From assembly GCF_027019125.1 (NCBI RefSeq), contig NZ_JALUXE010000027.1, forward strand, positions 186,001 to 250,000: a stretch of 64,000 bases of DNA, written 5' to 3'. This DNA is from Roseovarius sp. (GTDB lineage Bacteria; Pseudomonadota; Alphaproteobacteria; Rhodobacterales; Rhodobacteraceae). The notes beneath the pieces were generated by a model that was not told the DNA's origin, did not search any database, and saw only the letters and a list, made by a program, of their open reading frames with translations. The first letter of the stretch is position 1; each line of letters starts with the position of its first letter. Below, piece by piece: positions 1 to 64,000 of this stretch. A program made the position numbers and the translations under genes.

Positions 1-1
1 T

Positions 2-1036
2 CACCCGACCGACCTCACGCTCGAGGCCGGCACGATGAACGTGCTTCTGGGGCCGACCCTCTCGGGGAAAACCTCGCTCATGCGGCTTATGGCGGGGCTC
101 GATGCGCCCGCAACGGGCCGTATCCTGTGGAACGGTGCGGATGTCACCGGAATGCGCGTGCAGGATCGCCGCGTTGCGATGGTCTATCAGCAGTTCATCA
201 ACTATCCCTCGATGACCGTCTATGACAACATCGCCTCGCCCCTGCGCCTGATGGGCAAATCCAGCGCCGAGATTGACGCGGCAGTCCGGAAAACCGCCGA
301 TCTCATGCAGCTTTCGCCGATGCTGAATCGCAAGCCGCTGGAGCTTTCGGGGGGTCAGCAACAGCGCTGCGCGCTGGCCCGCGCGCTGGTCAAGGAGGCC
401 GGTCTGGTTCTGCTCGATGAGCCGCTGGCCAATCTCGATTACAAGCTGCGCGAGGAATTGCGCGCGGAAATCCCGCGGATTTTCGAGGCGGCGGGCAGCA
501 TCTTTGTCTATGCCACGACCGAGCCGGAAGAGGCGCTGCTTCTTGGGGGCAATACCGCGACCCTCTGGGAAGGGCGGGTGACGCAATTCGGCCCGACACC
601 GCAGGTCTACCGCCAGCCGCGCGACGCCACGACCGCGCGCGTCTTCAGCGATCCGCCGATGAATTTCCTGACCGTGCAGAAATCCGGCGCGCGCATTCTC
701 TTCGGCGATGGGCAATCGGCGGCGGCGCTGGGCAGCATGGCGGGGCTTGCCGATGGCACCTATACAGCCGGGTTTCGGCCCAACCATCTGGAACTGGACC
801 GGCATACACCTGATGCGCTGACTTTCGACGCGCGCCTCAACGTGACCGAGATCACCGGCTCCGAAACCTTTGTGCATCTGGATCACCATGGCGAGCGGTG
901 GGTGGGGCTTATCCACGGGGTGCGCGATCTGAAACTGGGGGCCGCACTCCGGGTCTATCTTGATCCGGCGCATGTCTATGTGTTCGGGGCGGATGGCGCG
1001 CTGGTGGCGCCCGCGCCCTATGCAGAGGCGGCGTGA
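2..1036 (+). CDS. glpS: Glycerol ABC importer ATP-binding subunit GlpS (5' end outside window)
   Basis: ATPase of the ABC system that imports glycerol in rhizobia and roseobacters. The reading frame is open to the left edge and residues encoded before the first in-window ATG (35) fit the family, so the gene is 5'-truncated by the window. Visible are Walker A (GPTLSGKTS), an intact signature LSGGQ at 344-358, Walker B with LLDEPLANLD, and a C-terminal TOBE-like region. The switch histidine is missing: the segment at 509-526 reads YATTEP where YVTHDQ is usual, so the codon at 518-520 gives Thr instead of His. It is followed 9 nt later by the second ATPase. Family assignment is firm from gene order; substrate glycerol follows from the glpK downstream. 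Confidence 0.9.
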   Translation, partial: HPTDLTLEAGTMNVLLGPTLSGKTSLMRLMAGLDAPATGRILWNGADVTGMRVQDRRVAMVYQQFINYPSMTVYDNIASPLRLMGKSSAEIDAAVRKTADLMQLSPMLNRKPLELSGGQQQRCALARALVKEAGLVLLDEPLANLDYKLREELRAEIPRIFEAAGSIFVYATTEPEEALLLGGNTATLWEGRVTQFGPTPQVYRQPRDATTARVFSDPPMNFLTVQKSGARILFGDGQSAAALGSMAGLADGTYTAGFRPNHLELDRHTPDALTFDARLNVTEITGSETFVHLDHHGERWVGLIHGVRDLKLGAALRVYLDPAHVYVFGADGALVAPAPYAEAA

Positions 1037-1045
1037 GGGGGAATC

Positions 1046-2140
1046 ATGGCCAAGATCACGCTGGATAATCTCGCACATAGTTACCTTGCCCGCCCGGCGT
1101 CCGAGGCGGATTTCGCGCTCAAGGAACTCAATCACGTCTGGGCCGATGGCGAGGCCTATGCGCTCCTGGGCGCGTCGGGCTGTGGCAAGTCCACGCTGCT
1201 CAACATCATTTCGGGCCTCTTGCGCCCAAGTCAGGGCCGTATCCTGTTCAACGATCAGGATGTCACCGATCAGGCAACGGCGGCGCGCAATATCGCGCAG
1301 GTGTTCCAGTTTCCGGTGGTCTATGACACCATGACGGTGCGCGACAATCTGGCCTTTCCGCTGCGCAATCGCGGGGCCGCGCCGGCCTATATCGCCGAGC
1401 GGGTCCAGACCATCGCCCGCATGATCGGGATGGAGGCGGAACTGGGGCGCAAGGCGCGCGGTCTCACGGCAGATGCCAAGCAGAAGATCAGCCTTGGCCG
1501 CGGGATGGTGCGCGAGGATGTCAACGCGCTCCTCTTCGATGAACCGCTGACGGTGATCGACCCACATATGAAATGGGAACTCAGGACACAGCTCAAGGCG
1601 CTGCATCACGAGTTTGGCCATACGATGATCTATGTCACCCATGACCAGACCGAGGCGCTGACCTTTGCCGACAAGGTGGTCGTCATGCACGATGGCCGCG
1701 TCGTGCAGGTGGGCACGCCTCAGGAACTCTTTGAGCGGCCAGAGCATACATTCGTGGGCTATTTCATCGGCTCGCCGGGGATGAACCTGCTTGATGCCCA
1801 AGTGACCGGCACCAAGGCCGTAGTGCAAGGCGTCGAAATCCCGCTGGGGGCCGACTATGCCCGCCCCACGGGCCGGGTGCAGATTGGCGTGCGGCCTGAA
1901 TTTGTGCGCCTGACGGCAGGGGCCGAGGGGCTGCCCGTGACGGTGCGGCGGATCGAGGATGTGGGCCGCCACAAGATCATCCGCTGCGAGTTTGCAGGCA
2001 CGCAGATCAACGCCATCGCCGCCGAGGGCGCGCTGATTTCGCCCGACATGACGCGCGTCACCTTCGATCCGGCCGCGATCAATGTCTATGCCGATGACTG
2101 GCGCGTGACACCGAAATCTCAGGCGCAGGAGGCCGCGTGA
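1046..2140 (+). CDS. glpT: Glycerol ABC importer ATP-binding subunit GlpT
   Basis: Second ATPase of the glycerol importer, 364 aa. Walker A is GASGCGKST, Walker B gives LLFDEPLTVIDP, and the switch histidine is present (YVTHDQTEAL). The ABC signature is degenerate: LTADA at 1463-1477 replaces LSGGQ. This complements the defect in the upstream GlpS, so only one of the two composite ATP sites of a GlpS-GlpT heterodimer would have a full set of motifs. A C-terminal TOBE/OB region follows. Start ATG 1046 has a GAGGGGG-type ribosome site. The stop overlaps the permease start in TGATG. Not to be confused with the E. coli glycerol-3-phosphate antiporter of the same symbol. Confidence 0.9.
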   Translation: MAKITLDNLAHSYLARPASEADFALKELNHVWADGEAYALLGASGCGKSTLLNIISGLLRPSQGRILFNDQDVTDQATAARNIAQVFQFPVVYDTMTVRDNLAFPLRNRGAAPAYIAERVQTIARMIGMEAELGRKARGLTADAKQKISLGRGMVREDVNALLFDEPLTVIDPHMKWELRTQLKALHHEFGHTMIYVTHDQTEALTFADKVVVMHDGRVVQVGTPQELFERPEHTFVGYFIGSPGMNLLDAQVTGTKAVVQGVEIPLGADYARPTGRVQIGVRPEFVRLTAGAEGLPVTVRRIEDVGRHKIIRCEFAGTQINAIAAEGALISPDMTRVTFDPAAINVYADDWRVTPKSQAQEAA

Positions 2141-3012
2141 TGGACAAGACCGTCAATCAAAAGGCATGGTTCCTTGTTCTGCCCGTGCTTGTTCTCGTGG
2201 CTTTTTCCGCCGTGATCCCGCTGATGACCGTGGTCAACTATTCGGTGCAGGACACATTCGGCAACAACCAGTTCTTCTGGGCGGGGCTGGAATGGTTCGA
2301 GGATATGCTCGCCTCTGAACGGATGTGGGACGCGCTCCAGCGTCAGGCGATCTTTTCGGCGATCATCCTCGCCATCGAGGTGCCGCTGGGCGTGCTGGTG
2401 GCGCTGCACATGCCCAAGCGCGGCATCTGGGTGTCGGTCTGTCTCGTGCTCATGTCCCTGCCGCTCTTGATCCCGTGGAATGTGGTGGGCACCATCTGGC
2501 AAATCTTTGGCCGGGTCGATATCGGCCTTCTGGGGCATACTCTGGCGGCGCTGGGCATCGACTATAACTACACGCAGAATGCGGGTGATGCCTGGGTCAC
2601 GCTCATCGTGATGGATGTCTGGCACTGGACCTCGCTGGTGGCGCTCTTGGCCTATGCCGGGCTGCAATCCATCCCAGACGCCTATTATCAGGCGGCCAAG
2701 ATCGATCAGGCCAGCCGCTGGGCCGTGTTCCGCTATATCGAACTGCCCAAGATGACGGGGGTGCTGATGATCGCCATCCTCCTGCGGTTCATGGACAGTT
2801 TCATGATCTATACCGAGCCTTTCGTGGTCACGGGGGGCGGTCCGGGCAATGCGACGACCTTCCTCTCCATCGACCTCGTGAAAATGGCGCTGGGACAGTT
2901 CGACCTCGGCCCTGCCGCCGCCTTCTCGATCATGTATTTCCTCGTGATCCTGCTGATTTCATGGGTGTTTTACACAGTCATGGTCAATCTCGACAAACGG
3001 GAGGGCAAGTGA
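2140..3012 (+). CDS. glpP: Glycerol ABC importer permease GlpP
   Basis: MalF-type inner-membrane permease, about 290 aa with six predicted hydrophobic segments. The cytoplasmic coupling loop (EAA motif) is recognisable as YYQAAKIDQASRWAVFRYI followed by LPKM. I chose ATG 2140, which overlaps the glpT stop in TGATG, over the GTG three bases earlier. The stop overlaps the next permease start in the same way, indicating translational coupling. It should pair with GlpQ to form the membrane channel that receives glycerol from the binding protein GlpV. Confidence 0.9.
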   Translation: MDKTVNQKAWFLVLPVLVLVAFSAVIPLMTVVNYSVQDTFGNNQFFWAGLEWFEDMLASERMWDALQRQAIFSAIILAIEVPLGVLVALHMPKRGIWVSVCLVLMSLPLLIPWNVVGTIWQIFGRVDIGLLGHTLAALGIDYNYTQNAGDAWVTLIVMDVWHWTSLVALLAYAGLQSIPDAYYQAAKIDQASRWAVFRYIELPKMTGVLMIAILLRFMDSFMIYTEPFVVTGGGPGNATTFLSIDLVKMALGQFDLGPAAAFSIMYFLVILLISWVFYTVMVNLDKREGK

Positions 3013-3854
3013 TGGCCGATTTGACCGCCGCACGCGGCACCACCCGCAGCTTTGCCCTGCCGCGTATCAACGTGGTGATGGTGCTTTACCTCGTGTTCCT
3101 GCTCTTGCCGATCTATTGGCTCGTGAACATGAGCTTCAAGACCAATGACGAGATACTTGGCGCATTCTCGCTCTGGCCGCAGACCCCGACGCTCGCCAAT
3201 TATGCCACCATCCTCACCGATGCCAGTTGGTATATGGGCTATGTCAACTCGCTGATCTATGTGGTGATGAACACGGTCCTGTCGATTGCCGTGGCCCTGC
3301 CCGCCGCCTATGCGTTCTCGCGCTACAGCTTTCTTGGTGACAAGCATCTGTTCTTCTGGCTCTTGACCAACCGCATGGCCCCGCCTGCGGTCTTTGCCCT
3401 GCCGTTCTTTCAGCTTTATTCAAGCGTGGGCCTGTTTGACACGCATATCGCCGTGGCGCTGGCGCATTGCCTCTTCAACGTGCCGCTGGCGGTGTGGATT
3501 CTGGAAGGGTTCATGCGCGGTGTCCCCAAAGAGATTGACGAGACCGCCTATATCGACGGCTATTCCTTCGGGCGCTTCTTCGTGAAGATCTTCATGCCGC
3601 TGATCGCAAGCGGCGTGGGTGTGGCCGCGTTCTTCTGCTTCATGTTCTCATGGGTGGAACTGCTCTTGTCGCGCACGCTGACCAGCGTCGATGCCAAGCC
3701 GATTGCGGCCACGATGACGCGGACGGTGTCGGCGAGCGGTCTGGATTGGGGCGTGCTGGCAGCGGCGGGGGTGCTCACCATCGTGCCGGGGGCGCTCGTG
3801 ATCTATTTCGTGCGCAATTACATCGCCAAGGGCTTTGCCCTGGGGAGGGTGTGA
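3012..3854 (+). CDS. glpQ: Glycerol ABC importer permease GlpQ
   Basis: MalG-type permease of 280 aa. Six hydrophobic segments are visible and the EAA-like loop reads KEIDETAYIDGYSFGRFF followed by IFMPLI. The longer in-frame ORF begins inside glpP; ATG 3012 is preferred because it overlaps the glpP stop (TGATG), as elsewhere in this operon. The C terminus overlaps the start of a small membrane ORF in another TGATG. It is the partner of GlpP in the glycerol importer. Confidence 0.9.
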   Translation: MADLTAARGTTRSFALPRINVVMVLYLVFLLLPIYWLVNMSFKTNDEILGAFSLWPQTPTLANYATILTDASWYMGYVNSLIYVVMNTVLSIAVALPAAYAFSRYSFLGDKHLFFWLLTNRMAPPAVFALPFFQLYSSVGLFDTHIAVALAHCLFNVPLAVWILEGFMRGVPKEIDETAYIDGYSFGRFFVKIFMPLIASGVGVAAFFCFMFSWVELLLSRTLTSVDAKPIAATMTRTVSASGLDWGVLAAAGVLTIVPGALVIYFVRNYIAKGFALGRV

Positions 3855-4024
3855 TGGCTGTTCTGCTTGGGATGGTTTTGCTTGGCATCCTCGTTTTCGC
3901 GCGCGGGTCGCTATGGGCCGCTGGAATGGTGGGAAAGACGCTTTACGTGGTGGTCGCGGTTTTCGCGGTCTCGCTGGCGCTGTTGCTGGTGATCGAGCGG
4001 ATCGAAGGAATGGGGGAATACTGA
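3854..4024 (+). CDS. Small membrane protein inside the glycerol transport operon
   Basis: A 56-residue ORF that starts at ATG 3854, overlapping the glpQ stop (TGATG), and ends 2 nt before the next gene. It holds two hydrophobic helices, roughly residues 1-20 and 29-47, separated by a short basic turn (FARGS). Coupled start and conserved-looking hydrophobic pattern argue that it is translated. I do not recognise a family. It may be an accessory or assembly subunit of the importer; the larger DUF2160-like protein follows. Confidence 0.65.
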   Translation: MAVLLGMVLLGILVFARGSLWAAGMVGKTLYVVVAVFAVSLALLLVIERIEGMGEY

Positions 4025-4026
4025 CG

Positions 4027-4305
4027 ATGGATCTGTCTTGGATGGCTTGGACACTTCCGACTGCGATCTTTTTCGGGGTCATCGCCTCTTTGCTCATCAC
4101 CTTTACGGTGCTGGCCATAAAATTCCCCGAAACCCCGCGCATGGGCATCCTGCGGATCGAGACCACGCGCGGCGATCGGCTTTTCATCACGCTTCTCGGC
4201 TCGGCCTTCATCAATTTGGCCTGGCTCGGAATTGTCGGCGCAAACCAGCCTTATGCGCTGATCCTCTGCCTGATCTATGCCGCGGCGGTGTTTCGCTGGG
4301 TCTAG
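4027..4305 (+). CDS. glpU: DUF2160-like membrane protein of the glycerol transport operon (GlpU-like)
   Basis: A 92-residue protein with three hydrophobic segments (about residues 8-30, 50-70 and 73-90) and a central charged loop with the pattern PRMGILRIETTRGDRLF. This small family sits between the permeases and binding protein in glp operons of rhizobia and roseobacters, where the gene of this position has been called glpU; its function is unknown. ATG 4027 lies just after the preceding stop. It ends with TAG shortly before the binding-protein gene. Family call is from context and general appearance. Confidence 0.7.
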   Translation: MDLSWMAWTLPTAIFFGVIASLLITFTVLAIKFPETPRMGILRIETTRGDRLFITLLGSAFINLAWLGIVGANQPYALILCLIYAAAVFRWV

Positions 4306-4348
4306 ACCGGGACCAATCACACTCAAAGTTCTCATAGGGAGGGAAACC

Positions 4349-6067
4349 ATGAACTTGCGAATGAAAACAACCACCGCGCTGGTGTCGCTGGGCCTGATGG
4401 CCTCGCCCGCCTTCGCCGATATGGAGGCGGCAAAGGCGTTTCTCGATGCGGAAATCGGCGATCTGTCCACGCTCAGCCGCGCCGAGCAAGAGGCGGAGAT
4501 GCAGTGGTTCATCGACGCGGCCCAGCCTTTTGCGGGCATGGAAATCAAGGTCGTGTCGGAAACCATCGACACCCACAGCTACGAATCCAAGGTGCTGGCC
4601 CCGGCCTTTACCGCCATCACCGGCATCAAGGTCACGCATGACCTGATCGGCGAGGGAGATGTGGTCGAGAAACTGCAAACCCAGATGCAGTCGGGCGAGA
4701 ACATCTATGACGGCTACGTCAACGACTCGGACCTCATCGGCACCCATTGGCGCTATCAGCAGGTGCGCAACCTGACCGACTGGATGGCAGGCGAGGGCGC
4801 GGATGTGACCAGCCCGACGCTCGACATCGACGATTTCGTGGGCCTCTCGTTCACCACGGGCCCCGATGGCAAGGTCTATCAGCTCCCGACCCAGCAATTC
4901 GCCAACCTCTACTGGTTCCGCTACGACTGGTTCAACGACGACAAGAACAAGGCCGATTTCAAAGAGAAATACGGCTATGATCTGGGCGTTCCGGTCAACT
5001 GGTCGGCCTATGAGGACATCGCCGAATTCTTCACCGGGCGTGACCTCAGCCATCTCGGTGTCGAAGGCGAAGTCTTTGGCAACATGGATTACGGCAAGAA
5101 AGACCCCAGCCTTGGCTGGCGCTATACCGACGCCTGGATGTCCATGGCCGGGATGGGCGACAAGGGCGAGCCGAACGGCCTGCCGGTCGATGAATGGGGC
5201 ATCCGCGTGAATGAAAATTCGCAGCCTGTCGGCTCCTGCGTCGCGCGTGGCGGGGCAACCAACAGCCCGGCTGCGGTCTATGCCGTGACCAAGGCGATCG
5301 AATGGCTTCAGAAATACTCGCCCCCCGCTGCCGCTGGCATGACCTTCTCCGAGGCAGGCCCGATCCCGGCGCAGGGCAATGTGGCGCAGCAGATGTTCTG
5401 GTACACCGCCTTTACCGCCGCCTCCGTCAAACCCGACCTGCCGGTGATGAACGAGGACGGTACGCCCAAGTGGCGCATGGCCCCCTCGCCGCACGGCGTC
5501 TATTGGGAAGACGGCATGAAAGTGGGTTACCAGGATGCCGGGTCGTGGACCCTGATGCAATCCACCCCCGTGGACCGCGCCAAGGCCGCCTGGCTCTATG
5601 CGCAGTTCGTGACCTCGAAAACCGTGGACGTGAAGAAGGCGCATACCGGCCTCACCTTCATCCGCGAGTCGACCATTCAGCACGAGAGCTTTACCGAGCG
5701 CGCGCCGAAACTGGGCGGTCTCGTGGAATTCTACCGCTCGCCAGCGCGCGTCCAGTGGTCGCCCACCGGCACCAACGTGCCGGATTATCCGAAGCTGGCC
5801 CAGCTCTGGTGGCAGAACATCGGCGACGCGATGTCGGGTGCCAAGACCCCGCAAGAGGCGCTGGACGCCCTCTGCGCGGATCAGGAGCGTGTGCTCGAGC
5901 GGCTTGAGCGCGCTGGCATCCAGGGCGACATCGGCCCCAAACTCAACGAGGAAATGGACCCCGAGCATTGGCTGAGCCAGCCCGGCGCGCCCAAGGCCAA
6001 GCTTGAGAACGAGGACGAAGAGCCGATCACCATCGCCTATGACGAGCTGATCAAGTCCTGGCAGTAA
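4349..6067 (+). CDS. glpV: Glycerol ABC importer periplasmic binding protein GlpV
   Basis: Extracellular solute-binding protein, 572 aa, unusually large for the class as expected for this family. Residues 1-23 form a Sec signal peptide ending in SPAFA before DMEAA. The start ATG 4349 has GGGAGG at 4338-4343 spaced 5 nt, better than the upstream in-frame start. The mature protein has the aromatic-rich central region typical of sugar/polyol binding proteins. It is the last gene of the import operon and is followed by two hairpins, the second with a T run, before glpK. Confidence 0.92.
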   Translation: MNLRMKTTTALVSLGLMASPAFADMEAAKAFLDAEIGDLSTLSRAEQEAEMQWFIDAAQPFAGMEIKVVSETIDTHSYESKVLAPAFTAITGIKVTHDLIGEGDVVEKLQTQMQSGENIYDGYVNDSDLIGTHWRYQQVRNLTDWMAGEGADVTSPTLDIDDFVGLSFTTGPDGKVYQLPTQQFANLYWFRYDWFNDDKNKADFKEKYGYDLGVPVNWSAYEDIAEFFTGRDLSHLGVEGEVFGNMDYGKKDPSLGWRYTDAWMSMAGMGDKGEPNGLPVDEWGIRVNENSQPVGSCVARGGATNSPAAVYAVTKAIEWLQKYSPPAAAGMTFSEAGPIPAQGNVAQQMFWYTAFTAASVKPDLPVMNEDGTPKWRMAPSPHGVYWEDGMKVGYQDAGSWTLMQSTPVDRAKAAWLYAQFVTSKTVDVKKAHTGLTFIRESTIQHESFTERAPKLGGLVEFYRSPARVQWSPTGTNVPDYPKLAQLWWQNIGDAMSGAKTPQEALDALCADQERVLERLERAGIQGDIGPKLNEEMDPEHWLSQPGAPKAKLENEDEEPITIAYDELIKSWQ

Positions 6068-6077
6068 GCTAAGGGAT

Positions 6078-6102
6078 CCGGGCCGCCTTGCGTGCGGCCC
6101 GG
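6078..6102 (+). terminator. GC-rich hairpin after glpV
   Basis: CCGGGCCGC at 6078-6086 pairs perfectly with GCGGCCCGG at 6094-6102 around a 7-nt loop. No T run follows, so it may protect the glpV mRNA end or pause transcription rather than terminate alone. Confidence 0.5.
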
Positions 6103-6116
6103 CGCGAACCCATACT

Positions 6117-6149
6117 GCGGTCGCCGCCCAACGGTGGCGGCCGCTTTTT
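6117..6149 (+). terminator. Rho-independent terminator between glpV and glpK
   Basis: GCGGTCGCCGCC (6117-6128) pairs with GGTGGCGGCCGC (6133-6144) over 12 bp, with two G-U pairs and a CAAC loop, followed by five T at 6145-6149. It lies 30 nt upstream of glpK, so glpK expression would need readthrough or its own promoter. Confidence 0.8.
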
Positions 6150-6178
6150 CTATCTTTGCCGTGTTCAGGATCAGAACC

Positions 6179-7666
<1,488 letters not shown>

Positions 7667-7696
7667 GCCTGGGCGGGCAGGGTGATAGTTACAACG

Positions 7697-7724
7697 TCTC
7701 ACAAGAGATTTTACTCTCGTGAGA
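7697..7724. promoter_or_regulatory. Inverted repeat upstream of glycosyltransferase
   Basis: TCTCACAAGAG at 7697-7707 faces CTCTCGTGAGA at 7714-7724 with one mismatch and a 6-nt AT-rich centre. It sits between glpK and the glycosyltransferase gene. It could be an operator, or a weak terminator for glpK; there is no clear T run after it. Confidence 0.4.
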
Positions 7725-7804
7725 GGTCTTATGTTGTGATCAAGGCCGTGCGGGCTTAGGTTATATGCAAAGTGATGTATTCACCCGCCGCCAAAGGAGC
7801 CGCC

Positions 7805-9034
7805 ATGACCACACCGGTCAGCGTCATTGTCCCAGCCCGCAACGAGGGGCAGACCATCGCCCGCGTGGTGTCGGTTCTGGCGGATATGCCAGATGTGGGC
7901 GAGGTTGTGGTGATCGACAACGGCTCGACCGATGCGACGGCGGACTTGGCGCGCGAGGCGGGTGCGACCGTCATATCCGAGGCGCAGACCGGCATGGGCC
8001 ATGCTGTGCGCGCAGGCATCGCCGCTGCGCGCCATGACTGGGTGATGAAGGTCGATGCCGACCTCGACCGTTTCGATACCGATCTCTTTGCCCGTATGCC
8101 CGCCGCCCGCGCCCCCGGTGTGGGGCTGATCAAGGGAGCATGGCACGACCCTGCCGACAATATGCCGATGACGCGCCTTCTGGTGCGCCCGGCGCTGCAT
8201 CAGATGTTTCCGGGCCTCACGCATCTGCGTGCGCCCAACTCGGGGCTCTATGTGTTTGATCGGTCCCTGATCGCCTATGACGAACTTGCGACTGATTACG
8301 CGGTCGATCTCGACATCATGCTGCGCGTGCATGCGGCGGGGCATACCGTGGCCGAGGTGGATATCGGCCGCATCGTCCACGACACCCGCGATGTCACGCA
8401 TTACAATGGCATGGCGGAACAGATATTCGCGTTTTTCCTCAGCCGTCAGCCCCGGATGCTGACCCGCGAGATGGTCGTGCTGGCCCAGGACGGCGCACAG
8501 GTGATCCATCATGCGCTCGGGGCGATCGGTCACCGTCTTGCCGCAGGGGTGCGCGTGACGGTCTATCTTGAGGATATGGATGGGCGTGGGTCGCGCGTGC
8601 TGCAAGATGTGTTGGGGGGCTATCCCACCGCCCGGGTCTTGCCGTTGGATGCAACCTCGGCCTTCAAGGCCCATGCCAATGCCTCTGGGCTTTATGTGTT
8701 GGCCCCCTACCCGCGCGCGGGCGGGGGTGCGGCGCTGGCCGAGGCGGTGGCACTCTTTGAGGCCAATCAAGACCAACTGCCGGGCGCGCTCTGGCTCATG
8801 CCGGTCCATGATGCCGGGCGCGAGATTACCGGCTTTGCGCCCGACTTGCTGCCCGAGGTGGCGGATGGTCTGTCGCTCAAGCGCGCGGCGCTTGAGGCGC
8901 TGGGTGCTGACGTCCCGCCGCCTGCCGGTCTTGGCCGGGAACTCTTTCAGAGCTACGCCTCGCTGCCGGACGCGCTGCGTCCGGGGTTCGGGCCGATCAC
9001 CCGTCGTCGGCAACCCTCCGTCGGCAATCTCTGA
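7805..9034 (+). CDS. Family 2 glycosyltransferase with uncharacterised C-terminal region
   Basis: Residues 1 to about 220 are a GT-A fold: the nucleotide-binding start VIVPARNEGQTIARVV, the VVVIDNGSTDAT segment and an acidic VDADLD motif in place of DXD. Residues after about 230 are a separate region with no family I recognise. There are no obvious membrane segments. ATG 7805 is preferred, with AAAGGAG at 7793-7799 spaced 5 nt, over the ATG at 7772. The gene stands alone and ends before a good terminator. Sugar donor and acceptor are unknown. Confidence 0.8.
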   Translation: MTTPVSVIVPARNEGQTIARVVSVLADMPDVGEVVVIDNGSTDATADLAREAGATVISEAQTGMGHAVRAGIAAARHDWVMKVDADLDRFDTDLFARMPAARAPGVGLIKGAWHDPADNMPMTRLLVRPALHQMFPGLTHLRAPNSGLYVFDRSLIAYDELATDYAVDLDIMLRVHAAGHTVAEVDIGRIVHDTRDVTHYNGMAEQIFAFFLSRQPRMLTREMVVLAQDGAQVIHHALGAIGHRLAAGVRVTVYLEDMDGRGSRVLQDVLGGYPTARVLPLDATSAFKAHANASGLYVLAPYPRAGGGAALAEAVALFEANQDQLPGALWLMPVHDAGREITGFAPDLLPEVADGLSLKRAALEALGADVPPPAGLGRELFQSYASLPDALRPGFGPITRRRQPSVGNL

Positions 9035-9060
9035 TTCTGACAGGTGCGTCCCGATAGCCC

Positions 9061-9089
9061 AAACGCCCCGGCATTCACGGGGCGTTTTT
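9061..9089 (+). terminator. Rho-independent terminator after glycosyltransferase
   Basis: AAACGCCCC (9061-9069) pairs perfectly with GGGGCGTTT (9079-9087), followed by further T. The A-rich left arm means it can also act for the convergent gene on the minus strand. Confidence 0.85.
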
Positions 9090-9105
9090 CGTCGGTCGCA
9101 GGCGC

Positions 9106-10152
9106 TCATGCGCCCTTGAAGTTCACTTCACCTTCATGTTCCAGCGCGCGCTCCTGTGCCTGCTTGCGCATGGCGGACTCTTCGGTGTGGCGGCGGCGCA
9201 GCCGGCCATACTGGCCGATGGCCACCGCCAAGAGGATGATCGCCCCGCCGGGGATCAGCCCAGGTCCGGGGTCTTCACCCAGCATCACCATCGCGATCAG
9301 GATCGCCGCCAGTGGCGAAAATGACGTGGCCAGCGACACATCACCCGAGCGCGCGTATTTCAACCCGAGCGCCCAGGCAAACTGCCCGCCAATCACCACG
9401 ATCACCGCATAGATCCAGACCCATTTCCAGACCACAGGGTGCAACACATCCATGAAATGGTTCGGGCCAAAGAGATAAAGCGCAACAAAGAAATAGAATG
9501 TCGTGCCGACGGCGGTGCGGTAGATGGCCAAGATCCCCATCGGGATGCCGCGCAGCCCGGTGCGCGCGATGAGCGTCGAGGCGATATAGGACAGCGTGGC
9601 CAAGAGTGCGCCAATCTCACCCTTGCCAAGGTCGAGCATCGTGCCCGCATTGTTCATCAGGATCATCACCGCCGCGCCGCAGAGCGCCACCAGACCGGCG
9701 ACAAAGGCCCAAGGTTCGAACTCTTCGCGCAAGAACAGCCATGTTGCCAGCACAAAGAGAGGCGGCTCGATCCGACCCATCAGCACGACATTGGTCACGG
9801 TCGTATGTTCCAGCGCGTAAAAGAACAGCCCCGGCGTGAGCGCCGAGGAAAAGAAGGCCGATAGCGTCAGGATGGCCCAGTGTTTCCTGGTCAGGGCGCG
9901 CAGGTTATCCCACGTCCAGTCCCGCCAGAACATGATGACCATCGGCACCATCGACATGAGCGAGCCGACGAACAGCAGGTTGCAATAGGTGATGACATTG
10001 CGCCCCATGACGCGGTTCTGCGACCCGATATCCGCGAGCAGCGAGACGAGGGAGTTCGACGAGGCATAGATCAGAACCGCCACCCAGGCGAGTGTGGCGC
10101 CAAACATGACCTTGGAGGCATCTGGAACGATCTGCGTGCTGGCGTGACTCAT
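9106..10152 (-). CDS. EamA/DMT-family membrane transporter
   Basis: A 348-residue protein with about ten hydrophobic segments arranged as two EamA repeats, the usual 10-TMS drug/metabolite transporter. The N-terminal repeat holds the TNVVLMGRIEPPL segment and the second the YARSGDVSLATSFSPL segment, both characteristic positions for EamA half-domains. The tail is cytoplasmic and charged. ATG at 10152 is preferred, with AGGAG just upstream on the minus strand. It converges on the glycosyltransferase and diverges from the next gene. Substrate cannot be predicted. Confidence 0.85.
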   Translation of the reverse strand: MSHASTQIVPDASKVMFGATLAWVAVLIYASSNSLVSLLADIGSQNRVMGRNVITYCNLLFVGSLMSMVPMVIMFWRDWTWDNLRALTRKHWAILTLSAFFSSALTPGLFFYALEHTTVTNVVLMGRIEPPLFVLATWLFLREEFEPWAFVAGLVALCGAAVMILMNNAGTMLDLGKGEIGALLATLSYIASTLIARTGLRGIPMGILAIYRTAVGTTFYFFVALYLFGPNHFMDVLHPVVWKWVWIYAVIVVIGGQFAWALGLKYARSGDVSLATSFSPLAAILIAMVMLGEDPGPGLIPGGAIILLAVAIGQYGRLRRRHTEESAMRKQAQERALEHEGEVNFKGA

Positions 10153-10407
10153 GGCGTGCTCCTGAACCGAGATACTGAACCTTTCCTCTACATTGCGCCG
10201 CAACCGCGAAAAGGGCAATGAACGCCCGCGCACAGGCGGTCACGTTCCACTGATGGTTGCGAAATATTGTTTCAAAGGCGCTTTGCGCGTCACGCTTGCG
10301 TGCGAAACTGTGAAATTCCGCGTGATTTCTGTTGTAAATCGCGGCGCAGGGGGCAAGTTTGCGCGGCATCGGGCCCCCGTGCCCCCTGATCCCCAAGGGA
10401 CTTTTTG

Positions 10408-11307
10408 ATGACTGCCCATTCTGACACGCCCCATTCCGGTTTTGTCACCATCTTCGATGACACCTATGATCAACCCGATTGTCGGGCGTATTTTCGCATG
10501 ATGGACCGGCTGGGCTATCGAAATCAGCATCACGCGGTCGCGGCCTTTCGGGCCGGACTGGCCGAGATGATGCGCCTGCGTGGCCTTGATCGTGCGCGGA
10601 TCGTCGATTTCGCCAGCAGCTATGGCATCGTCACCGCACTTCTGGCGCATGATCTGAGCCTGGCAGAGGTTTTTGCCCGCTATCGGCAGCCCGAATTCGA
10701 CACCGCCAGTGCCGACGAGGTGATCGGCTGGGATCGTGACTGGCTGGCGGGGCTGCGTCGTCCCGCGCCCGTGCTGCATGTAACCGGCCTTGATGTGATG
10801 CCCAATGCGGTCGCCTACGGGCGCGCGGTTGGTCTCTTTCAATCCGGCCATGTCGAGGATCTGGAACAGGCGCCACCGTCCCCGGCGCTTGCATCCGACC
10901 TCGCCCGCTGTGACATGATCGTCGAATGTGGCTCTGTGGCCCAACTCATGCCGCGCGCGCTCGACCGGATGTTGGCGGCCTGTGGCCCGGTCAAACCCTG
11001 GGTGATGACCTCGCCTATCCGGGGCAATGAACGCCCCGAAGCGGCCGAGGTGTTGCGCGCTCACGGCCTCGTGGTCGAGCGTCTGCCAATCCCCCCCTTC
11101 ATCCACCGCCGGTTCGAAAGCCCCGAGGAACAGGCCCGCGCCATCGCCAATGCGCAGGCCGCGGGGCATGACACCGAGGGTGTGGAAACCAACGGTCATT
11201 TTCATGCGCAGATCCTTCTGGCCCGCCCCGAGGCGGAATGCACCAACTCCGCCGACTGGCCGCTGCCCCTTGGCGCACAGCCCATGGCGGACAGCGATCC
11301 TGCATAA
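10408..11307 (+). CDS. Uncharacterised cytoplasmic protein, possibly methyltransferase-like fold
   Basis: A 299-residue soluble protein. The segment ARIVDFASSYGIVTALLA near residues 61-78 resembles a Rossmann-like motif I of SAM-dependent methyltransferases but lacks the usual GxGxG, and a following VLHVTGLDVMPNAVAYGRA segment could be the second strand. No other signature was found. ATG 10408 follows AAGGGA at 10395-10400. A 255-bp divergent gap separates it from the EamA gene. It precedes gspC but is unlikely to be part of the T2SS. Function unknown. Confidence 0.6.
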   Translation: MTAHSDTPHSGFVTIFDDTYDQPDCRAYFRMMDRLGYRNQHHAVAAFRAGLAEMMRLRGLDRARIVDFASSYGIVTALLAHDLSLAEVFARYRQPEFDTASADEVIGWDRDWLAGLRRPAPVLHVTGLDVMPNAVAYGRAVGLFQSGHVEDLEQAPPSPALASDLARCDMIVECGSVAQLMPRALDRMLAACGPVKPWVMTSPIRGNERPEAAEVLRAHGLVVERLPIPPFIHRRFESPEEQARAIANAQAAGHDTEGVETNGHFHAQILLARPEAECTNSADWPLPLGAQPMADSDPA

Positions 11308-11465
11308 ACCGTTGTCGGGCCATGCGCCCGCGGCTATCATCACCCTGTTGAATACAACCCTTTTCCTGATCCGCCCGGACCGATTGCAGGATTTACCCAG
11401 AATGCCCGCTTGTCCCACCCCTGCCAGATCCCATGCGCGCAACCCGTCGCGCAGGAGCTGAGGCC

Positions 11466-12272
11466 GTGCGTGGACTGGGGTTTCTCACACTCGCCGCCTC
11501 GATCTTCTGCGGCTTCGGCGCTGGCCAGATCGGTTTGACGCTGCTGACGCGCGGGGACGCACCGCCCCAGCCCGTCCAGATCACCGCTGCCCTGGCCGCT
11601 GTCGAGAATGCCGCAGAAGCGCCCTTGCCAGAGAGCTGGCCCCCTGTCTTCGACCCCTATGTGCCCGATCCGCCCAAGGCGCCGACCGTCGCCAAGAAGG
11701 TCGAGAAATATCGCCTTGTCGGGTTGGTCGCGGGCGGCGAGAGTGGCTGGGCCATTCTCACCGCGTCGGATGGTGACCGGCTGGTGCGCGCGGGCGACCG
11801 CTTGATCGGCGGCGAGACCGTGCTTGAAATCGTCCCGGATGGTGTCTGGATCGAGCGCGCCGCAGAGCGTGTTCTGATCGCCTTTGAAGAGACGCCCGAC
11901 GAGATGATGGCCCGGATGATGGTCAATGGCTCGGTGCAGGAAGATGAGGCCGAAATTCCGGCCAGCGCCTTTTCCGGCAGCGATCTGCGCCGTGTTCTGG
12001 GGCGCGCGGGCAGCGTGCGGATGGTCACGGTCGGCAGCAACGCAAACGAGGTCTTTCCCGAAATTCTATGGGTGCGCGAAGGGCAGGTTTACGATCTGAT
12101 CGGCCTGCGGCGTGGCGATCTCGTGCTGCGCGTTAACGGCTACTCTGTTTCCGATCCGGAAACGCTGGTGAACGCCAGACAGCTTTTGGCAGAAACCGAT
12201 GAATTCGCTGTCGAAATCATGCGCGGCGGTCAACGGCGCACCATTTCCGTGCGGATCACCGGGCGCAGCTAG
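11466..12272 (+). CDS. gspC: Type II secretion inner-membrane protein GspC
   Basis: GspC links the secretin GspD to the inner-membrane platform. The protein has one N-terminal membrane helix, a proline-rich linker (PPVFDPYVPDPPKAP), the homology region (YRLVGLVAGGESGWAIL onward, about residues 78-140), and a C-terminal PDZ-like domain (LIGLRRGDLVLRVNG). I prefer GTG 11466, with AGGAG at 11453-11457 spaced 8 nt, over the in-frame ATG 11433, which lacks a ribosome site. The rest of the gsp genes begin 8 kb downstream, after a five-gene insertion. About 268 aa. Confidence 0.88.
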   Translation: MRGLGFLTLAASIFCGFGAGQIGLTLLTRGDAPPQPVQITAALAAVENAAEAPLPESWPPVFDPYVPDPPKAPTVAKKVEKYRLVGLVAGGESGWAILTASDGDRLVRAGDRLIGGETVLEIVPDGVWIERAAERVLIAFEETPDEMMARMMVNGSVQEDEAEIPASAFSGSDLRRVLGRAGSVRMVTVGSNANEVFPEILWVREGQVYDLIGLRRGDLVLRVNGYSVSDPETLVNARQLLAETDEFAVEIMRGGQRRTISVRITGRS

Positions 12273-12340
12273 GTGCGGTTTTTTGCGTCACCCCCTTTTA
12301 ATCGCAAATTCATCAACTATTTACCACTACAGGGCACGTT

Positions 12341-12402
12341 TGTTTCAAATTCCGGCTCTCCAAGAGAAATAAAAAATCATTTGTTATCAGTAATTTGAAA
12401 CA
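12341..12402. repeat. 11-bp perfect inverted repeat, spaced 40 bp
   Basis: TGTTTCAAATT at 12341-12351 and AATTTGAAACA at 12392-12402 are exact reverse complements. The AT-rich spacer could loop out in DNA or the arms may be two half-sites for a regulator of the oxidase operon. Confidence 0.6.
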
Positions 12403-12571
12403 TCGCTTCTTGCAAATCCGGCAAATGAAGTAACATTACGGCCCGATCACGAAAATGTTATCGTTGTTCCACACAAGATTTTGTGTTGAGGTAATGATGT
12501 CGGGCGCGTCATTTTGGCGCTCTTGATCTACTACCAATGTCAATAAAGTGCAGTTTCGTGCGCTGAACGGG

Positions 12572-12583
12572 GAGCAATTGCTC
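12572..12583. promoter_or_regulatory. Perfect 12-bp palindrome GAGCAATTGCTC
   Basis: Self-complementary over all 12 bp, located about 250 nt upstream of the oxidase start. Candidate dimeric regulator site; no known consensus matched. Confidence 0.4.
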
Positions 12584-12603
12584 TAAGCTATTTAACAAAA
12601 TCT

Positions 12604-12620
12604 GCGGATCACGGATCCGC
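12604..12620. promoter_or_regulatory. Palindrome GCGGATC-ACG-GATCCGC
   Basis: Seven-base arms at 12604-12610 and 12614-12620 are perfect reverse complements around a 3-bp centre. Further short palindromes follow at 12668-12681 (TCGAG/CTCGA) and 12695-12709 (CGACC/GGTCG), so this segment is dense in dyad symmetry. Confidence 0.4.
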
Positions 12621-12829
12621 GCGGGCCACACATTACTCACCTCTACCGGCCTGTCATCCCAAGCAAATCGAGTTCGCTCGAAACGTACATAAAGCGACCT
12701 GATCGGTCGTTTGCACTAGGGGCTAGGGCCCTCCTTGCTCGCGGCATGTCTGGCGCGGGGTTGATGGTGTCATGTCTGGAGCGTGGCGCTGGTAATTTTT
12801 CGCAAGCTTTTTCTGCTGGAGGACAAAGC

Positions 12830-14725
12830 ATGAAACGAAGAGACGCATTAAAGCTCGGCCTAGGGGCTGCGGGCGCCACGGTGGCGGCATCGCAGGCTGG
12901 AGCGGTCGAGATCGAGCAATGGCCAGATAGTGCCGCGGAAGGGTTGCCACAAAGCGGCCTCGTATTCCCCGACACCTTTCAGCCGAGCATCGTCACACAG
13001 TCGAGCCCCGCAGTCGAGCCGTTCACGGCCCCGCTGAACATCATGCCGATCGCACAGCCGGTCGATCCCAACACCTTCGATCCGCCGATCGAGCCCGAGC
13101 GCCATCAGCGCTTTGACGATTTCCCGCCGCAAAAGCATTACGAAGAAGTGATGACCGAATTCCGGTGGAAGTATCACTGGCAGCCCCCTTACGGCGACGG
13201 CACTCCGGGCGTTGTCGGTCGGGATGGCGATCCGGACGTCGGATCCTGGCACTGGGGCTTCAACGGCATCACGCCGGGCGAGACCTATCACGCCTATTAC
13301 GGCGAACCGGTGTTCCTGCGCCGCAACAACCTGCTGCCCACCGTGGGGGCCGGCAATGTGACCTTCGCGTTGCCCTCGCCGACCATCCACCTGCACAACG
13401 GCCATACCGCATCCGAGTCGGACGGTATCCCGCAGGACTTCTTCAATCCCGGCGAATTCTGGGATCACCACTACGCCAACATTCCGGCGGGTACGCCGTT
13501 CAACTGGGATTTCGACAACACCGAGATCATGAATACCCTGTGGTATCACGATCACCGGCTCGATTTCACGGCGACCAACGTCTATGCGGGCTTCTCGGGC
13601 TTCTACCTCATCTTTGATGAGCGCGACTCGAACAACGAGCGCGATCGTAACCCGAATGCGTTCCGTCTGCCCTCGGGCAAATATGACATTCCGCTGATCC
13701 TGCACGATGTCATGTTCCAGCCCAACGGTCAGGTGATCTGGGACTTCTTCTCGCCCGATGGCACCACGCCGCATCCCGAACCGCGCCCCGAGCCGGTCGA
13801 GGTCGGCAACTCGCAGGGCACGCCGGATACGTTCGACTCGAACCGCCTGCAATACACCACGCAGGGCATGACGGGCGACAAGATCACGGTCAACCGGATC
13901 ATCCAGCCCTATCTCGATGTGGACCGTCGCAAGTATCGCTTCCGTTTCCTCAACGGCGGCCCGTCGCGTCTCTATCGTCTGGTGCTCAAGGTCGTGCCCA
14001 AGCCCGGTCGCGGCGAACCTTACTTTGACGACTTCATCGTGCTGTCGAACGATGGCAACCTGCTCGAGGCCCCGCTGGTCGAACCCAAGATCGACCTCTG
14101 GATCGCCAACCGCTTTGACGTCATCATTGACTTCTCCAAGTACAAGGATGGCGACAAGGTTCAGGTCTGGAACGATCTGGAAATCCGCGGCGATGGGGCT
14201 GGCCCGACCGGCTACACCCTCGAGGGCGAAAACATGATGCCTGTCATGGAATTCCGTTGCAAAGGCCGCAAGAAGCCCGATCCGTCGCGCGTTCCTGCAA
14301 CCATGCGCAAACTTCCGGAAATCCGCATGTCCGAAGTCCGCCGCAAGCGCCTGTTCGTCTTTGACTACGACAACGGCCTGTGGACGGTGAACGGCCGCCT
14401 GATGGATCCCAACCGTGTGGATGCCAAGATCGAGCAGGGTTCTGCCGAAATCTGGACCTTCCGCAACGAGGGCAACGCCTGGGCGCACCCGGTTCATACC
14501 CACTTCGAAGAGTTCCAGATCCTCGAGGTCAACGGTCGTCCGCCCAGTGCGGTAGAGCGTGCCCGCAAGGACGTGGTCTCGCTCGGGCCGGGTGACGAGG
14601 TGACATTCTTCAGCCGCTGGCGCGACTTCTTTGGCAAGCACGTGATGCACTGCCACAACGTCGTGCACGAAGACCACGCAATGATGATGCGTTGGGACAT
14701 CGTGGAGCCGGGTCAGGGTGACTGA
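12830..14725 (+). CDS. Tat-exported multicopper oxidase (CotA/bilirubin-oxidase type)
   Basis: A 631-residue laccase-like oxidase that would couple one-electron oxidation of a substrate to reduction of O2 to water. The N terminus has a twin-arginine signal (KRRDALKLG, then a short hydrophobic stretch). All four copper-ligand motifs are present: HLHNGH (unusual Asn in the HXHG motif), WYHDH, HPVHTHF and HCHNVVHEDHAMM, the last giving a Met axial ligand for the type 1 copper. Spacing resembles CotA. ATG 12830 has GGAGGA 7 nt upstream. It heads a cluster of exported redox proteins embedded between T2SS genes. Substrate (metal ion, phenolic or other) is not predictable. Confidence 0.93.
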   Translation: MKRRDALKLGLGAAGATVAASQAGAVEIEQWPDSAAEGLPQSGLVFPDTFQPSIVTQSSPAVEPFTAPLNIMPIAQPVDPNTFDPPIEPERHQRFDDFPPQKHYEEVMTEFRWKYHWQPPYGDGTPGVVGRDGDPDVGSWHWGFNGITPGETYHAYYGEPVFLRRNNLLPTVGAGNVTFALPSPTIHLHNGHTASESDGIPQDFFNPGEFWDHHYANIPAGTPFNWDFDNTEIMNTLWYHDHRLDFTATNVYAGFSGFYLIFDERDSNNERDRNPNAFRLPSGKYDIPLILHDVMFQPNGQVIWDFFSPDGTTPHPEPRPEPVEVGNSQGTPDTFDSNRLQYTTQGMTGDKITVNRIIQPYLDVDRRKYRFRFLNGGPSRLYRLVLKVVPKPGRGEPYFDDFIVLSNDGNLLEAPLVEPKIDLWIANRFDVIIDFSKYKDGDKVQVWNDLEIRGDGAGPTGYTLEGENMMPVMEFRCKGRKKPDPSRVPATMRKLPEIRMSEVRRKRLFVFDYDNGLWTVNGRLMDPNRVDAKIEQGSAEIWTFRNEGNAWAHPVHTHFEEFQILEVNGRPPSAVERARKDVVSLGPGDEVTFFSRWRDFFGKHVMHCHNVVHEDHAMMMRWDIVEPGQGD

Positions 14726-14770
14726 GCGGAAATCCTTACAGGAATTCTCTGAAAGATGAGAGGAAAAGAC

Positions 14771-15559
14771 ATGACAAACAGACGTCAATTCTTGGCCGGT
14801 CTTCCGGTCGCGGCGGCTGCTGGGATGACCGCCGGGTTTTACACCACGCCGGGTAATTCCAAAGAGCGCGCCGATGAGGCCCGCAAGGCCGCACTCGCGA
14901 AACTGCGCGAAACCAAGACAACCCTGCACCCCAACGACATGCCGGCGCTCTGCAATCCGGTCAACAGCGGTGGGGTCATCAACTCGGCGGTGAACGACTC
15001 GTTCCCCAATGTGATGATGGTCAATCAGGACGGTCTCGGGATGTCCTTCTACGAGGGCTTCATCGAGAACAAGGTCGTGATGATGCACTTCATGAGTCTG
15101 CGCGACGAAGCGCATTTTCCGATCACCCGTCGCATGGCCGACGTGGTGGCAGAACTGGGCGACAAGGTCGGGCGCGATGTGTTCGTGTATTCGATCAGCC
15201 GTGATCCCGAGCATGATACGCCTGCACGCATGCAGGCCTATGCTCAGGAACTCGGGGCGCCCAAGGGCTGGCATTTCCTGACCGGCACGCCGCAGCATTG
15301 CGCCGACCTCGCCTTCCGGATGTATCGCATGAGTCATTCGACCCTGCCCGGCAAGCGCAAGGTGGACGTGGTGTTCTACGGCAATGGCAGCGCCGGTCTC
15401 TGGGGATCGTTCCCCTGGGATATCCGGGCCGACGATGCCGCCAGCCGTGTCACCTGGGTCATGCCGCAGCCCGCGCCGAAAGTGGGCGAGAAGCTGCGCC
15501 GGGCCGGTCCGCGTGTGTTCGATCTCAAGGATCCGCGCAACCACAACCGCGAAGTCTGA
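14771..15559 (+). CDS. Tat-exported SCO1/SenC-like protein lacking the copper-binding CXXXC
   Basis: A 262-residue exported protein. NRRQFLAG and the hydrophobic stretch after it form a twin-arginine signal. Residues from about 95 match the SCO1/SenC thioredoxin fold, including SISRDPEHDTPARMQAYA and WHFLTGT. Where SCO proteins have TSCXXXCP, this one reads FMSLRDEAHFPI, so both copper cysteines are gone; a His remains in the later MSHST segment. ATG 14771 follows GAGAGGA, better than ATG 14756. It likely acts as a partner of the oxidase instead of a classical copper chaperone; that role is inferred. Confidence 0.75.
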   Translation: MTNRRQFLAGLPVAAAAGMTAGFYTTPGNSKERADEARKAALAKLRETKTTLHPNDMPALCNPVNSGGVINSAVNDSFPNVMMVNQDGLGMSFYEGFIENKVVMMHFMSLRDEAHFPITRRMADVVAELGDKVGRDVFVYSISRDPEHDTPARMQAYAQELGAPKGWHFLTGTPQHCADLAFRMYRMSHSTLPGKRKVDVVFYGNGSAGLWGSFPWDIRADDAASRVTWVMPQPAPKVGEKLRRAGPRVFDLKDPRNHNREV

Positions 15560-15566
15560 TCCCGGA

Positions 15567-15582
15567 CCCCGGGAAACCGGGG
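15567..15582 (+). terminator. Intercistronic GAAA-loop hairpin
   Basis: CCCCGG (15567-15572) and CCGGGG (15577-15582) form a 6-bp stem closed by a GAAA-containing loop, with no T run. It may pause RNA polymerase or stabilise the upstream mRNA. Confidence 0.4.
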
Positions 15583-15609
15583 CCAGAACAGTATTTTGAA
15601 TCGGAGACA

Positions 15610-17571
15610 ATGAAAATGTTTCGTAAATCCATAAGACTGGCTGCGGTGATGGCATTGCCCGCCTCGGCCTTGGTTGGGGGGGCGCCCGCTTGGGCCCAGA
15701 CACCCTTTGACCTCAACATGATGTGCAACGTCTCGGGACATGCCAACGGTGGTCAGCAACCGCGCGTGCCATTCGAGACCCGCACCACGAACGCGGTGGT
15801 CGACGGCGACGGCACCGTGATCACTCCGGCCACCCGCACCTATCTCAAGACCGCGGATGGCTATTCGGTCTTCCCGGAGGGGGACAGCTTTGGGACGAAC
15901 CCGCCCAACCTGCTGCCCACCATCTACGAGAATGCCAAGACGTGCCGGGGCAATGAAATCCCGAACACTCTGCCGTCCACACCGGACAATCCCTACAACC
16001 TGCATGACGACCCGGTGACACGGCCGATCGACAAGACCTCGCCCACGGATGATCTTGACTTCATCATGGACAAACTCGAGGCGCTGTCGGAACCGCACGA
16101 GATCTGCCGCAATTTCCGCGGCAACAGTCACTGCTACCAGTATCCGCGCCGGGTCAATCCGGGTGAAATGCGGACGCTGGCGCGCCACGCGGTCGATATC
16201 ATCGAGGGCAATCAGCTGAGCGGTCCGTTCGCGGGCCGGGAATACGAAGGCTTCCCCTTGCTGCACTATCTCGGCGGACTCAAGACCAAGTCTGTCGATC
16301 CGGCGACCAAGTCGGTCACGATCAATCAGATCTGGTATGACAACCACATCGAGTCCGATACGAACTACATCGACCCCGAGTCCGTCACCAACGAGGAATG
16401 GTCGATCCACTACGTGATCAAGATCCTCAACCGCGGCCACGAAGACTTTGCGCCCTACGCCATGTTCTTCGATGACTGGACCGAGTTCGATTTCACCGAC
16501 ATGGGTGGGCCGGACATGACCGCTGGTGGCACCGCGTTCCCGCGCGTTCCCAACATCGGCATGGACCAGACCTTCTTCCCGATGGAAGAGGGATTGGAAT
16601 ATACGCTCAACATGAAGATGCCCCCGGCACGCTTCTGGAACCTGACCTACCACTGGGGCTGGCGTCAGCACCCGCCGCGGGTTCAGGTGGTCGAGAACAT
16701 GCGCGTGCCGCTGCGGAATGGCGCACCGCGCAACGCTGCAGAGATTGGCGTATTCGGTGAAAACCCGCGCGCCAGCGAAGAGGCCAAACTTGCCGCTATC
16801 GGCATGATCGGTGACACCGCTCCGGCCAAGCGCATGTGGCAGATGTTCCGCGAATTGGGTGGGATGACCGTCAACCGCAAGAACAAGCACTTTGGCGGTG
16901 GTCTCAACGGCTCGATCATCCAGGCGCAAATGCACCTGATCCGTCAGGCGTTCGACGACTGGAGACATCGTGGTCGCCTGCCCACCGGCTATGAAATGGC
17001 CGAGGATGCCGATGTCACGGTGCTGTTCCTCAACAACACCATGTACGGGCAGCTCAAGGGTCATAACGGCCGGGCCGAAAGCCGGATGGATCCGGGCGTC
17101 TGGGACAAGCGCGGCGACAAGGTCAATATTCAGCTTCTGAATGGCGACTACTACGTGCACGCCTACGTTCTGGTGGACTTTGGCGGTCTGCGGGGCTGGG
17201 AGAATACCTTCCATAACACGCTGCCGATCGGTGGGGCTGGCCCGATGTTCACCTTCGGTCGGAACTACTTCTGGATCCACGTTGCAGGGGGTGGACCGAT
17301 CCCGATCCCGCCGGCAGCGCGTCCGGATGGTGCACCGCGGACTCCGGCTAATGACTCGATCTGGCAGGTCGCCAATGGCAATGGCATCGGCCGCGGCAAC
17401 TCCGAGTTCGCCTGGGGCGGTATGCAGCAGGCCATGAGCGACTATGTGAACGTCGACGGTATCGGCGAACACCACCTCGAAGTCGAGTTCAGCTATGAGC
17501 CGTCACGCCGCCTGCGGATGTATCAGTTCGATGCTCTGCACCATGATGTCGCCGTGTGGTCTGTCCACTAA
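15610..17571 (+). CDS. Large secreted protein of unknown family
   Basis: A 653-residue protein with a Sec signal peptide (residues 1-30, cleavage after PAWA). I recognise no domain. The mature protein is rich in aromatic residues, Asn, Pro and His, has four cysteines in the N-terminal third (MCNVS, KTCRG, EICRN, HCYQY), and no further membrane segment. A conserved-looking stretch is TYHWGWRQHPPRVQVVENM. ATG 15610 follows GGAGAC. It lies between two SCO-like genes in the oxidase cluster and is followed by a strong hairpin. It may be the structural or substrate-binding partner of the multicopper oxidase; this is inference from position only. Confidence 0.75.
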   Translation: MKMFRKSIRLAAVMALPASALVGGAPAWAQTPFDLNMMCNVSGHANGGQQPRVPFETRTTNAVVDGDGTVITPATRTYLKTADGYSVFPEGDSFGTNPPNLLPTIYENAKTCRGNEIPNTLPSTPDNPYNLHDDPVTRPIDKTSPTDDLDFIMDKLEALSEPHEICRNFRGNSHCYQYPRRVNPGEMRTLARHAVDIIEGNQLSGPFAGREYEGFPLLHYLGGLKTKSVDPATKSVTINQIWYDNHIESDTNYIDPESVTNEEWSIHYVIKILNRGHEDFAPYAMFFDDWTEFDFTDMGGPDMTAGGTAFPRVPNIGMDQTFFPMEEGLEYTLNMKMPPARFWNLTYHWGWRQHPPRVQVVENMRVPLRNGAPRNAAEIGVFGENPRASEEAKLAAIGMIGDTAPAKRMWQMFRELGGMTVNRKNKHFGGGLNGSIIQAQMHLIRQAFDDWRHRGRLPTGYEMAEDADVTVLFLNNTMYGQLKGHNGRAESRMDPGVWDKRGDKVNIQLLNGDYYVHAYVLVDFGGLRGWENTFHNTLPIGGAGPMFTFGRNYFWIHVAGGGPIPIPPAARPDGAPRTPANDSIWQVANGNGIGRGNSEFAWGGMQQAMSDYVNVDGIGEHHLEVEFSYEPSRRLRMYQFDALHHDVAVWSVH

Positions 17572-17587
17572 GCGACCCGTGTAACAA

Positions 17588-17621
17588 GGGTTCCGGCGGA
17601 GATTTCCGCCGGAACCCCTTT
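17588..17621 (+). terminator. Strong hairpin between the unknown secreted protein and SCO1 genes
   Basis: GGGTTCCGGCGGA (17588-17600) pairs perfectly with TCCGCCGGAACCC (17605-17617), 13 bp with a 4-nt loop, followed by CTTT. It likely ends or attenuates the upper three-gene transcript and leaves about 36 nt before the SCO1 start. Confidence 0.7.
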
Positions 17622-17657
17622 CAATTTGAGACATTACTCTCTCGATGGAGACTCGAT

Positions 17658-18500
17658 ATGGCCGAATTCAAGACGGTTCTGCGCTTGGTATCCGCCTCCG
17701 CACTTGGTTGCGCGCTCCTCGCCTTCGCGGCCCCCGCCGTCGCCGATCATTCCGGACATGGGAACACCGACACCCACACAGAGGGGCATGACCACAGTGC
17801 CCCCAAGGCGATGGATCATTCTTCTCATTCGGCGGGCCACGATGCGCATGCCCAAGGACACGATGCGCATGCCCAAGGACACGATGCGCATGCCCAAGGA
17901 CACGAGGACCACGCCGCCGAACATCGCATGCCAGAGCATCTTGGCATGGATGAAGCCAACGGCAGCGAACTGGCCATGCGGCCCGACGGCTTTCAGTACA
18001 AAACCAGTGCCCAACACTACGAGATGCCGGATGTCACCCTGCGCAACCAGCTGGGCAAAAAGATCAATTTCCCGGAACTGATGGCCTATGACGGCCCGGT
18101 CCTGCTCAATTTCATCTTTACAAGCTGCGCCACCATCTGCCCGGTGATGAGCGCCACCTTTGGCCAAACCCAAGAGGACCTCGTGGCCATTGACGATTCC
18201 TACCTCATGGTCTCGATTTCGATCGACCCGGAATATGACACGCCCACGCGCCTGCGCGAATACGCAGAGCTGCACGCCGCGCGCGACAACTGGGTCATGC
18301 TGACCGGCCAGTTTGACGACATCTTTACCGTCGTGCGCGCCTTTGATGCGGTTTATAAGGGTGACAACAAGATGTATCACCGCCCGCTCACCTTCTTGCG
18401 CGCGAACAAGGACGCCCCATGGCTGCGTCTGGAGGGCCTGCTCGGTTCCGAAGAACTCGCTGAGGAATACAAGAAACTGCTGCATCCCGAGGTGAATTGA
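17658..18500 (+). CDS. SCO1/SenC-family copper chaperone with His-rich N-terminal repeat
   Basis: A 280-residue exported protein with a signal peptide ending near APAVADH. The thioredoxin-like SCO domain is intact: copper cysteines in FTSCATICPVM, SISIDPEYDTP, and the ligand His in MYHRPL. Between the signal and this domain is a metal-binding-like stretch full of His, including GHDAHAQ three times, encoded by three identical 21-bp units. SCO proteins deliver Cu to oxidases or act as thiol reductants. ATG 17658 follows GGAG at 17647. Its stop overlaps the next start (TGATG). Likely copper loader for the cluster. Confidence 0.9.
   Translation: MAEFKTVLRLVSASALGCALLAFAAPAVADHSGHGNTDTHTEGHDHSAPKAMDHSSHSAGHDAHAQGHDAHAQGHDAHAQGHEDHAAEHRMPEHLGMDEANGSELAMRPDGFQYKTSAQHYEMPDVTLRNQLGKKINFPELMAYDGPVLLNFIFTSCATICPVMSATFGQTQEDLVAIDDSYLMVSISIDPEYDTPTRLREYAELHAARDNWVMLTGQFDDIFTVVRAFDAVYKGDNKMYHRPLTFLRANKDAPWLRLEGLLGSEELAEEYKKLLHPEVN
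17838..17900 (+). repeat. Three perfect 21-bp tandem repeats in the SCO1 gene
   Basis: Units 17838-17858, 17859-17879 and 17880-17900 are identical and each codes HDAHAQG. The identity at every wobble position suggests recent expansion or copy-number slippage. Confidence 0.95.
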
Positions 18501-20188
18501 TGCACTTTCCAGCTTTTCGCGCCACGGTTCGGCGTCTTGGATTGGCCCTCGCCTTCGCTGCTGTCCCGCTATGGGCCGGGGCAGGGCAGGCGGGCGACGC
18601 CGAACTTGGCCGCAAACTCTATTGGGAGGGGATCGGTGCCGATGGCCAACCGATCACCGGCGTGACCCAGGGCGACGTCAAGGTCTCGGGCGCGCAATTC
18701 TCCTGCGTCAACTGCCACCGCCCCAGTGGCTTTGGCACATCCGAGGGCGGCAACTACGTGCCCCCCATCATCGGCTCGGTGCTGTTCGAAAAAAAGACCC
18801 CGAACCGCAACCGCATGTTCAAGGACCTCTATCAAGAGGTGCAGCCGCCCGGTTTCTGGGCGCGGGTGCGCGCGCCACGTATGCGCCCGGCCTATGATGA
18901 CGAACTGCTCGCGCGGGCGCTCAAGGATGGTGTGGATGCAGGAGGGCATGTGTTCGACCCGATCATGCCGCGCTATGACCTGAGCCCACAGGATGTGGCC
19001 AATCTCTCGGCCTTCATCAAGACGCTGTCGGTCGAGATCGACCCCGGCGTGACCGACCGCGAGATCCACCTCGCCACCATCATAGATCCCGGTGCCGACC
19101 CTGAGGCGGCAGATGCGATGATCCGCACGCTCGAACTGTTTTTCGAGTGGATGAACAAGGACACCGAAGGCGACACCCGCAATCCGACCTTCTCGCCAAA
19201 CTATCGCTCCAATTTCATCTCGGCCTATCGTTACTGGAACCTGCATGTCTGGCGGCTCGAAGGGGCGCCCGAGACATTGCGCGCCCAGCTCGAGGCGAAA
19301 TACGCCGAACAGCCCGTGTTCGCCACCGTGAGCGGGCTGGTCGAAGGGCCATGGGATGAAATCGGCGCCTTCTGCGATGACAAGCGCCTGCCTTGCGTCT
19401 TTCCGAACACCGAATTGCCCACGCCCGGCGAAGGGCGTTACGGCTATTCGATTTTCTTCAACCGTGGCCTCTCGCTTGAGGCCGAAGCGCTCGCGCTTTA
19501 CCTCGGAGATCAGGAAACCGCGCCCACCCGCGTCGTTCAATTGCACGGCGCAGGGCCGCAGGGCACCCGCCCGGCCGAAGCCTTCACAAACACGATGGCC
19601 ATGGCCCTGCCCGACACGCCTGTGGAAACCCGGCTCTATGAAGGGGCCGACGATCTGCGCTCGGCTCTTGCCGCCGCAAAGCCCGACACGACCCTCGTGA
19701 TCTGGCCGCAGGACGTGGACGAAGCGGTTGCCGTTCTGGCTGCCAATCCGCCCGCCGCGTCGCGTTTCTATCTGCCGTCTGCGGCCAAGGAACCGGCGCT
19801 CGCGGCCTTCTCTCCGGCTCTGGTGGAACAGGCCCGGCTTGTCTGGCCCTATGACGAGCCAGGCTCCTACCATCCGAACAAATACCGCATCCGCGGCTGG
19901 ATGCACACGCGGCGGCTCGAGGTCACGCATCCGCGCATCCAGTTGCAAACCTACTATGCACTGACCATGATTCAGTTCGGTCTCATGCACGCGATTAATG
20001 ATTTCTACCGTGATTATGTGCTAGAAATCATCGAACATGAGGCAGAGAATGAGCTTAACCCTGGCACGCATCCGGAGCTCGCTCTCGGACCGGGACAGCG
20101 ATTTGCCTCCAAGGGGGCCTTTATCGCGCAACTCGTTCCAGAAGAGCGTGTCGGCTATCGGGTCGTCAGTGAGTGGATCGTACCCTAG
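18500..20188 (+). CDS. Cytochrome c fused to a periplasmic-binding-protein-like domain
   Basis: A 562-residue exported protein. A signal peptide (residues 1-31, AGAGQA) is followed by a monoheme cytochrome c domain with CVNCH at residues 69-73 and a probable axial Met in DPIMPRYDLSPQDVANLSAF. From about residue 190 a long second region resembles type 1 periplasmic binding proteins (branched-chain amino-acid receptor fold), with alternating strand/helix segments such as PTRVVQLHGAG and TTLVIWPQDVDEAVAVL. No membrane anchor. It overlaps the SCO1 stop by TGATG and ends before a hairpin with a T run. It could pass electrons to the oxidase or sense a ligand. Confidence 0.8.
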   Translation: MHFPAFRATVRRLGLALAFAAVPLWAGAGQAGDAELGRKLYWEGIGADGQPITGVTQGDVKVSGAQFSCVNCHRPSGFGTSEGGNYVPPIIGSVLFEKKTPNRNRMFKDLYQEVQPPGFWARVRAPRMRPAYDDELLARALKDGVDAGGHVFDPIMPRYDLSPQDVANLSAFIKTLSVEIDPGVTDREIHLATIIDPGADPEAADAMIRTLELFFEWMNKDTEGDTRNPTFSPNYRSNFISAYRYWNLHVWRLEGAPETLRAQLEAKYAEQPVFATVSGLVEGPWDEIGAFCDDKRLPCVFPNTELPTPGEGRYGYSIFFNRGLSLEAEALALYLGDQETAPTRVVQLHGAGPQGTRPAEAFTNTMAMALPDTPVETRLYEGADDLRSALAAAKPDTTLVIWPQDVDEAVAVLAANPPAASRFYLPSAAKEPALAAFSPALVEQARLVWPYDEPGSYHPNKYRIRGWMHTRRLEVTHPRIQLQTYYALTMIQFGLMHAINDFYRDYVLEIIEHEAENELNPGTHPELALGPGQRFASKGAFIAQLVPEERVGYRVVSEWIVP

Positions 20189-20217
20189 GTTTTGAGTAAT
20201 GGGCCTATGGGTGCGTA

Positions 20218-20252
20218 GCGGGCGGTGGGGCAACCTGCCGCCCGCGCCTTTT
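20218..20252 (+). terminator. Terminator after the oxidase cluster
   Basis: GCGGGCGG (20218-20225) pairs with CCGCCCGC (20238-20245) and is followed by GCCTTTT. It closes the cluster before the convergent prepilin peptidase gene. Confidence 0.65.
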
Positions 20253-20377
20253 CAGGGCGGGGTGCGTCTGACAAGGTTCACATCGCCGCGGCCCCCAGGC
20301 CGGGGCCTCTGCGCTGCCTCTGCGGGGGCCCGGATCATGTCCGGGACGGGTGTGGCTTCGATGGTGCGCGACACATC

Positions 20378-21130
20378 CTAGACCAAAGGCCAGAGCCAGA
20401 CCAGACCCGCCGCCGCGGCGAGATAGGCACCAAAGGCAATCGCCAGATCGCCCTCGGGCCGCGCGCCACGCCAGAGCGCCATGACCCCGGCGGTCGCCAT
20501 CGCCAGAAACGCGGCGGTCAAGGTCACACTCGGCAGCGCCATCACCCCGAGGCCCGCGCCAATCCCCGCCATCAGCTTGACATCGCCCAGCCCCAGCCCT
20601 TCGCGCCCGCGCAGCATCCGATAGCCGATCCGCAGTGCCAGAAACGCCCCCGCGCCGATTGCCGCTCCGACAAGCGCACCCCAAAGATCGCGGACCGGAT
20701 CTTCCCAAGCCATCACCATCCCGGTCAGAAAAAGCGGTGCAGTGAGCCCGTCCGGCAGTCGAAACGCGGCCAGATCACACAGAACCAACCCCATCAAGAG
20801 CCAGAGCCAGAGCGCCCCCAAAACCATGTGCAGCGGCGATTGCGCGACCCAGACCGCCAGCACCGCCAGCGCCATGCCGGCCACTTCGGTGTAAAACAGC
20901 CGCTTGGGGATACGCACGCCACAGGACCGGCACTTTCCTCCCAGCCACAGCCAGGACAGAACCGGCACCATGTCGCCTGCCCCGATCCGCTCGCCGCATG
21001 ACCGGCACCGAGACCGCGGTCCGACAATGCTCTCGTCGCGTGGCAACCGATCTGCCCAGGCCGCCAGAAACGATCCCATCGCCGCCCCTGTCAAGATCAG
21101 GAAAAAGGCGAGTGGGGCGGTGGCAGGCAT
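20378..21130 (-). CDS. gspO: Prepilin peptidase / N-methyltransferase GspO (PilD family)
   Basis: Inner-membrane aspartyl protease that cleaves and methylates the GspG-H-I-J-K pseudopilins encoded next door. 250 aa with about eight hydrophobic segments. The zinc-binding pair CRSCGERIG and CRSCGVRIP marks the N-terminal methylase domain; the two catalytic aspartates are in LCDLAAFRLPD and the GLGDVK motif. ATG 21130 has GGAGG upstream on the minus strand. It diverges from gspG with a 114-bp gap. Confidence 0.93.
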   Translation of the reverse strand: MPATAPLAFFLILTGAAMGSFLAAWADRLPRDESIVGPRSRCRSCGERIGAGDMVPVLSWLWLGGKCRSCGVRIPKRLFYTEVAGMALAVLAVWVAQSPLHMVLGALWLWLLMGLVLCDLAAFRLPDGLTAPLFLTGMVMAWEDPVRDLWGALVGAAIGAGAFLALRIGYRMLRGREGLGLGDVKLMAGIGAGLGVMALPSVTLTAAFLAMATAGVMALWRGARPEGDLAIAFGAYLAAAAGLVWLWPLV

Positions 21131-21244
21131 AGGACCTCCAATGCGGGAAAAACGGGGCAGGGGCCACAGCGGCGATTGTCAGGGCGTTGCGCTTACTCTA
21201 TGATTCATCACGTAGTCTATACGCATTTACGGACAGATTTTACC

Positions 21245-21700
21245 ATGCAAATCAATGTGTCACGCCGCTCGTCCCGCGCGTCTGCCGATGCTGGCTTTTC
21301 ACTACTCGAACTGATGGTCGTGGTGGTCATCATGTCCATTCTTGCACTGGTCGTCATGCCGCGCATCATCGACCGGCCCGATCAGGCCCGCGCCGCGCGG
21401 GTGCAGTCGGATCTTGCGGTGCTGGCGGGCGCGGTCAAGCTCTACAAGCTCGACAATTTCCGCTATCCCACCACCGAACAGGGGCTGCGCGCGCTGGTCG
21501 AGGCGCCCACCGCCTCGCCGGTGCCACCCAATTATGCCGCCAACGGCTATATCGACCGCTTGCCGCAGGATCCTTGGGGCAATGAATACCAATACCTGCA
21601 ACCGGGCGTGCATGACGAGTTTGACATCTTCACGCTCGGGGCGGATGGGGTCGCAGGGGGCACCGGCCCCGACGCGGACATAGGGTCATGGGGCGAATAA
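21245..21700 (+). CDS. gspG: Major pseudopilin GspG
   Basis: 151 aa. A 17-residue leader ends at Gly before FSLLELMVVVVIMSILALVV, with Glu at +5, the prepilin peptidase site. The mature part has the GspG signature YKLDNFRYPTTEQGL and QDPWGNEYQY with a C-terminal acidic calcium-binding loop (GADGVAGG and beyond). ATG 21245 is chosen for a normal leader length, although the ribosome site is weak. It overlaps gspH by 13 nt and starts the gspGHIJKLMN run. Confidence 0.95.
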   Translation: MQINVSRRSSRASADAGFSLLELMVVVVIMSILALVVMPRIIDRPDQARAARVQSDLAVLAGAVKLYKLDNFRYPTTEQGLRALVEAPTASPVPPNYAANGYIDRLPQDPWGNEYQYLQPGVHDEFDIFTLGADGVAGGTGPDADIGSWGE

Positions 21701-22176
21701 CCACCGATCCCGAGGCTGGCTTTACCCTTCTGGAAATGGTCGTGGTCGTGGCCGTAATCGCCGTGCTCTCGGTCACGGCGACCTTTTCCATCACCGACCG
21801 CAGCCGGGGCGAAGGCGACGTGATCCGCTTTGCCGCCGCCTACGACCGCCTGCGCGACGCGGCCATTCTCGGGGCCACGCCGCAGGGTATCATCCTTGTG
21901 CCCGGTGGCTGGCAGGTGCTCGTGCCGCCTGCCCCTGGTGCAACAGAGGACGGATGGCAACCGCTTGGCCGAGAACAGAAATTTCGGGGCGAAGCGCGGT
22001 TCGAGGGGCCCGATGGCGCGCTCCTGCCGCGCGAATTGCCGCGTGCCCCGCACCCTGACATCACCTTTCTGCCGGACGGTCAGGTCAGCCCCTTCGAGGT
22101 CACATTCATCGGCAAAGACAGCCTCAATCGCTGCCGGTCTGCCGGGCTTCTCGGTCTCGACTGCGAGGCGACATGA
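21688..22176 (+). CDS. gspH: Minor pseudopilin GspH
   Basis: 162 aa. The leader MGRITTDPEAG precedes FTLLEMVVVVAVIAVLSVTA with Glu at +5. The remaining domain is short and beta-rich with RFAAAYDRLRDAAIL, as in GspH. It overlaps gspG at the 5' end and gspI by ATGA at the 3' end. Confidence 0.9.
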   Translation: MGRITTDPEAGFTLLEMVVVVAVIAVLSVTATFSITDRSRGEGDVIRFAAAYDRLRDAAILGATPQGIILVPGGWQVLVPPAPGATEDGWQPLGREQKFRGEARFEGPDGALLPRELPRAPHPDITFLPDGQVSPFEVTFIGKDSLNRCRSAGLLGLDCEAT

Positions 22177-22529
22177 CGGATCGCGGCGTCACGCTACTGG
22201 AACTGGTGATCGCGGTCTTCGTGCTCTCTCTTGGCACCATCGCGGCGCTGCGCAGCGCCGATCAGGCTGGCCGCGCTTTGGGCGGCGAGGCGGCGCGCGT
22301 CATGGCGCTTGAGGTGGCGCTGAACCGGGCCGAGGAATACCGCCTCCTCGGCGCGCGACAGGCCTCGACCCTGCCGCGCAGCGTCACTTTCGGCCCCCAT
22401 CAATGGCAGCTCGAGATCACCGAGGCCACGACCCGCGCCGGTTTCACCGAGGCCACGATCATCGCGCGCGCCCCCGATCAGCCCGGCGCGCGGTTGGTCG
22501 TCATCGCTCAGACCGAGGTGGTGCGATGA
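22173..22529 (+). CDS. gspI: Minor pseudopilin GspI
   Basis: 118 aa. A very short leader (MTDRG) precedes VTLLELVIAVFVLSLGTIAA with Glu at +5, typical of GspI. ARVMALEVALNRAEEYRLLG resembles the conserved GspI helix region. Both ends overlap neighbours by 4 nt (ATGA), suggesting coupled translation with gspH and gspJ. It forms the pseudopilus tip with GspJ and GspK. Confidence 0.9.
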   Translation: MTDRGVTLLELVIAVFVLSLGTIAALRSADQAGRALGGEAARVMALEVALNRAEEYRLLGARQASTLPRSVTFGPHQWQLEITEATTRAGFTEATIIARAPDQPGARLVVIAQTEVVR

Positions 22530-23146
22530 CCCGCTCCGCCATGGCAGACCGGGGTCTGACGCTGCTTGAACTGGTGGCGGTGCTGGCGATCTTTTCCCTT
22601 GTCGCGGTCATGGGGCTTCAGGCGCTCAGCGGCATGATGCGCGCCCGCGACCGTCTGACCGATGCCGATGAACAGGCGGCGGCGCTTGCGCGCGGTCTCA
22701 CGCTTCTGCGTGAGGATCTCAAATCCGCCGCTGCCCTGCCTTTCTGGCCGCCGGGGGCGCTCGATCCGGAACCGGCCTTTCTCGACCTCACCGGGCCTGC
22801 CGGATGGTTCGCCCTCTCGACCGCCGGGCGCGCCGTACTGCCCGAGGTTCAGTCGGCAGGACAGGCGCGCGTGATCTGGCGCCATGACCGCGACGCCGAC
22901 CGCCTCACACGCCAGATCTGGCCGGTGCTGCGCCCCGCTTCCGATCTGGCACGCGGCCCGGAAACCACCGTGTTTGAACGGGTCGCGGGCCTGCGCCTGC
23001 GTGCCTATGCCGGACCGGAAGAGGGCTGGGTCACGGATTGGGGCGTGCCCGATCTCGTCCCACGCCCCGCCCTGCCCAAAGCCATCGAAGTGGAAATCGA
23101 GTCGCTGGCCTATGGCCCGCTGCGCATCGTGGTGGCCTATCCATGA
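22526..23146 (+). CDS. gspJ: Minor pseudopilin GspJ
   Basis: 206 aa from ATG 22526, which overlaps the gspI stop (ATGA). Leader MTRSAMADRG precedes LTLLELVAVLAIFSLVAVMG with Glu at +5. A larger periplasmic domain follows, as usual for GspJ. Longer in-frame upstream starts lie inside gspI and were not used. Confidence 0.9.
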   Translation: MTRSAMADRGLTLLELVAVLAIFSLVAVMGLQALSGMMRARDRLTDADEQAAALARGLTLLREDLKSAAALPFWPPGALDPEPAFLDLTGPAGWFALSTAGRAVLPEVQSAGQARVIWRHDRDADRLTRQIWPVLRPASDLARGPETTVFERVAGLRLRAYAGPEEGWVTDWGVPDLVPRPALPKAIEVEIESLAYGPLRIVVAYP

Positions 23147-24078
23147 CCCGGCCCGGCGCACAGGATCGCGGTGTCGCACTGCTCAATGCGCTGCTTCTGG
23201 TCGCTGCGATTTCGGCCGTGGCCGCCGGTCTTATGCTGCGCGCCGAAACCAGCCGCACGCGCGTCGAGCATCTGCAAGTCAGCCAGCAGGCGGCCCTGCA
23301 TCTCGACGCCGCCGAATGGCTGATCGACCCGGTGCTGCGCAGCGATTGGGAACGCGACCAGAACCTTGACCATCTGCTCGAAGGCTGGTCGCTGGCCGGA
23401 TTCGAGGCCGATATCGACCGCGCCCAGATGACCGGCACCATCACCGATCTGCAAGGGCGCTACAATATCAACAGCCTGAGCGACCCGTCGGATCTCAACG
23501 CGGTGCAATCCTTTGACCGGCTCTTGGCCAGCCTTGGCCTGCCGCTGACGCTTGGCCGCGACATCGCCGGGTTCATTCAGGCACGCGGCCCGGCCCAGAC
23601 GGCCGAATATGCCAGCCGCCCCTTGCCCATCCTGCCTGCGGGCGCGCCGCTTGACCGGATCGAAGAGTTGCGCCTCGTCAACGGCATGACCGCCGAGGCC
23701 TATGCCCGGCTCTTGCCCTATGTGGCGGCTCTGCCCCCCGGTGGCGGTCTCAACGTCAACACCACCTCGCCCGAGGTTCTGGGTGCGATGCTGCCCGGCA
23801 CCAATCCCGCTGGAATAGCCCTGCTGATCGCGGAACGCGGCCGCGTGCCCTTTGCCGACCGCGAGGATTTCACGACCCGCGCCGAGACCTTGCTGCACCC
23901 GCGCGTGATCACTCAATCCCTGGCCCCCGATGGCGGCTTTGTCACGGCCTCGGATTGGTTCGAGGCGCGCTTCGATGTAAGGCTTGACGGGCGCATCCAA
24001 AGCCGCATCCTGACGGTCGAACGCTCCACGCTGACCGGGGCCGTCACCCTCAGACACCGCCGGACCGTCACCCCATGA
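23143..24078 (+). CDS. gspK: Minor pseudopilin GspK
   Basis: 311 aa, the largest pseudopilin. The leader ends in QDRG before VALLNALLLVAAISAVAAG; Glu +5 is absent (Asn), which is normal for GspK. The alpha-domain is visible with DLQGRYNINSLSD and LNVNTTSPEVLGAMLPG, both characteristic. It caps the pseudopilus tip. Overlaps both neighbours by ATGA. Confidence 0.92.
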   Translation: MTRPGAQDRGVALLNALLLVAAISAVAAGLMLRAETSRTRVEHLQVSQQAALHLDAAEWLIDPVLRSDWERDQNLDHLLEGWSLAGFEADIDRAQMTGTITDLQGRYNINSLSDPSDLNAVQSFDRLLASLGLPLTLGRDIAGFIQARGPAQTAEYASRPLPILPAGAPLDRIEELRLVNGMTAEAYARLLPYVAALPPGGGLNVNTTSPEVLGAMLPGTNPAGIALLIAERGRVPFADREDFTTRAETLLHPRVITQSLAPDGGFVTASDWFEARFDVRLDGRIQSRILTVERSTLTGAVTLRHRRTVTP

Positions 24079-25277
24079 CCCTGACCCTCACCCGAAAATC
24101 GCGCGGCACGACAGCGCCCTTGCCGGTCCATGACCTGACCGGCGATGTGCCGCCGCCGCGCGGGCCTTTCGTGGCCTCGGTGCCGGGGATGGCCACGCCG
24201 CTGGTGCCGCTCGATCTGCCGACCGCGCTCAAGGGGCAGGCCCGTGACCGCGTGGCCCGCCGCCAGTTGCGCGATGCCTATGGCGGCACCGAGACGGGGC
24301 TCGATATTCGCCCCGCACGGCTTGGGGCCGCCCCCGACCAATGGACGCGGCTCTTGCTGACCGATGCGGGCGACCGGCGCGACTGGCTGCATGCGCTCGG
24401 GGCCTTTGCCCCGCTGTGCCGCGCGGTGCTGCCGGATTACCTCTGCCTGCCGGCGGCCCCCGATCTCTGGGTGATCCAGACGACGGCGACAGCCGTCATC
24501 GCCCGCCTTGGCCCCGAGGATGGCTTTGCCGCCGAACCGGATCTGGCGCTGGCCCTGCTGCAAGAGGCCGCGCGCAATGGTGGCCCCCGCGCCATCCTGC
24601 GCCAAGGCCCGGCGCAGCCTGTGATTGATGCGTTTCTTACGGGGCTAAACCTGCCGATCTGCGCCGATCCCGGCGATCTCGCGGCGCATGGCGTGGCCGC
24701 GCCCACCCGCTTTGCCCATAACGAACTCGCCCTCGACCTTGCCCGCGATCCCGGTGCCGAGCGCGCCGAAATGCGCCGCACCCTCAGCCGCCTGCGCCTG
24801 CCCTTGGCACTGGCGGTGCTTGGCCTCATCGGCTGGATCACAGCCACGATGATCGAAACCCGCGCCCTTGATGCACAAGGATTGGCCTATCGCCAGAACG
24901 CCGAACGCATCCTGCGTCAGGTGATGATCCCCACCGGCCCTATTCTCGACATCCGCAGTCAGGTCGCACAGGTCATGGACCGCGCCCGCAACGCCAGCTC
25001 TGATGTAGAGGCCGAGGCGCGCCCGCTCGATGTGCTGCGCCGCGCCGGTGCGGTGATGGCCAATCACGAAACCACCATCACGCGGGTCAGCTATCAGCCC
25101 GGCGCGGGGCTGGTGATCGACCTGCAGATCAGCGATTTCGCGGCGCTCGATGCGCTCGTCAGTGACCTGCGCAATGCCGGCACGGAGGCGCGCGTCGCCC
25201 AATCCGTCACCCGCGAGAATACCGGCGTCGAGGCGGTGCTCGCCATGGCCGTCACCGAAGGCGGACCCAAGCGATGA
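24075..25277 (+). CDS. gspL: T2SS assembly-platform protein GspL
   Basis: 400 aa bitopic inner-membrane protein. The cytoplasmic part (to about residue 235) would bind the GspE ATPase; one hydrophobic helix at about 240-262 (LPLALAVLGLIGWITATMI) is followed by a periplasmic ferredoxin-like domain ending with a LISDL-type repeat region. Sequence similarity to classical GspL is low by eye, so identity rests largely on position between gspK and gspM. Overlaps both. Confidence 0.85.
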   Translation: MTLTLTRKSRGTTAPLPVHDLTGDVPPPRGPFVASVPGMATPLVPLDLPTALKGQARDRVARRQLRDAYGGTETGLDIRPARLGAAPDQWTRLLLTDAGDRRDWLHALGAFAPLCRAVLPDYLCLPAAPDLWVIQTTATAVIARLGPEDGFAAEPDLALALLQEAARNGGPRAILRQGPAQPVIDAFLTGLNLPICADPGDLAAHGVAAPTRFAHNELALDLARDPGAERAEMRRTLSRLRLPLALAVLGLIGWITATMIETRALDAQGLAYRQNAERILRQVMIPTGPILDIRSQVAQVMDRARNASSDVEAEARPLDVLRRAGAVMANHETTITRVSYQPGAGLVIDLQISDFAALDALVSDLRNAGTEARVAQSVTRENTGVEAVLAMAVTEGGPKR

Positions 25278-25789
25278 GCGCCCTGATGGACAGATTGACC
25301 GGCTTTCTGCTGGGGCTCAGCCGCCGCGAACGCTGGCTCGTCGCGGTATTGGCGCTCATCGCGCTGCCGGTTGGCGCGGTCTATGGCATTGCCCTGCCTC
25401 TGGCCCAATCGCGCGACGCCGCCCGCGCCGCCGTGGCCGAGGCGCGCGCGACCGAACTTTGGGTGGCCGATCAGGCGGTGCAGTTTGCCACGCTCGCGCG
25501 GGACGCCGGTCAGCGGCCCCAGGTGACGCGCGCCACCACCCCCATCGGCATCAGCGGGATCGAGGCCAGCCTGCGCGATGCCGGCCTGCGCGAAGCGGCC
25601 GCCGAACTGGCCAACGCGGCAGACGGCGGTATCACCCTGCGGTTCGACGCGGTGCGCTTTACGCAGTTGGCCGAATGGCTGACCGCGCAGAACGATACAT
25701 GGGGCTATGATCTGGCGGGCTTTACCTTTGAACGCGGCGCGCGCACCGATGTTGTGGCCGCCGACCTGCGTCTGGTGCCGCTGCAATGA
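25274..25789 (+). CDS. gspM: T2SS assembly-platform protein GspM
   Basis: 171 aa with one N-terminal membrane helix (WLVAVLALIALPVGAVYGIA), a coiled region, and a small periplasmic ferredoxin-like domain ending near LRLVPLQ. This is the standard GspM architecture and it partners GspL. It overlaps gspL and gspN by 4 nt each. Confidence 0.87.
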   Translation: MSALMDRLTGFLLGLSRRERWLVAVLALIALPVGAVYGIALPLAQSRDAARAAVAEARATELWVADQAVQFATLARDAGQRPQVTRATTPIGISGIEASLRDAGLREAAAELANAADGGITLRFDAVRFTQLAEWLTAQNDTWGYDLAGFTFERGARTDVVAADLRLVPLQ

Positions 25790-26550
25790 AACGTCTGGTT
25801 TTGATCCTTCTGGGCCTCGTTCTTGGCCTTGCGCTGGCGGCACTCAGCGAGGGGCGCTTGACCCACCTGCGCAGCGCGGCACCGGGGCTGGTGCCCGGCT
25901 GGCTCGCCGGGGCCGAGGATCACTCGTCGCTCTGGCGTGGCCAGCGGCGGGGCCTGCAAATGCGGCCGTGGCCGGTCGCGGGCGATGTGACCTGGCGTTT
26001 TGACCAGATCGAGGGTCTGGGCGGGCGCTGGTCTGTCACGCTGTCCGGGCCGGGGCTGTCGGGGCAGGGGGCGCTTACGCTCCCCCTTGCGCTCGATCAG
26101 GCAGAGCTGCGCGGCGGGCGATTGGACATCCTGCTCGGCGATTGGCCCGCGCTCATCGACGGCTGGCCCCTTGGCGGACGGGTTCTGGCAGAGGGGCTAA
26201 GCGCGGATATGACCCTGCCGGGCCGGCGCTTGACACGGCTCGGCGCCGTCATCGACTGGTCCGGCGCGCGGATCAATGGCGTAGAGATCGGCACGGCCGA
26301 GGCGGTTCTGACTTCGGACGCCGGCACATGGCGCGCGCCCTTTTCGCTCACCGGCGACGTGATCAACGCGCGCGGCACGCTCTCTGGGCGGTTTGGCGAT
26401 CCCATGGCACAGCTTGACCTGCGCATCGACCCCGTGGGCGAGCTGCCAGAGGGCTGGCTGCGCGCCTTGGATCAGTCCGGCGAGGCAGCGGACAGCGGTT
26501 GGCAGATCACCCGCGATGTCGACCTTGGCGCAGGCTGGCCGCTCTTCTGA
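25786..26550 (+). CDS. gspN: T2SS protein GspN
   Basis: 254 aa with a single N-terminal membrane helix (LVLILLGLVLGLALAALSEG) and a beta-rich periplasmic domain with repeated GL-rich strands (LSGPGLSGQGALTLPLAL). GspN is a non-universal component whose job is not settled. It is last in the gspG-N run and its stop faces the convergent lipoprotein gene. Confidence 0.8.
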   Translation: MKRLVLILLGLVLGLALAALSEGRLTHLRSAAPGLVPGWLAGAEDHSSLWRGQRRGLQMRPWPVAGDVTWRFDQIEGLGGRWSVTLSGPGLSGQGALTLPLALDQAELRGGRLDILLGDWPALIDGWPLGGRVLAEGLSADMTLPGRRLTRLGAVIDWSGARINGVEIGTAEAVLTSDAGTWRAPFSLTGDVINARGTLSGRFGDPMAQLDLRIDPVGELPEGWLRALDQSGEAADSGWQITRDVDLGAGWPLF

Positions 26551-26624
26551 TAGGCCTTTATCTTCGTCACATCGCCCCGGGCCTGACCCGGGACGGGTGC
26601 GGTTGCGAGTAAGGGCAACACGCC

Positions 26625-27149
26625 CTAACCGCCCGCCCCCAAACGCTTGAGGTCCCGGGCAATATCCGCCCGACGACTGGCCATGGCCCCCAGCGGATCA
26701 AGGCTGTCGTCAATTGCCAGCATCTCCTTGAGCGCGGCATCGGCCGCGCGCAGCTTGGCAACGGTCGCAGCCCCCGTGCGCCCCGCGCCCAGATCTGCCA
26801 ATGCGCTTTCATGCTGCGCCGTGCCGCTCACCGCCAGCGCCGCCGCGCGGTCGCTGCCCTTGCTGCCTGCCGCGAGCGCGCCGGCCACTTGTGCGGCCTC
26901 GTCATAGCGGCTCGCCCGCAAGAGAGCGTGGGCGTATTCAAGTCTGAGACGCGGCTCAAGCGGCCCCGCTGTCTGGATCAACGCCGCATAACTGCGAATG
27001 GCACTGTCATAATTGCCCTGCTCCAGCGCCTTGCGCGCAGAGCTGTACTTGCGCTGAAAATCCGCGCCTTCGCTGATCGCGCCCGGCTCACAGCCTGCGA
27101 GCGCCATGAGAACAGCCAGACATAGCAAAGGCTTGTTTGAAATCGGCAT
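26625..27149 (-). CDS. TPR-like lipoprotein lodged within the T2SS cluster
   Basis: 174 aa with a lipoprotein signal (LMALAGC lipobox, Cys at about residue 20) and helical repeats that resemble two TPR units (YSSARKALEQGNYDSAIRSY, LEYAHALLRASRYDEAAQV). It is transcribed opposite to the gsp genes between gspN and gspD. Position and lipoprotein nature suggest a secretin pilotin or assembly factor, analogous in role but not sequence to GspS. This role is inferred. Confidence 0.75.
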   Translation of the reverse strand: MPISNKPLLCLAVLMALAGCEPGAISEGADFQRKYSSARKALEQGNYDSAIRSYAALIQTAGPLEPRLRLEYAHALLRASRYDEAAQVAGALAAGSKGSDRAAALAVSGTAQHESALADLGAGRTGAATVAKLRAADAALKEMLAIDDSLDPLGAMASRRADIARDLKRLGAGG

Positions 27150-27366
27150 TGGTGAACTGCTCCTGCCCTTTTGGTCAGGAACCTACCATGCCCCATGCGG
27201 TGCGAGCCATGAAAAATCCGTGACTTGCCTAAAAAAACACGCTTTGGGACATTCCTGCGTCAGCCCGTCTTTCCAATGGAAACGACACAGCAAATCGGGT
27301 AGTCTGATGGCAGAGGCCCAAACCGCCGGTCAGAGCAGTGGTGGCCTGAGGCAGTCATGAAAAGGC

Positions 27367-27416
27367 AGGAGATATCACCAATGATGTTCCTGAATTATAA
27401 ATATGCAATTTTTTAA
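27367..27416 (+). promoter_or_regulatory. Short upstream ORF overlapping the gspD start
   Basis: AGGAG at 27367-27371 precedes ATG 27381 of an 11-codon ORF (MMFLNYKYAIF) that stops at 27416, overlapping the gspD ATG 27403, which has no ribosome site of its own. A six-T run lies at 27409-27414. Candidate translational coupling. Confidence 0.45.
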
Positions 27417-29352
27417 ACGTCTGGCCCTGGTGGCGATGCTCTGCTGCACATGGCCCAGCCTGTCGACGGCTCAGGTCTCGCTTGATCTGCGCGATGCCAG
27501 CCTGCGCGATTTCGTCCAGATCGTTGCGCAATCCACAGGGCGCAATTTCATTCTTGACGAACGGGTGCAGGGCACCGTGACCGTGGTTGCGCCCAATCAG
27601 GTGACGCCCTCCGCCATATACGAGATTTTTCTCAACGTCCTCGAACTCAACCGTCTGACGATTGTCGAGGGTGCTGAAACCGACCGGATCGTGCCCATCG
27701 ACCTTGCCCGCGAATTGGCGCCGGGGGACTCGCGCGCGCGCTTGGGCGGCGATTTCGAGACCCGGGTGATCCCCGTGCGCAACAGCGCCGTCGATGAGGT
27801 CGCAGAGGTGATCCGTCCCCTCTTGCCCGCCGAGGCGGTGCTGTCGACCGTGCCGGATTCGGGCCTGATGATCCTGTCGGACCGGCGCGAGAATTTCCAA
27901 CGCATCGTGCAGCTTGTCGACCGGCTCGACACGCCCAGCCGCAACGCGATTGAAACCATCCCCCTGCGCAATGGCAAAGCCGCGGAAATGCTCAGTGTGA
28001 TCACTGCCCTCGCGATCACGCCGCAAGGCTCCAGCCTGTCGGCCGATCCGCGCTCCAACGCGCTCATCGTGTCGGGTACGCCGGAATTCCGCGACCGCGT
28101 GCGCGATGTGGTGGCCGAACTCGACAAACCGCAGCGCAGCATTTCCACCGAGGTGGTGCATCTCAACTATGCCAATGCCGCCGATCTGGCCAATGTGATC
28201 CGCCAGAGTTTCGGCGCCCCCGAGGCACCTGCAGACGGAAGCGCGCCCGCCGCGTCAGCCCCCGGCGGGATCACCATTGTCGCAGAAGAGCAGCAGAACG
28301 CGCTCATCATCACCGCACCGACGGACCGGATCGACTCGATCACCAGTGCGGTGCGAGGCCTCGATCAACGTCCCGATCAGGTGCTGATCGAGGCCGTGAT
28401 TTTCGAGCTTTCGGTCGAAAGCTTTTCCGACCTCTCGTTTCAGTTCGGCGGCGTGATCGACGGGGCCACCGTGGGCGGTGTCGAATTTGCCATTCAAGGC
28501 CGTCCCACCCTGACCAGCCTTGTCAGCACGGTGCTTGCGGGCAATCCCCCGCAGGGCGGCGGCACCGGCGGCAGCATCGCGGCCTTTGACAAGAGTGGTA
28601 TCGGCGGCTTTCTCGCGGCGCTTGCCTCCAAAAGCTCGACCAAACTGCTCTCGACCCCCTCCATTCTCACGCTCAATAATCGTGAGGCGGAAATCATCGT
28701 TGCCCAGAATGTGCCTTTCGTGACCGGGAGTTTCTCCACCGTGGGCGATAGCGCCGTGCCGCAACAGCCCTTTCAGACCATCCAGCGGCAGGACGTGGGC
28801 CTGACCCTGACCGTCACGCCGCAGATCACCCGCGACGACACCGTGCGCCTTGAGATCAACCAGGAGGTATCGAACCTCACCAATGCCGCCTCGGCGGCAG
28901 GGGGCGAAATCACCTCCAAGCGCGAACTCTCCACCAATGTGCTGGTGCGCGACGGGCATGTCATCATGCTGGGCGGTCTCTTGGAAAATGGTTCGGGCTC
29001 GGTCAATCAGCGCGTGCCGGGGCTCAGCGAACTGCCGCTTCTGGGGCGGCTCTTCAAGGGGCGCTCGACCAATCAGAACCAGCGCATCCTTCTGGTGATG
29101 CTGCGCCCGCGTATCCTGTCCAGTGATGAAGAGGCGCGCGAACTGACTAGGCGTCTGGCCCGCGAGGCCAAGCGCGCCGCCGAGTATATCGCTCCCGCGG
29201 ATGACGGCACCTATCCGCGCGTCCCGGACTCGAGCTTTCCGTTTGACGGGGCCGATCTCAACCAGCCGTTTGATGCCAAGTTCATCGACGGGGCGGCGCG
29301 CAGTCGCCGCTTTCCCCCGTTGCCCTCGGCGCTCAAATTCGCGGACAGATAG
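27403..29352 (+). CDS. gspD: T2SS outer-membrane secretin GspD
   Basis: 649 aa. Signal peptide (residues 1-23, ending STA) precedes an N0 domain (LRDASLRDFVQIVAQSTGRNFIL), N1-N3 repeats with GNT-like IPLRNGKAAEMLSVI and VVHLNYANAADLANVI, then the secretin domain with VPFVTGSF and the signature region VPGLSELPLLGRLFKG. No lipobox. It forms the multimeric outer-membrane channel. Starts without an obvious ribosome site (see short ORF). Followed 3 nt later by gspE. Confidence 0.96.
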   Translation: MQFFKRLALVAMLCCTWPSLSTAQVSLDLRDASLRDFVQIVAQSTGRNFILDERVQGTVTVVAPNQVTPSAIYEIFLNVLELNRLTIVEGAETDRIVPIDLARELAPGDSRARLGGDFETRVIPVRNSAVDEVAEVIRPLLPAEAVLSTVPDSGLMILSDRRENFQRIVQLVDRLDTPSRNAIETIPLRNGKAAEMLSVITALAITPQGSSLSADPRSNALIVSGTPEFRDRVRDVVAELDKPQRSISTEVVHLNYANAADLANVIRQSFGAPEAPADGSAPAASAPGGITIVAEEQQNALIITAPTDRIDSITSAVRGLDQRPDQVLIEAVIFELSVESFSDLSFQFGGVIDGATVGGVEFAIQGRPTLTSLVSTVLAGNPPQGGGTGGSIAAFDKSGIGGFLAALASKSSTKLLSTPSILTLNNREAEIIVAQNVPFVTGSFSTVGDSAVPQQPFQTIQRQDVGLTLTVTPQITRDDTVRLEINQEVSNLTNAASAAGGEITSKRELSTNVLVRDGHVIMLGGLLENGSGSVNQRVPGLSELPLLGRLFKGRSTNQNQRILLVMLRPRILSSDEEARELTRRLAREAKRAAEYIAPADDGTYPRVPDSSFPFDGADLNQPFDAKFIDGAARSRRFPPLPSALKFADR

Positions 29353-29355
29353 ACC

Positions 29356-30810
29356 ATGAGCGCGCCGCTTCTGCCCTTTACGCTCGCGCGCGATCAACAG
29401 GTTCTGATCGAAGGGGCGCGGCTTTTGATCGGTCCCGGTGCCACGGCCCTCGGTCTGCGCGAGGCGCGCAGGCGGGCCGGCCAGCCGCTTGAAACAGAGC
29501 AGCTTTCGTCCGAGGCGTTCCAGGCGCGACTTGCCGTGCTCTATCAGGACGGCACCAGCGCCGAGACCGGCACAGACGATCTGGCCTTTGATCTCGAAGA
29601 GGGGGCAGGCGGCGGTCGTGGCCCGCGCGACTTGCTTGAAGACGGCGAAGAAGCGCCGGTGATCCAGTTGGTCAATCAGCTCTTGCGCCGCGCCGTGCGC
29701 GCCGGGGCCTCTGACCTGCATGTCGAGCCGCATGAGAATGGCCTGCGCGCGCGTATGCGCGTGGATGGCATGCTGCAATCGGTCCTCGACCGTCAGGACC
29801 TACCGGTGCGCCGCGTGGTGTCGCGGCTCAAGGTGATGGCGGGCCTCGATATTTCCGAAACCCGGCTGCCGCAGGATGGGCATATCTCGCTGCGCTTGGG
29901 CGGGCGCGCCATCGACGTGCGTGTCTCGACCCTGCCCGGAAACTATGGCGAACGGGTGGTGATGCGGGTGCTTGACCGCTCTGCCGGTCTTATGCCGCTG
30001 GATCAACTTGGCCTGCGCGCCGATCAGATCGAGGTGCTGGAGCGTATGGCGGCGCGGCCCAATGGCATCATCCTCGCCACCGGCCCCACCGGCTCGGGCA
30101 AGACGACGACGCTCTATTCGCTCCTGCAACTCGCCAATGACGAGATTCGCAATATCCTCACTGCCGAGGACCCGATCGAATACGATCTGCCCGGCATCAG
30201 CCAGAGCCAGATCAACGCCGAAATCGGCATGACCTTTGCCGCTGGCCTGCGCGCGGCGCTGCGTCAGGACCCCGACATCATCCTCGTGGGCGAAATACGC
30301 GATCAGGAAACCGCCAGTGTCGCGGCTCAGGCCTCGCTGACCGGGCACCTGGTGTTTTCCTCGCTCCACGCCAACGGCTCTGTCGGCGCGGTGGTGCGCC
30401 TGCGCGATCTGGGGCTGGATGACTTTCTCATCGCCGCCACCCTGCGGGGCGTCATCGCCCAACGCCTCTTGCGTCAGCTCTGCACCACCTGCCGCCGCGC
30501 CGCGCCCCCCACCGCCGATGAGGCCGCGCATTTCCGCGCCGCTGGCATGGCGATCCCCGATACGATCCATCACCCTGTCGGCTGTTCCTCCTGCAATGGC
30601 ACCGGCTATGCGGGCCGCGTTGGCGTGTTCGAAATCCTCGAAGTGTCCGAAGCCCTGCGCGCCGCCATCGACAAGGGCCAGTCGGAAATGGAGATGAAGC
30701 GCGTGGCGCTCGCCCCCGATCAGACCCTCTTTGGTCAATCGTTGCATCAGGTGGCGGCGGGCAAAACCAGCCTTGCCGAGGCGCTGCGCGTGGTGGGCGA
30801 CGCGCTGTGA
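29356..30810 (+). CDS. gspE: T2SS ATPase GspE
   Basis: 484 aa secretion ATPase. Walker A GPTGSGKTTT, Asp box and Walker B region (DPDIILVGEIRDQETA), and His box (GHLVFSSLHAN) are intact. The C-terminal tetra-cysteine zinc motif is present (LCTTC and CSSC). An N-terminal region of about 120 aa would bind GspL. Starts 3 nt after gspD and overlaps gspF by ATGA-type GTGA. Confidence 0.96.
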   Translation: MSAPLLPFTLARDQQVLIEGARLLIGPGATALGLREARRRAGQPLETEQLSSEAFQARLAVLYQDGTSAETGTDDLAFDLEEGAGGGRGPRDLLEDGEEAPVIQLVNQLLRRAVRAGASDLHVEPHENGLRARMRVDGMLQSVLDRQDLPVRRVVSRLKVMAGLDISETRLPQDGHISLRLGGRAIDVRVSTLPGNYGERVVMRVLDRSAGLMPLDQLGLRADQIEVLERMAARPNGIILATGPTGSGKTTTLYSLLQLANDEIRNILTAEDPIEYDLPGISQSQINAEIGMTFAAGLRAALRQDPDIILVGEIRDQETASVAAQASLTGHLVFSSLHANGSVGAVVRLRDLGLDDFLIAATLRGVIAQRLLRQLCTTCRRAAPPTADEAAHFRAAGMAIPDTIHHPVGCSSCNGTGYAGRVGVFEILEVSEALRAAIDKGQSEMEMKRVALAPDQTLFGQSLHQVAAGKTSLAEALRVVGDAL

Positions 30811-32018
30811 GGGCCTTTGCCTACACCGCCTTCAATGCCGAAGGTCAGCGCAAACGCGGCACCCTCGTGGCCGAGAGCGAGGCACAGGCCGCCGACATCC
30901 TGCGCGGTCAGGGCCTCTTTGCCGAGGACATTACCGCCAAGCGTCAGGGGGGCGGTCTTACGCTCGCGCGCAGCCGCCGCACCCGCCTCAACGCCGATAT
31001 GCGCGCGGTTTTCACCCGGCAAATGGCGGTGCTCCTGTCTTCGGACCTGTCTGCCGAAATGGCGCTCGAGACCATCCGTTCCTCCGGCACCTCGCCGGTG
31101 ATCGAGGCCGCCGCAGCCGAGGCCAAGGCGGCGCTCATGGATGGCCAGCCGCTTTCGGTCTCGCTCGACAAGGCCAACGCGGGCTTTCCCCGCTTTTACA
31201 TCGCGGCGGTGCGCGCGGGCGAAACCTCGGGCGATGTGGCCGCGGTGTTCGAGGGACTGGCCGAGTATCTAGAAACCGTCGGTGCCGACCGCGCGCAACT
31301 GGCCACCGCCCTGATCTACCCGGCCTTCGTGGCTGCCGTGTCGCTCCTGGTCTGCGGTATCCTGATGGTCAACGTGGCCCCCGAGATTGCCGCGATGTTC
31401 GCGGTCTCTGGCCGCGAATTGCCCCCGCTCACCCAAGTCGTCATGGCGATCAGCGACTGGATTCAGGCGCATTGGATCGCCCTCGCCATCGGCATTGTCG
31501 CCAGCATCATCGGCCTTGTCCTTGCCCTGCGCGTGCCGTCCGTGCGCGACCGCTGGCATGGCATTGCCCTCTCGCTGCCGGTCATCGGCCGGCTTCTGCG
31601 GCTCTCTGCGGCGGCGCAGTATTTGCGCACGCTGGCGCTGGTGATTTCCAGCCGCCAGACCGTCGTCGATGCCGTGACCTCTGCCAGCGACGTTCTGGTG
31701 ATCCGCCGCTTCCGCGCCGAAGCGCTCGATCTCGCCGAGGCGGTGCGCTCGGGCGAGAGCCTCAGTCAGGGGCTCACCCGCATGAGCCTCATTCCCCCCG
31801 TCTGCCGCCAACTCATTGACGCCGGAGAGAAATCCGCACGCCTTGGCCGCATGACCGAACGCGCGGCGGTGCTGGTCGAAACCTGGCTCACCAACGAGCG
31901 CAAGCGTGTTTCGGCCCTGATCGACCCGCTTCTCATGATGATCGTGGGGGCGCTCGTGCTGGTGATCGTGCTGGCGATCCTGTTGCCGATCTTCGATCTT
32001 CAGGCCTCTGTCGGCTGA
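30807..32018 (+). CDS. gspF: T2SS inner-membrane protein GspF
   Basis: 403 aa with the duplicated T2SSF domain and three hydrophobic segments (about 170, 220 and 375-395). FTRQMAVLLSSDLSAEMALE and LISSRQTVVDAVTSASDVL mark the two repeats. Likely GTG start at 30807, overlapping the gspE stop. Last of the T2SS block. Confidence 0.94.
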   Translation: MRAFAYTAFNAEGQRKRGTLVAESEAQAADILRGQGLFAEDITAKRQGGGLTLARSRRTRLNADMRAVFTRQMAVLLSSDLSAEMALETIRSSGTSPVIEAAAAEAKAALMDGQPLSVSLDKANAGFPRFYIAAVRAGETSGDVAAVFEGLAEYLETVGADRAQLATALIYPAFVAAVSLLVCGILMVNVAPEIAAMFAVSGRELPPLTQVVMAISDWIQAHWIALAIGIVASIIGLVLALRVPSVRDRWHGIALSLPVIGRLLRLSAAAQYLRTLALVISSRQTVVDAVTSASDVLVIRRFRAEALDLAEAVRSGESLSQGLTRMSLIPPVCRQLIDAGEKSARLGRMTERAAVLVETWLTNERKRVSALIDPLLMMIVGALVLVIVLAILLPIFDLQASVG

Positions 32019-32074
32019 TGTGACCGTGGCCGATATGTCTTGCGCGACCGAACGCGCCTTGGCATAACCCGGCA

Positions 32075-32443
32075 ATGACCCATCCCATCGCCCCCAGCCT
32101 CCGGATTCGCATCGTCTTTGGCGAAGACGCGATGCTGGGTCCCGGCAAGGCGGACCTCCTGGAACGTATCCGTGATACCGGCTCCATCGCTGCCGCCGGG
32201 CGCAGCATGTCCATGAGCTACAAACGCGCGTGGATGTTGGTGGAATCGATGAACGCCGCCTTTCGCGAACCTTTGGTGGAATCCAGCCGGGGCGGGGCCA
32301 AGGGGGGCGGGGCCTACCTGACCGATACCGGCATCGAGGTGCTGGCCCATTACCGTAAACTCGAAGACATCATGGCCGAGGCAGGGGCGGCGCGGATCAG
32401 CGCCCTGCAATCGCTGCTCAGGGATATTCCCGGCGGAAAATAA
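32075..32443 (+). CDS. ModE-like winged-helix regulator without the molybdate-binding domain
   Basis: 122 aa. The winged-helix N-terminal domain of ModE is recognisable (LLERIRDTGSIAAAGRSMSMSYKRAW, then SRGGAKGGGAYLTDTG). The TOBE/MOP domains that bind molybdate in E. coli ModE are absent, as in several alphaproteobacterial relatives. It precedes modABC and may control it, perhaps via the palindrome at 32470-32491. It could sense molybdate only through a partner. Confidence 0.85.
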   Translation: MTHPIAPSLRIRIVFGEDAMLGPGKADLLERIRDTGSIAAAGRSMSMSYKRAWMLVESMNAAFREPLVESSRGGAKGGGAYLTDTGIEVLAHYRKLEDIMAEAGAARISALQSLLRDIPGGK

Positions 32444-32469
32444 CGCTTGCCTCTGATCCCCCCTCTTGC

Positions 32470-32491
32470 GATATGTTTTCTGAACCATATC
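32470..32491. promoter_or_regulatory. Palindrome GATATG-N10-CATATC before modA
   Basis: GATATG at 32470-32475 and CATATC at 32486-32491 are exact reverse complements, resembling in layout the TATA-rich arms of a Mo-box. It covers the ATG at 32473, arguing that this ATG is not the modA start. Confidence 0.45.
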
Positions 32492-32508
32492 AGAATCCGG
32501 AATTTGGC

Positions 32509-33285
32509 GTGTCCCATTCGCATCCTCTGCACATCGCCACCGCTTGCGCCCTTGGTCTTGCCGTTCTGATACCCGGCGCGGCACACGCCGAAACCATCAC
32601 CGTTTTCGCCGCCGCCAGCCTCACCACCGCATTGGCCGAGATCGAGACAGGCTTTGAGGCGGCCAGCGGCCATGACCTCGTGATTGCCCTCGCGGGCTCC
32701 TCCGCACTCGCCCGCCAGATTCAGCAGGGCGCGCCTGCCGATGTTTTCCTCTCTGCCAGCCCCGACTGGATGGACGTTCTCCAAGCGGATGGTCTGATCG
32801 AACCGGACGCGCGCTTTGACCTCTTGGGCAATCGCCTTGTTCTGGTGGCCCATGGCGATGCCGCGCCCGTGGAAATCGGCCCCGATCTCGATCTGATGGC
32901 ACGTCTGGGCGACGGGCGGCTGGCCATGGCGCTGGTCGAGAGCGTGCCCGCAGGCGTCTATGGCAAGGCCGCGCTGCAATCCCTCGGGCTATGGGAGGCG
33001 GTCGCGCCACAGGTCGCGCAGGCCGACAATGTGCGCGCGGCCCTCGCCTTTGTCGCCACCGGCGAGGCACCGCTTGGCATCGTCTACGCCACCGATGCAA
33101 CCGCCGACGCGCGCGTGACCATCGTCGGCACCTTCCCCGAGAACAGCCACCCTCCCATCGTTTATCCCGTCGCTGACCTTGCCAACCGCGACACGGCCGC
33201 CGAGGCAGAGTTTCTCGCCTATCTGCGCGGACCACAGGCACGCGCCGCCTTCGAACGGCAGGGCTTTGCCGTGCTGGCCCACTAG
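32509..33285 (+). CDS. modA: Molybdate ABC importer binding protein ModA
   Basis: About 258 aa from GTG 32509. A signal peptide ends in GAAHA before ETITVFAAASLTTAL, the usual start of mature ModA. The binding loops are visible: SLTTAL, LAGSSALARQIQQGAP, and YATDATADARV. I prefer GTG 32509 because ATG 32473 would add 12 charged residues and lies inside a palindrome. Molybdate is expected; tungstate is possible. Followed 3 nt later by modB. Confidence 0.92.
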   Translation: MSHSHPLHIATACALGLAVLIPGAAHAETITVFAAASLTTALAEIETGFEAASGHDLVIALAGSSALARQIQQGAPADVFLSASPDWMDVLQADGLIEPDARFDLLGNRLVLVAHGDAAPVEIGPDLDLMARLGDGRLAMALVESVPAGVYGKAALQSLGLWEAVAPQVAQADNVRAALAFVATGEAPLGIVYATDATADARVTIVGTFPENSHPPIVYPVADLANRDTAAEAEFLAYLRGPQARAAFERQGFAVLAH

Positions 33286-33288
33286 CGC

Positions 33289-33987
33289 ATGACGGACTGG
33301 CTCAGCCCTGCGGAATGGGATGCGGTGCGGCTGTCCTTGCGGGTGGCCCTCTGGGCGACGCTCATCAATCTGCCGGTTGGCATCGCTCTGGCCTATGCGC
33401 TTGCACGCGGGCGCTTTCCGGGCCGGGGGCTCTTGAACGTGGCGGTGCATCTGCCGCTCATCATGCCGCCGGTGGTCACGGGATACCTGCTCTTGCTGGG
33501 CTTTGGCGCGCGCGGTCCCATCGGCGGCTTTTTCGAGAGCAGCCTTGGCCTCAGCTTTGCCTTCCGATGGACCGGCGCGGCACTGGCCGCCGGGGTCATG
33601 GCGCTGCCCTTCATGGTGCGCGCCGTGCGCCTGTCGATCGAGGCGGTCGATCCAAGGCTGGAACAGGCGGCGGCCACGCTGGGCGCCTCACGCCTCTGGG
33701 TGTTCCTGACCGTGACCTTTCCCTTGATCATTCCGGGCATTCTCGCGGGCACCGTTCTGACCTTTGCCAAGGGCATGGGCGAATTCGGCGCGACCATCAC
33801 CTTTGTCTCGAATATTCCGGGCCAGACCCAGACGATCCCGCTGGCGATCGACCTGCTGCTGGAAACGCCGGGGGGCGAAGGGCGCGCGGCCCGGCTGGCG
33901 GCGCTGTCGATTGCGCTGGCGGCATCGGCGCTGGCCCTTTCCGAATGGCTCTCGCGGCGGGTTGCGGCCCGTGTCGGGGGGCAATGA
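33289..33987 (+). CDS. modB: Molybdate ABC importer permease ModB
   Basis: 232 aa with five to six hydrophobic segments and the EAA-type coupling region EQAAATLGASRLWVF followed by FPLIIPGILAGT. The KGMGEFGATITF segment is characteristic of ModB. The stop overlaps the modC start (ATGATG region). It forms the channel homodimer for ModC. Confidence 0.93.
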   Translation: MTDWLSPAEWDAVRLSLRVALWATLINLPVGIALAYALARGRFPGRGLLNVAVHLPLIMPPVVTGYLLLLGFGARGPIGGFFESSLGLSFAFRWTGAALAAGVMALPFMVRAVRLSIEAVDPRLEQAAATLGASRLWVFLTVTFPLIIPGILAGTVLTFAKGMGEFGATITFVSNIPGQTQTIPLAIDLLLETPGGEGRAARLAALSIALAASALALSEWLSRRVAARVGGQ

Positions 33988-35069
33988 TGCTCGATGTCTC
34001 CCTGCGGCACAGGCTCGGGGCCTTCACGCTCGATGTGCAGTTTCGTGCGCCGTCCGGTGTTACCGTGCTCTTTGGCCGCTCCGGCTCGGGCAAGACCAGC
34101 ATCGTCAACGCCGTTGCGGGGCTTCTGATACCCGACGAGGGGCGGATCGTCTCGGACGAGCGGGTGTTGCTCGATACCGCCGCAGGGGTCCGCGTCAAAC
34201 CGCATCGCAGGCGTTTGGGCTATATCTTTCAGGAGGGCCGGCTTTTCCCGCATCTCACCGTGCGCCAGAATCTCGGCTATGGCGCGTGGTTCGCCCCCAA
34301 GGGGGCCGCACGCGCCGATCTGGCGCAGGTCGTCGATCTCTTGGGCCTTGGCGCGCTGCTGGAGCGTCGGCCCGCTGCCCTCTCAGGCGGTGAAAAACAG
34401 CGCGTTGCCATCGGTCGCGCGCTCCTTGCCGCGCCGCAACTGATCCTGGCCGATGAACCGCTGGCCGCGCTCGACGAGGCGCGCAAGGCCGAGATCCTGC
34501 CCTATTTCGAGCGTTTGCGCGATTCGGTCAGCGTGCCGATCCTCTACGTCAGCCATTCCGCCTCCGAGGTGGCGCGTCTGGCGACCACGGTCGTGGCGAT
34601 CGAGGCTGGCCGCGTCATGGCACAGGGGCCAGCCGCCGAGGTGCTGGGCAATCCCGCCGTTCTGCCCACCGGCGCGCGCGAGGCGGGCGCCGTGCTCCTT
34701 GCGCGGGTCGTGGCCCATCACGCCGATGGGCTGTCAGAGCTGTCGGCGGGTGGCATCCCCCTCTTGTTGCCGCGCGTCGCGGCCCATCCCGGCGCCAGCC
34801 TGCGCATCCGCGTCGCCGCCCATGACGTGATCCTGGCGCGCACCCGTCCCGAAGGTCTCTCGGCGCTCAATATCCTGTCCGGCATCATCCACGAAATACG
34901 CCCCGGTGGCGGGCCCGGTGCCATCGTGGCAATTGATACCGCCGCTGGCCGGGTGCTGTCCCGTGTCACGCGCCGTTCGGCTGCGGCCTTGGGCCTTGCC
35001 GTGGGTCAAGAGGTGCATGCCGTGGTCAAGGCCGTCGCCGTCGCCACAACCGATATCGGCGCGGCCTGA
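33984..35069 (+). CDS. modC: Molybdate ABC importer ATPase ModC
   Basis: 361 aa. Walker A GRSGSGKTS, Q-loop FQEGRLFPHLTV, signature LSGGEKQRVAIGRAL, Walker B LILADEPLAALD and the switch His in YVSHSASEV. A C-terminal MOP/TOBE oxyanion-binding domain (LNILSGIIHEI and after) gives molybdate sensing in ModC. Two candidate ATGs overlap the modB stop; ATG 33984 is listed. Converges on the GntR gene with only 6 bp between. Confidence 0.94.
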   Translation: MMLDVSLRHRLGAFTLDVQFRAPSGVTVLFGRSGSGKTSIVNAVAGLLIPDEGRIVSDERVLLDTAAGVRVKPHRRRLGYIFQEGRLFPHLTVRQNLGYGAWFAPKGAARADLAQVVDLLGLGALLERRPAALSGGEKQRVAIGRALLAAPQLILADEPLAALDEARKAEILPYFERLRDSVSVPILYVSHSASEVARLATTVVAIEAGRVMAQGPAAEVLGNPAVLPTGAREAGAVLLARVVAHHADGLSELSAGGIPLLLPRVAAHPGASLRIRVAAHDVILARTRPEGLSALNILSGIIHEIRPGGGPGAIVAIDTAAGRVLSRVTRRSAAALGLAVGQEVHAVVKAVAVATTDIGAA

Positions 35070-35075
35070 CTGCCG

Positions 35076-35762
35076 TCACCCGGTGGTGCGATCCGGGGAC
35101 AGGATCATCGAGAGCGGCCCGACGCGCGGCGCCTCTTCCCCGAATGCGATCTCACCCTCGATATGGCGCAGGTGGTGATCCACCATCTCTTGCGCGCGCG
35201 TCTCATCCCGGTCTGCGATGCTCTGCACAATCCGCGCGTGCTCGTCATCCGAGCACAGGCTGGCCGCATTCGACCCATAGAGGCCGATGATCAGCGAGGT
35301 GCGCATGGTCAGTTCCGCCAGATAATGCTCCAGCACCGAATTGCGCCCGATCTTCGCCAGCAGCATGTGAAACGCGCGTGAGGCGCGAATCGCCTTGGGG
35401 CGGTCATTCTGGCTTCGGATCGAATCCTCGGTCGCCAGATGCGTGCGCAGACTGGCAATATCGGCCTCATCGGCGCGGCGCACCACGTTGCGGATGATCG
35501 TGGCCTCGATGGCGCGACGGGCCTGAAACACATCGCGCGCCTCGTCCTCGGAGGGGGTGGATACAAACGCCCCCCGGTTGGGGATCAGATCGACCACCTG
35601 ATAGGCCGCCAGCGTCGCAAGCGCGCGGCGTACATGCGCGCGATTGCAGGAGAAAAGATCGCTCAGCGCCTGTTCGCCCAGCTTGGTCCCCGCCCGCAAA
35701 CGCTGATCCGAGATGGCATCCAGCACATGCTCGACCAGCACGGTTTCCGGGGTGTCAGACAT
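35076..35762 (-). CDS. GntR-family regulator (FadR/FCD type) of ureide catabolism
   Basis: 228 aa. N-terminal winged helix with LGEQALSDLFSCNRAHVRRALATLAAYQVVDLIPNRGAF style pattern (GntR), then a helical FCD ligand domain (ARDVFQARRAIEATIIRNVVRRA). Start at ATG 35762 with GGAG inside the alternative ATG 35774. It diverges from the allantoin operon, so it is the likely repressor; its operator candidate is the 18-bp palindrome at 35837-35854. Confidence 0.88.
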   Translation of the reverse strand: MSDTPETVLVEHVLDAISDQRLRAGTKLGEQALSDLFSCNRAHVRRALATLAAYQVVDLIPNRGAFVSTPSEDEARDVFQARRAIEATIIRNVVRRADEADIASLRTHLATEDSIRSQNDRPKAIRASRAFHMLLAKIGRNSVLEHYLAELTMRTSLIIGLYGSNAASLCSDDEHARIVQSIADRDETRAQEMVDHHLRHIEGEIAFGEEAPRVGPLSMILSPDRTTG

Positions 35763-35836
35763 AGGGCGCTCCATTCCATTGCTGCGGGAAAACTTACATT
35801 TTCAGGCTACAAAATCGACCGGAAAAATTGTCTGTT

Positions 35837-35854
35837 TAAATTGTTAACAATTTA
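35837..35854. promoter_or_regulatory. Perfect 18-bp palindrome, candidate GntR operator
   Basis: TAAATTGTTAACAATTTA is self-complementary over 18 bp in the divergent gap between the GntR gene and the racemase gene. Its core TTGTTAACAA contains the GT-N-AC pattern of FadR-type operators. Confidence 0.6.
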
Positions 35855-35888
35855 TGTTACTAAAGTGTCAATTCAAGTGGAGGAGCCC

Positions 35889-36587
35889 ATGAAAATCTTT
35901 GTCATCAACCCCAACTCGACCACGAGCATGACCGACAAGATCGCGGCGTCGGCGCGGGCGGTGACCGCCGCCGGTGTCGTGATCGAGGCGCGCTCGGGTG
36001 TGGGGGCCCCCGCCAGCATCGAGGGCCATTACGACGAGGTCATGGCGGCCCCGCGCCTGCTCGATCAGGTCCGCGAGGCCGAGGCGCAAAAGGCCGACGC
36101 CATCGTCGTGGCCTGTTTCGACGACCCCGCCATCGGCGCCTGCCGCGAGATCGCCAGCGGGCCGGTGATCGGTATCTGCGAGGCGGCGGTCAAGGCGGCC
36201 AGCATGGTCGCCACCTCTTTCAGCGTGGTCACGACCCTGCCGCGCTCGGTTCCGATCATCGAGGAATTGGTCCGCCGCTACGGGCTTGACCACCAGTGCC
36301 GCCGCGTGCGCGCCGCCGCGATCCCGGTGCTGGCGCTGGAAGAACCTGGATCGAACGCCCGCCAGCTGGTGCGTGCCGAAATCCTCAAGGCGATCGAGGA
36401 GGATCGTTGCGAGGCCGTGGTTCTGGGCTGTGCCGGCATGGCCGACCTTGCCGCTTGGCTGACAGAAGAAACCGGAATCCCCGTCATCGACGGCGTGACC
36501 GTCGCCACGAAATTCGCCGAAGCCCTCGTGGGTGCGGGCATCAAGACCAGCAAGATCGGTGCCTACGCGCCACCAAACCCGAAATAA
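35889..36587 (+). CDS. Asp/Glu/hydantoin racemase family, probable allantoin racemase
   Basis: 232 aa. Typical N terminus FVINPNSTTSMT, catalytic Cys in VACFDDPA and VLGCAGMADLA, flanking an allantoin/hydantoin racemase fold. Allantoin racemase interconverts R- and S-allantoin so that the stereospecific allantoinase can act; context with PuuE-like allantoinase, ureidoglycolate lyase and ureidoglycine aminohydrolase supports this over hydantoin or aspartate racemase. ATG 35889 has AGGAG at 35881-35885. First gene of the operon. Confidence 0.8.
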   Translation: MKIFVINPNSTTSMTDKIAASARAVTAAGVVIEARSGVGAPASIEGHYDEVMAAPRLLDQVREAEAQKADAIVVACFDDPAIGACREIASGPVIGICEAAVKAASMVATSFSVVTTLPRSVPIIEELVRRYGLDHQCRRVRAAAIPVLALEEPGSNARQLVRAEILKAIEEDRCEAVVLGCAGMADLAAWLTEETGIPVIDGVTVATKFAEALVGAGIKTSKIGAYAPPNPK

Positions 36588-36608
36588 TGCATCTCAGGGA
36601 GGAGAGTC

Positions 36609-37985
36609 ATGACAATTTCAGATACAAACCGGGGTGTTTTGCCGCATGACGGGCATATGCCCGAGGTGATCGAACACAAGGGTCTGGGCGAGGAATCGCT
36701 GGCCCCCCAGAAAACGCGGATCATGGACCCGTGGTCCTATCTCTTCGCCTGGCTTGGCGGCTGCGTCTCCATCGGGACCTTTACCATCGGCTCGGGCCTC
36801 GTGGGCACGCTGAACCTGCTGCAGGTGTTTCTGGCCATCGCCATCGGCTGCACCGTCATCGGCGTTGCGCTGATGATCAACGGGGCGGCGGGGCATAAAT
36901 ACGGCATCCCGATGATGGTGCAATTGCGCTCGGCCTTCGGCTTTTCCGGCGCGCGTATCCCGGCGCTGGTGCGCTCTGTCCCCGCCCTCGTCTGGTTCGG
37001 TTTCCAAAGCTGGATCGGTGCCGGCGCGCTCAACCTGGTGAGCGAGACGCTGTTTGGCTATTCCAATATCGTGGTCTTTTTCGTGGGCTTCCAGGCGCTG
37101 CAGATCCTGCTCTCGGTGCTGGGCTTTCACGGCATCAAGTGGCTTGAGAATATCGGCTCGGTGTTCATCATCGGCGCGCTGATCTACATGTTCACCTCTG
37201 TCATCGGCAAATACGGCGACGAAATCAGCACCAATCTGATCAATGTCGAGGGCACCTGGGGTGCGCCGTTCTGGGGGGCGACCATGCTCTTTCTGGGCAT
37301 CTATGCCACGATGATGCTGAATGTCTCGGACTATAGCCGCGAATTGCGGCAGGATGTCGGGCGGGTGCGTCAGGTGGTGATCTATGCCAATTCGATCCTG
37401 CCCGCGACGCTCTTCATGGGCCTGATCGGCCTCATGGTGTCGAGCGCGACCGGAGAAGTTGACCCGATCCGCGTCTTCTCGAATGCGGTGGATAACAAGC
37501 TCCTGCTCGTCGTCACCCTGCTCTTCATTGCCTTTGCGCAGGTCACGACCAATATTCTCAACAATGTCGTGCCGCCCGCCTATGCGCTGATGGATGTGTT
37601 CAAGCTCAGCTACAAGAGTTCTGCGGTTCTCGTCGGTCTTCTGGCCTTTGCCACCTTCCCCTGGGAACTGGTCAAGAACGAATCCGCCGCCGGCCTCAAC
37701 CTCTTCATCCAGACCTATAGCGCCTTCTTGGGTCCGATCTTTGCGATCCTCGTGGTGGATTACTACCTGCTGCGCCGCCAGACGCTCGACCTCGACAAAC
37801 TCTATGACGAGAGCGGCGATTACGCGGGCTACAATCCGGCGGCCATCATCGCCATGGCGGTGGGTGTGGTTGCGGCGCTGACCTTTTCGGCGGTGTCGTG
37901 GTATGCCAGCTTGATCCCGGCGGGTGTCACCTATTACGTGCTGATGCGGCACCTGCCCGCCGCACAGCGGTTTCTTGACCGCTGA
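36609..37985 (+). CDS. NCS1 nucleobase/allantoin:cation symporter 1
   Basis: 458 aa with about twelve hydrophobic segments. NCS1 landmarks include PWSYLFAWLGGCVSIGTF in the first helix region, HKYGIPMMVQLRSAFG, and the later LVVDYYLLRR. GGGAGGAGAG ribosome site just before ATG 36609. It lies between racemase and allantoinase, followed by a hairpin with a T run. Substrate could be allantoin, uracil, or another ureide or purine; cannot be chosen from sequence. Confidence 0.88.
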   Translation: MTISDTNRGVLPHDGHMPEVIEHKGLGEESLAPQKTRIMDPWSYLFAWLGGCVSIGTFTIGSGLVGTLNLLQVFLAIAIGCTVIGVALMINGAAGHKYGIPMMVQLRSAFGFSGARIPALVRSVPALVWFGFQSWIGAGALNLVSETLFGYSNIVVFFVGFQALQILLSVLGFHGIKWLENIGSVFIIGALIYMFTSVIGKYGDEISTNLINVEGTWGAPFWGATMLFLGIYATMMLNVSDYSRELRQDVGRVRQVVIYANSILPATLFMGLIGLMVSSATGEVDPIRVFSNAVDNKLLLVVTLLFIAFAQVTTNILNNVVPPAYALMDVFKLSYKSSAVLVGLLAFATFPWELVKNESAAGLNLFIQTYSAFLGPIFAILVVDYYLLRRQTLDLDKLYDESGDYAGYNPAAIIAMAVGVVAALTFSAVSWYASLIPAGVTYYVLMRHLPAAQRFLDR

Positions 37986-38000
37986 CCCGCAGTCAGACCG

Positions 38001-38039
38001 GGGCAGGGGGCGCCAACCGCCCCCTGTCCGCACTTTTTC
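38001..38039 (+). terminator. Intra-operon terminator-like hairpin before puuE
   Basis: GGGCAGGGGGCG (38001-38012) pairs with CGCCCCCTGTCC (38018-38029), one G-U pair, followed by GCAC and five T. It could reduce expression of the downstream enzymes relative to the permease. Confidence 0.65.
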
Positions 38040-38069
38040 TTACAAACCAGGATCCCCGGAGGTGATGAC

Positions 38070-39224
38070 ATGATCCGCTATCCCCGAGATTTGCGCGGCT
38101 ACGGCCCCCAGATGCCAGACCCACAATGGCCCGGCGGCGCAAGGATCGCGGTGCAGTTCGTGCTCAACTACGAGGAAGGCGGCGAAAACTGCCTGCTGCA
38201 TGGCGATGCCGCGTCAGAGGCGTTCCTGTCGGATATTCCGGGGGCTACGCCTTGGCCCGGTCAGCGCCACTGGAACATGGAATCGATCTATGACTACGGC
38301 GCGCGCGCCGGGTTCTGGCGTCTGCATCGCCTCTTTACCGGCATGGGCATCCCGCTCACCATCTATGGCGTGGCGTCCGCCCTTGCCCGCAGCCCCGAAC
38401 AGGTGGCCGCCATGCAGGCCGCAGACTGGGAAATCGCCAGCCATGGCCTCAAATGGATCGAGCACAAGGACATGCCCGAGGCCGAAGAACGCGCCGCCAT
38501 CGCCGAGGCGGTGCGCCTGCATACCGAGGTCACGGGCACCCGTCCGCGCGGCTGGTATACCGGCCGCTGCAGCGTCAATACCGTCCGCCTCGTCGCCGAA
38601 GAGGGCGGGTTTGATTACATCTCGGATTGCTACGACGACGACCTGCCGCACTGGCAGGAGTTCGGCGCGCGCGACCAGCTGATGATCCCCTATACGCTCG
38701 AATGCAACGACATGCGCTTTGCCGCCTCGCCCGGTTGGGTGACGGGCAGGGATTTCGAAACCTATCTGACCGATACCTTTGACACGCTTTATGCCGAGGG
38801 GCAGGAGGGCGCGCCCAAGATGATGACCGTGGGGCTGCATTGCCGCCTCATTGGCCGCCCCGGCAAGATCGCGGGCCTGCGCCGTTTCCTCGAGCATGTT
38901 CAGAGCCATGCAAACGTATGGTGCCCGCGCCGGATCGACATTGCAGAACACTGGGCGAAAACCCATCCGCACGGCCGCCGCGAGCGGCCCAGCCAGATGA
39001 CCCAGGCGCGCTTTTCCGAGGTGTTCGGCCCGCTGCTCCCCGCCCCGTGGATTGCGGACCGCGCATGGCAGATGGAGCTTGGCCCGGCCCATGACAGCGC
39101 ATCGGGGTTGCTCAACGCCTTCTCGCGCGTGCTGCGACAGGCCAGCCCGGCAGAGCGCGGCCCGCTGACGCCTGCGCAGCTTGAGGCCGAAACCCTCCCG
39201 CGCTTGCAGGCGCTCTTGCCATGA
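38070..39224 (+). CDS. puuE: Allantoinase PuuE (polysaccharide-deacetylase fold) with a possible OHCU-decarboxylase vestige
   Basis: 384 aa. N-terminal part (to about residue 310) is a NodB-fold deacetylase of the metal-independent PuuE type that hydrolyses S-allantoin to allantoate: landmarks EGGENCLLHGD, ASHGLKWIEH, YTGRCSVNTVRLV and GLHCRLIGRPG. The last 75 residues resemble the start of OHCU decarboxylase (PWIADRAW) but end before its catalytic HPDL motif, so no second activity is expected. Stop overlaps the next start. The extension could be just a family-specific tail. Confidence 0.87.
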   Translation: MIRYPRDLRGYGPQMPDPQWPGGARIAVQFVLNYEEGGENCLLHGDAASEAFLSDIPGATPWPGQRHWNMESIYDYGARAGFWRLHRLFTGMGIPLTIYGVASALARSPEQVAAMQAADWEIASHGLKWIEHKDMPEAEERAAIAEAVRLHTEVTGTRPRGWYTGRCSVNTVRLVAEEGGFDYISDCYDDDLPHWQEFGARDQLMIPYTLECNDMRFAASPGWVTGRDFETYLTDTFDTLYAEGQEGAPKMMTVGLHCRLIGRPGKIAGLRRFLEHVQSHANVWCPRRIDIAEHWAKTHPHGRRERPSQMTQARFSEVFGPLLPAPWIADRAWQMELGPAHDSASGLLNAFSRVLRQASPAERGPLTPAQLEAETLPRLQALLP

Positions 39225-39715
39225 CCGCGCCCCTTATCGCCCGGGCCCTGACCGCTGCCGCCTTTGCCCCCTATGGCGATGTGCTGGAGGCGGCGGGCGC
39301 TCCCGACCGGATGATCAACGCAGGCCTCTGCGGGCGCTTCCATGATCGCGCCCGGCTCGAATTTCTGGATGGCCGCGCCGGGATCAGCCTTTTCGATGCC
39401 GAGGCGCGGCACCTGCCCTACACGCTCGACCTGATGGAGCGGCATCCCTTGGGCTCGCAGGCGTTCATCCCGCTCGACGGGGTGCCGATGCTGCTCTGCG
39501 TCGCCGAGGATGACAATGGCCGCCCCGCCACCCCGCGCGCCTATCTCAGCCAGCCGGGGCAGGGGGTCAATCTGCTGCGCAATGTCTGGCACGGCGTTCT
39601 GGCCCCCATCGGGCGCGCCGGGCGCTACGCCGTGATCGACCGGATCGGCCCCGGCGACAATCTCGAAGAGTTTTACTTTGACCAGCCTCTGACCGTGGAA
39701 GGACCGCAGCCGTGA
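39221..39715 (+). CDS. allA: Ureidoglycolate lyase
   Basis: 164 aa, the size of AllA, which splits S-ureidoglycolate to glyoxylate and urea. Motifs are ALTAAAFAPYGDVLE at the start, RHPLGSQAFIPLDG in the active-site strand, and NVWHGVLAPIG. It overlaps puuE and the next gene by 4 nt each, fitting a ureide catabolism operon. Confidence 0.9.
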   Translation: MTAPLIARALTAAAFAPYGDVLEAAGAPDRMINAGLCGRFHDRARLEFLDGRAGISLFDAEARHLPYTLDLMERHPLGSQAFIPLDGVPMLLCVAEDDNGRPATPRAYLSQPGQGVNLLRNVWHGVLAPIGRAGRYAVIDRIGPGDNLEEFYFDQPLTVEGPQP

Positions 39716-40530
39716 CCAAGCGCAGCTATTACACCCCCGAAGGCGGCCTGCCGCCGCAAACCCAGCTTCTGACCGGCCGCGCCGCCTTTACCGAGGCCTA
39801 TGCCGTCATCCCGCGCGGCACCATGAGCGACATCGTAACGAGCTATCTGCCCTTCTGGGACAAGGCGCGGTTCTGGGTTCTGGCGCGACCGCTCTCGGGC
39901 TTTGCCGAAACCTTCTCGCAATATATCGCCGAGGTGCAGCCGGGCGGCGGTTCTGACCGCCCCGAGACCGAAGAGGGCGTCGAGGCGGCGCTCTTTGTCG
40001 TTGAGGGCGCGCTGCGCCTCACCTTGGACGGGCAGGCGCATGACATGACCGAGGGCGGCTTTGCCTATATTCCACCGGGCACCGCCTGGACGCTGCGCAA
40101 TACCGCCGACACACCCGTCAAATTCCACTGGATACGCAAGGCCTATCAGGCCGTCGCCGGTCTCGACCATCCGCCGGTCATGGTCGTCAATGAAAACGAC
40201 ATCGCGCCCATCCCCATGCCCGACACCGACGGCGGCTGGGCCACGACCCGCTTCATGGACCCTGCGGACATGCGCCACGACATGCATGTCACCGTCGTCA
40301 CCTTTCAGCCCGGCGCGGTGATCCCCTTTGCCGAAACCCATGTGATGGAACACGGGCTTTACGTGCTCGAGGGCAAGGCAGTCTACCGCCTCAATCAGGA
40401 CTGGGTCGAGGTCGAGGCCGGCGATTTCATGTGGCTGCGCGCGTTCTGCCCACAGGCCTGTTACGCCGGCGGTCCGGGGCCGTTCCGCTATCTGCTCTAC
40501 AAGGACGTGAACCGGCACATGGCTCTCTGA
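39712..40530 (+). CDS. allE: (S)-ureidoglycine aminohydrolase (bicupin)
   Basis: 272 aa with two cupin domains. First cupin around residues 70-130 (FVVEGALRLTLDGQAHDM, YIPPG), second around 190-260 with the metal site ETHVMEHGLYVLEGKAVY and AGDFMWLRAFCPQACYA. It releases ammonia from ureidoglycine to make ureidoglycolate for AllA. Ends before a GC-rich palindromic element. Allantoate amidohydrolase is not seen in this window. Confidence 0.9.
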   Translation: MTKRSYYTPEGGLPPQTQLLTGRAAFTEAYAVIPRGTMSDIVTSYLPFWDKARFWVLARPLSGFAETFSQYIAEVQPGGGSDRPETEEGVEAALFVVEGALRLTLDGQAHDMTEGGFAYIPPGTAWTLRNTADTPVKFHWIRKAYQAVAGLDHPPVMVVNENDIAPIPMPDTDGGWATTRFMDPADMRHDMHVTVVTFQPGAVIPFAETHVMEHGLYVLEGKAVYRLNQDWVEVEAGDFMWLRAFCPQACYAGGPGPFRYLLYKDVNRHMAL

Positions 40531-40570
40531 GGCGGGGGCGCTGCCCCCGGACCCCCGAGGTATTTCGGGC
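40531..40570 (+). repeat. GC-rich extragenic palindrome of Roseobacter type
   Basis: GGGGGC (40534-40539) and GCCCCC (40543-40548) form a tight hairpin followed by a CCCCCGAGGTATTT segment. From memory, sequences of this shape recur after genes in Rhodobacteraceae; only one copy was noticed here. Confidence 0.5.
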
Positions 40571-40621
40571 CAGATGAAGCAACAAGAAAAATCCAGAATT
40601 CGATCTGTCAGGGAGGAAAAA

Positions 40622-42064
40622 ATGACTGCAATCGACCATGGGCATGTGCCCACAGGCAATACGATGGACCCCGAGGGCAATACCCTCAACCCGGTCGGGG
40701 CGGATGAAAAGACATGGGGATGGTTCGCCATCTTCAACGTCTGGGCCAATGACGTGCAGTCGCTCTTTGGCTATTCGCTCGTGGCCTCGCTTTTCATCTC
40801 TTACGGGGTCAGCGGCTGGACCGCCTTTGCCGCCCTCATCGCGGCGGGGCTCTTTACCATGTGGATGGTCAATCTCTCGGGGGCCGCGGGCGAGAAATAC
40901 GGCATCCCCTACCCGGTGCTGGCGCGTGCGAGTCTCGGCACCAGCGGCGCGAAACTGCCCGCGATCCTGCGCGCCACGGTGGCGGTGTTCTGGTATGGCG
41001 TGCAGGTCTATTTCGCCTCGACCGCGGTGGCGCTCCTGATCCGCTCGATCACCGGGGCCAGCGGCGGCGCGGAAATCCTTGGCCTCACCGGCATCGACTG
41101 GCTGTCGTTCTTCATCGTCTGGGCCTTTCATATCGTGATCTTCTGGCGCGGTATGAACTGGGTCGAGACCTTTCTCAACATCGCCGGCCCCTTCGTCTAT
41201 CTGGTGATGATCGGACTTGTCATCGTGCTCTGGCAACGCTCTGACGGGCAGCTTCTGTCTGCCGCAGGCACGATCTTTGCCAATCCGGATGCAACCTTTG
41301 CCAGTGAATTCAACGGGTTTGTCGCCATCGTCGGCACCATGGTGGCCTATTTCGCCGCCGTGATGATCAACTTCAGCGACTTTTCCCGCTATGCCAAGGA
41401 CAGGCCCGCCATGCTCCTCGGCAACCTCACCGGATTGCCCTTCAACATGATCCTCTTCTCGGCTTTGGCGCTGCTGACCACGGCCGGGGCGGCGGTGGTC
41501 TTTGGCGAAGAGATCACCAACCCGAGCGAGATCGTCGAACGCACCGACTCGGTGCTCTTGGGCGTGATCGCCGCGATCACCTTCTTTGCCGCGACCGTCG
41601 GCATCAACCTTGTCGCCAATTTCATCCCGGCGGTGAACGGCATCGCCAATCTCGCCCCCGGCAAGATCAGCTTTCGTCAGGCGGGGCTGATCACCTCGGT
41701 CTTCGCGCTCGTCATCGGCGGGCTCTGGACCAGCTTCATCAGCGCATTCGGCATCGGCGGTTTCGTCAACACGCTCGGCGCCACGCTGGCCCCGATCTTT
41801 GGCATCATGATCGTGGATTACTATGTCCATCGCAAAGGCCAACTCGACCTTGACGATCTCTATGACATGCAGGGCGGGCGTTATCATTACCAGAACGGCT
41901 GGAACCGGACGGCGGTCACGGCCTTTGGCCTTGCGGCGGTGTTTTCCGTGGCAACGGTCTGGGTGCCGTGGTTCGGATTCCTCTCGGGCTACAACTGGGT
42001 GATTGGCGCGGTCCTGGGCGGCGGCCTCTACAGCATGCTGGCCAAAGGCGCCCCACGGATCTGA
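40622..42064 (+). CDS. NCS1 nucleobase/allantoin:cation symporter 2
   Basis: 480 aa with about twelve hydrophobic segments. NCS1 landmarks: WGWFAIFNVWANDVQSLFGY, EKYGIPYPVLARASLG, and IMIVDYYVHRKG. ATG 40622 with GGGAGG at 40611-40616 is preferred over ATG 40574. It resembles uracil/allantoin permeases (PucI-like) more than the first copy does, in my judgement. Ends the ureide block; the tRNA follows. Confidence 0.88.
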   Translation: MTAIDHGHVPTGNTMDPEGNTLNPVGADEKTWGWFAIFNVWANDVQSLFGYSLVASLFISYGVSGWTAFAALIAAGLFTMWMVNLSGAAGEKYGIPYPVLARASLGTSGAKLPAILRATVAVFWYGVQVYFASTAVALLIRSITGASGGAEILGLTGIDWLSFFIVWAFHIVIFWRGMNWVETFLNIAGPFVYLVMIGLVIVLWQRSDGQLLSAAGTIFANPDATFASEFNGFVAIVGTMVAYFAAVMINFSDFSRYAKDRPAMLLGNLTGLPFNMILFSALALLTTAGAAVVFGEEITNPSEIVERTDSVLLGVIAAITFFAATVGINLVANFIPAVNGIANLAPGKISFRQAGLITSVFALVIGGLWTSFISAFGIGGFVNTLGATLAPIFGIMIVDYYVHRKGQLDLDDLYDMQGGRYHYQNGWNRTAVTAFGLAAVFSVATVWVPWFGFLSGYNWVIGAVLGGGLYSMLAKGAPRI

Positions 42065-42075
42065 GCAAGGTCCCC

Positions 42076-42114
42076 GCGCGCGGCGATCAGGGCCTCGGCC
42101 CACCTGCCGCGCGC
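42076..42114 (+). terminator. GC-rich hairpin after the second NCS1 gene
   Basis: GCGCGCGGC (42076-42084) pairs with GCCGCGCGC (42106-42114) around a long loop, with no T run. Weak evidence for a transcript end. Confidence 0.35.
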
Positions 42115-42160
42115 AAACCCTCTTGCGCGCCGCGCGCAGCTTGGCTATCAGGCAGCCCAC

Positions 42161-42236
<76 letters not shown>

Positions 42237-42738
42237 TCAAAATTTTCAAAATTTCATCAGATGCTTGGCTCTTGCCTCTTCGCCATTCGCGCAGGGACTT
42301 ACTGTTGTGTGGCAATGGTGTGTCTCCGTCCGCGCCCGCATTGCAGCTTTGGGTGTGGCGCGCAAACTGGGGTCAGGCCTCAGAGTCCTTGTGCGATCCT
42401 TCCGGGTCAAGGACGCCGCGATGTATCCAGACTGTTTCGTCTGCCCCCTTTGAACGGCCCGCCATCAGTCCGGGCCCAGCGGGACCAAGCAGATCCGCAG
42501 GGTCGAGCAAGGCAAAGATCGCACCTTCACGCCCGATCTGCGCGTTCTGTCACGGGTAGAATTCCAGCGGCTTGCCCAATGATCCTAGCTTTAACTCCCG
42601 CAAGTCTTGCCCGGTGAGGGATGGTTCGGACGCTCTGATGAAATAAACTTTGGGCGGTTTGAAACTTTTGCTTCCCGGCTGACGTGTCTCCTGCATCAGC
42701 GGCTCAGACGAGCCTTTGAAAACAAGGGAGAACAAAAA
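42237..42738. other. 502-bp stretch without a supported gene
   Basis: Between tRNA-Val and the fasciclin gene I find only short overlapping open frames with no family likeness, no integrase and no repeated tRNA end. The ribosome site AAGGGAG for the fasciclin gene lies at its right end, and the promoter for that gene must be here. Confidence 0.6.
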
Positions 42739-43287
42739 ATGACCTTCAAAACCTTTCTGAGCACGGCCACCGCCATTGCCCTTGGCACCGCCGTTTATGC
42801 CGCCAATCCGACAGTCGGCGGCGCGCCGATGCTCGTAGAGCGCAACATCATCGAAAATGCTGTCAATTCGCCGGTTCACACAACGCTGGTTGCGGCGGTG
42901 AAAGCCGCCGATCTGGTCGAGACATTGCAGGGGCCGGGGCCATTTACCGTGTTCGCGCCGGTGAACGATGCGTTTGCGGCCCTGCCCGCGGGCACGGTCG
43001 AGACGCTGCTGATGCCCGAGAACAAGGCCATGCTGCAAAAGGTCCTGACGGCTCATGTGGTCGCCGGTGACTGGTCTGCCGCCGACATCATCGCCGCCGC
43101 TCGCGCCAGCAAAGATGGCTTTTACCACTTCAACGCCGTGTCGGGAGACGCCCTGTCGGCGCAGGTCAAAGGCAACAACGTCTACATCATTGATGAAAGC
43201 GGCAACGCGGCCCGTGTAACGGTGGCTGATGTAGACCAATCCAACGGCGTGATCCACGTGATCAACGCTGTCCTCGTGCCAAAGTAA
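42739..43287 (+). CDS. Exported fasciclin (FAS1) domain protein
   Basis: 182 aa with a signal peptide (residues 1-21) and one FAS1 domain: NIIENAVNSPVHTTLVAAVKAADLVETL, TVFAPVNDAFAALPAG (H1 box) and GVIHVINAVLVPK (H2 box). Such proteins are thought to mediate adhesion or extracytoplasmic sensing. ATG 42739 follows AAGGGAG; the long upstream ORF lacks a signal. It stands alone and ends before a hairpin. Confidence 0.92.
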   Translation: MTFKTFLSTATAIALGTAVYAANPTVGGAPMLVERNIIENAVNSPVHTTLVAAVKAADLVETLQGPGPFTVFAPVNDAFAALPAGTVETLLMPENKAMLQKVLTAHVVAGDWSAADIIAAARASKDGFYHFNAVSGDALSAQVKGNNVYIIDESGNAARVTVADVDQSNGVIHVINAVLVPK

Positions 43288-43310
43288 TCCCCCACACTGG
43301 CACGGGGTCT

Positions 43311-43343
43311 GCCCCTCCGCCGCACGGATGGCGGGGGGGCTTT
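43311..43343 (+). terminator. Hairpin terminator after fasciclin gene
   Basis: GCCCCTCCGCC (43311-43321) pairs with GGCGGGGGGGC (43330-43340), one T-G pair, followed by TTT. It lies between convergent genes and may serve both. Confidence 0.65.
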
Positions 43344-43417
43344 ACGCAGCTTGATGCGGATATGCTTCCTGAAAACCCATGTTCGCGCAAATCGGTTTCG
43401 GGTGCGCACAGGCCGTC

Positions 43418-44464
43418 TCAGCCTCGCGCAATCTCCAGAAACCGCGCAATCTGGTCCTCTGTCACAGACCAGTCGCACACGAACCGCGCCATCAGTGGCT
43501 CATCTCCTGCGCCGCTCTCCAATGGCCCCTCGTATAGCCCATAGACCGCCCCAGCCGCCTTGAGCCGCTGATGCGTGACGCGGGGCAGGCGGGCAAAGAT
43601 CATGTTGACGGCGCGCTCGAACACCATCTCTGCCCCCGGCACGTCGCGCAATCCCGCCTCCAGCACCGCAGCCCTGGCATTGGACTCCTGCGCTGTGCGC
43701 AGCCACAGGTCGTCGCGCAAATAGCCCAGCATCTGCGCCGACAAATACCTATGCTTTGACACCAGATGCGCCGACCGCTTGCGCCGCAATTCGAATTCCC
43801 AGGCATTCTCGGGGTTGAAGAAGATCACCGCCTCGACGCCCAGACAGCCGTTCTTGGTGCCGCCCATGCTGACTGCGTCAATGCCCGCCTTCCACGTCAT
43901 CTCGGCAGGCGTGCAGCCCAGGGCCGCCACCGCATTGGCAAAGCGCGCCCCGTCCATGTAGCAGGGCAGCCCGTGATCGCGCGCAATCTGGCAGAGTGCT
44001 GCTATTTCGGCGCAGGTGTAGATCCGCCCCCGTTCCGTCGCCTGCGTCAGGGCGAGCGGCCCGTGCTGCGGATTGTGCACATCCCCCGCCGGCCAGAGCG
44101 CAATCGCGCGGGCCAGATCCTCGGGCGTCATCTTGTCCGCTTCCCCCACAAGGCTCAGCTTGGCCCCGCCGGTGAAAAACTCGGGCGCGTTACACTCATC
44201 CACATGGATATGCGACAGCGGCGTGCAGAACACCGTCTGCCACGGCTCCGACAGGGTCGCCAGCGCCAGCGCATTGGCCGCCGTGCCCGTGGCCACCAGA
44301 TAGACACTGGCCTGCGGCGCCTCGAACATCTCGCGCAGCCGGTCGCGGACCTCCTGCATCGGTGCCTCGGTGCCATAAGAGGGCATATGACCGATATTGA
44401 CCTCGGCCATCGCCTGCATCACGGCAGGCAGCGCCGGGCCGGAATTGTCAGAGGCGAATTGCAT
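43418..44464 (-). CDS. ltaE: PLP-dependent L-threonine aldolase (low specificity)
   Basis: 348 aa. Typical start FASDNSGPALPAVMQAM and YGTEAPMQEVRDRLREMF, mid-region CYMDGARFANA, and the PLP lysine in SMGGTKNGCLG. The enzyme splits threonine or allo-threonine to glycine and acetaldehyde. ATG 44464 overlaps the preceding YcgN-like stop (TGATG), suggesting coupling, with GAGGAG upstream. The longer in-frame ORF runs into the neighbour. Confidence 0.92.
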   Translation of the reverse strand: MQFASDNSGPALPAVMQAMAEVNIGHMPSYGTEAPMQEVRDRLREMFEAPQASVYLVATGTAANALALATLSEPWQTVFCTPLSHIHVDECNAPEFFTGGAKLSLVGEADKMTPEDLARAIALWPAGDVHNPQHGPLALTQATERGRIYTCAEIAALCQIARDHGLPCYMDGARFANAVAALGCTPAEMTWKAGIDAVSMGGTKNGCLGVEAVIFFNPENAWEFELRRKRSAHLVSKHRYLSAQMLGYLRDDLWLRTAQESNARAAVLEAGLRDVPGAEMVFERAVNMIFARLPRVTHQRLKAAGAVYGLYEGPLESGAGDEPLMARFVCDWSVTEDQIARFLEIARG

Positions 44465-44934
44465 CAGAGCGGCTCCTCGATGATGTGATCTTCCCAATCG
44501 TCCTCGGGCACTTCGAATTCCGGCACCGTGCGATGCCGCATCGACACGCCCGCCTCATGCACGCTGTTCGCATCGCCGGAAATCAGCGGGTGCCAGTCGA
44601 ACAGCGGCTTGCCCTCGTAGAGCAGCTTGTAGGCGCAGGTTTCCGGCAGCCAATAGGCATGGCTCTCGATCGTATGGGGCTTGAGCGTGATGCACTCGGG
44701 CACGAACTGATGCCGGATCGGGTATTGCGCGCAGAGGCAGGTGGTATCGTCGAACAGGCGACAGGCCACGCGGGTAAAGGCGACCTCGCCGCTCTCTTCA
44801 TCCTCCAGCTTGTTCATGCAGCATTTGCCGCAGCCATCACACAGCGCTTCCCATTCCGCGCGGGTCATGCGGTCAAGCCGCGTGGTTTCCCAGTAACGTG
44901 GGCGCAATCCGCTGCGATTTATGGCGTCACTCAT
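44464..44934 (-). CDS. YcgN-like cysteine-cluster protein (UPF0260)
   Basis: 156 aa, soluble. The Cys-rich cluster is CDGCGKCC at the N terminus, followed by CRLFDDTTCLCAQYPIR and FVPECITL, typical for the Fe-S/zinc cysteine-cluster family (PF03692). Function unknown. ATG 44934 overlaps the ribF stop (ATGA). It lies between ribF and ltaE in one strand run. Confidence 0.87.
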   Translation of the reverse strand: MSDAINRSGLRPRYWETTRLDRMTRAEWEALCDGCGKCCMNKLEDEESGEVAFTRVACRLFDDTTCLCAQYPIRHQFVPECITLKPHTIESHAYWLPETCAYKLLYEGKPLFDWHPLISGDANSVHEAGVSMRHRTVPEFEVPEDDWEDHIIEEPL

Positions 44935-45869
44935 AGCGCGGCCAGAATGGCGCGGGCGCGCAGGCAATCGGCATCCATCTGCGCGATGAACGCCTCCAGA
45001 CTGTCGAATGTCGCCTCGGGGCGCAGATACTCGACCAGCCCGACCGACAGGTTGGCCCCATAGAGATCGCCCGTGAAATCAAACAGGAAGGTCTCGATAT
45101 TGGCCTCTTCGCCCTGAAACATCGGCCGCACGCCGAGCGACGCGGCACCGTGATACTGCCCCTTGTGCGGCCCATCCAGCACATCGACCAGCACCGCGTA
45201 AATCCCGAACTTGGGCGGATGCAGCCCCTTGATCGACATATTGGCCGTGGGATAGCCCAGCGTGCGGCCGCGCTGTTCGCCGCCAATCACCGGCCCGTCG
45301 ATCCGGTGCCAATGGCCCAGCATGGCGGCGGCGGCGCGTGGCTCGCCTGCACTCAGCGCGGCGCGGATCGCGGTGGATGATACCTGCCCGCTCTCGCCCT
45401 CCAGGAGCGTTGCGATGGTCACGTCAAACCCCATCTCGCGGCCAAAACCCTCCAGCATCGCGGCATTGCCCGCCCGTCCCTTGCCAAAACAGAAATCCGA
45501 TCCCACCACCACATGCCGCAGACCCAGACCGTCGCGGATCACGTTCTCGGCAAAGGCGCGCGGGCTGAGCGCGGCCAGACCGGCGTTGAAGTTGATCTCA
45601 TAGAGCCGCTCGACCCCCAGCTTTTCCAGCCGATGCGCCCGCGCCTCGCGGCCCATCAGGCGAAAAGGCGGCGCGTCGGGGGCGAAATATTCCCGCGGAT
45701 GCGGCTCGAAGGTGAGAATCCCCAGCGGCGCGCCAATGCGCTGCCCCGCGCTGCGCGCCATCTCGATCACCGACCGATGGCCAATATGCACGCCATCGAA
45801 ATTGCCGATGGCGGCGCTCGCGCCCCGGTCGGCGTCGGTGACATAGGTGTAATCGCGGATGATACGCAT
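44931..45869 (-). CDS. ribF: Bifunctional riboflavin kinase / FAD synthetase RibF
   Basis: 312 aa. N-terminal FAD synthetase: IGNFDGVHIGHRSVI, FEPHPREYF, and VVGSDFCFGKGRAG (nucleotidyltransferase). The C-terminal flavokinase shows GRTLGYPTANM and PKFGIYAVLVDV. It makes FMN and FAD from riboflavin. ATG 45869 is preferred over the upstream start in a basic stretch. Overlaps the YcgN-like gene. Confidence 0.95.
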   Translation of the reverse strand: MRIIRDYTYVTDADRGASAAIGNFDGVHIGHRSVIEMARSAGQRIGAPLGILTFEPHPREYFAPDAPPFRLMGREARAHRLEKLGVERLYEINFNAGLAALSPRAFAENVIRDGLGLRHVVVGSDFCFGKGRAGNAAMLEGFGREMGFDVTIATLLEGESGQVSSTAIRAALSAGEPRAAAAMLGHWHRIDGPVIGGEQRGRTLGYPTANMSIKGLHPPKFGIYAVLVDVLDGPHKGQYHGAASLGVRPMFQGEEANIETFLFDFTGDLYGANLSVGLVEYLRPEATFDSLEAFIAQMDADCLRARAILAAL

Positions 45870-45911
45870 GGGCAGAGGGGTAGCGCCGCAGCGCCGTCTG
45901 CGCAAGAGCGA

Positions 45912-48900
45912 TCAGGCGCTGCGCGGGCGGCGCAGGGCAGTCACAAGATAGACCAGCAAGAGACCCAAGGCGCTTCCCGTCAGAAAGAGCGCCAGCGCCG
46001 CCCCCATCGGCGGCAGCGGCACCATGCCCGCCAGCGGCCCCGGCAAATCCCCTGTCACCAGAACCCATCCCATCGTCGCTCCGAACCAGCCCAGCACCAT
46101 CGCAAGGCCACCGCCCAAGACCCCCTGCAACCCGGCCCGACGCCCGCGCAGCCCCCGGCGCAGCGCGGTGACAGGCCGCCCGAGATCCCGCCCGATGGCC
46201 AAGAGGGCGGGCACCACCAAAAGCACCAGCACCATCCCGAACCCAAGCCCGTAAACCAGCGTGATCACCGTCGGCTTGAGGAATTGCGCTTGGGTTGAGC
46301 GTTCAAAGAGCAAGGGCGCCAGCCCCAGAACCGTCGTCAGCGTGGTCAAGAGCACGGCGCGCAACCGGTCGGCGGTGCCCTCGATAATGGCCGGGAACAA
46401 TCCGCGCGATTGCGCATGTTCGTCAATCGACGTGACCAGCACGATGGAATCGTTGATGATGATGCCGGTCATGCCCAGCAATCCGACGACCGTGAACATC
46501 GACAGCGGCACATCCCATTGCGCATGGCCCCAGATCGTGCCCACCAGACCAAAGGGAATGATCGCCATCACCACCATGGGCCGGGTCCAGCTGGCGAAAA
46601 CCAGCGACAACACGATGTAAATGCCCAACAGCGTGGCCATCAGGCCCAGCCGCGCATCGGCCATGAACGCGTCTTCCTGCTCATTCAACCCCGCCAGCCG
46701 ATACTCGACCTGATAGCGTGCCGCGACATCGGGCAGGATTTCCGCCTCCAGCGCGCGGGAAATCTCGGCGGCGCGGGCCGGGTCATCCTCGGAAATATCG
46801 CCCGTCACCGTCACCAGCCGCAGGCCGTTTTCCCGCCGGACCGAGGCAAAGCCGGTGCGCGTCTCGACGCTGACCACATCGGCCAGCGGCACGTATTGCC
46901 CTGCGGGCGTGCGCAATTGCATCCTTTCCAGAAAATCGGCGGTCAGCTCCTCCTCGGGCAGTTCTACCCGCACTTCGGCAGAGCGCGGCCCGTCCGGGTA
47001 GGTTGCCGCCTCGATGCCGCTCACCCGGTTGCGCAGCGTGCGCCCCAGATCGTCGATGGTAAATCCGAGCGCCGCCCCCTGCGGCGTCAGGTCCAGGATC
47101 ACCTCGGCCTTGTCATAGGCCAGACTGTCCTCCAGGCCTGAGACCTCGGGATACCGCCCGAGCGCGGTTTTCAGCGCCTCTGCCGCGGATTTGAGCTGTT
47201 CTGCCTCCGCGCCATAAAGCTGAATGTCGAGCGCATCGCCCCCCGGCCCCGCCCGCGACCCGCGAAAGCTCAGCGTTTCGGTCAAGGGATGCTGCACCAC
47301 CCGCTCTTGCAGATCGGCGACAAAGGCAAAGCTGGAATAGGGCCGCAGATCGGCGTCGATCAATTCGATGGAAATCCCCCCCAAAAGATCGGCCTCGCGC
47401 GTGTCCGATCCCGACAGGCCGCGCCCTGCCGCGCCGCCTACCTGCGCCACCACATAGGCCAGCGGGTTTGCCCCGTGCTCGGCCTCGTACTCCGCACCCA
47501 ACGCCTCGGCGGCCTCTTGCAAGGCGCGCATCTGCGCCAGCGTATCCGCGCGCGTGGCCCCCGGCAGCATGGCGAAATTGCCCGTCACGCTGCCTTGTTC
47601 CGGCGCGTTGAAGAACCGCCATGTCACATCGCCGCGCACGAAACTCGCCACTTGCGTGGCCAAGAGCATCACCGCCGCCGCCAGGACCGCATAGCGCCCC
47701 CGGATCACCCAGGCGATGAGCGGGCGAAAGGCACGGTCGCGAAATACCCGGAACCCTCGGTTCACCAACCGGCTCGGGATGTCGTACCAATGCTCTCGGA
47801 CGGAATGGGCCAGAGCATGGGCCATATGGTTGGGCAGGATCAGGAAGCACTCGATCAGGCTCGCCACCAGCACGGCAATCACCGTGAAGGGAATGTCATA
47901 GATCAGATCGCCAAACCGCCCGCCAATGACCGCAAGACCAAAGAAGGCGATCAGCGTGGTCAGTGTCGCGGCAAAGACCGGCATCGCCATGCGCCCGGCG
48001 GCCCGCTCGGCCGCCACCATCGGCGGCTCGCGCAGGCGGCGATGCCGCGCATCGGCATGTTCGCCTACCACAATGGCATCATCCACCACGATCCCCAGCG
48101 TGATGATCAAGGCGAACAGCGAAATCATGTTGAGCGTGAGACCGGCGGCATACATGAATGCCATCGCTGCCAGCATCGCCACTGGAATCCCCGCCGCGAC
48201 CCAAAACGCCGTGCGCGCGTTCAGGAACAAGAACAGCAGCCCCACCACCAGCGCCAGACCCGTCAACGCATTCTCGACCAGCATCTTGATCCGGCCCGAA
48301 ATCGCCTCGGCCCGCGTGCGAATGAGGTCGATGCTCACGCCTTCGGGCAGGGTCTCGGCCATGCGGTCCGCCACCGCCTGCACCTCGGCCTGAATATCCA
48401 GCGCATCGCCCCGCGCAGAGCGGTCCACCCGCACACTCATTGCCGGGGTCTCGCCCACGTAATAGGCCAGCGCCCGCGTCGCCCCCTCGACCCGCACGCG
48501 CGCGACATCCCCGACCGTCAAGGCGCTGCCATCGGGCGCAATGCGCAGCGTGATCGCGGCAATATCGCGGGCGCTGCGCTTTTGCGTGCCGGTGCGCAGG
48601 CGGGTATTGGCCCCGGTCATGTCCCCCGCCGGATCGGCGGTGATCTCGGCGGCAATGGCGGCGGCAATCTCGGCCATGGTGATGTCATGGGCGATCAACG
48701 CCTGACCCGGCACCTCGATCACGGTTTCGGGCGCTGCCACGCCTTCGATGGTCGTCCGCGTCACCCCGGCATCAAAGAGCCGCGCCACCAGTTCATCCGC
48801 CAGCCGCGCCAGTTGCTCGGTGCCCACCGGCCCGGTGATCACCACATCCGTCACCTGATCGCGCCAGGCGCCGCGCCGCACAACAGGCTCTTCCGCGTCA

Positions 48901-49262
48901 TCGGGCAGGGTGGTGATGATATCCAGCGCCGCCTGCACCTCGTCCGCCGCGCGGCCCATATCCCAGCCCGGCTCGAATTCGAGCGTCACCAGCGCGCTGT
49001 TCTCGCGGCTGAGCGAGGTCGCGGCCTCCACCCCCTCGACCGCCAGAAGGGCAGGTTCCAGCACCTGCACGATGCCGCCGTCCACATCCTCGGCGCTCGC
49101 CCCCTCCCAGGCGACCGACACGCTCACATTGTCGATCACCACATCGGGAAAGAATTGCGCCCGCATTCTCGGCAAGGCCATCAGCCCCAGCGCCACCATC
49201 AGCACCAACAGCAGATTGGCCGCCGTGCGGTGCCGCGTGAACCAGGAAATGACAGCCGCCAT
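45912..49262 (-). CDS. RND-family efflux transporter permease
   Basis: 1116 aa inner-membrane proton-driven pump. Twelve hydrophobic segments in two halves and large periplasmic porter loops are visible. The TM4 motif GIVVDDAIVVGEHAD contains the proton-relay Asp pair. Nearest by pattern to hydrophobe/amphiphile exporters (HAE), not obviously a heavy-metal CusA. Encoded just downstream of its membrane fusion protein; no outer-membrane factor gene adjacent. A second copy of extra C-terminal hydrophobic segments (about residues 1040-1110) follows the RND end. Confidence 0.92.
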   Translation of the reverse strand: MAAVISWFTRHRTAANLLLVLMVALGLMALPRMRAQFFPDVVIDNVSVSVAWEGASAEDVDGGIVQVLEPALLAVEGVEAATSLSRENSALVTLEFEPGWDMGRAADEVQAALDIITTLPDDAEEPVVRRGAWRDQVTDVVITGPVGTEQLARLADELVARLFDAGVTRTTIEGVAAPETVIEVPGQALIAHDITMAEIAAAIAAEITADPAGDMTGANTRLRTGTQKRSARDIAAITLRIAPDGSALTVGDVARVRVEGATRALAYYVGETPAMSVRVDRSARGDALDIQAEVQAVADRMAETLPEGVSIDLIRTRAEAISGRIKMLVENALTGLALVVGLLFLFLNARTAFWVAAGIPVAMLAAMAFMYAAGLTLNMISLFALIITLGIVVDDAIVVGEHADARHRRLREPPMVAAERAAGRMAMPVFAATLTTLIAFFGLAVIGGRFGDLIYDIPFTVIAVLVASLIECFLILPNHMAHALAHSVREHWYDIPSRLVNRGFRVFRDRAFRPLIAWVIRGRYAVLAAAVMLLATQVASFVRGDVTWRFFNAPEQGSVTGNFAMLPGATRADTLAQMRALQEAAEALGAEYEAEHGANPLAYVVAQVGGAAGRGLSGSDTREADLLGGISIELIDADLRPYSSFAFVADLQERVVQHPLTETLSFRGSRAGPGGDALDIQLYGAEAEQLKSAAEALKTALGRYPEVSGLEDSLAYDKAEVILDLTPQGAALGFTIDDLGRTLRNRVSGIEAATYPDGPRSAEVRVELPEEELTADFLERMQLRTPAGQYVPLADVVSVETRTGFASVRRENGLRLVTVTGDISEDDPARAAEISRALEAEILPDVAARYQVEYRLAGLNEQEDAFMADARLGLMATLLGIYIVLSLVFASWTRPMVVMAIIPFGLVGTIWGHAQWDVPLSMFTVVGLLGMTGIIINDSIVLVTSIDEHAQSRGLFPAIIEGTADRLRAVLLTTLTTVLGLAPLLFERSTQAQFLKPTVITLVYGLGFGMVLVLLVVPALLAIGRDLGRPVTALRRGLRGRRAGLQGVLGGGLAMVLGWFGATMGWVLVTGDLPGPLAGMVPLPPMGAALALFLTGSALGLLLVYLVTALRRPRSA

Positions 49263-49267
49263 GCCGC

Positions 49268-50719
49268 TCAGCCTCCGATGCGGCGTTCCAGCCGTTCCAC
49301 CGTGCTCAGCGAGACTTCGGGTTGTTCCAACTGCGCCAGCAGGCGGCGCTTGGCCTCTTCCGGCATGTCGGTGCTGGCCTCGACATAGGCCACCAGCCGC
49401 GCCCGCCGGTCCGGGCTGAGCGTGACGGTGTCCGCCCCGGGCACGGCCTCGGCACTCTCCAGCTTGCGCACCTTGATCCCTGCGCCCAGAACCGGCGTGC
49501 GTTCCGCCACCACATCGCGCCCCGCCAGCCCCGGCGCCGCCACCAGAATATCATTGCCCTGCCGTCGCAAGAGCGTGACGGCCACCGCCTCCAACCGCTC
49601 CTCGGCACCGATCACCAACACCTGACCATCCGGCCCAAGCGCCGTCGCGGGCAGGCGAATGGCGGCGCTCAAGACGGGCTCTTCAACCGTCACGGTCACG
49701 AAATCGCCGGGTTTCATCGCCGGGGCATTGTCCAGCGTGGCAAAGACCAGACGCCCGCTTTCTCCCTCGGCCAGTGCCGCGCCCTGCCGCGTGATCCGCC
49801 CTGTCGCCGTCAAATCCAGCCCGCCGGTATCAAGCGTCACCGTCACCGGCGCATCACTCAACCCTCCGGCCTCATCCAGCAGCCGCGCATATTGCGCCGT
49901 GGACAGGCGAAACGCCACCTCCATCGCCGCGCCATCCACCAGTTGCGCCAGTTGCTCATTGGCTGCCACCAGACGGCCCGCAACCACGCTTACCTCGCTC
50001 AACCTGCCGGTGAACCCTGCGATGATCCGTGTCTCGGACAGCCGCCGCTCGGCCTCGGACAGCGCCAGCTCGGCGCGCGCCGTGGATGTCGCCGCCTGAT
50101 CTATCCGCGCCTCCGCCAGTGCCAGCGCCTGACGGCTGGCCAATACCGCCTGCCGCGCCTGCACCACGTTGAATTCCGCGTTCTCGACGGCCGTCAGCGT
50201 GCCCACGCCGCGTGCCTCAAGATCACGTTGCCGCGCCAAGGCCCGATCCTGTATTTCGGCCTGCTCGCGCCGCGCGGCCAATTCATCGCGCGCCAGATCG
50301 AGCGCGCGCGCCGCCTCGCGCGCCTCGGCGCGGGCATCCATCAGGTCCGTGCGCGCGCGCTCGCGCGCGCTTTCGGCATCCGCAGGGTCGATCCGCGCCA
50401 GAAATTGCCCGGCGCGCACCATGCCGCCTTCGATGAATTCGGGCGCCAGCTCGGTGATCACCCCGGTCGCCTGCGCGCGGATTTCCAGCGTGCGGCGGCT
50501 CTCGATCTGGCCAAAGGCGGTGAGGGTGGGGGTGATCTCTGTCTCGACCGCCCGCACCGTGCGCACGGCAAAGGCGCGCTCCTTGCGCTCGGGCACACGC
50601 ACCTCACGGGCCATGCGCTCTTGCACGGCACTGACCACGGTCTGTCCGGCATAGGCCAAGAGACCCAAGGTAAGAGCAAGCAGAAAGAGCCCGATCAGAC
50701 CCTGACGCAAAAACCGCAT
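49268..50719 (-). CDS. RND efflux membrane fusion protein (HlyD/AcrA type)
   Basis: 483 aa periplasmic adaptor with one N-terminal helix (LIGLFLLALTLGLLAYAG). Lipoyl half-motifs around residue 75 and coiled-coil hairpin from about 110-230 (ARERARTDLMDARAEAREAA and heptads) flank a beta-barrel domain. ATG 50719 is taken since the ORF start at 50728 is TTG; AAGAGG lies upstream. It is followed 5 nt later by the pump gene. Confidence 0.92.
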   Translation of the reverse strand: MRFLRQGLIGLFLLALTLGLLAYAGQTVVSAVQERMAREVRVPERKERAFAVRTVRAVETEITPTLTAFGQIESRRTLEIRAQATGVITELAPEFIEGGMVRAGQFLARIDPADAESARERARTDLMDARAEAREAARALDLARDELAARREQAEIQDRALARQRDLEARGVGTLTAVENAEFNVVQARQAVLASRQALALAEARIDQAATSTARAELALSEAERRLSETRIIAGFTGRLSEVSVVAGRLVAANEQLAQLVDGAAMEVAFRLSTAQYARLLDEAGGLSDAPVTVTLDTGGLDLTATGRITRQGAALAEGESGRLVFATLDNAPAMKPGDFVTVTVEEPVLSAAIRLPATALGPDGQVLVIGAEERLEAVAVTLLRRQGNDILVAAPGLAGRDVVAERTPVLGAGIKVRKLESAEAVPGADTVTLSPDRRARLVAYVEASTDMPEEAKRRLLAQLEQPEVSLSTVERLERRIGG

Positions 50720-50736
50720 GGCGCGCAACCTCTTGA

Positions 50737-50759
50737 ACCGGCCCGGTCGGCTGGCCGGT
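50737..50759. promoter_or_regulatory. Inverted repeat upstream of the RND efflux genes
   Basis: ACCGGCC at 50737-50743 and GGCCGGT at 50753-50759 are exact reverse complements with a 9-bp spacer, just upstream of the membrane-fusion start. Candidate operator for a regulator that is not in this window. Confidence 0.35.
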
Positions 50760-50824
50760 CCCCATAATGTAACGTCGGCCCACAGAATGCCAAGCCGCTC
50801 GCAGAGGTCATACGCCGCCGCGCG

Positions 50825-51367
50825 TCACTTCCGGCGTTGATGCTCGTCAAGGCGCGGCATGATCTCCACGAAATTGCAGGGCCGATGCCGATAATCGAGC
50901 TGATATTTCAGGATTTCGTCCCAGGCATCCTTGCACGCCCCCGGACTGCCCGGCAGCGCAAAGAGATAGGTGCCCCCCGCCACGCCCCCCGTCGCCCGGC
51001 TCTGCACCGCCGAGGTGCCGATCTTCTGCATCGAGACGATGGTAAAGACCGTGCCAAAGGCGTCGATTTCCTTTTCATAGACATCGCGATGCGCCTCCAC
51101 GGTCACATCGCGGCCCGTCAGGCCCGTGCCCCCCGTGGAAATCACCACATCCACCTCCGGATTGGCGATCCATTCGCGCAACTGCTCGGCCACCTGATCC
51201 CGCTCGTCCCGCACGATCATGCGATCCGCAAGGATATGCCCCGCTTCCTCGATCCGCGCGACCAGCGTATCGCCCGAGCGGTCATCAGACATATCGCGGC
51301 TGTCCGATACCGTCAGAACGGCGATCCGCACCGGGATGAACGCCTTGCTCTCGTCAATTCGCGACAT
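50825..51367 (-). CDS. moaB: Molybdopterin adenylyltransferase-like protein MoaB
   Basis: 180 aa, single MoCF-binding domain. Motifs: AVLTVSDSRDMSDDRSG, VDVVISTGGTGLTGRDVT and FALPGSPGACKDAWDEIL. It acts in molybdenum cofactor synthesis, activating molybdopterin. It is separate from the mod operon on the minus strand, 106 bp upstream (on the same strand) of the efflux pair. Confidence 0.93.
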   Translation of the reverse strand: MSRIDESKAFIPVRIAVLTVSDSRDMSDDRSGDTLVARIEEAGHILADRMIVRDERDQVAEQLREWIANPEVDVVISTGGTGLTGRDVTVEAHRDVYEKEIDAFGTVFTIVSMQKIGTSAVQSRATGGVAGGTYLFALPGSPGACKDAWDEILKYQLDYRHRPCNFVEIMPRLDEHQRRK

Positions 51368-51371
51368 GGGA

Positions 51372-51992
51372 TCAACTCCTTTGCATGAGCGCCAGACGCG
51401 CGGCCAGCGCTGTAAAAATCGTGGCCGAGGCTATCCCCAGCCCCCGCGCGAACCGTGGCGAGGTCGCCAGACGCCGCCCCAGCCCCCCGGCAAAAACCCC
51501 GACCGCGCCGTTGATCACAAACCCACCCACCGCGAGGATCAAGCCAAAGATCAGGAACTGCGGCAGGATGGCGCGCGCGGGGTCAACGAATTGCGGCACA
51601 AAGGCCAGCACAAAGAGAATGACCTTGGGATTGAGCAGGTTCACCATCATCCCCTCGCGGAATGCGCGTGCCACACCCATCACGCGCGCATCGGGGCGCA
51701 GGGGGCCCGTTCGCAACGCGCCCCAGGCCAGCCACAAGAGATAGCCAACCCCCAGCCAGCGGATCACGTCCAGAACCAACGGCTGTGCGGCGATGGCCGC
51801 CGCCAGCCCCAGCCCCGCCAGCGTTACATGCACCATGCCCCCCGCCGAAATCCCGGCACTCGCGGCCAGCGCCGGCCGCGGTCCCGCGCGCAATCCCAGA
51901 CCAAGGCAGAACATCATGTCCGCCCCCGGCGTGAGGTTGAGCGCGAGCCCCGCCGGAATGAACGCCAAGAGGGTCAAAGGATCGACGATCAC
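51372..51992 (-). CDS. LysE/RhtB-family amino-acid exporter
   Basis: 206 aa with about six hydrophobic segments. The first helix motif LALNLTPGADMMFCLGLGLRAG is the RhtB/LysE signature. GTG 51992 is taken because it gives a normal N terminus, has GGAGGGG upstream, and overlaps the UDG stop in GTGA. Substrate unknown. Confidence 0.85.
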   Translation of the reverse strand: MIVDPLTLLAFIPAGLALNLTPGADMMFCLGLGLRAGPRPALAASAGISAGGMVHVTLAGLGLAAAIAAQPLVLDVIRWLGVGYLLWLAWGALRTGPLRPDARVMGVARAFREGMMVNLLNPKVILFVLAFVPQFVDPARAILPQFLIFGLILAVGGFVINGAVGVFAGGLGRRLATSPRFARGLGIASATIFTALAARLALMQRS

Positions 51993-52792
51993 GCCCCCCC
52001 CTCCCGCAATCGCGCCTTGAGCGCCAGCAAATCCGCCCAGGCCTCGCGCTTGGCCTCGGGCGTGCGCAAGAGATAGGCGGGATGAAACATCGGCAAGGCA
52101 GGCTTGCCATAGGCCTCGGCCCAGCGCCCGCGCAGCCGGGTGATGCCGCGCTGACCCAATCCCGCCTCGCAACTGATATTGCCCATGAGCACGACCGCCG
52201 CCGGGTTCACCAAGGCCACATGCCGCGCCACGAAGGGGCGCATCATCGCGATTTCCTCGGCATTGGGGTCGCGATTCTGCGGTGGCCGCCACGGCAGGAC
52301 ATTGGTGATATAGACCGCCTCTTGCGGCGCATCTGCCCCGCGCATGAGGCCAATCGCCGCCAGCATCCGGTCGAGCAATTGCCCCGCCCGGCCCACAAAG
52401 GGCTTGCCCTGCTGATCCTCGTCCCGTCCCGGCGCCTCTCCGATGATCATCACCCGCGCCGCCGGATTGCCATCGCTGAACACCAGATTGCGCGCCCCGC
52501 GCTTCAACTCGCAATGCGGATAGGCCGCAAGGGCCGCGCGCAACGCCTCAAGATCCACGGCTGCCGCCGCCGCCGCTTGCGCGGCCGCTACCGGATCGGC
52601 GCCTGCGGGCGTGGCCGGCGCGGCCAGCGCTGCGCGCGGGGGTTCGGCCTTGGGGGGCGCGACAGGCTTGGCGGCCTTCTCGGGCAACTCATACCGATTG
52701 ACCGGCGCATCGCCAATCGCCTCGGTCGCGCCAAGCTCGATCTGCCAGATCAGGCTGGCCAAGGCGTCATGGGGGCTGAGCGTTGATTCCAT
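51989..52792 (-). CDS. Family-4-like uracil-DNA glycosylase lacking Fe-S cysteines
   Basis: 267 aa. N-terminal 85 residues are Ala/Pro-rich linker. The catalytic motif IIGEAPGRDEDQQGKPFVG and the HPAYLLR motif mark a UDG of family 4 type. Family 4 proteins carry four cluster cysteines; here only HCELK and SCEAG contain Cys, and the usual positions read NVLPWRPP and AMMRPF. Active-site residues are otherwise intact. ATG 52792 is chosen; the upstream extension looks non-coding. DNA repair role inferred. Confidence 0.85.
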   Translation of the reverse strand: MESTLSPHDALASLIWQIELGATEAIGDAPVNRYELPEKAAKPVAPPKAEPPRAALAAPATPAGADPVAAAQAAAAAAVDLEALRAALAAYPHCELKRGARNLVFSDGNPAARVMIIGEAPGRDEDQQGKPFVGRAGQLLDRMLAAIGLMRGADAPQEAVYITNVLPWRPPQNRDPNAEEIAMMRPFVARHVALVNPAAVVLMGNISCEAGLGQRGITRLRGRWAEAYGKPALPMFHPAYLLRTPEAKREAWADLLALKARLREGGA

Positions 52793-52970
52793 GGGCGCGA
52801 CGCTACCCCGTGGCGGGCTGCGGTGAAAGGGCCATGATGGCGCGCCCGGGGCCGAGCACGCAGTCGGGGGATATGCAGAACGATGAACGCCACGGCCCCG
52901 CGACAAACCCCGCCTTGCCCTGTGGCGACACCGGTCTTACAAGGCTCTGGGAACCGGTTCGGAGGGCGGC

Positions 52971-53915
52971 ATGACATTTCCACACGCGCATCTTCTGGGG
53001 ATCGAGCCGCTGTCCCCGGCGGACATCACCGCGATTCTCGATCTGGCCGAGGATTACGTGACCCTCAACCGCAGCGCCACCAAACATGGCGATGCGCTGG
53101 CAGGGCTCACGCAGATCAACATGTTCTTCGAGAACTCCACCCGCACCCAGGCCAGTTTCGAGTTGGCAGGCAAGCGGCTGGGCGCGGATGTGATGAACAT
53201 GGCGATGCAGGCCTCCAGCCTGAAAAAGGGCGAAACCCTGATTGACACCGCCCTCACCCTCAACGCCATGCACCCCGATCTTCTGGTGGTGCGCCATCCC
53301 CATTCCGGCGCGGTGGACCTGCTTGCGCAAAAGGTGCGCTGCGCCGTGCTCAACGCGGGCGACGGGCGGCACGAACATCCCACTCAGGCGCTCTTGGATG
53401 CGCTGACGATCCGTCGTGCCAAGGGGCGGCTGCACCGTCTGACCGTGGCCATCTGCGGCGACATCGCCCATAGCCGCGTGGCGCGCTCGAATATCCTGCT
53501 GCTGGGCCGGATGGAAAACCGCGTCCGCCTCATCGGTCCGCCCACGCTCATGCCCGCTGGCATCGACGCCTTTGGCGTCGAGGTCTATGACGACATGCGC
53601 CGCGGGCTTGAGGGGGCCGATGTGGTGATGATGCTCAGGCTGCAAAAGGAACGCATGGACGGCGGTTTCATCCCCTCCGAGCGCGAATATTACCACCGCT
53701 ACGGGCTCGACGCCGAAAAGTTGGCCCATGCCAAGCCGGATGCCATCGTGATGCACCCCGGACCGATGAATCGCGGCGTCGAGATCGACGGCGAGATTGC
53801 CGATGACATCAACCGCTCGGTCATTCAGGACCAGGTCGAGATGGGCGTGGCCGTGCGCATGGCGGCGATGGACCTGCTCGCGCGCAATCTGCGCGCCCGC
53901 CGGGCGGCGGCATGA
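52971..53915 (+). CDS. pyrB: Aspartate carbamoyltransferase catalytic chain
   Basis: 314 aa. Carbamoyl-phosphate motif [13 protein letters not shown], catalytic [15 protein letters not shown], and [12 protein letters not shown] are all present. It makes carbamoyl-aspartate in pyrimidine synthesis. No PyrI regulatory chain gene follows; instead a dihydroorotase-like protein is encoded 1.1 kb downstream in the same direction, as in some bacteria where it supports ATCase assembly. Confidence 0.97.
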
Positions 53916-54442
53916 GCACGGTTCTGCGCATCCCCGCCGGTGAGGCCCATATCGTGCGCCTCTTTGCCGTGGACGAGGATCGCGCCAACCCACACCCCGA
54001 TGATGCCATCCTCGCGGCGCTGGGCACAGGCCCGCTCAAGACGTCGGAAATCGAGCTTTTCGATGTGGCCGATCTGAATGGCATGACGCTCACCGACTAT
54101 CTGGCCGAGGGGCACGGCATTGCCGTGGCCGACCTCGCGCCGATGCAGCCGCAGGTCAATGGCCTCAAGGGCCGCGTGCTGATCCTGCCCTCGCGTGCCT
54201 TTGAAGGGCGCGCACAGGACATGCGCCCGCGCGCCCCCCTGCGCCTCGTCGCGCGGTTTTCCGAAGAGGTGGCGCCGGTGCGTTTCACCCCTCTGCCCAC
54301 GGGCAGCGCCGAGGGTCTGCTCACCCCCCGCGCCAATGCCCGCCCGCAGGGTGCGGGCCGGTTGCGGCTCATGGCCTTTGCCGTGCTGGCGCTCATGGCC
54401 ATTGGGGCGGCCATCGCCATTGGCCTCGCGGTGAAACTATGA
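53912..54442 (+). CDS. Uncharacterised protein with C-terminal membrane helix
   Basis: 176 aa. Residues 1-150 are soluble and mixed; a hydrophobic helix occupies about 152-175 ([19 protein letters not shown]). No family recognised. The start overlaps pyrB (ATGA) and the stop overlaps the next gene, so it is in the pyrB operon. Tail-anchored topology is possible. Confidence 0.8.
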
Positions 54443-54882
54443 GCGAGGGGCTGATCCATTCCATGACCCCGACAACGCCGCTCGATCCGGGCGAGCGCGT
54501 GATCCACAGCTTTCACCCCGACCGTGCCGCCTATCGCCGTGACCACGCCTGGCTTGCGGCGGGGGCCATGGCGCTGGGCATGGCGATTCTCTGGGCGATC
54601 GGCAATCCGCATGTCTGGACAGGGGCCGTGGGCGGTCTCGCGGCGATTGCCGTGCGCGGCTTTTACGTGGCCTCCGACGAGTTGAAGGCACGGTGGGATC
54701 TGACCGACCGGCGGCTCCTTGGCCCGCAAACCCGCGCGGTGCGGCTCTCGGAGATCAAGACGGTGCGGGGATTGGCCAGCGCCGTGCAGGTGATCACCGC
54801 CACGGGCGACAAGCACCTGATCAAGTATCAGGCCGACCGCGCCGGCACCGAGGCGCGGATACGCGCCGCCGCAGGACTATGA
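54439..54882 (+). CDS. Bacterial PH-domain (DUF304-like) membrane protein
   Basis: 147 aa. Two hydrophobic segments (about 38-52 and 56-72, WLAAGAMALGMAILWAIG) are followed by a short beta-rich domain with WDLTDRRLLGPQTRAVRLSEI, the pattern of bacterial PH-like domains. Function unknown. Overlaps the previous gene by ATGA. Confidence 0.8.
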   Translation: MSEGLIHSMTPTTPLDPGERVIHSFHPDRAAYRRDHAWLAAGAMALGMAILWAIGNPHVWTGAVGGLAAIAVRGFYVASDELKARWDLTDRRLLGPQTRAVRLSEIKTVRGLASAVQVITATGDKHLIKYQADRAGTEARIRAAAGL

Positions 54883-54891
54883 GAGGACAGG

Positions 54892-54993
54892 ATGCAGGAC
54901 CCCAAAGACCCACGCATGTCCGGCAAGATCGCCATGGCGGCCCTTCTGGTGATCGCCGCCCTGACCGTGGTCATGGTCTGGGTGGCGGGATGA
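54892..54993 (+). CDS. 33-residue membrane protein
   Basis: MQDPKDPRMSGK precedes one hydrophobic helix ending in WVAG. It lies 9 nt after the DUF304-like gene and 30 nt before the dihydroorotase-like start, with AGAGGACAGG as ribosome site. Support is by position and a clean helix; no homologue recognised. Confidence 0.55.
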   Translation: MQDPKDPRMSGKIAMAALLVIAALTVVMVWVAG

Positions 54994-55023
54994 CCAGTGC
55001 CCAAGCCGAAAGAAAGTAACCGT

Positions 55024-56310
55024 ATGACCCAAACCCTTTTCACAAACGCCCGCCTGATCGACCCCGAGGCAGGAACCGACGCCCCCGGCTGGCTCCTCAT
55101 CGACAAGGGCGTGATCGTCGCGCGCGGCACGGATGCCCCACCGCAGGCCGAGACCGTGATCGATTGCGGCGGCCATTGCCTTGCCCCCGGTATCGTCGAC
55201 ATCGGCGTCAAGGTCTGCGAGCCGGGCGAGCGGCACAAGGAAAGCTATCGCTCTGCGGGCCTTGCGGCGGCGGCGGGCGGTGTCACCACCATGGTCACGC
55301 GCCCCGATACATCCCCCGCCATCGACAGCCCCGAGGTGCTGGAATTCGTCGCGCGCCGCGCCAATGAGGCCTCGCCGGTCAAGGTGCTGGTCATGGCCGC
55401 ACTGACCAAGGGGCGGCAGGGCCGCGAGATGACTGAAATCGGCTTTCTCATGGATGCAGGCGCCGTGGCCTTTACCGATTGCGACCATGTGGTCAGCGAC
55501 ACCAAGGTTCTCAGCCGCGCGCTGACCTATGCCCGTTCGCTCGGTGCGCTCGTGATCGGCCATCCCCAAGACCCCGGCCTGAGCGCCGGTGCGGCGGCCA
55601 CCTCGGGCAAATTCGCCTCTCTGCGCGGTCTGCCCGCTGTCTCGCCCATGGCCGAGCGGATGGGGCTGGACCGTGACATCGCCCTTCTGGAGATGACCGG
55701 CGCGCGCTATCACGCCGATCAGATCACCACCGCCCGCGCGCTGCCCGCCCTGGCCCGCGCCAAGAAGAACGGGCTTGATATCACCGCAGGCACGTCCATC
55801 CACCACCTCACCCTGAACGAGCTGGATGTCTCGGATTACCGCACGTTCTTCAAACTCAAACCGCCGCTGCGCTCCGAGGACGACCGCCAGGCGGTGATCG
55901 AGGCGCTGCGCGAGGGGCTGATCGACATCATTTCTTCCATGCACACGCCGCAGGACGAGGAATCCAAACGCCTGCCCTTCGAAGAGGCGGCGAGCGGCGC
56001 CGTGGCGCTCGAAACCCTGCTGCCCGTGGCGCTCCGGCTTTACCATGCCGAGGCGCTCGATCTGCCCGCGCTCTTTCGCGCCATGTCGCTCAACCCCGCC
56101 AAGCGGCTGGGGCTGGCCTCGGGGCGGCTTGCCGTCGGCGCACCGGCCGATCTGGTGCTCTTCGATCCGATGAAGCCCTTTGTGCTCGACCGTTTTGCGC
56201 TGCGCTCGAAATCCAAGAACACCCCCTTTGACGGCGCGCGCCTGCAGGGTAAGGTCTGCGCGACCTATGTTGCAGGCACCCGCGTATACGAGGCCGACAC
56301 ATGCCCCTGA
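55024..56310 (+). CDS. pyrX: Dihydroorotase-like protein lacking catalytic residues (PyrX/PyrC' type)
   Basis: 428 aa of the amidohydrolase fold. The metal HXH motif is replaced: DIGVKVCEPG at about residues 59-68 has Gly61 and Lys63 where His are needed. The catalytic Asp and last His region reads SSMHTPQ (Met306, Gln310) instead of SDHAPH. Remaining landmarks are GTSIHHLTLNEL and KLKPPLR. In Pseudomonas an inactive DHOase homologue is needed for PyrB assembly; the pyrB linkage here suggests the same. An active pyrC would be elsewhere. Overlaps plsY by 10 nt. Confidence 0.85.
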   Translation: MTQTLFTNARLIDPEAGTDAPGWLLIDKGVIVARGTDAPPQAETVIDCGGHCLAPGIVDIGVKVCEPGERHKESYRSAGLAAAAGGVTTMVTRPDTSPAIDSPEVLEFVARRANEASPVKVLVMAALTKGRQGREMTEIGFLMDAGAVAFTDCDHVVSDTKVLSRALTYARSLGALVIGHPQDPGLSAGAAATSGKFASLRGLPAVSPMAERMGLDRDIALLEMTGARYHADQITTARALPALARAKKNGLDITAGTSIHHLTLNELDVSDYRTFFKLKPPLRSEDDRQAVIEALREGLIDIISSMHTPQDEESKRLPFEEAASGAVALETLLPVALRLYHAEALDLPALFRAMSLNPAKRLGLASGRLAVGAPADLVLFDPMKPFVLDRFALRSKSKNTPFDGARLQGKVCATYVAGTRVYEADTCP

Positions 56311-56909
56311 TCGAAACATCCACCACCTTGCTGATCCTCTGGGCCGTGATCGGCTATCTTCTGGGCTCCATCCCCTTTGGCATGGTGCTGGCGCGGATCA
56401 TGGGCCTCGGCAATCTGCGCGAAATCGGATCGGGCAATATCGGGGCCACGAATGTGCTGCGCACCGGCAACAAGACCGCCGCCGCGCTCACGCTTCTGCT
56501 CGATGGCGGCAAAGGGGCGGTGGCGGTGCTTCTGGCGCGCGGGATGGCGGGCGAGGATGCGGCGCAACTGGCGGCGCTCACAGCCTTTCTCGGCCATTGC
56601 TATCCCGTCTGGCTCGGCTTTCGCGGCGGCAAGGGGGTGGCGACATTCCTGGGGATATTCCTTGCGCTCGCCTGGCCGGTGGGCCTTGCCTCATGCGCCA
56701 CATGGCTGGTGACAGCCTATGTCACGCGGGTCTCGTCCAAGGCCGCGATCATGGCGGCGGCGCTCTCGACCGGCTGGATGGTGGTGCTGGGATACGGCAC
56801 GGGCATGGTGCTGGCCTTTGTGCTGTCGCTGCTGGTCTTCTGGCGCCACCGCGAGAACATCGCCCGGATCAAGGCGGGAACAGAGCCGAAGATCGGGCAA
56901 AAGGGGTAG
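56301..56909 (+). CDS. plsY: Glycerol-3-phosphate acyltransferase PlsY
   Basis: 202 aa, five to six hydrophobic segments. Family motifs: GSIPFGMVLARIMG, REIGSGNIGATNVLRTGN, and GFRGGKGVATFLG. It transfers acyl from acyl-phosphate to glycerol-3-phosphate in phospholipid synthesis. It starts 10 nt inside the dihydroorotase-like gene. Confidence 0.96.
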   Translation: MPLIETSTTLLILWAVIGYLLGSIPFGMVLARIMGLGNLREIGSGNIGATNVLRTGNKTAAALTLLLDGGKGAVAVLLARGMAGEDAAQLAALTAFLGHCYPVWLGFRGGKGVATFLGIFLALAWPVGLASCATWLVTAYVTRVSSKAAIMAAALSTGWMVVLGYGTGMVLAFVLSLLVFWRHRENIARIKAGTEPKIGQKG

Positions 56910-56979
56910 GGCGCGAAACCTTAGCCCCGCGCGGAATCAAGGTGCCGCAGGCACCGCCGCGCAACGCCAAACCGCCCCC

Positions 56980-57894
56980 TTACCCCTCGTGAACGATCTT
57001 GATATGCCGCTCGCCCCGCGCCTCCGCGAGGGCCATCTGCTTTTGCCGCTCGCGAAACCGCGCCTTGTCGTCGTCGCTGGTCTCTCCGACGCAGTGATGA
57101 CAGGCGACGCCCTCTTCATACTCGGGCCGGTTCATATCTTCGGGCAGGATCGGCCGCCGGCAGGCATGGCACAACCGATGCGGGCCCTCCTTCAGCCCAT
57201 GACCGACCGAGACCCGGCCGTCAAAGACGAAACACTCCCCGCGCCAGGTGCTCTGATCCTCCGGCACCTCTTCGAGATACTTCAGGATACCACCCTTGAG
57301 GTGATAGACCTCTTCCACCCCTTGCCCCAAAAGGTAATTGGTGGATTTCTCACAGCGAATGCCGCCCGTGCAGAACATCGCGATCCGCTTGTTGTGAAAG
57401 CGGTGCCTGTTCTCTTCCCACCATGCCGGGAAATCGCGGAATGTCGCCGTCTGCGGATCGACCGCGCCTTCAAAGGTGCCAATCGCCACCTCGTAGTCAT
57501 TGCGCGTGTCGATCACCGCCACATCGGGGCTGCGTATCAGCTCATTCCACGCGGCGGGTTCGACATAATGACCAACACGGGCGCGCGGATCGACATCCGG
57601 CTGCCCCATGGTCACGATCTCTTTCTTGAGCCGAACCTTCATCCGGCGAAAAGGCTGCGTTGCCGCCTCGCTTTCCTTCCATTCCAGATCGTCGCAGCCG
57701 GGCAGGGCGCGAATATGCGCCAGAACCTTTGCGATCCCCGCCGCAGGCCCGGCGATCGTGCCATTGATCCCCTCACGTGCGAGCAAGAGCGATCCGCTGA
57801 TCTTTTCGGCATCGCACAGCGCCTGCAGCGGCCCCTGCACGGCGGCAGGGTCGTCGAACCGGGTGAAATGATAGAGGGCGGCAATCTTGTACAT
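56980..57894 (-). CDS. trhO: tRNA uridine(34) hydroxylase TrhO (rhodanese family)
   Basis: 304 aa. N-terminal acylphosphatase-like domain (YHFTRFDDPAAV, LLLAREGINGTIAG), central rhodanese domain with the catalytic Cys in MFCTGGIRCEKST, and C-terminal Cys-rich tail (LCHACRRP, CHHCVGE). TrhO makes 5-hydroxyuridine at tRNA wobble positions. ATG 57894 gives the normal N terminus; the much longer ORF upstream is read-through of the convergent frame. Confidence 0.93.
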   Translation of the reverse strand: MYKIAALYHFTRFDDPAAVQGPLQALCDAEKISGSLLLAREGINGTIAGPAAGIAKVLAHIRALPGCDDLEWKESEAATQPFRRMKVRLKKEIVTMGQPDVDPRARVGHYVEPAAWNELIRSPDVAVIDTRNDYEVAIGTFEGAVDPQTATFRDFPAWWEENRHRFHNKRIAMFCTGGIRCEKSTNYLLGQGVEEVYHLKGGILKYLEEVPEDQSTWRGECFVFDGRVSVGHGLKEGPHRLCHACRRPILPEDMNRPEYEEGVACHHCVGETSDDDKARFRERQKQMALAEARGERHIKIVHEG

Positions 57895-57999
57895 GGCCCG
57901 CGCTTTACGCCGCAGCCCCTGCGCCCGCAAGAGGACAATCCGCCGCCATTGACGCGCAGGCCTGCTCTGCCTACCCCTATGGGGCAAAGGAGACCCGTC

Positions 58000-58596
58000 A
58001 TGACATCCGCCCTCATCGTGATCGACCTGCAAAATGATTTCTGCCCCGGTGGTGCCCTCGCCGTGCCCGAGGGCGACCGGATCGTTCCCGGCATCAACGC
58101 CCTCATGGCCGAGTTTCCGGCGGTGATCCTGACGCAGGATTGGCACCCCTCGGGGCATTCCTCTTTCGCCACCTCCCATCCGGGTAAATCCGCCTACGAG
58201 ATGACGCAGATGCCCTACGGCCCCCAGGTGCTCTGGCCTGACCATTGCGTTCAGGGCAGCCATGGGGCGGAGTTTCACGATCACCTCAACACGGCGCGCG
58301 CCGATCTCATCCTGCGCAAAGGGTTCAATCCCGCCATCGACAGCTATTCCGCGTTTTTCGAGAACGACCGCACCACCCCCACCGGGCTGCATGGCTATCT
58401 GCAAACGCGCGGCATCACGGACCTGACCATGGTTGGCCTCGCCACCGATTTCTGCGTCAATTACTCGGCGCTCGATGCCGCCCGCCTGGGCTATCGCGTG
58501 ACCGTCCGGCGCGATCTGGCGCGGGGCATCGACCTTGACGGATCACTGGCCGCGGCAGAGGCAGAGATGACGGCGGCGGGGGTCGATCTCGCATGA
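58000..58596 (+). CDS. pncA: Nicotinamidase
   Basis: 198 aa. Catalytic triad: Asp in VIDLQNDFCPGG, Lys in LRKGFN, Cys in ATDFCVNYSAL; metal His in QDWHPSGHSSF. It deamidates nicotinamide to nicotinate for NAD recycling. AAAGGAGA at 57986-57993 precedes ATG 58000. It diverges from trhO with 105 bp. Confidence 0.95.
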   Translation: MTSALIVIDLQNDFCPGGALAVPEGDRIVPGINALMAEFPAVILTQDWHPSGHSSFATSHPGKSAYEMTQMPYGPQVLWPDHCVQGSHGAEFHDHLNTARADLILRKGFNPAIDSYSAFFENDRTTPTGLHGYLQTRGITDLTMVGLATDFCVNYSALDAARLGYRVTVRRDLARGIDLDGSLAAAEAEMTAAGVDLA

Positions 58597-58602
58597 CCGC
58601 GG

Positions 58603-58634
58603 ACCTTACAAAATCCCCTTGCAAATCGTAAGGT
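58603..58634. promoter_or_regulatory. Inverted repeat ACCTTAC/GTAAGGT before the UDG-fold gene
   Basis: ACCTTAC (58603-58609) and GTAAGGT (58628-58634) are exact reverse complements with an 18-bp AT-rich spacer. The right arm contains the likely ribosome site of the next gene, so folding could mask it. Confidence 0.4.
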
Positions 58635-58639
58635 TCGTA

Positions 58640-59227
58640 ATGTCTGACCTCATGTCCGAAATCCGCGCCTGCCGCCTCTGTGCGGACCGCTTTGAAGCCA
58701 CCCGCACGGCCCACACCCCCCGTCCGGTGGTGTGGTTTCAGCCTACGGCGCGGCTTCTCATCGCGGGGCAGGCACCGGGGCTGCGGGTGCACCACTCGGG
58801 CAAGCCGTTTGATGATCCCTCGGGCGACCGCTTGCGCGACTGGCTGGGGCTAAGTGATTGTGAATTCTACGATAAATCCCGCGTGGCGATTGTGCCGATG
58901 GCCTTTTGCTTTCCCGGTTACGATACCAAGGGATCAGACCTTCCGCCGCCGCGTATCTGTGGCAGAACATGGCACGCCCGCGTCATGCAAGCCCTTGAAA
59001 ACGTGAAACTAACCGTGCTCGTCGGCGGCTATGCCCATAAATACCACTTGGGCGTCAAGACCGGCGTCACCGACACTGTGCGCGCATGGCGCGACCATGC
59101 ACCGCGAATTTTCACCTTGCCGCATCCCTCGTGGCGCAATACCGCTTGGCTCAGAAAACACCCGTGGTTCGAGGCCGAGGTTTTGCCGGAATTACGCGCA
59201 CAAATTCAAAGGGTTATCCATGACTGA
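58640..59227 (+). CDS. Uracil-DNA glycosylase-fold protein with conserved cysteines
   Basis: 195 aa. UDG-superfamily motifs LLIAGQAPGLRVHHSGKPFDD and LPHPSWRNTAWLRKHPWF. Unlike the family-4-like gene at 51989, it has CRLC at the N terminus and further Cys in AFCFPG and RICGRTW, so it may bind a cluster. Whether it excises uracil is unknown. ATG 58640 is taken; overlaps the SseB-like start by 8 nt. Confidence 0.82.
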   Translation: MSDLMSEIRACRLCADRFEATRTAHTPRPVVWFQPTARLLIAGQAPGLRVHHSGKPFDDPSGDRLRDWLGLSDCEFYDKSRVAIVPMAFCFPGYDTKGSDLPPPRICGRTWHARVMQALENVKLTVLVGGYAHKYHLGVKTGVTDTVRAWRDHAPRIFTLPHPSWRNTAWLRKHPWFEAEVLPELRAQIQRVIHD

Positions 59228-60005
59228 TCTGACCCCGCTCGACATCGCCCACGCCGCGATGGAGGCCGCTCCCGAGGATGCGACCGCCCGCTTGCGGTTT
59301 TACGAGACTTTGGCGGCGAGCGAACTTTACCTCTTGCTCAAATCCGAGGCGGATGGTGACCAGCTTGACCCGGAAGTGTTTGATTTGTCGGATAATTCCT
59401 TCGTCCTCGTGTTTGACCGAGAGGATCGTTTGGCGCAGTTCGCAGGCCGCATCGTGCCCTACGCGGCGCTGAGCGGGCGCAATATAGCGACCATGTTGGT
59501 AGGGCAGGGGGCAGGTCTTGGGGTCAATCTCGAGGTTGCGCCCTCGTCGATCCTGCTCCCGCCCGAGGCGGTGGACTGGCTGGCCGAAACCCTGTCCGAT
59601 GCCCCCTCAGAGATCGAGGCGCGACCGGAAAAACTGAGCGCACCCAAAGGCTTGCCTGAGAACCTGCTCTTGGCGCTCGATGCGCGGCTGGCCACGATGG
59701 CGGGACTTGCAGAGCTCGCCTATCTCGCTCGCGTGACCTATGACACCGGCGCGCAGGGGCATTTGCTGGGCTTTGTCGGGGCCAAACCCGAGGCAGAACC
59801 GGCCTTGGCCCGCGCGGTATCCGAGGTGCTGATCTTTTCAGGGCTCGAGGCCGCCGCCCTCGATGTGGCCTTTTTCGCGGCCTCCGATCCGGTCGCGGCG
59901 CGGCTGGCACAATGCGGATTGCGCTTTGACCTGCCCGAACCGCCCCGGCCCACGCCCCGTGCTGCCCCGGGGTCCGACCCGGATAAACCGCCGTTTCTCA
60001 GATAG
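59220..60005 (+). CDS. SseB-like protein
   Basis: 261 aa, soluble. Pattern resembles the SseB family N-terminal domain (LYLLLKSEADGD, VFDREDRLAQFAG, GVNLEVAPSSILLPPEAVDWL). The C-terminal half is a second alpha/beta region. Function unknown. ATG 59220 overlaps the UDG-fold stop; converges on ghrA with 10 bp. Confidence 0.75.
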   Translation: MTDLTPLDIAHAAMEAAPEDATARLRFYETLAASELYLLLKSEADGDQLDPEVFDLSDNSFVLVFDREDRLAQFAGRIVPYAALSGRNIATMLVGQGAGLGVNLEVAPSSILLPPEAVDWLAETLSDAPSEIEARPEKLSAPKGLPENLLLALDARLATMAGLAELAYLARVTYDTGAQGHLLGFVGAKPEAEPALARAVSEVLIFSGLEAAALDVAFFAASDPVAARLAQCGLRFDLPEPPRPTPRAAPGSDPDKPPFLR

Positions 60006-60015
60006 TTAGCCCGTC

Positions 60016-60948
60016 TCAATAGCCCTTGGCGCAGTCCACCAGATGCAAGAATGGCTCGCCTGCCTCGCCGCGGCGGACATTCTCCACGATTACCCGGGCG
60101 GCTGTGATGGGGCGCGTTTCAGACGCGATATGCGGCGTCACCGTCACGCGCGGATGTGCCCAATAGGGATGCGCAGGCGGCAACGGTTCCACCCGGAACA
60201 CATCCAGTGTCGCATGGCCGATCTGCCCGGTATCGAGCGCTGCCAAAAGCGCGTCGTCGTCAATCAGCGGCCCACGTCCGGGATTGATGATCATCGCGCC
60301 CTTGGGCAGCATGGCCAGACGTTCGGCATTCATCAGGTTTTCGGTCTCTGTCGTTTTTGGCAGCAAAAGCACAAGAATTTCAGCAGTTTGCAGTGCTGCG
60401 CACAGCCCCTCATCGCCCGAGAGACAGGTGATCCCCGCCACGTCCCGCGCGCTGCGCGACCAGCCCGTGACCGGAAAGCCAAGGCCCCGAAGCGCCTTGG
60501 CGCAGGCCTGCCCCAGCACCCCCAGACCCAGCACCGTCACCGGGCGATCCTCGGCCAAAGGCGGGATTGTCTTGCGCCAGACCCCATCCTGCCCAAGGAT
60601 ATGCGCATCCATCCCTAGGTGATGCCGCAGCACATGGCCCGTGACCCATTCCACCATTCCCTGCGTCAGGCCGTGATCGACCATCCGCGCCAATGGCACC
60701 TTTAGCGTCTGATTCCCAACAATATTCTCGACCCCGGCCCAGAGGTTCAGCACCGCCTTGAGGCGCGTATAGGGGGTAAAATCCTGCACCGCGCTGTCGG
60801 GGGCGTAGACCATGTAGTCCACCTCGTCGGGGGCCAGATCAAGCGCAAGGTTCGCCGCGACGCCTGCTTCGGAAAGTGCGGATTTCAAAGGGTTTTCATA
60901 GATGTTCCACTGCTCGGGTCGAGCAGCAAAGAGGATATTGGGCGTCAT
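60016..60948 (-). CDS. ghrA: 2-hydroxyacid dehydrogenase, glyoxylate/hydroxypyruvate reductase A type
   Basis: 310 aa. NAD(P)-binding motif VLGLGVLGQACAKALRGLG, catalytic Arg in NPGRGPLID, Glu in FRVEPLPPAHP, and His in TPHIASETRP. It reduces glyoxylate or hydroxypyruvate. Lies 5 nt downstream of rodA on the same strand. The product glyoxylate of the ureide pathway could be a substrate, but linkage is weak. Confidence 0.9.
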   Translation of the reverse strand: MTPNILFAARPEQWNIYENPLKSALSEAGVAANLALDLAPDEVDYMVYAPDSAVQDFTPYTRLKAVLNLWAGVENIVGNQTLKVPLARMVDHGLTQGMVEWVTGHVLRHHLGMDAHILGQDGVWRKTIPPLAEDRPVTVLGLGVLGQACAKALRGLGFPVTGWSRSARDVAGITCLSGDEGLCAALQTAEILVLLLPKTTETENLMNAERLAMLPKGAMIINPGRGPLIDDDALLAALDTGQIGHATLDVFRVEPLPPAHPYWAHPRVTVTPHIASETRPITAARVIVENVRRGEAGEPFLHLVDCAKGY

Positions 60949-60953
60949 GTGTC

Positions 60954-62093
60954 CTACCTTGGTTTGTGGATATGGGCGCTCTGGACAAGGCCAAAGCCCA
61001 CCATGAGCACGAGCATCGCCGATCCGCCATAACTGACAAGCGGCAAGGGCACCCCGACCACGGGCATCAGACCCATGACCATTGCCATGTTGACCGCGAA
61101 AAACAGGAAGAATGTCATCGCCACCCCCAGAATGAGCAAGGACGAATAGCGATCCTTGTTGCCGAAGGCCGCAGCGATGCAGAACACAAGGATCAGCGTA
61201 TAAAGCCCCAGAATGGAGATGCCGCCGATAAAGCCGAATTCCTCGGCCAGCGTCACAAAGATGAAGTCGGTATGTTTCTCGGGCAAAAAGTTGAGCCGCG
61301 ATTGCGTGCCCTGCATAAAGCCGCGCCCCGTCCAGCCGCCAGAGCCAAGCGCGATCTTGGATTGGGTGATGTGATAGCCCGCGCCTAGCGGGTCATTGTC
61401 GGGATTGAGAAAGGTGTCGATCCGGCGATATTGATAGTTTTCAAGGAGTTGCCAGTCTGTCCCGCGGCTCTCGAACACGGCGAAAACGAGGGCGGCGATC
61501 GCAAGGATGACAGTGGCGAAATAGGCCCAATGCACCCCTGCGACGAACATCACCACGCCCCCCGCCGCCAAAAGCAGGATCGACGTGCCCAGATCGGGCT
61601 GACGCAGCACAAGGGCAACCGGGGTCAGGATCAGGCCCACCGGAATGAGGACCCAGATAGGCCGGGATACCCGCGACATCGGCAACCAGTCGTAATAGGC
61701 CGCCAGCAGCATCACCAGCGTGATCTTGACCAGTTCCGAGGGTTGCAGCCGCATGAAACCTATGTCGATCCACCGCTGCGCGCCTTTGCCCTCTACCCCG
61801 ATCAGGGCCACGGCGATCAACAACGCAAGGGAAATCAGATAGGCAAGCAGGGACATATTGCGCCAAAACCAGATCGGCACCATGGCCACGACCAGCATTA
61901 CCGCCAATCCAAGCGCAAAGCGTTTCATCTGCGGCTCTGCCCAAACCTCGAGGTTCCCGCCAGCAACCGAATAGAGCATGAGAAACCCGACACCCGCCAC
62001 CGTGCACAACAAGATCACAAGCGGCCAGTTGAGGCAGAGGAACTTGCGTGCGCCCGACGGGGCGGTCTTGATGGATTGCTCCAGATAGCTCAT
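60954..62093 (-). CDS. rodA: Rod-shape peptidoglycan glycosyltransferase RodA
   Basis: 379 aa SEDS-family protein with about ten hydrophobic segments. Landmarks: GLMPVVGVPLPLVSYGGSAML in the last part, and QPDLGTSILLLAAGGVVMF mid-protein. It polymerises glycan strands with PBP2. Overlaps mrdA by ATGA (62090-62093). Confidence 0.96.
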   Translation of the reverse strand: MSYLEQSIKTAPSGARKFLCLNWPLVILLCTVAGVGFLMLYSVAGGNLEVWAEPQMKRFALGLAVMLVVAMVPIWFWRNMSLLAYLISLALLIAVALIGVEGKGAQRWIDIGFMRLQPSELVKITLVMLLAAYYDWLPMSRVSRPIWVLIPVGLILTPVALVLRQPDLGTSILLLAAGGVVMFVAGVHWAYFATVILAIAALVFAVFESRGTDWQLLENYQYRRIDTFLNPDNDPLGAGYHITQSKIALGSGGWTGRGFMQGTQSRLNFLPEKHTDFIFVTLAEEFGFIGGISILGLYTLILVFCIAAAFGNKDRYSSLLILGVAMTFFLFFAVNMAMVMGLMPVVGVPLPLVSYGGSAMLVLMVGFGLVQSAHIHKPR

Positions 62094-64000
62094 GCGCGGT
62101 CGCTCTCCTCTGCTTCGGGGCGGGAACGGGCCGCGCGCAGTTTCTCTTGCTGCGCCTTGATCCGGGGGCGGTCGGCCTCGGGATAGGCGGCCAGCGGCGG
62201 GTCTTCGCCATAGAGGGCCTGAAGCGTGATGTCGCGGGCAATCGGTGCTGCGGCGGTCGATCCGCCGCCGCCATGCTCAACCACCACCGCCACGGCGTAT
62301 TTGGGGGCGTCATAGGGCGCAAAGCTGACAAAGAGCGCGTGATCGCGCTGTTCGCGCGGCAGATTGTTGTTGCTGATCACGCCGGTCGAGCGTTCGCCGG
62401 TCGAGATGTTGCGCACCTGGCTGGTGCCCGTCTTGCCCGCCATGCGAAAAGCGTCTTCGATGATGCGGCTGCGATAGGCGGTGCCACGATTGCTGTTGGT
62501 GACGGCATACATCGCGCGCCGCACCTCGCGCAGCAGGTTCTCGTTCAGGCCCATCGGCTCGCCGTGGCCGGATGGCTGCTCTACCCCATCAATGGATTTG
62601 ATCAGCCGCGGCATCACGCTGCGGCTGGTGGCCAGACGCGCTGTCATCACCGCAAGTTGCAGCGGCGAAGCCAGGACAAATCCCTGCCCGATCGAGGCAT
62701 TGGCGCTGTCCCCCACGACCCACGGAGCGCCCCGATTGGCCACTTTCCATTCGCGGGTCGGCGCTAACCCTTTGGCAACACTGGTCATAGGCAGGTCGAA
62801 CTGAACCCCAAGCCCCAGCCGCTCGGCCATTGCGCTGATGTTTTCGATTCCGGTCCGCAGTGCCAGTTCATAGTAATAGACGTCACAGCTTTCGCGGAGC
62901 GACAGGTGGAAATCCATGTTGCCATGCCCACCCCGTTTCCAGCAGTGAAAGCGGCGGCCGCTGATTTCCAGATGGCCAGGGCAATAGACCGTGTCCTGAA
63001 GCGAAACATCCCCCGCTTCCAGTGCTGCAAGCGCCGTCACCATCTTGAAGGTGGACCCCGGGGGATAGATGCCCTGCACCGCCTTGTTGGGCAGGGGGCG
63101 ATACGGATCATCGAGCAGCGCGCGATAGTCCGCAACCGAAATGCCCCGCACAAAGAGGTTGGGATCATAGCTGGGTGAGGAGGCGCAGACCAGAATGTCG
63201 CCGCTCTCGCAGTCGATCATCACCACCGCCGCGCTCTCGCCATCGAGGCGGGCATTTGCGTAGGTTTGCAATTCGTTGTCCAGCGTCAGCTGGACATCCG
63301 CGCCGGGCTGTCCCTCTTGACGGTCCAATTCGCGCATCACGCGCCCGGCGGCGTTCACCTCGACGCGCCGCGTGCCCGCCGAGCCGCGCAACAGGTTCTC
63401 GCGCTGCGCCTCAAGCCCGATCTTGCCGATCTGAAACCGAGGCAGGCGCAAAAGCTGCTCCGGCGCGTCGACACGCTCCAGATCGCGGTCACTGACCGGT
63501 CCCACATAGCCCACAACATGCGCATGATCGCCCCGCAGCGGATACCGGCGCGAGAGCCCCACTTCGGGATGCACACCGGGCAGGGCAGGGGCGTTGACCG
63601 CGACGCGGCTTATATCCTCCCAAGTGACCCGGTCGGCGACGGTCACAGGCGTATCTCCACGCAGTTCCTTGAGTTCGCGACGGGCCTTTTCCAGCTCTCC
63701 GGGGTCCAACTCGACCAGCCGCGCCAGTCGGGCGATTACCTCGTCCACGTCGCGGGCCTGCTCACGGATCATGGTGATCCGGTAGCTTGGCACATTCTCG
63801 GCGATGATCCGCCCCTCGCGGTCGAAAATGCGGCCGCGCGTGGGTGGGATAAGCTGCACGTTGATGCGGTTCTCATCGGCCAAGAGGCGGAATTGGTCGG
63901 CTTGTTCCAACTGCATGTAGCGCATGCGCAGCGCGAGCGCGCTCATCACCCCGAGTTGTAGCCCGCCCACGACCAGCCCGCGCCGGGTGATCCGGCGTTG
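62090..64000 (-). CDS. mrdA: Penicillin-binding protein 2 (5' end outside window)
   Basis: Transpeptidase partner of RodA in cell elongation. The frame is open to the right edge, and residues before the first in-window start (GTG at 63970) read as a normal PBP2 N terminus (RRITRRGLVVGG), so the gene continues outside. Active site Ser in GSTFKMVTA, SxN-like SCD in LRESCDVYYY, and KTG in AGKTGTSQV. About 636 residues are visible. Confidence 0.95.
   Translation of the reverse strand, partial: QRRITRRGLVVGGLQLGVMSALALRMRYMQLEQADQFRLLADENRINVQLIPPTRGRIFDREGRIIAENVPSYRITMIREQARDVDEVIARLARLVELDPGELEKARRELKELRGDTPVTVADRVTWEDISRVAVNAPALPGVHPEVGLSRRYPLRGDHAHVVGYVGPVSDRDLERVDAPEQLLRLPRFQIGKIGLEAQRENLLRGSAGTRRVEVNAAGRVMRELDRQEGQPGADVQLTLDNELQTYANARLDGESAAVVMIDCESGDILVCASSPSYDPNLFVRGISVADYRALLDDPYRPLPNKAVQGIYPPGSTFKMVTALAALEAGDVSLQDTVYCPGHLEISGRRFHCWKRGGHGNMDFHLSLRESCDVYYYELALRTGIENISAMAERLGLGVQFDLPMTSVAKGLAPTREWKVANRGAPWVVGDSANASIGQGFVLASPLQLAVMTARLATSRSVMPRLIKSIDGVEQPSGHGEPMGLNENLLREVRRAMYAVTNSNRGTAYRSRIIEDAFRMAGKTGTSQVRNISTGERSTGVISNNNLPREQRDHALFVSFAPYDAPKYAVAVVVEHGGGGSTAAAPIARDITLQALYGEDPPLAAYPEADRPRIKAQQEKLRAARSRPEAEESDRA

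Follow-up and report, generated by a model that had tools for sequence, protein, structure and literature searches.

A putative iodide oxidase operon joined to its own type II secretion system in Roseovarius

The oxidase operon ioxA-E of Roseovarius is probably joined to a type II secretion system (T2SS) of its own in one unit of about 20.6 kb (11433-32018), and its predicted product is an iodide oxidase (IOX) exported by this T2SS. The kind of iox cluster, the IOX enzyme of relatives and the gsp genes beside iox in Iodidimonas were already known. New in this study are the genus-wide linkage of IoxC and GspG, an empty site, the placement of gspC, the links between iox and gsp genes in other lineages, and a covarying RNA leader.

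Organization of the locus

The window, which is the whole 64-kb stretch of DNA analyzed, comes from a marine bacterium. It contains the exported copper and heme protein genes ioxA-E (12830-20188), flanked by gspC (11433-12272) on one side and by the remaining T2SS genes, which reach to 32018, on the other. The sequence-only reading had placed five exported genes in one direction between gspC and the rest of the T2SS, and this was borne out, including their starts and ends. Each of the 12 fetched Roseovarius-type loci with enough upstream sequence shows the identical gene order, and the arrangement is thus not due to chance.

The inner-membrane T2SS protein heading the iox genes is encoded by gspC on the plus strand. 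GspC (T2SSC) and PDZ are the best matches of its product, though below the curated cut-offs, and it is the sole GspC match in the genome. Downstream of ioxE, the prepilin peptidase gene gspO (20378-21130) lies on the minus strand. It is followed on the plus strand by the ORF of the major pseudopilin gene gspG (21176-21700), whose true start is probably further in because the GspG domain starts at residue 40, and by gspH (21688-22176), gspI (22173-22529), the ORFs of gspJ (22403-23146) and gspK (23038-24078), gspL (24075-25277) and gspM (25274-25789), all recognized by profile matches. An ORF without a family match occupies the expected gspN position (25786-26550, plus strand), and a TPR protein gene on the minus strand (26625-27149) has the same position in many T2SS loci of the Rhodobacteraceae. 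Profile matches also identified the secretin gene gspD (27403-29352), the ATPase gene gspE (29356-30810) and gspF (30807-32018), all on the plus strand. The secretin, ATPase, GspF, pseudopilins G-K, GspL, GspM, GspC and prepilin peptidase are therefore all present as a component set. GspD, GspG, GspK and GspL exceed the NCBIfam cut-offs, and GspM and the prepilin peptidase those of Pfam; GspC, E, F, H, I and J are best matches, yet below the NCBIfam cut-offs. Compared with the usual Rhodobacteraceae T2SS locus, gspO-GHIJKLM-TPR-CDEF, the components are the same, with the prepilin peptidase and TPR genes in place. Unlike in that locus, gspC is here away from gspD, five cargo-type genes are adjoining, and the T2SS belongs to a separate clade.

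Identity of the oxidase and its partner proteins

By homology, the five genes represent the iox (iodide oxidase) cluster in its Roseovarius form. They are collinear with the cluster of Iodidimonas muriae, with identities of 58, 34, 43, 47 and 42% for A to E, respectively. The IoxA proteins of Roseovarius sp. A-2 and R. mucosus DSM 17069 are 84% (over 100%) and 97% identical to the one encoded here, respectively, while IoxC is 68% identical to A-2, 41% to strain Q-1 and about 42-43% to I. muriae. The IOX of relatives is extracellular, consists of IoxA and IoxC when purified, and oxidizes iodide to I2; the enzyme of A-2 has been characterized, and IOX is known from brine and seawater isolates, as described in excerpts of a 2022 review (PMC9415286). 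The sequence-only reading had proposed an extracellular oxidase with its own SCO-type proteins beside an exporter, which stands as the best reading; it had left the substrate open, and iodide is now the most likely one, given the homology with an extracellular iodide oxidase already described in the literature.

The multicopper oxidase IoxA (12830-14725, plus strand, 631 aa) begins with MKRRDALK, a twin-arginine start, and matches Pfam Cu-oxidase_2 and Cu-oxidase_3. Copper-motif-type His, Cys and Met residues are invariant in an alignment of 18 sequences, and we take them to be the usual multicopper oxidase copper motifs. IoxB (14771-15559, plus strand, 262 aa) also has a twin-arginine start (MTNRRQFL) and matches Pfam SCO1-SenC. 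It had been described as Cys-less and SCO-like, of which the latter holds, whereas the protein does contain cysteines and lacks the CxxxC copper motif. This motif is likewise missing in 67 of 68 relatives, any CxxxC being found in one of the 68, and IoxB is thus SCO-like by sequence only and unclassed as a copper chaperone. The SCO1-type protein IoxD (17658-18500, plus strand, 280 aa; Pfam SCO1-SenC) carries CxxxC, which is kept in 52 of 52 relatives from the fetched loci, and a His-rich N-terminal stretch.

The partner protein IoxC (15610-17571, plus strand, 653 aa) possesses invariant His residues, its last residue among them. No family was found for it in the Pfam search. The match lists of both a first and a deeper structure model are tentatively cupredoxin-like, but with weak scores, and we do not claim a cupredoxin fold for IoxC. 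IoxE (18500-20188, plus strand, 562 aa) combines a c-type cytochrome domain (CVNCH) with a Leu/Ile/Val-binding-protein-like domain. For the proposed cytochrome c-PBP fusion, the cytochrome was confirmed by Pfam (Cytochrom_C); the PBP half is invisible to Pfam but profile-supported, as positions 270-496 of a 30-sequence profile match Leu/Ile/Val-binding proteins (best E 0.0017). We would guess that IoxE acts as an electron partner.

IoxA shares the multicopper oxidase family and copper motifs with CotA, bilirubin oxidase and CueO, which are among its PDB relatives. An ordinary periplasmic copper-detoxification oxidase of CueO/CopA type, placed in a T2SS locus by chance, would also account for an oxidase with SCO proteins, and excerpts of a 2018 paper report that IOX production of strain Q-1 is raised by copper (PMC5928188). 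This identity is very improbable and was rejected because of the low CueO score and the nature of the partner genes: IoxA falls far under the CueO and PhsA equivalog cut-offs (NCBIfam CueO score of 118.5 bits versus a cut-off of 525), and its IoxC partner sets it apart from CotA, bilirubin oxidase and CueO. To our knowledge, neither IoxC nor a cytochrome fusion is part of CueO/CopA systems. The characterized IoxA homologues are, moreover, extracellular according to the review excerpts (PMC9415286).

A substrate other than iodide in the host, for instance Mn(II) or phenolics, with iodide oxidation as a side activity, is a somewhat better but still unlikely candidate. According to the sequence-only reading, manganese-oxidizing multicopper oxidase activity needs the T2SS in Pseudomonas putida. 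This analogy was left unconfirmed by a literature search on manganese oxidation, T2SS and multicopper oxidases, in which no title or opening of an abstract concerned P. putida. IOX likewise oxidizes ABTS and phenolic compounds, as excerpted from the review (PMC9415286), and homologues occur also in methanotrophs, Nitrosomonas and Acidobacteria, where iodide would be no obvious substrate. Iodide is nevertheless favored by the closeness of the A-2 enzyme, by the triiodide that R. mucosus DSM 17069, with its nearly identical IoxA, formed in iodide medium (excerpts of PMC7696734), and by a catalytic efficiency for iodide 2-5 orders of magnitude over that of fungal laccases, as cited in the 2018 paper (excerpts of PMC5928188).

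Linkage of iox and T2SS genes in the genus Roseovarius

A total of 84 genomes were sampled from the genus, 14 with full-length IoxC and 70 others. Exactly one GspG, encoded 3.5-3.7 kb from ioxC, was found in each of the 14, compared with GspG in five of the 70 others; the co-occurrence check proposed beforehand was thus strongly positive inside the genus. The Fisher p value for this co-occurrence is 3.7e-12, which overstates it because the co-occurrence largely reflects one inherited block. One of the five GspG genomes outside the 14 has ioxE adjoining gspO near a contig end. The block from gspC through iox to gspF is exactly missing between the same flanks in one genome (G490), an empty site. 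In all 12 iox loci reaching upstream, gspC lies ahead of ioxA, in comparison with 17 of 17 comparison loci with gspC found in which it adjoins gspD. In the T2SS tree, the iox-linked systems form one clade of 14 rows with SH-aLRT support of 100. Within the genus, iox and the T2SS are kept or lost together, and gspC is displaced from gspD. The loci of Roseovarius sp. A-2 (L021) and R. mucosus DSM 17069 (L008) have the same arrangement as here; gspD and the iox part are on different contigs in A-2, and the ioxC-E segment diverges more than its surroundings from that of R. mucosus.

From this organization, export of IOX by the T2SS of this locus is likely. IoxA would be folded and then exported by Tat, IoxD may help its copper loading in the periplasm, and the T2SS would carry IoxA and IoxC over the outer membrane, its putative cargo-contacting protein GspC being encoded beside the cargo genes. 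The extracellular IOX would then convert iodide to I2 with O2. Excerpts of the 2022 review note that gsp genes adjoin iox in Iodidimonas and call their role in IOX secretion unclear (PMC9415286).

Alternatively, iox and the T2SS may be neighbors by history, as a block kept or lost whole, with IOX leaving through vesicles, lysis or surface shedding and the T2SS serving other cargo. We consider this improbable, although a shared block accounts for the co-occurrence without function and three genus members (G470, G480 and G528) have a T2SS without iox nearby. Two others (G473 and G534) lack a T2SS but possess a divergent iox cluster of five genes; GspG was not detected in them at E 1e-20, and their sole secretin match lies below the cut-off and is shared with iox genomes. 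The history-only explanation is opposed by the position of ioxA, not gspD, next to gspC, and by two genomes (G507 and G549) in which just remnants of the gspC-iox-gspF block were found.

Linkage in other lineages

No gsp gene was present in the fetched flanks of 26 of the 32 complete five-gene clusters outside the Roseovarius-type group, which also favors mere neighborhood. Long flanks on both sides were available for 18 of the 32, many others being short, and two of these 18 are firmly gsp-linked. One more cluster (L061) is doubtful and uncounted as firm because its gspG-like ORF differs from the over-cut-off GspG of its genome. At a further locus (L022), close to the end of a contig, a prepilin peptidase is the only such gene, without NCBIfam match at 1e-10; it was left out of the firm links, yet scored as linked in the parsimony count. 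The view that the five genes would be widespread without T2SS neighbors, which would speak against a linked module, thus holds in part, for these 26 clusters and for the two genomes with the divergent cluster, but not for the 14 IoxC genomes of the genus.

Besides gspC and gspO around iox, three further arrangements were found, with gspE divergent, gspE downstream or gspD downstream. One ancestral block is insufficient to explain arrangements that vary in gene and strand, which argues against history alone and agrees with the preferred export of IOX by the T2SS. The ioxABCDEF clusters of Iodidimonas (strain Q-1, I. muriae and I. gelatinilytica) have genes A-E in the same order as here, and gsp genes are nearby in both; the cluster here lies between gspC and gspO, whereas that of Iodidimonas is divergent from gspE. 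I. muriae has a second ioxD-like gene after ioxE, while no ioxF directly follows ioxE here. The genome holds three other SCO matches. A T2SS anywhere in the genome was rejected as a marker of five-gene clusters, as it accompanied 25 of 31 such loci and 15 of 19 three-gene loci with no difference; L016 was left out of this count, and two locus pairs share a genome.

The gspC-ioxA gap and a candidate leader RNA

Thirteen aligned sequences of the gspC-ioxA gap share a conserved block of the TCACGAAAATGTTA..GTTGT type (12447-12470, plus strand), possibly an operator or promoter element. No sigma-70-like promoter was detected in 12150-12900. A structured RNA leader core (12570-12682, plus strand) comprises three modelled hairpins and one unmodelled, and the alignment reveals a further conserved hairpin (CTCGCGGCA..GGCGCG; 12738-12760, plus strand). 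An attenuator-like hairpin at 12765-12791 was dropped as it is not conserved in the alignment. The covarying leader is present in exactly the 14 full-length-IoxC genomes. It had no Rfam match at E values up to 1, and its model gave no match at the locus of I. muriae. By minimum free energy, 12560-12838 folds no more stably than shuffled sequences (z -0.33), so the leader claim stands only on covariation and distribution. We propose this leader as a candidate regulatory element of the iox operon.

Biological significance

A more speculative extension, possible but held with less than even confidence, is that the T2SS is dedicated to one oxidase complex, with gspC relocated to the front of the cargo operon and the unit gained or lost whole, and that a new, lineage-only class of leader RNA controls the operon, perhaps by sensing copper or iodine stress. 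Because iox and the T2SS come and go together in the genus, a role of the T2SS in the exit of IOX is easily testable, and the locus in a culturable Roseovarius turns the question of IOX secretion into a simple gene-removal test. The leader offers a candidate regulatory RNA for the iox operon. If true, the proposed export would make this locus a clear example of a T2SS linked to a single cargo, and the unusually placed gspC a handle for studying how the T2SS chooses its cargo.

Organization and identity of the iox locus

The sequence-only reading had described five exported genes in one direction at window positions 12830 to 20188, and an ORF check confirmed these coordinates. The genes encode a multicopper oxidase (IoxA), an SCO-like protein (IoxB), a 653-aa protein (IoxC), a His-rich SCO1 (IoxD) and a cytochrome c fusion (IoxE). 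Twin-arginine starts are found on IoxA and IoxB, and IoxC has no family in a Pfam search. Upstream lies gspC (11433 to 12272), 557 bases from ioxA. Downstream, up to position 32018, follow gspO on the minus strand, gspG, H, I, J, K, L, M, a possible gspN, a TPR gene on the minus strand, and gspD, E and F. The host genome (3.77 Mb in 34 contigs) has a single GspG and a single GspC match. After the block, near its right-hand border, genes for molybdate transport are found at 32473 to 35069: modA and a TOBE-domain ABC ATPase.

IoxA is 84% identical over its full length to the oxidase of Roseovarius sp. A-2 (P0145), and the 653-aa protein shows 41% and 42% identity to IoxC of strain Q-1 and Iodidimonas muriae, respectively. 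The cluster is collinear with that of I. muriae (L028), with identities from A to E of 58, 34, 43, 47 and 42%; the latter differs in a second ioxD-like gene 3' of ioxE, at the position expected for ioxF. The same locus is present in R. mucosus DSM 17069, whose IoxA is 97% identical and which was shown to produce triiodide (PMC7696734). Based upon the homology of IoxA and IoxC, the collinearity and the shared locus of the triiodide producer, the cluster is assigned to iox, with iodide as the most likely substrate. In a review on Iodidimonas, the published iodide oxidase (IOX) is described as an extracellular, O2-dependent enzyme containing IoxA and IoxC, ioxB, D and F as SCO1/SenC homologues, the function of IoxC and IoxE as unclear, and the A-2 IOX as similar (PMC9415286).

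Features of the Iox proteins

The twin arginines of IoxA are kept in at least 90% of 18 aligned sequences. His, Cys and Met residues, which we take to belong to four copper motifs, are kept in the same alignment. Among relatives in the compared loci, CxxxC is present in 52 of 52 IoxD and in 1 of 68 IoxB proteins, and CxxCH in 49 of 51 IoxE proteins. A single IoxE sequence gave no PDB match. A profile from 30 sequences matched both dehydrogenase cytochrome subunits (best E 2.2e-5) and, at positions 270 to 496, Leu/Ile/Val-binding proteins (E 0.0017), so that the cytochrome c-PBP fusion originally proposed is supported as remote homology. IoxC has no invariant Cys among 113 sequences, in which His354, His644, His645 and the last residue, His653, are invariant. 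Its AlphaFold2 model is good (pLDDT 85.5, pTM 0.87), and fold searches with it returned weak matches only, which are cupredoxin-like.

Co-occurrence of iox and T2SS genes

A total of 84 genomes were placed in Roseovarius by inferred genus assignment, the R. mucosus and A-2 coordinates reappearing among them as G489 and G502. IoxC matches were found in 16 of them, full length in 14, and each of the 14 encodes a single GspG (E up to 1e-20) on the same contig, 3.5-3.7 kb from ioxC. The search for co-occurrence suggested from the sequence was thus positive within the genus. GspG was also found in five of the 70 genomes without full-length IoxC and was absent from 65. Of these five, G538 (72% complete) most likely contains a cut-off iox locus (L109), since ioxE adjoins gspO near a contig end. 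Two of the 65 (G473 and G534) possess a divergent five-gene iox-like cluster (L103 and L104; L103 is 40, 29, 38, 37 and 34% identical to the window from A to E), and their only secretin scores below the GspD cut-off and belongs to a type that iox genomes also have. The IoxC frames of these two clusters are long, with 838 and 845 codons. Fisher's test gave 3.7e-12 on the raw counts; reassigning G538 and scoring both divergent clusters against the link changed this to 3.2e-11. Both values are too small because of shared ancestry. In a family-wide sample of 394 genomes, close to one for each genus, GspG was found in 52 and IoxC in 2; T2SS alone is therefore commoner than iox.

The iox-gsp association as such is not new: gsp genes are reported to flank iox in Iodidimonas, in a review that calls their need for IOX secretion unclear (PMC9415286). 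Our literature search found no study testing a gsp role in IOX secretion. GTDB genomes were scanned with the IoxC alignment, and the best 80 of 95 relatives gave 79 distinct loci, annotated with profiles derived from the window and from these loci: 46 with ioxABCDE, 19 with ioxABC only, and 14 partial or other. Each of the 14 Roseovarius-type loci is flanked by gsp genes. The other 32 five-gene loci comprise five with firm T2SS neighbors (L026, L028, L044, L046 and L052), one doubtful (L061) and 26 with none; flanks are long on either side in only 18 of these 32, of which L028 and L052 are firmly linked. In the partial or other loci, gspD and gspK lie downstream in L027 and L039, and a prepilin peptidase alone in L022. 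No T2SS neighbor was found in the 19 three-gene loci, nine of which have long flanks. With NCBIfam, T2SS ranks first for nine of ten neighbors tested, the exception being L022.

The order gspC-iox-gspO, found in 15 rows including the window, forms a single clade (SH-aLRT 96). A gspE divergent from ioxA occurs in three rows scattered within one six-row clade, where the upstream sequence needed for a judgement is missing from two of the unlinked rows; iox is followed by gspE in two rows and by gspD in two. Parsimony needs seven changes between linked and unlinked, with L022 scored as linked. At least five linked loci out of 32 would arise by chance with a probability of 1.6e-5 if 1% of random genes had a T2SS within reach, a rough yardstick, as we assumed this base rate and the loci are non-independent. 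In L026, from Ferruginivarius sediminum, an ABCDE cluster is followed in tandem by an ABC cluster that runs almost to the end of the locus, and the pair adjoins divergent gspE, F, G and H. Nitrosomonas SJ634 and Nm51 (L061 and L064) possess the complete ioxABCDE set, whose occurrence in ammonia oxidisers a 2025 paper leaves open.

Gain and loss of the block

The site of the block was surveyed in the seven iox-less genomes with an EamA gene at least 74% identical to that left of the block. Both flanks are contiguous in G490, in the order FGGY kinase, 442-aa gene (broken into pieces), EamA, 400-aa gene, 97 bases, regulator-like ORF, modA and the following genes, and no gsp or iox match was found within the 20 kb inspected (L134). 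Most of these genes are 84-98% identical to their counterparts in the window; the 442-aa gene, the 400-aa gene, modA and the neighbor of modA are at 48-78%. Four further loci (L135, L136, L138 and L139) show the left flank alone, with no gsp or iox matches. G549 retains a gspF remnant at the block site, and G507 (73% complete) partial gspD, gspE, gspF and ioxE with pieces matching ioxA and gspC; neither genome has full-length IoxC or GspG. Given the empty site and these remnants, the block can occur, be missing or decay as a whole. Relative to R. mucosus DSM 17069, fourfold-site divergence is 31-37% in ioxC-D-E (15610 to 20188), 15-19% in ioxA-B and 5-23% in the compared gsp genes; the pattern is a mosaic, perhaps produced by recombination.

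Position of gspC

Of 20 comparison T2SS stretches, five from the genus (including the cut-off L109) and 15 from other genera, 17 have an identified gspC, always beside gspD. It lies directly 5' of ioxA in all 12 iox loci reaching upstream, and none was found near gspD in the ten of these that also reach gspD. In a GspG+K+L+M tree, the 14 iox-linked rows form one clade (support 100), to which the T2SS of the congeneric genomes G470, G480 and G528 do not belong. GspC of T2SS contacts cargo and secretin, and we infer that its move bears on cargo choice. In Roseovarius sp. A-2, a gspD over the cut-off is on a different contig from gspC-iox-gspO-N.

A putative RNA leader upstream of ioxA

The gspC-ioxA gap measures 550-686 bases in 12 loci and is partly conserved. 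Three hairpins at 12570 to 12682 show pairing in 97.6% of cells, and 6 of their 19 pairs have changes on both sides, rising to 8 of 27 with a further hairpin at 12738 to 12760. Against 500 shuffles, the observed value was reached at most once for four of the five measures and 18 times for the fifth. Slid versions paired in at most 44.6%, a comparison that favors the leader structure because it was read from the same sequences. A covariance model with stricter filters gave one match each in 14 of the 84 genus genomes, exactly the full-length-IoxC set, and none in the other 70; 13 of the 14 were used in training. In G508, the independent genome, the match adjoins the EamA gene, and ioxC is on a different contig. 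The model matched none of 57 other loci, I. muriae and T2SS-only ones included, some of them without the stretch upstream of ioxA. The leader has no Rfam match and its overall folding energy is not unusual. The conserved hairpins may constitute a regulatory leader.

Conclusions

The iodide-oxidase locus is real and conserved and has its own T2SS, and export of IOX through this T2SS is the most likely mechanism. The association was partly known before; the present analysis adds the embedding of iox among the gsp genes, the joint gain and loss of the block, the position of gspC and the leader.
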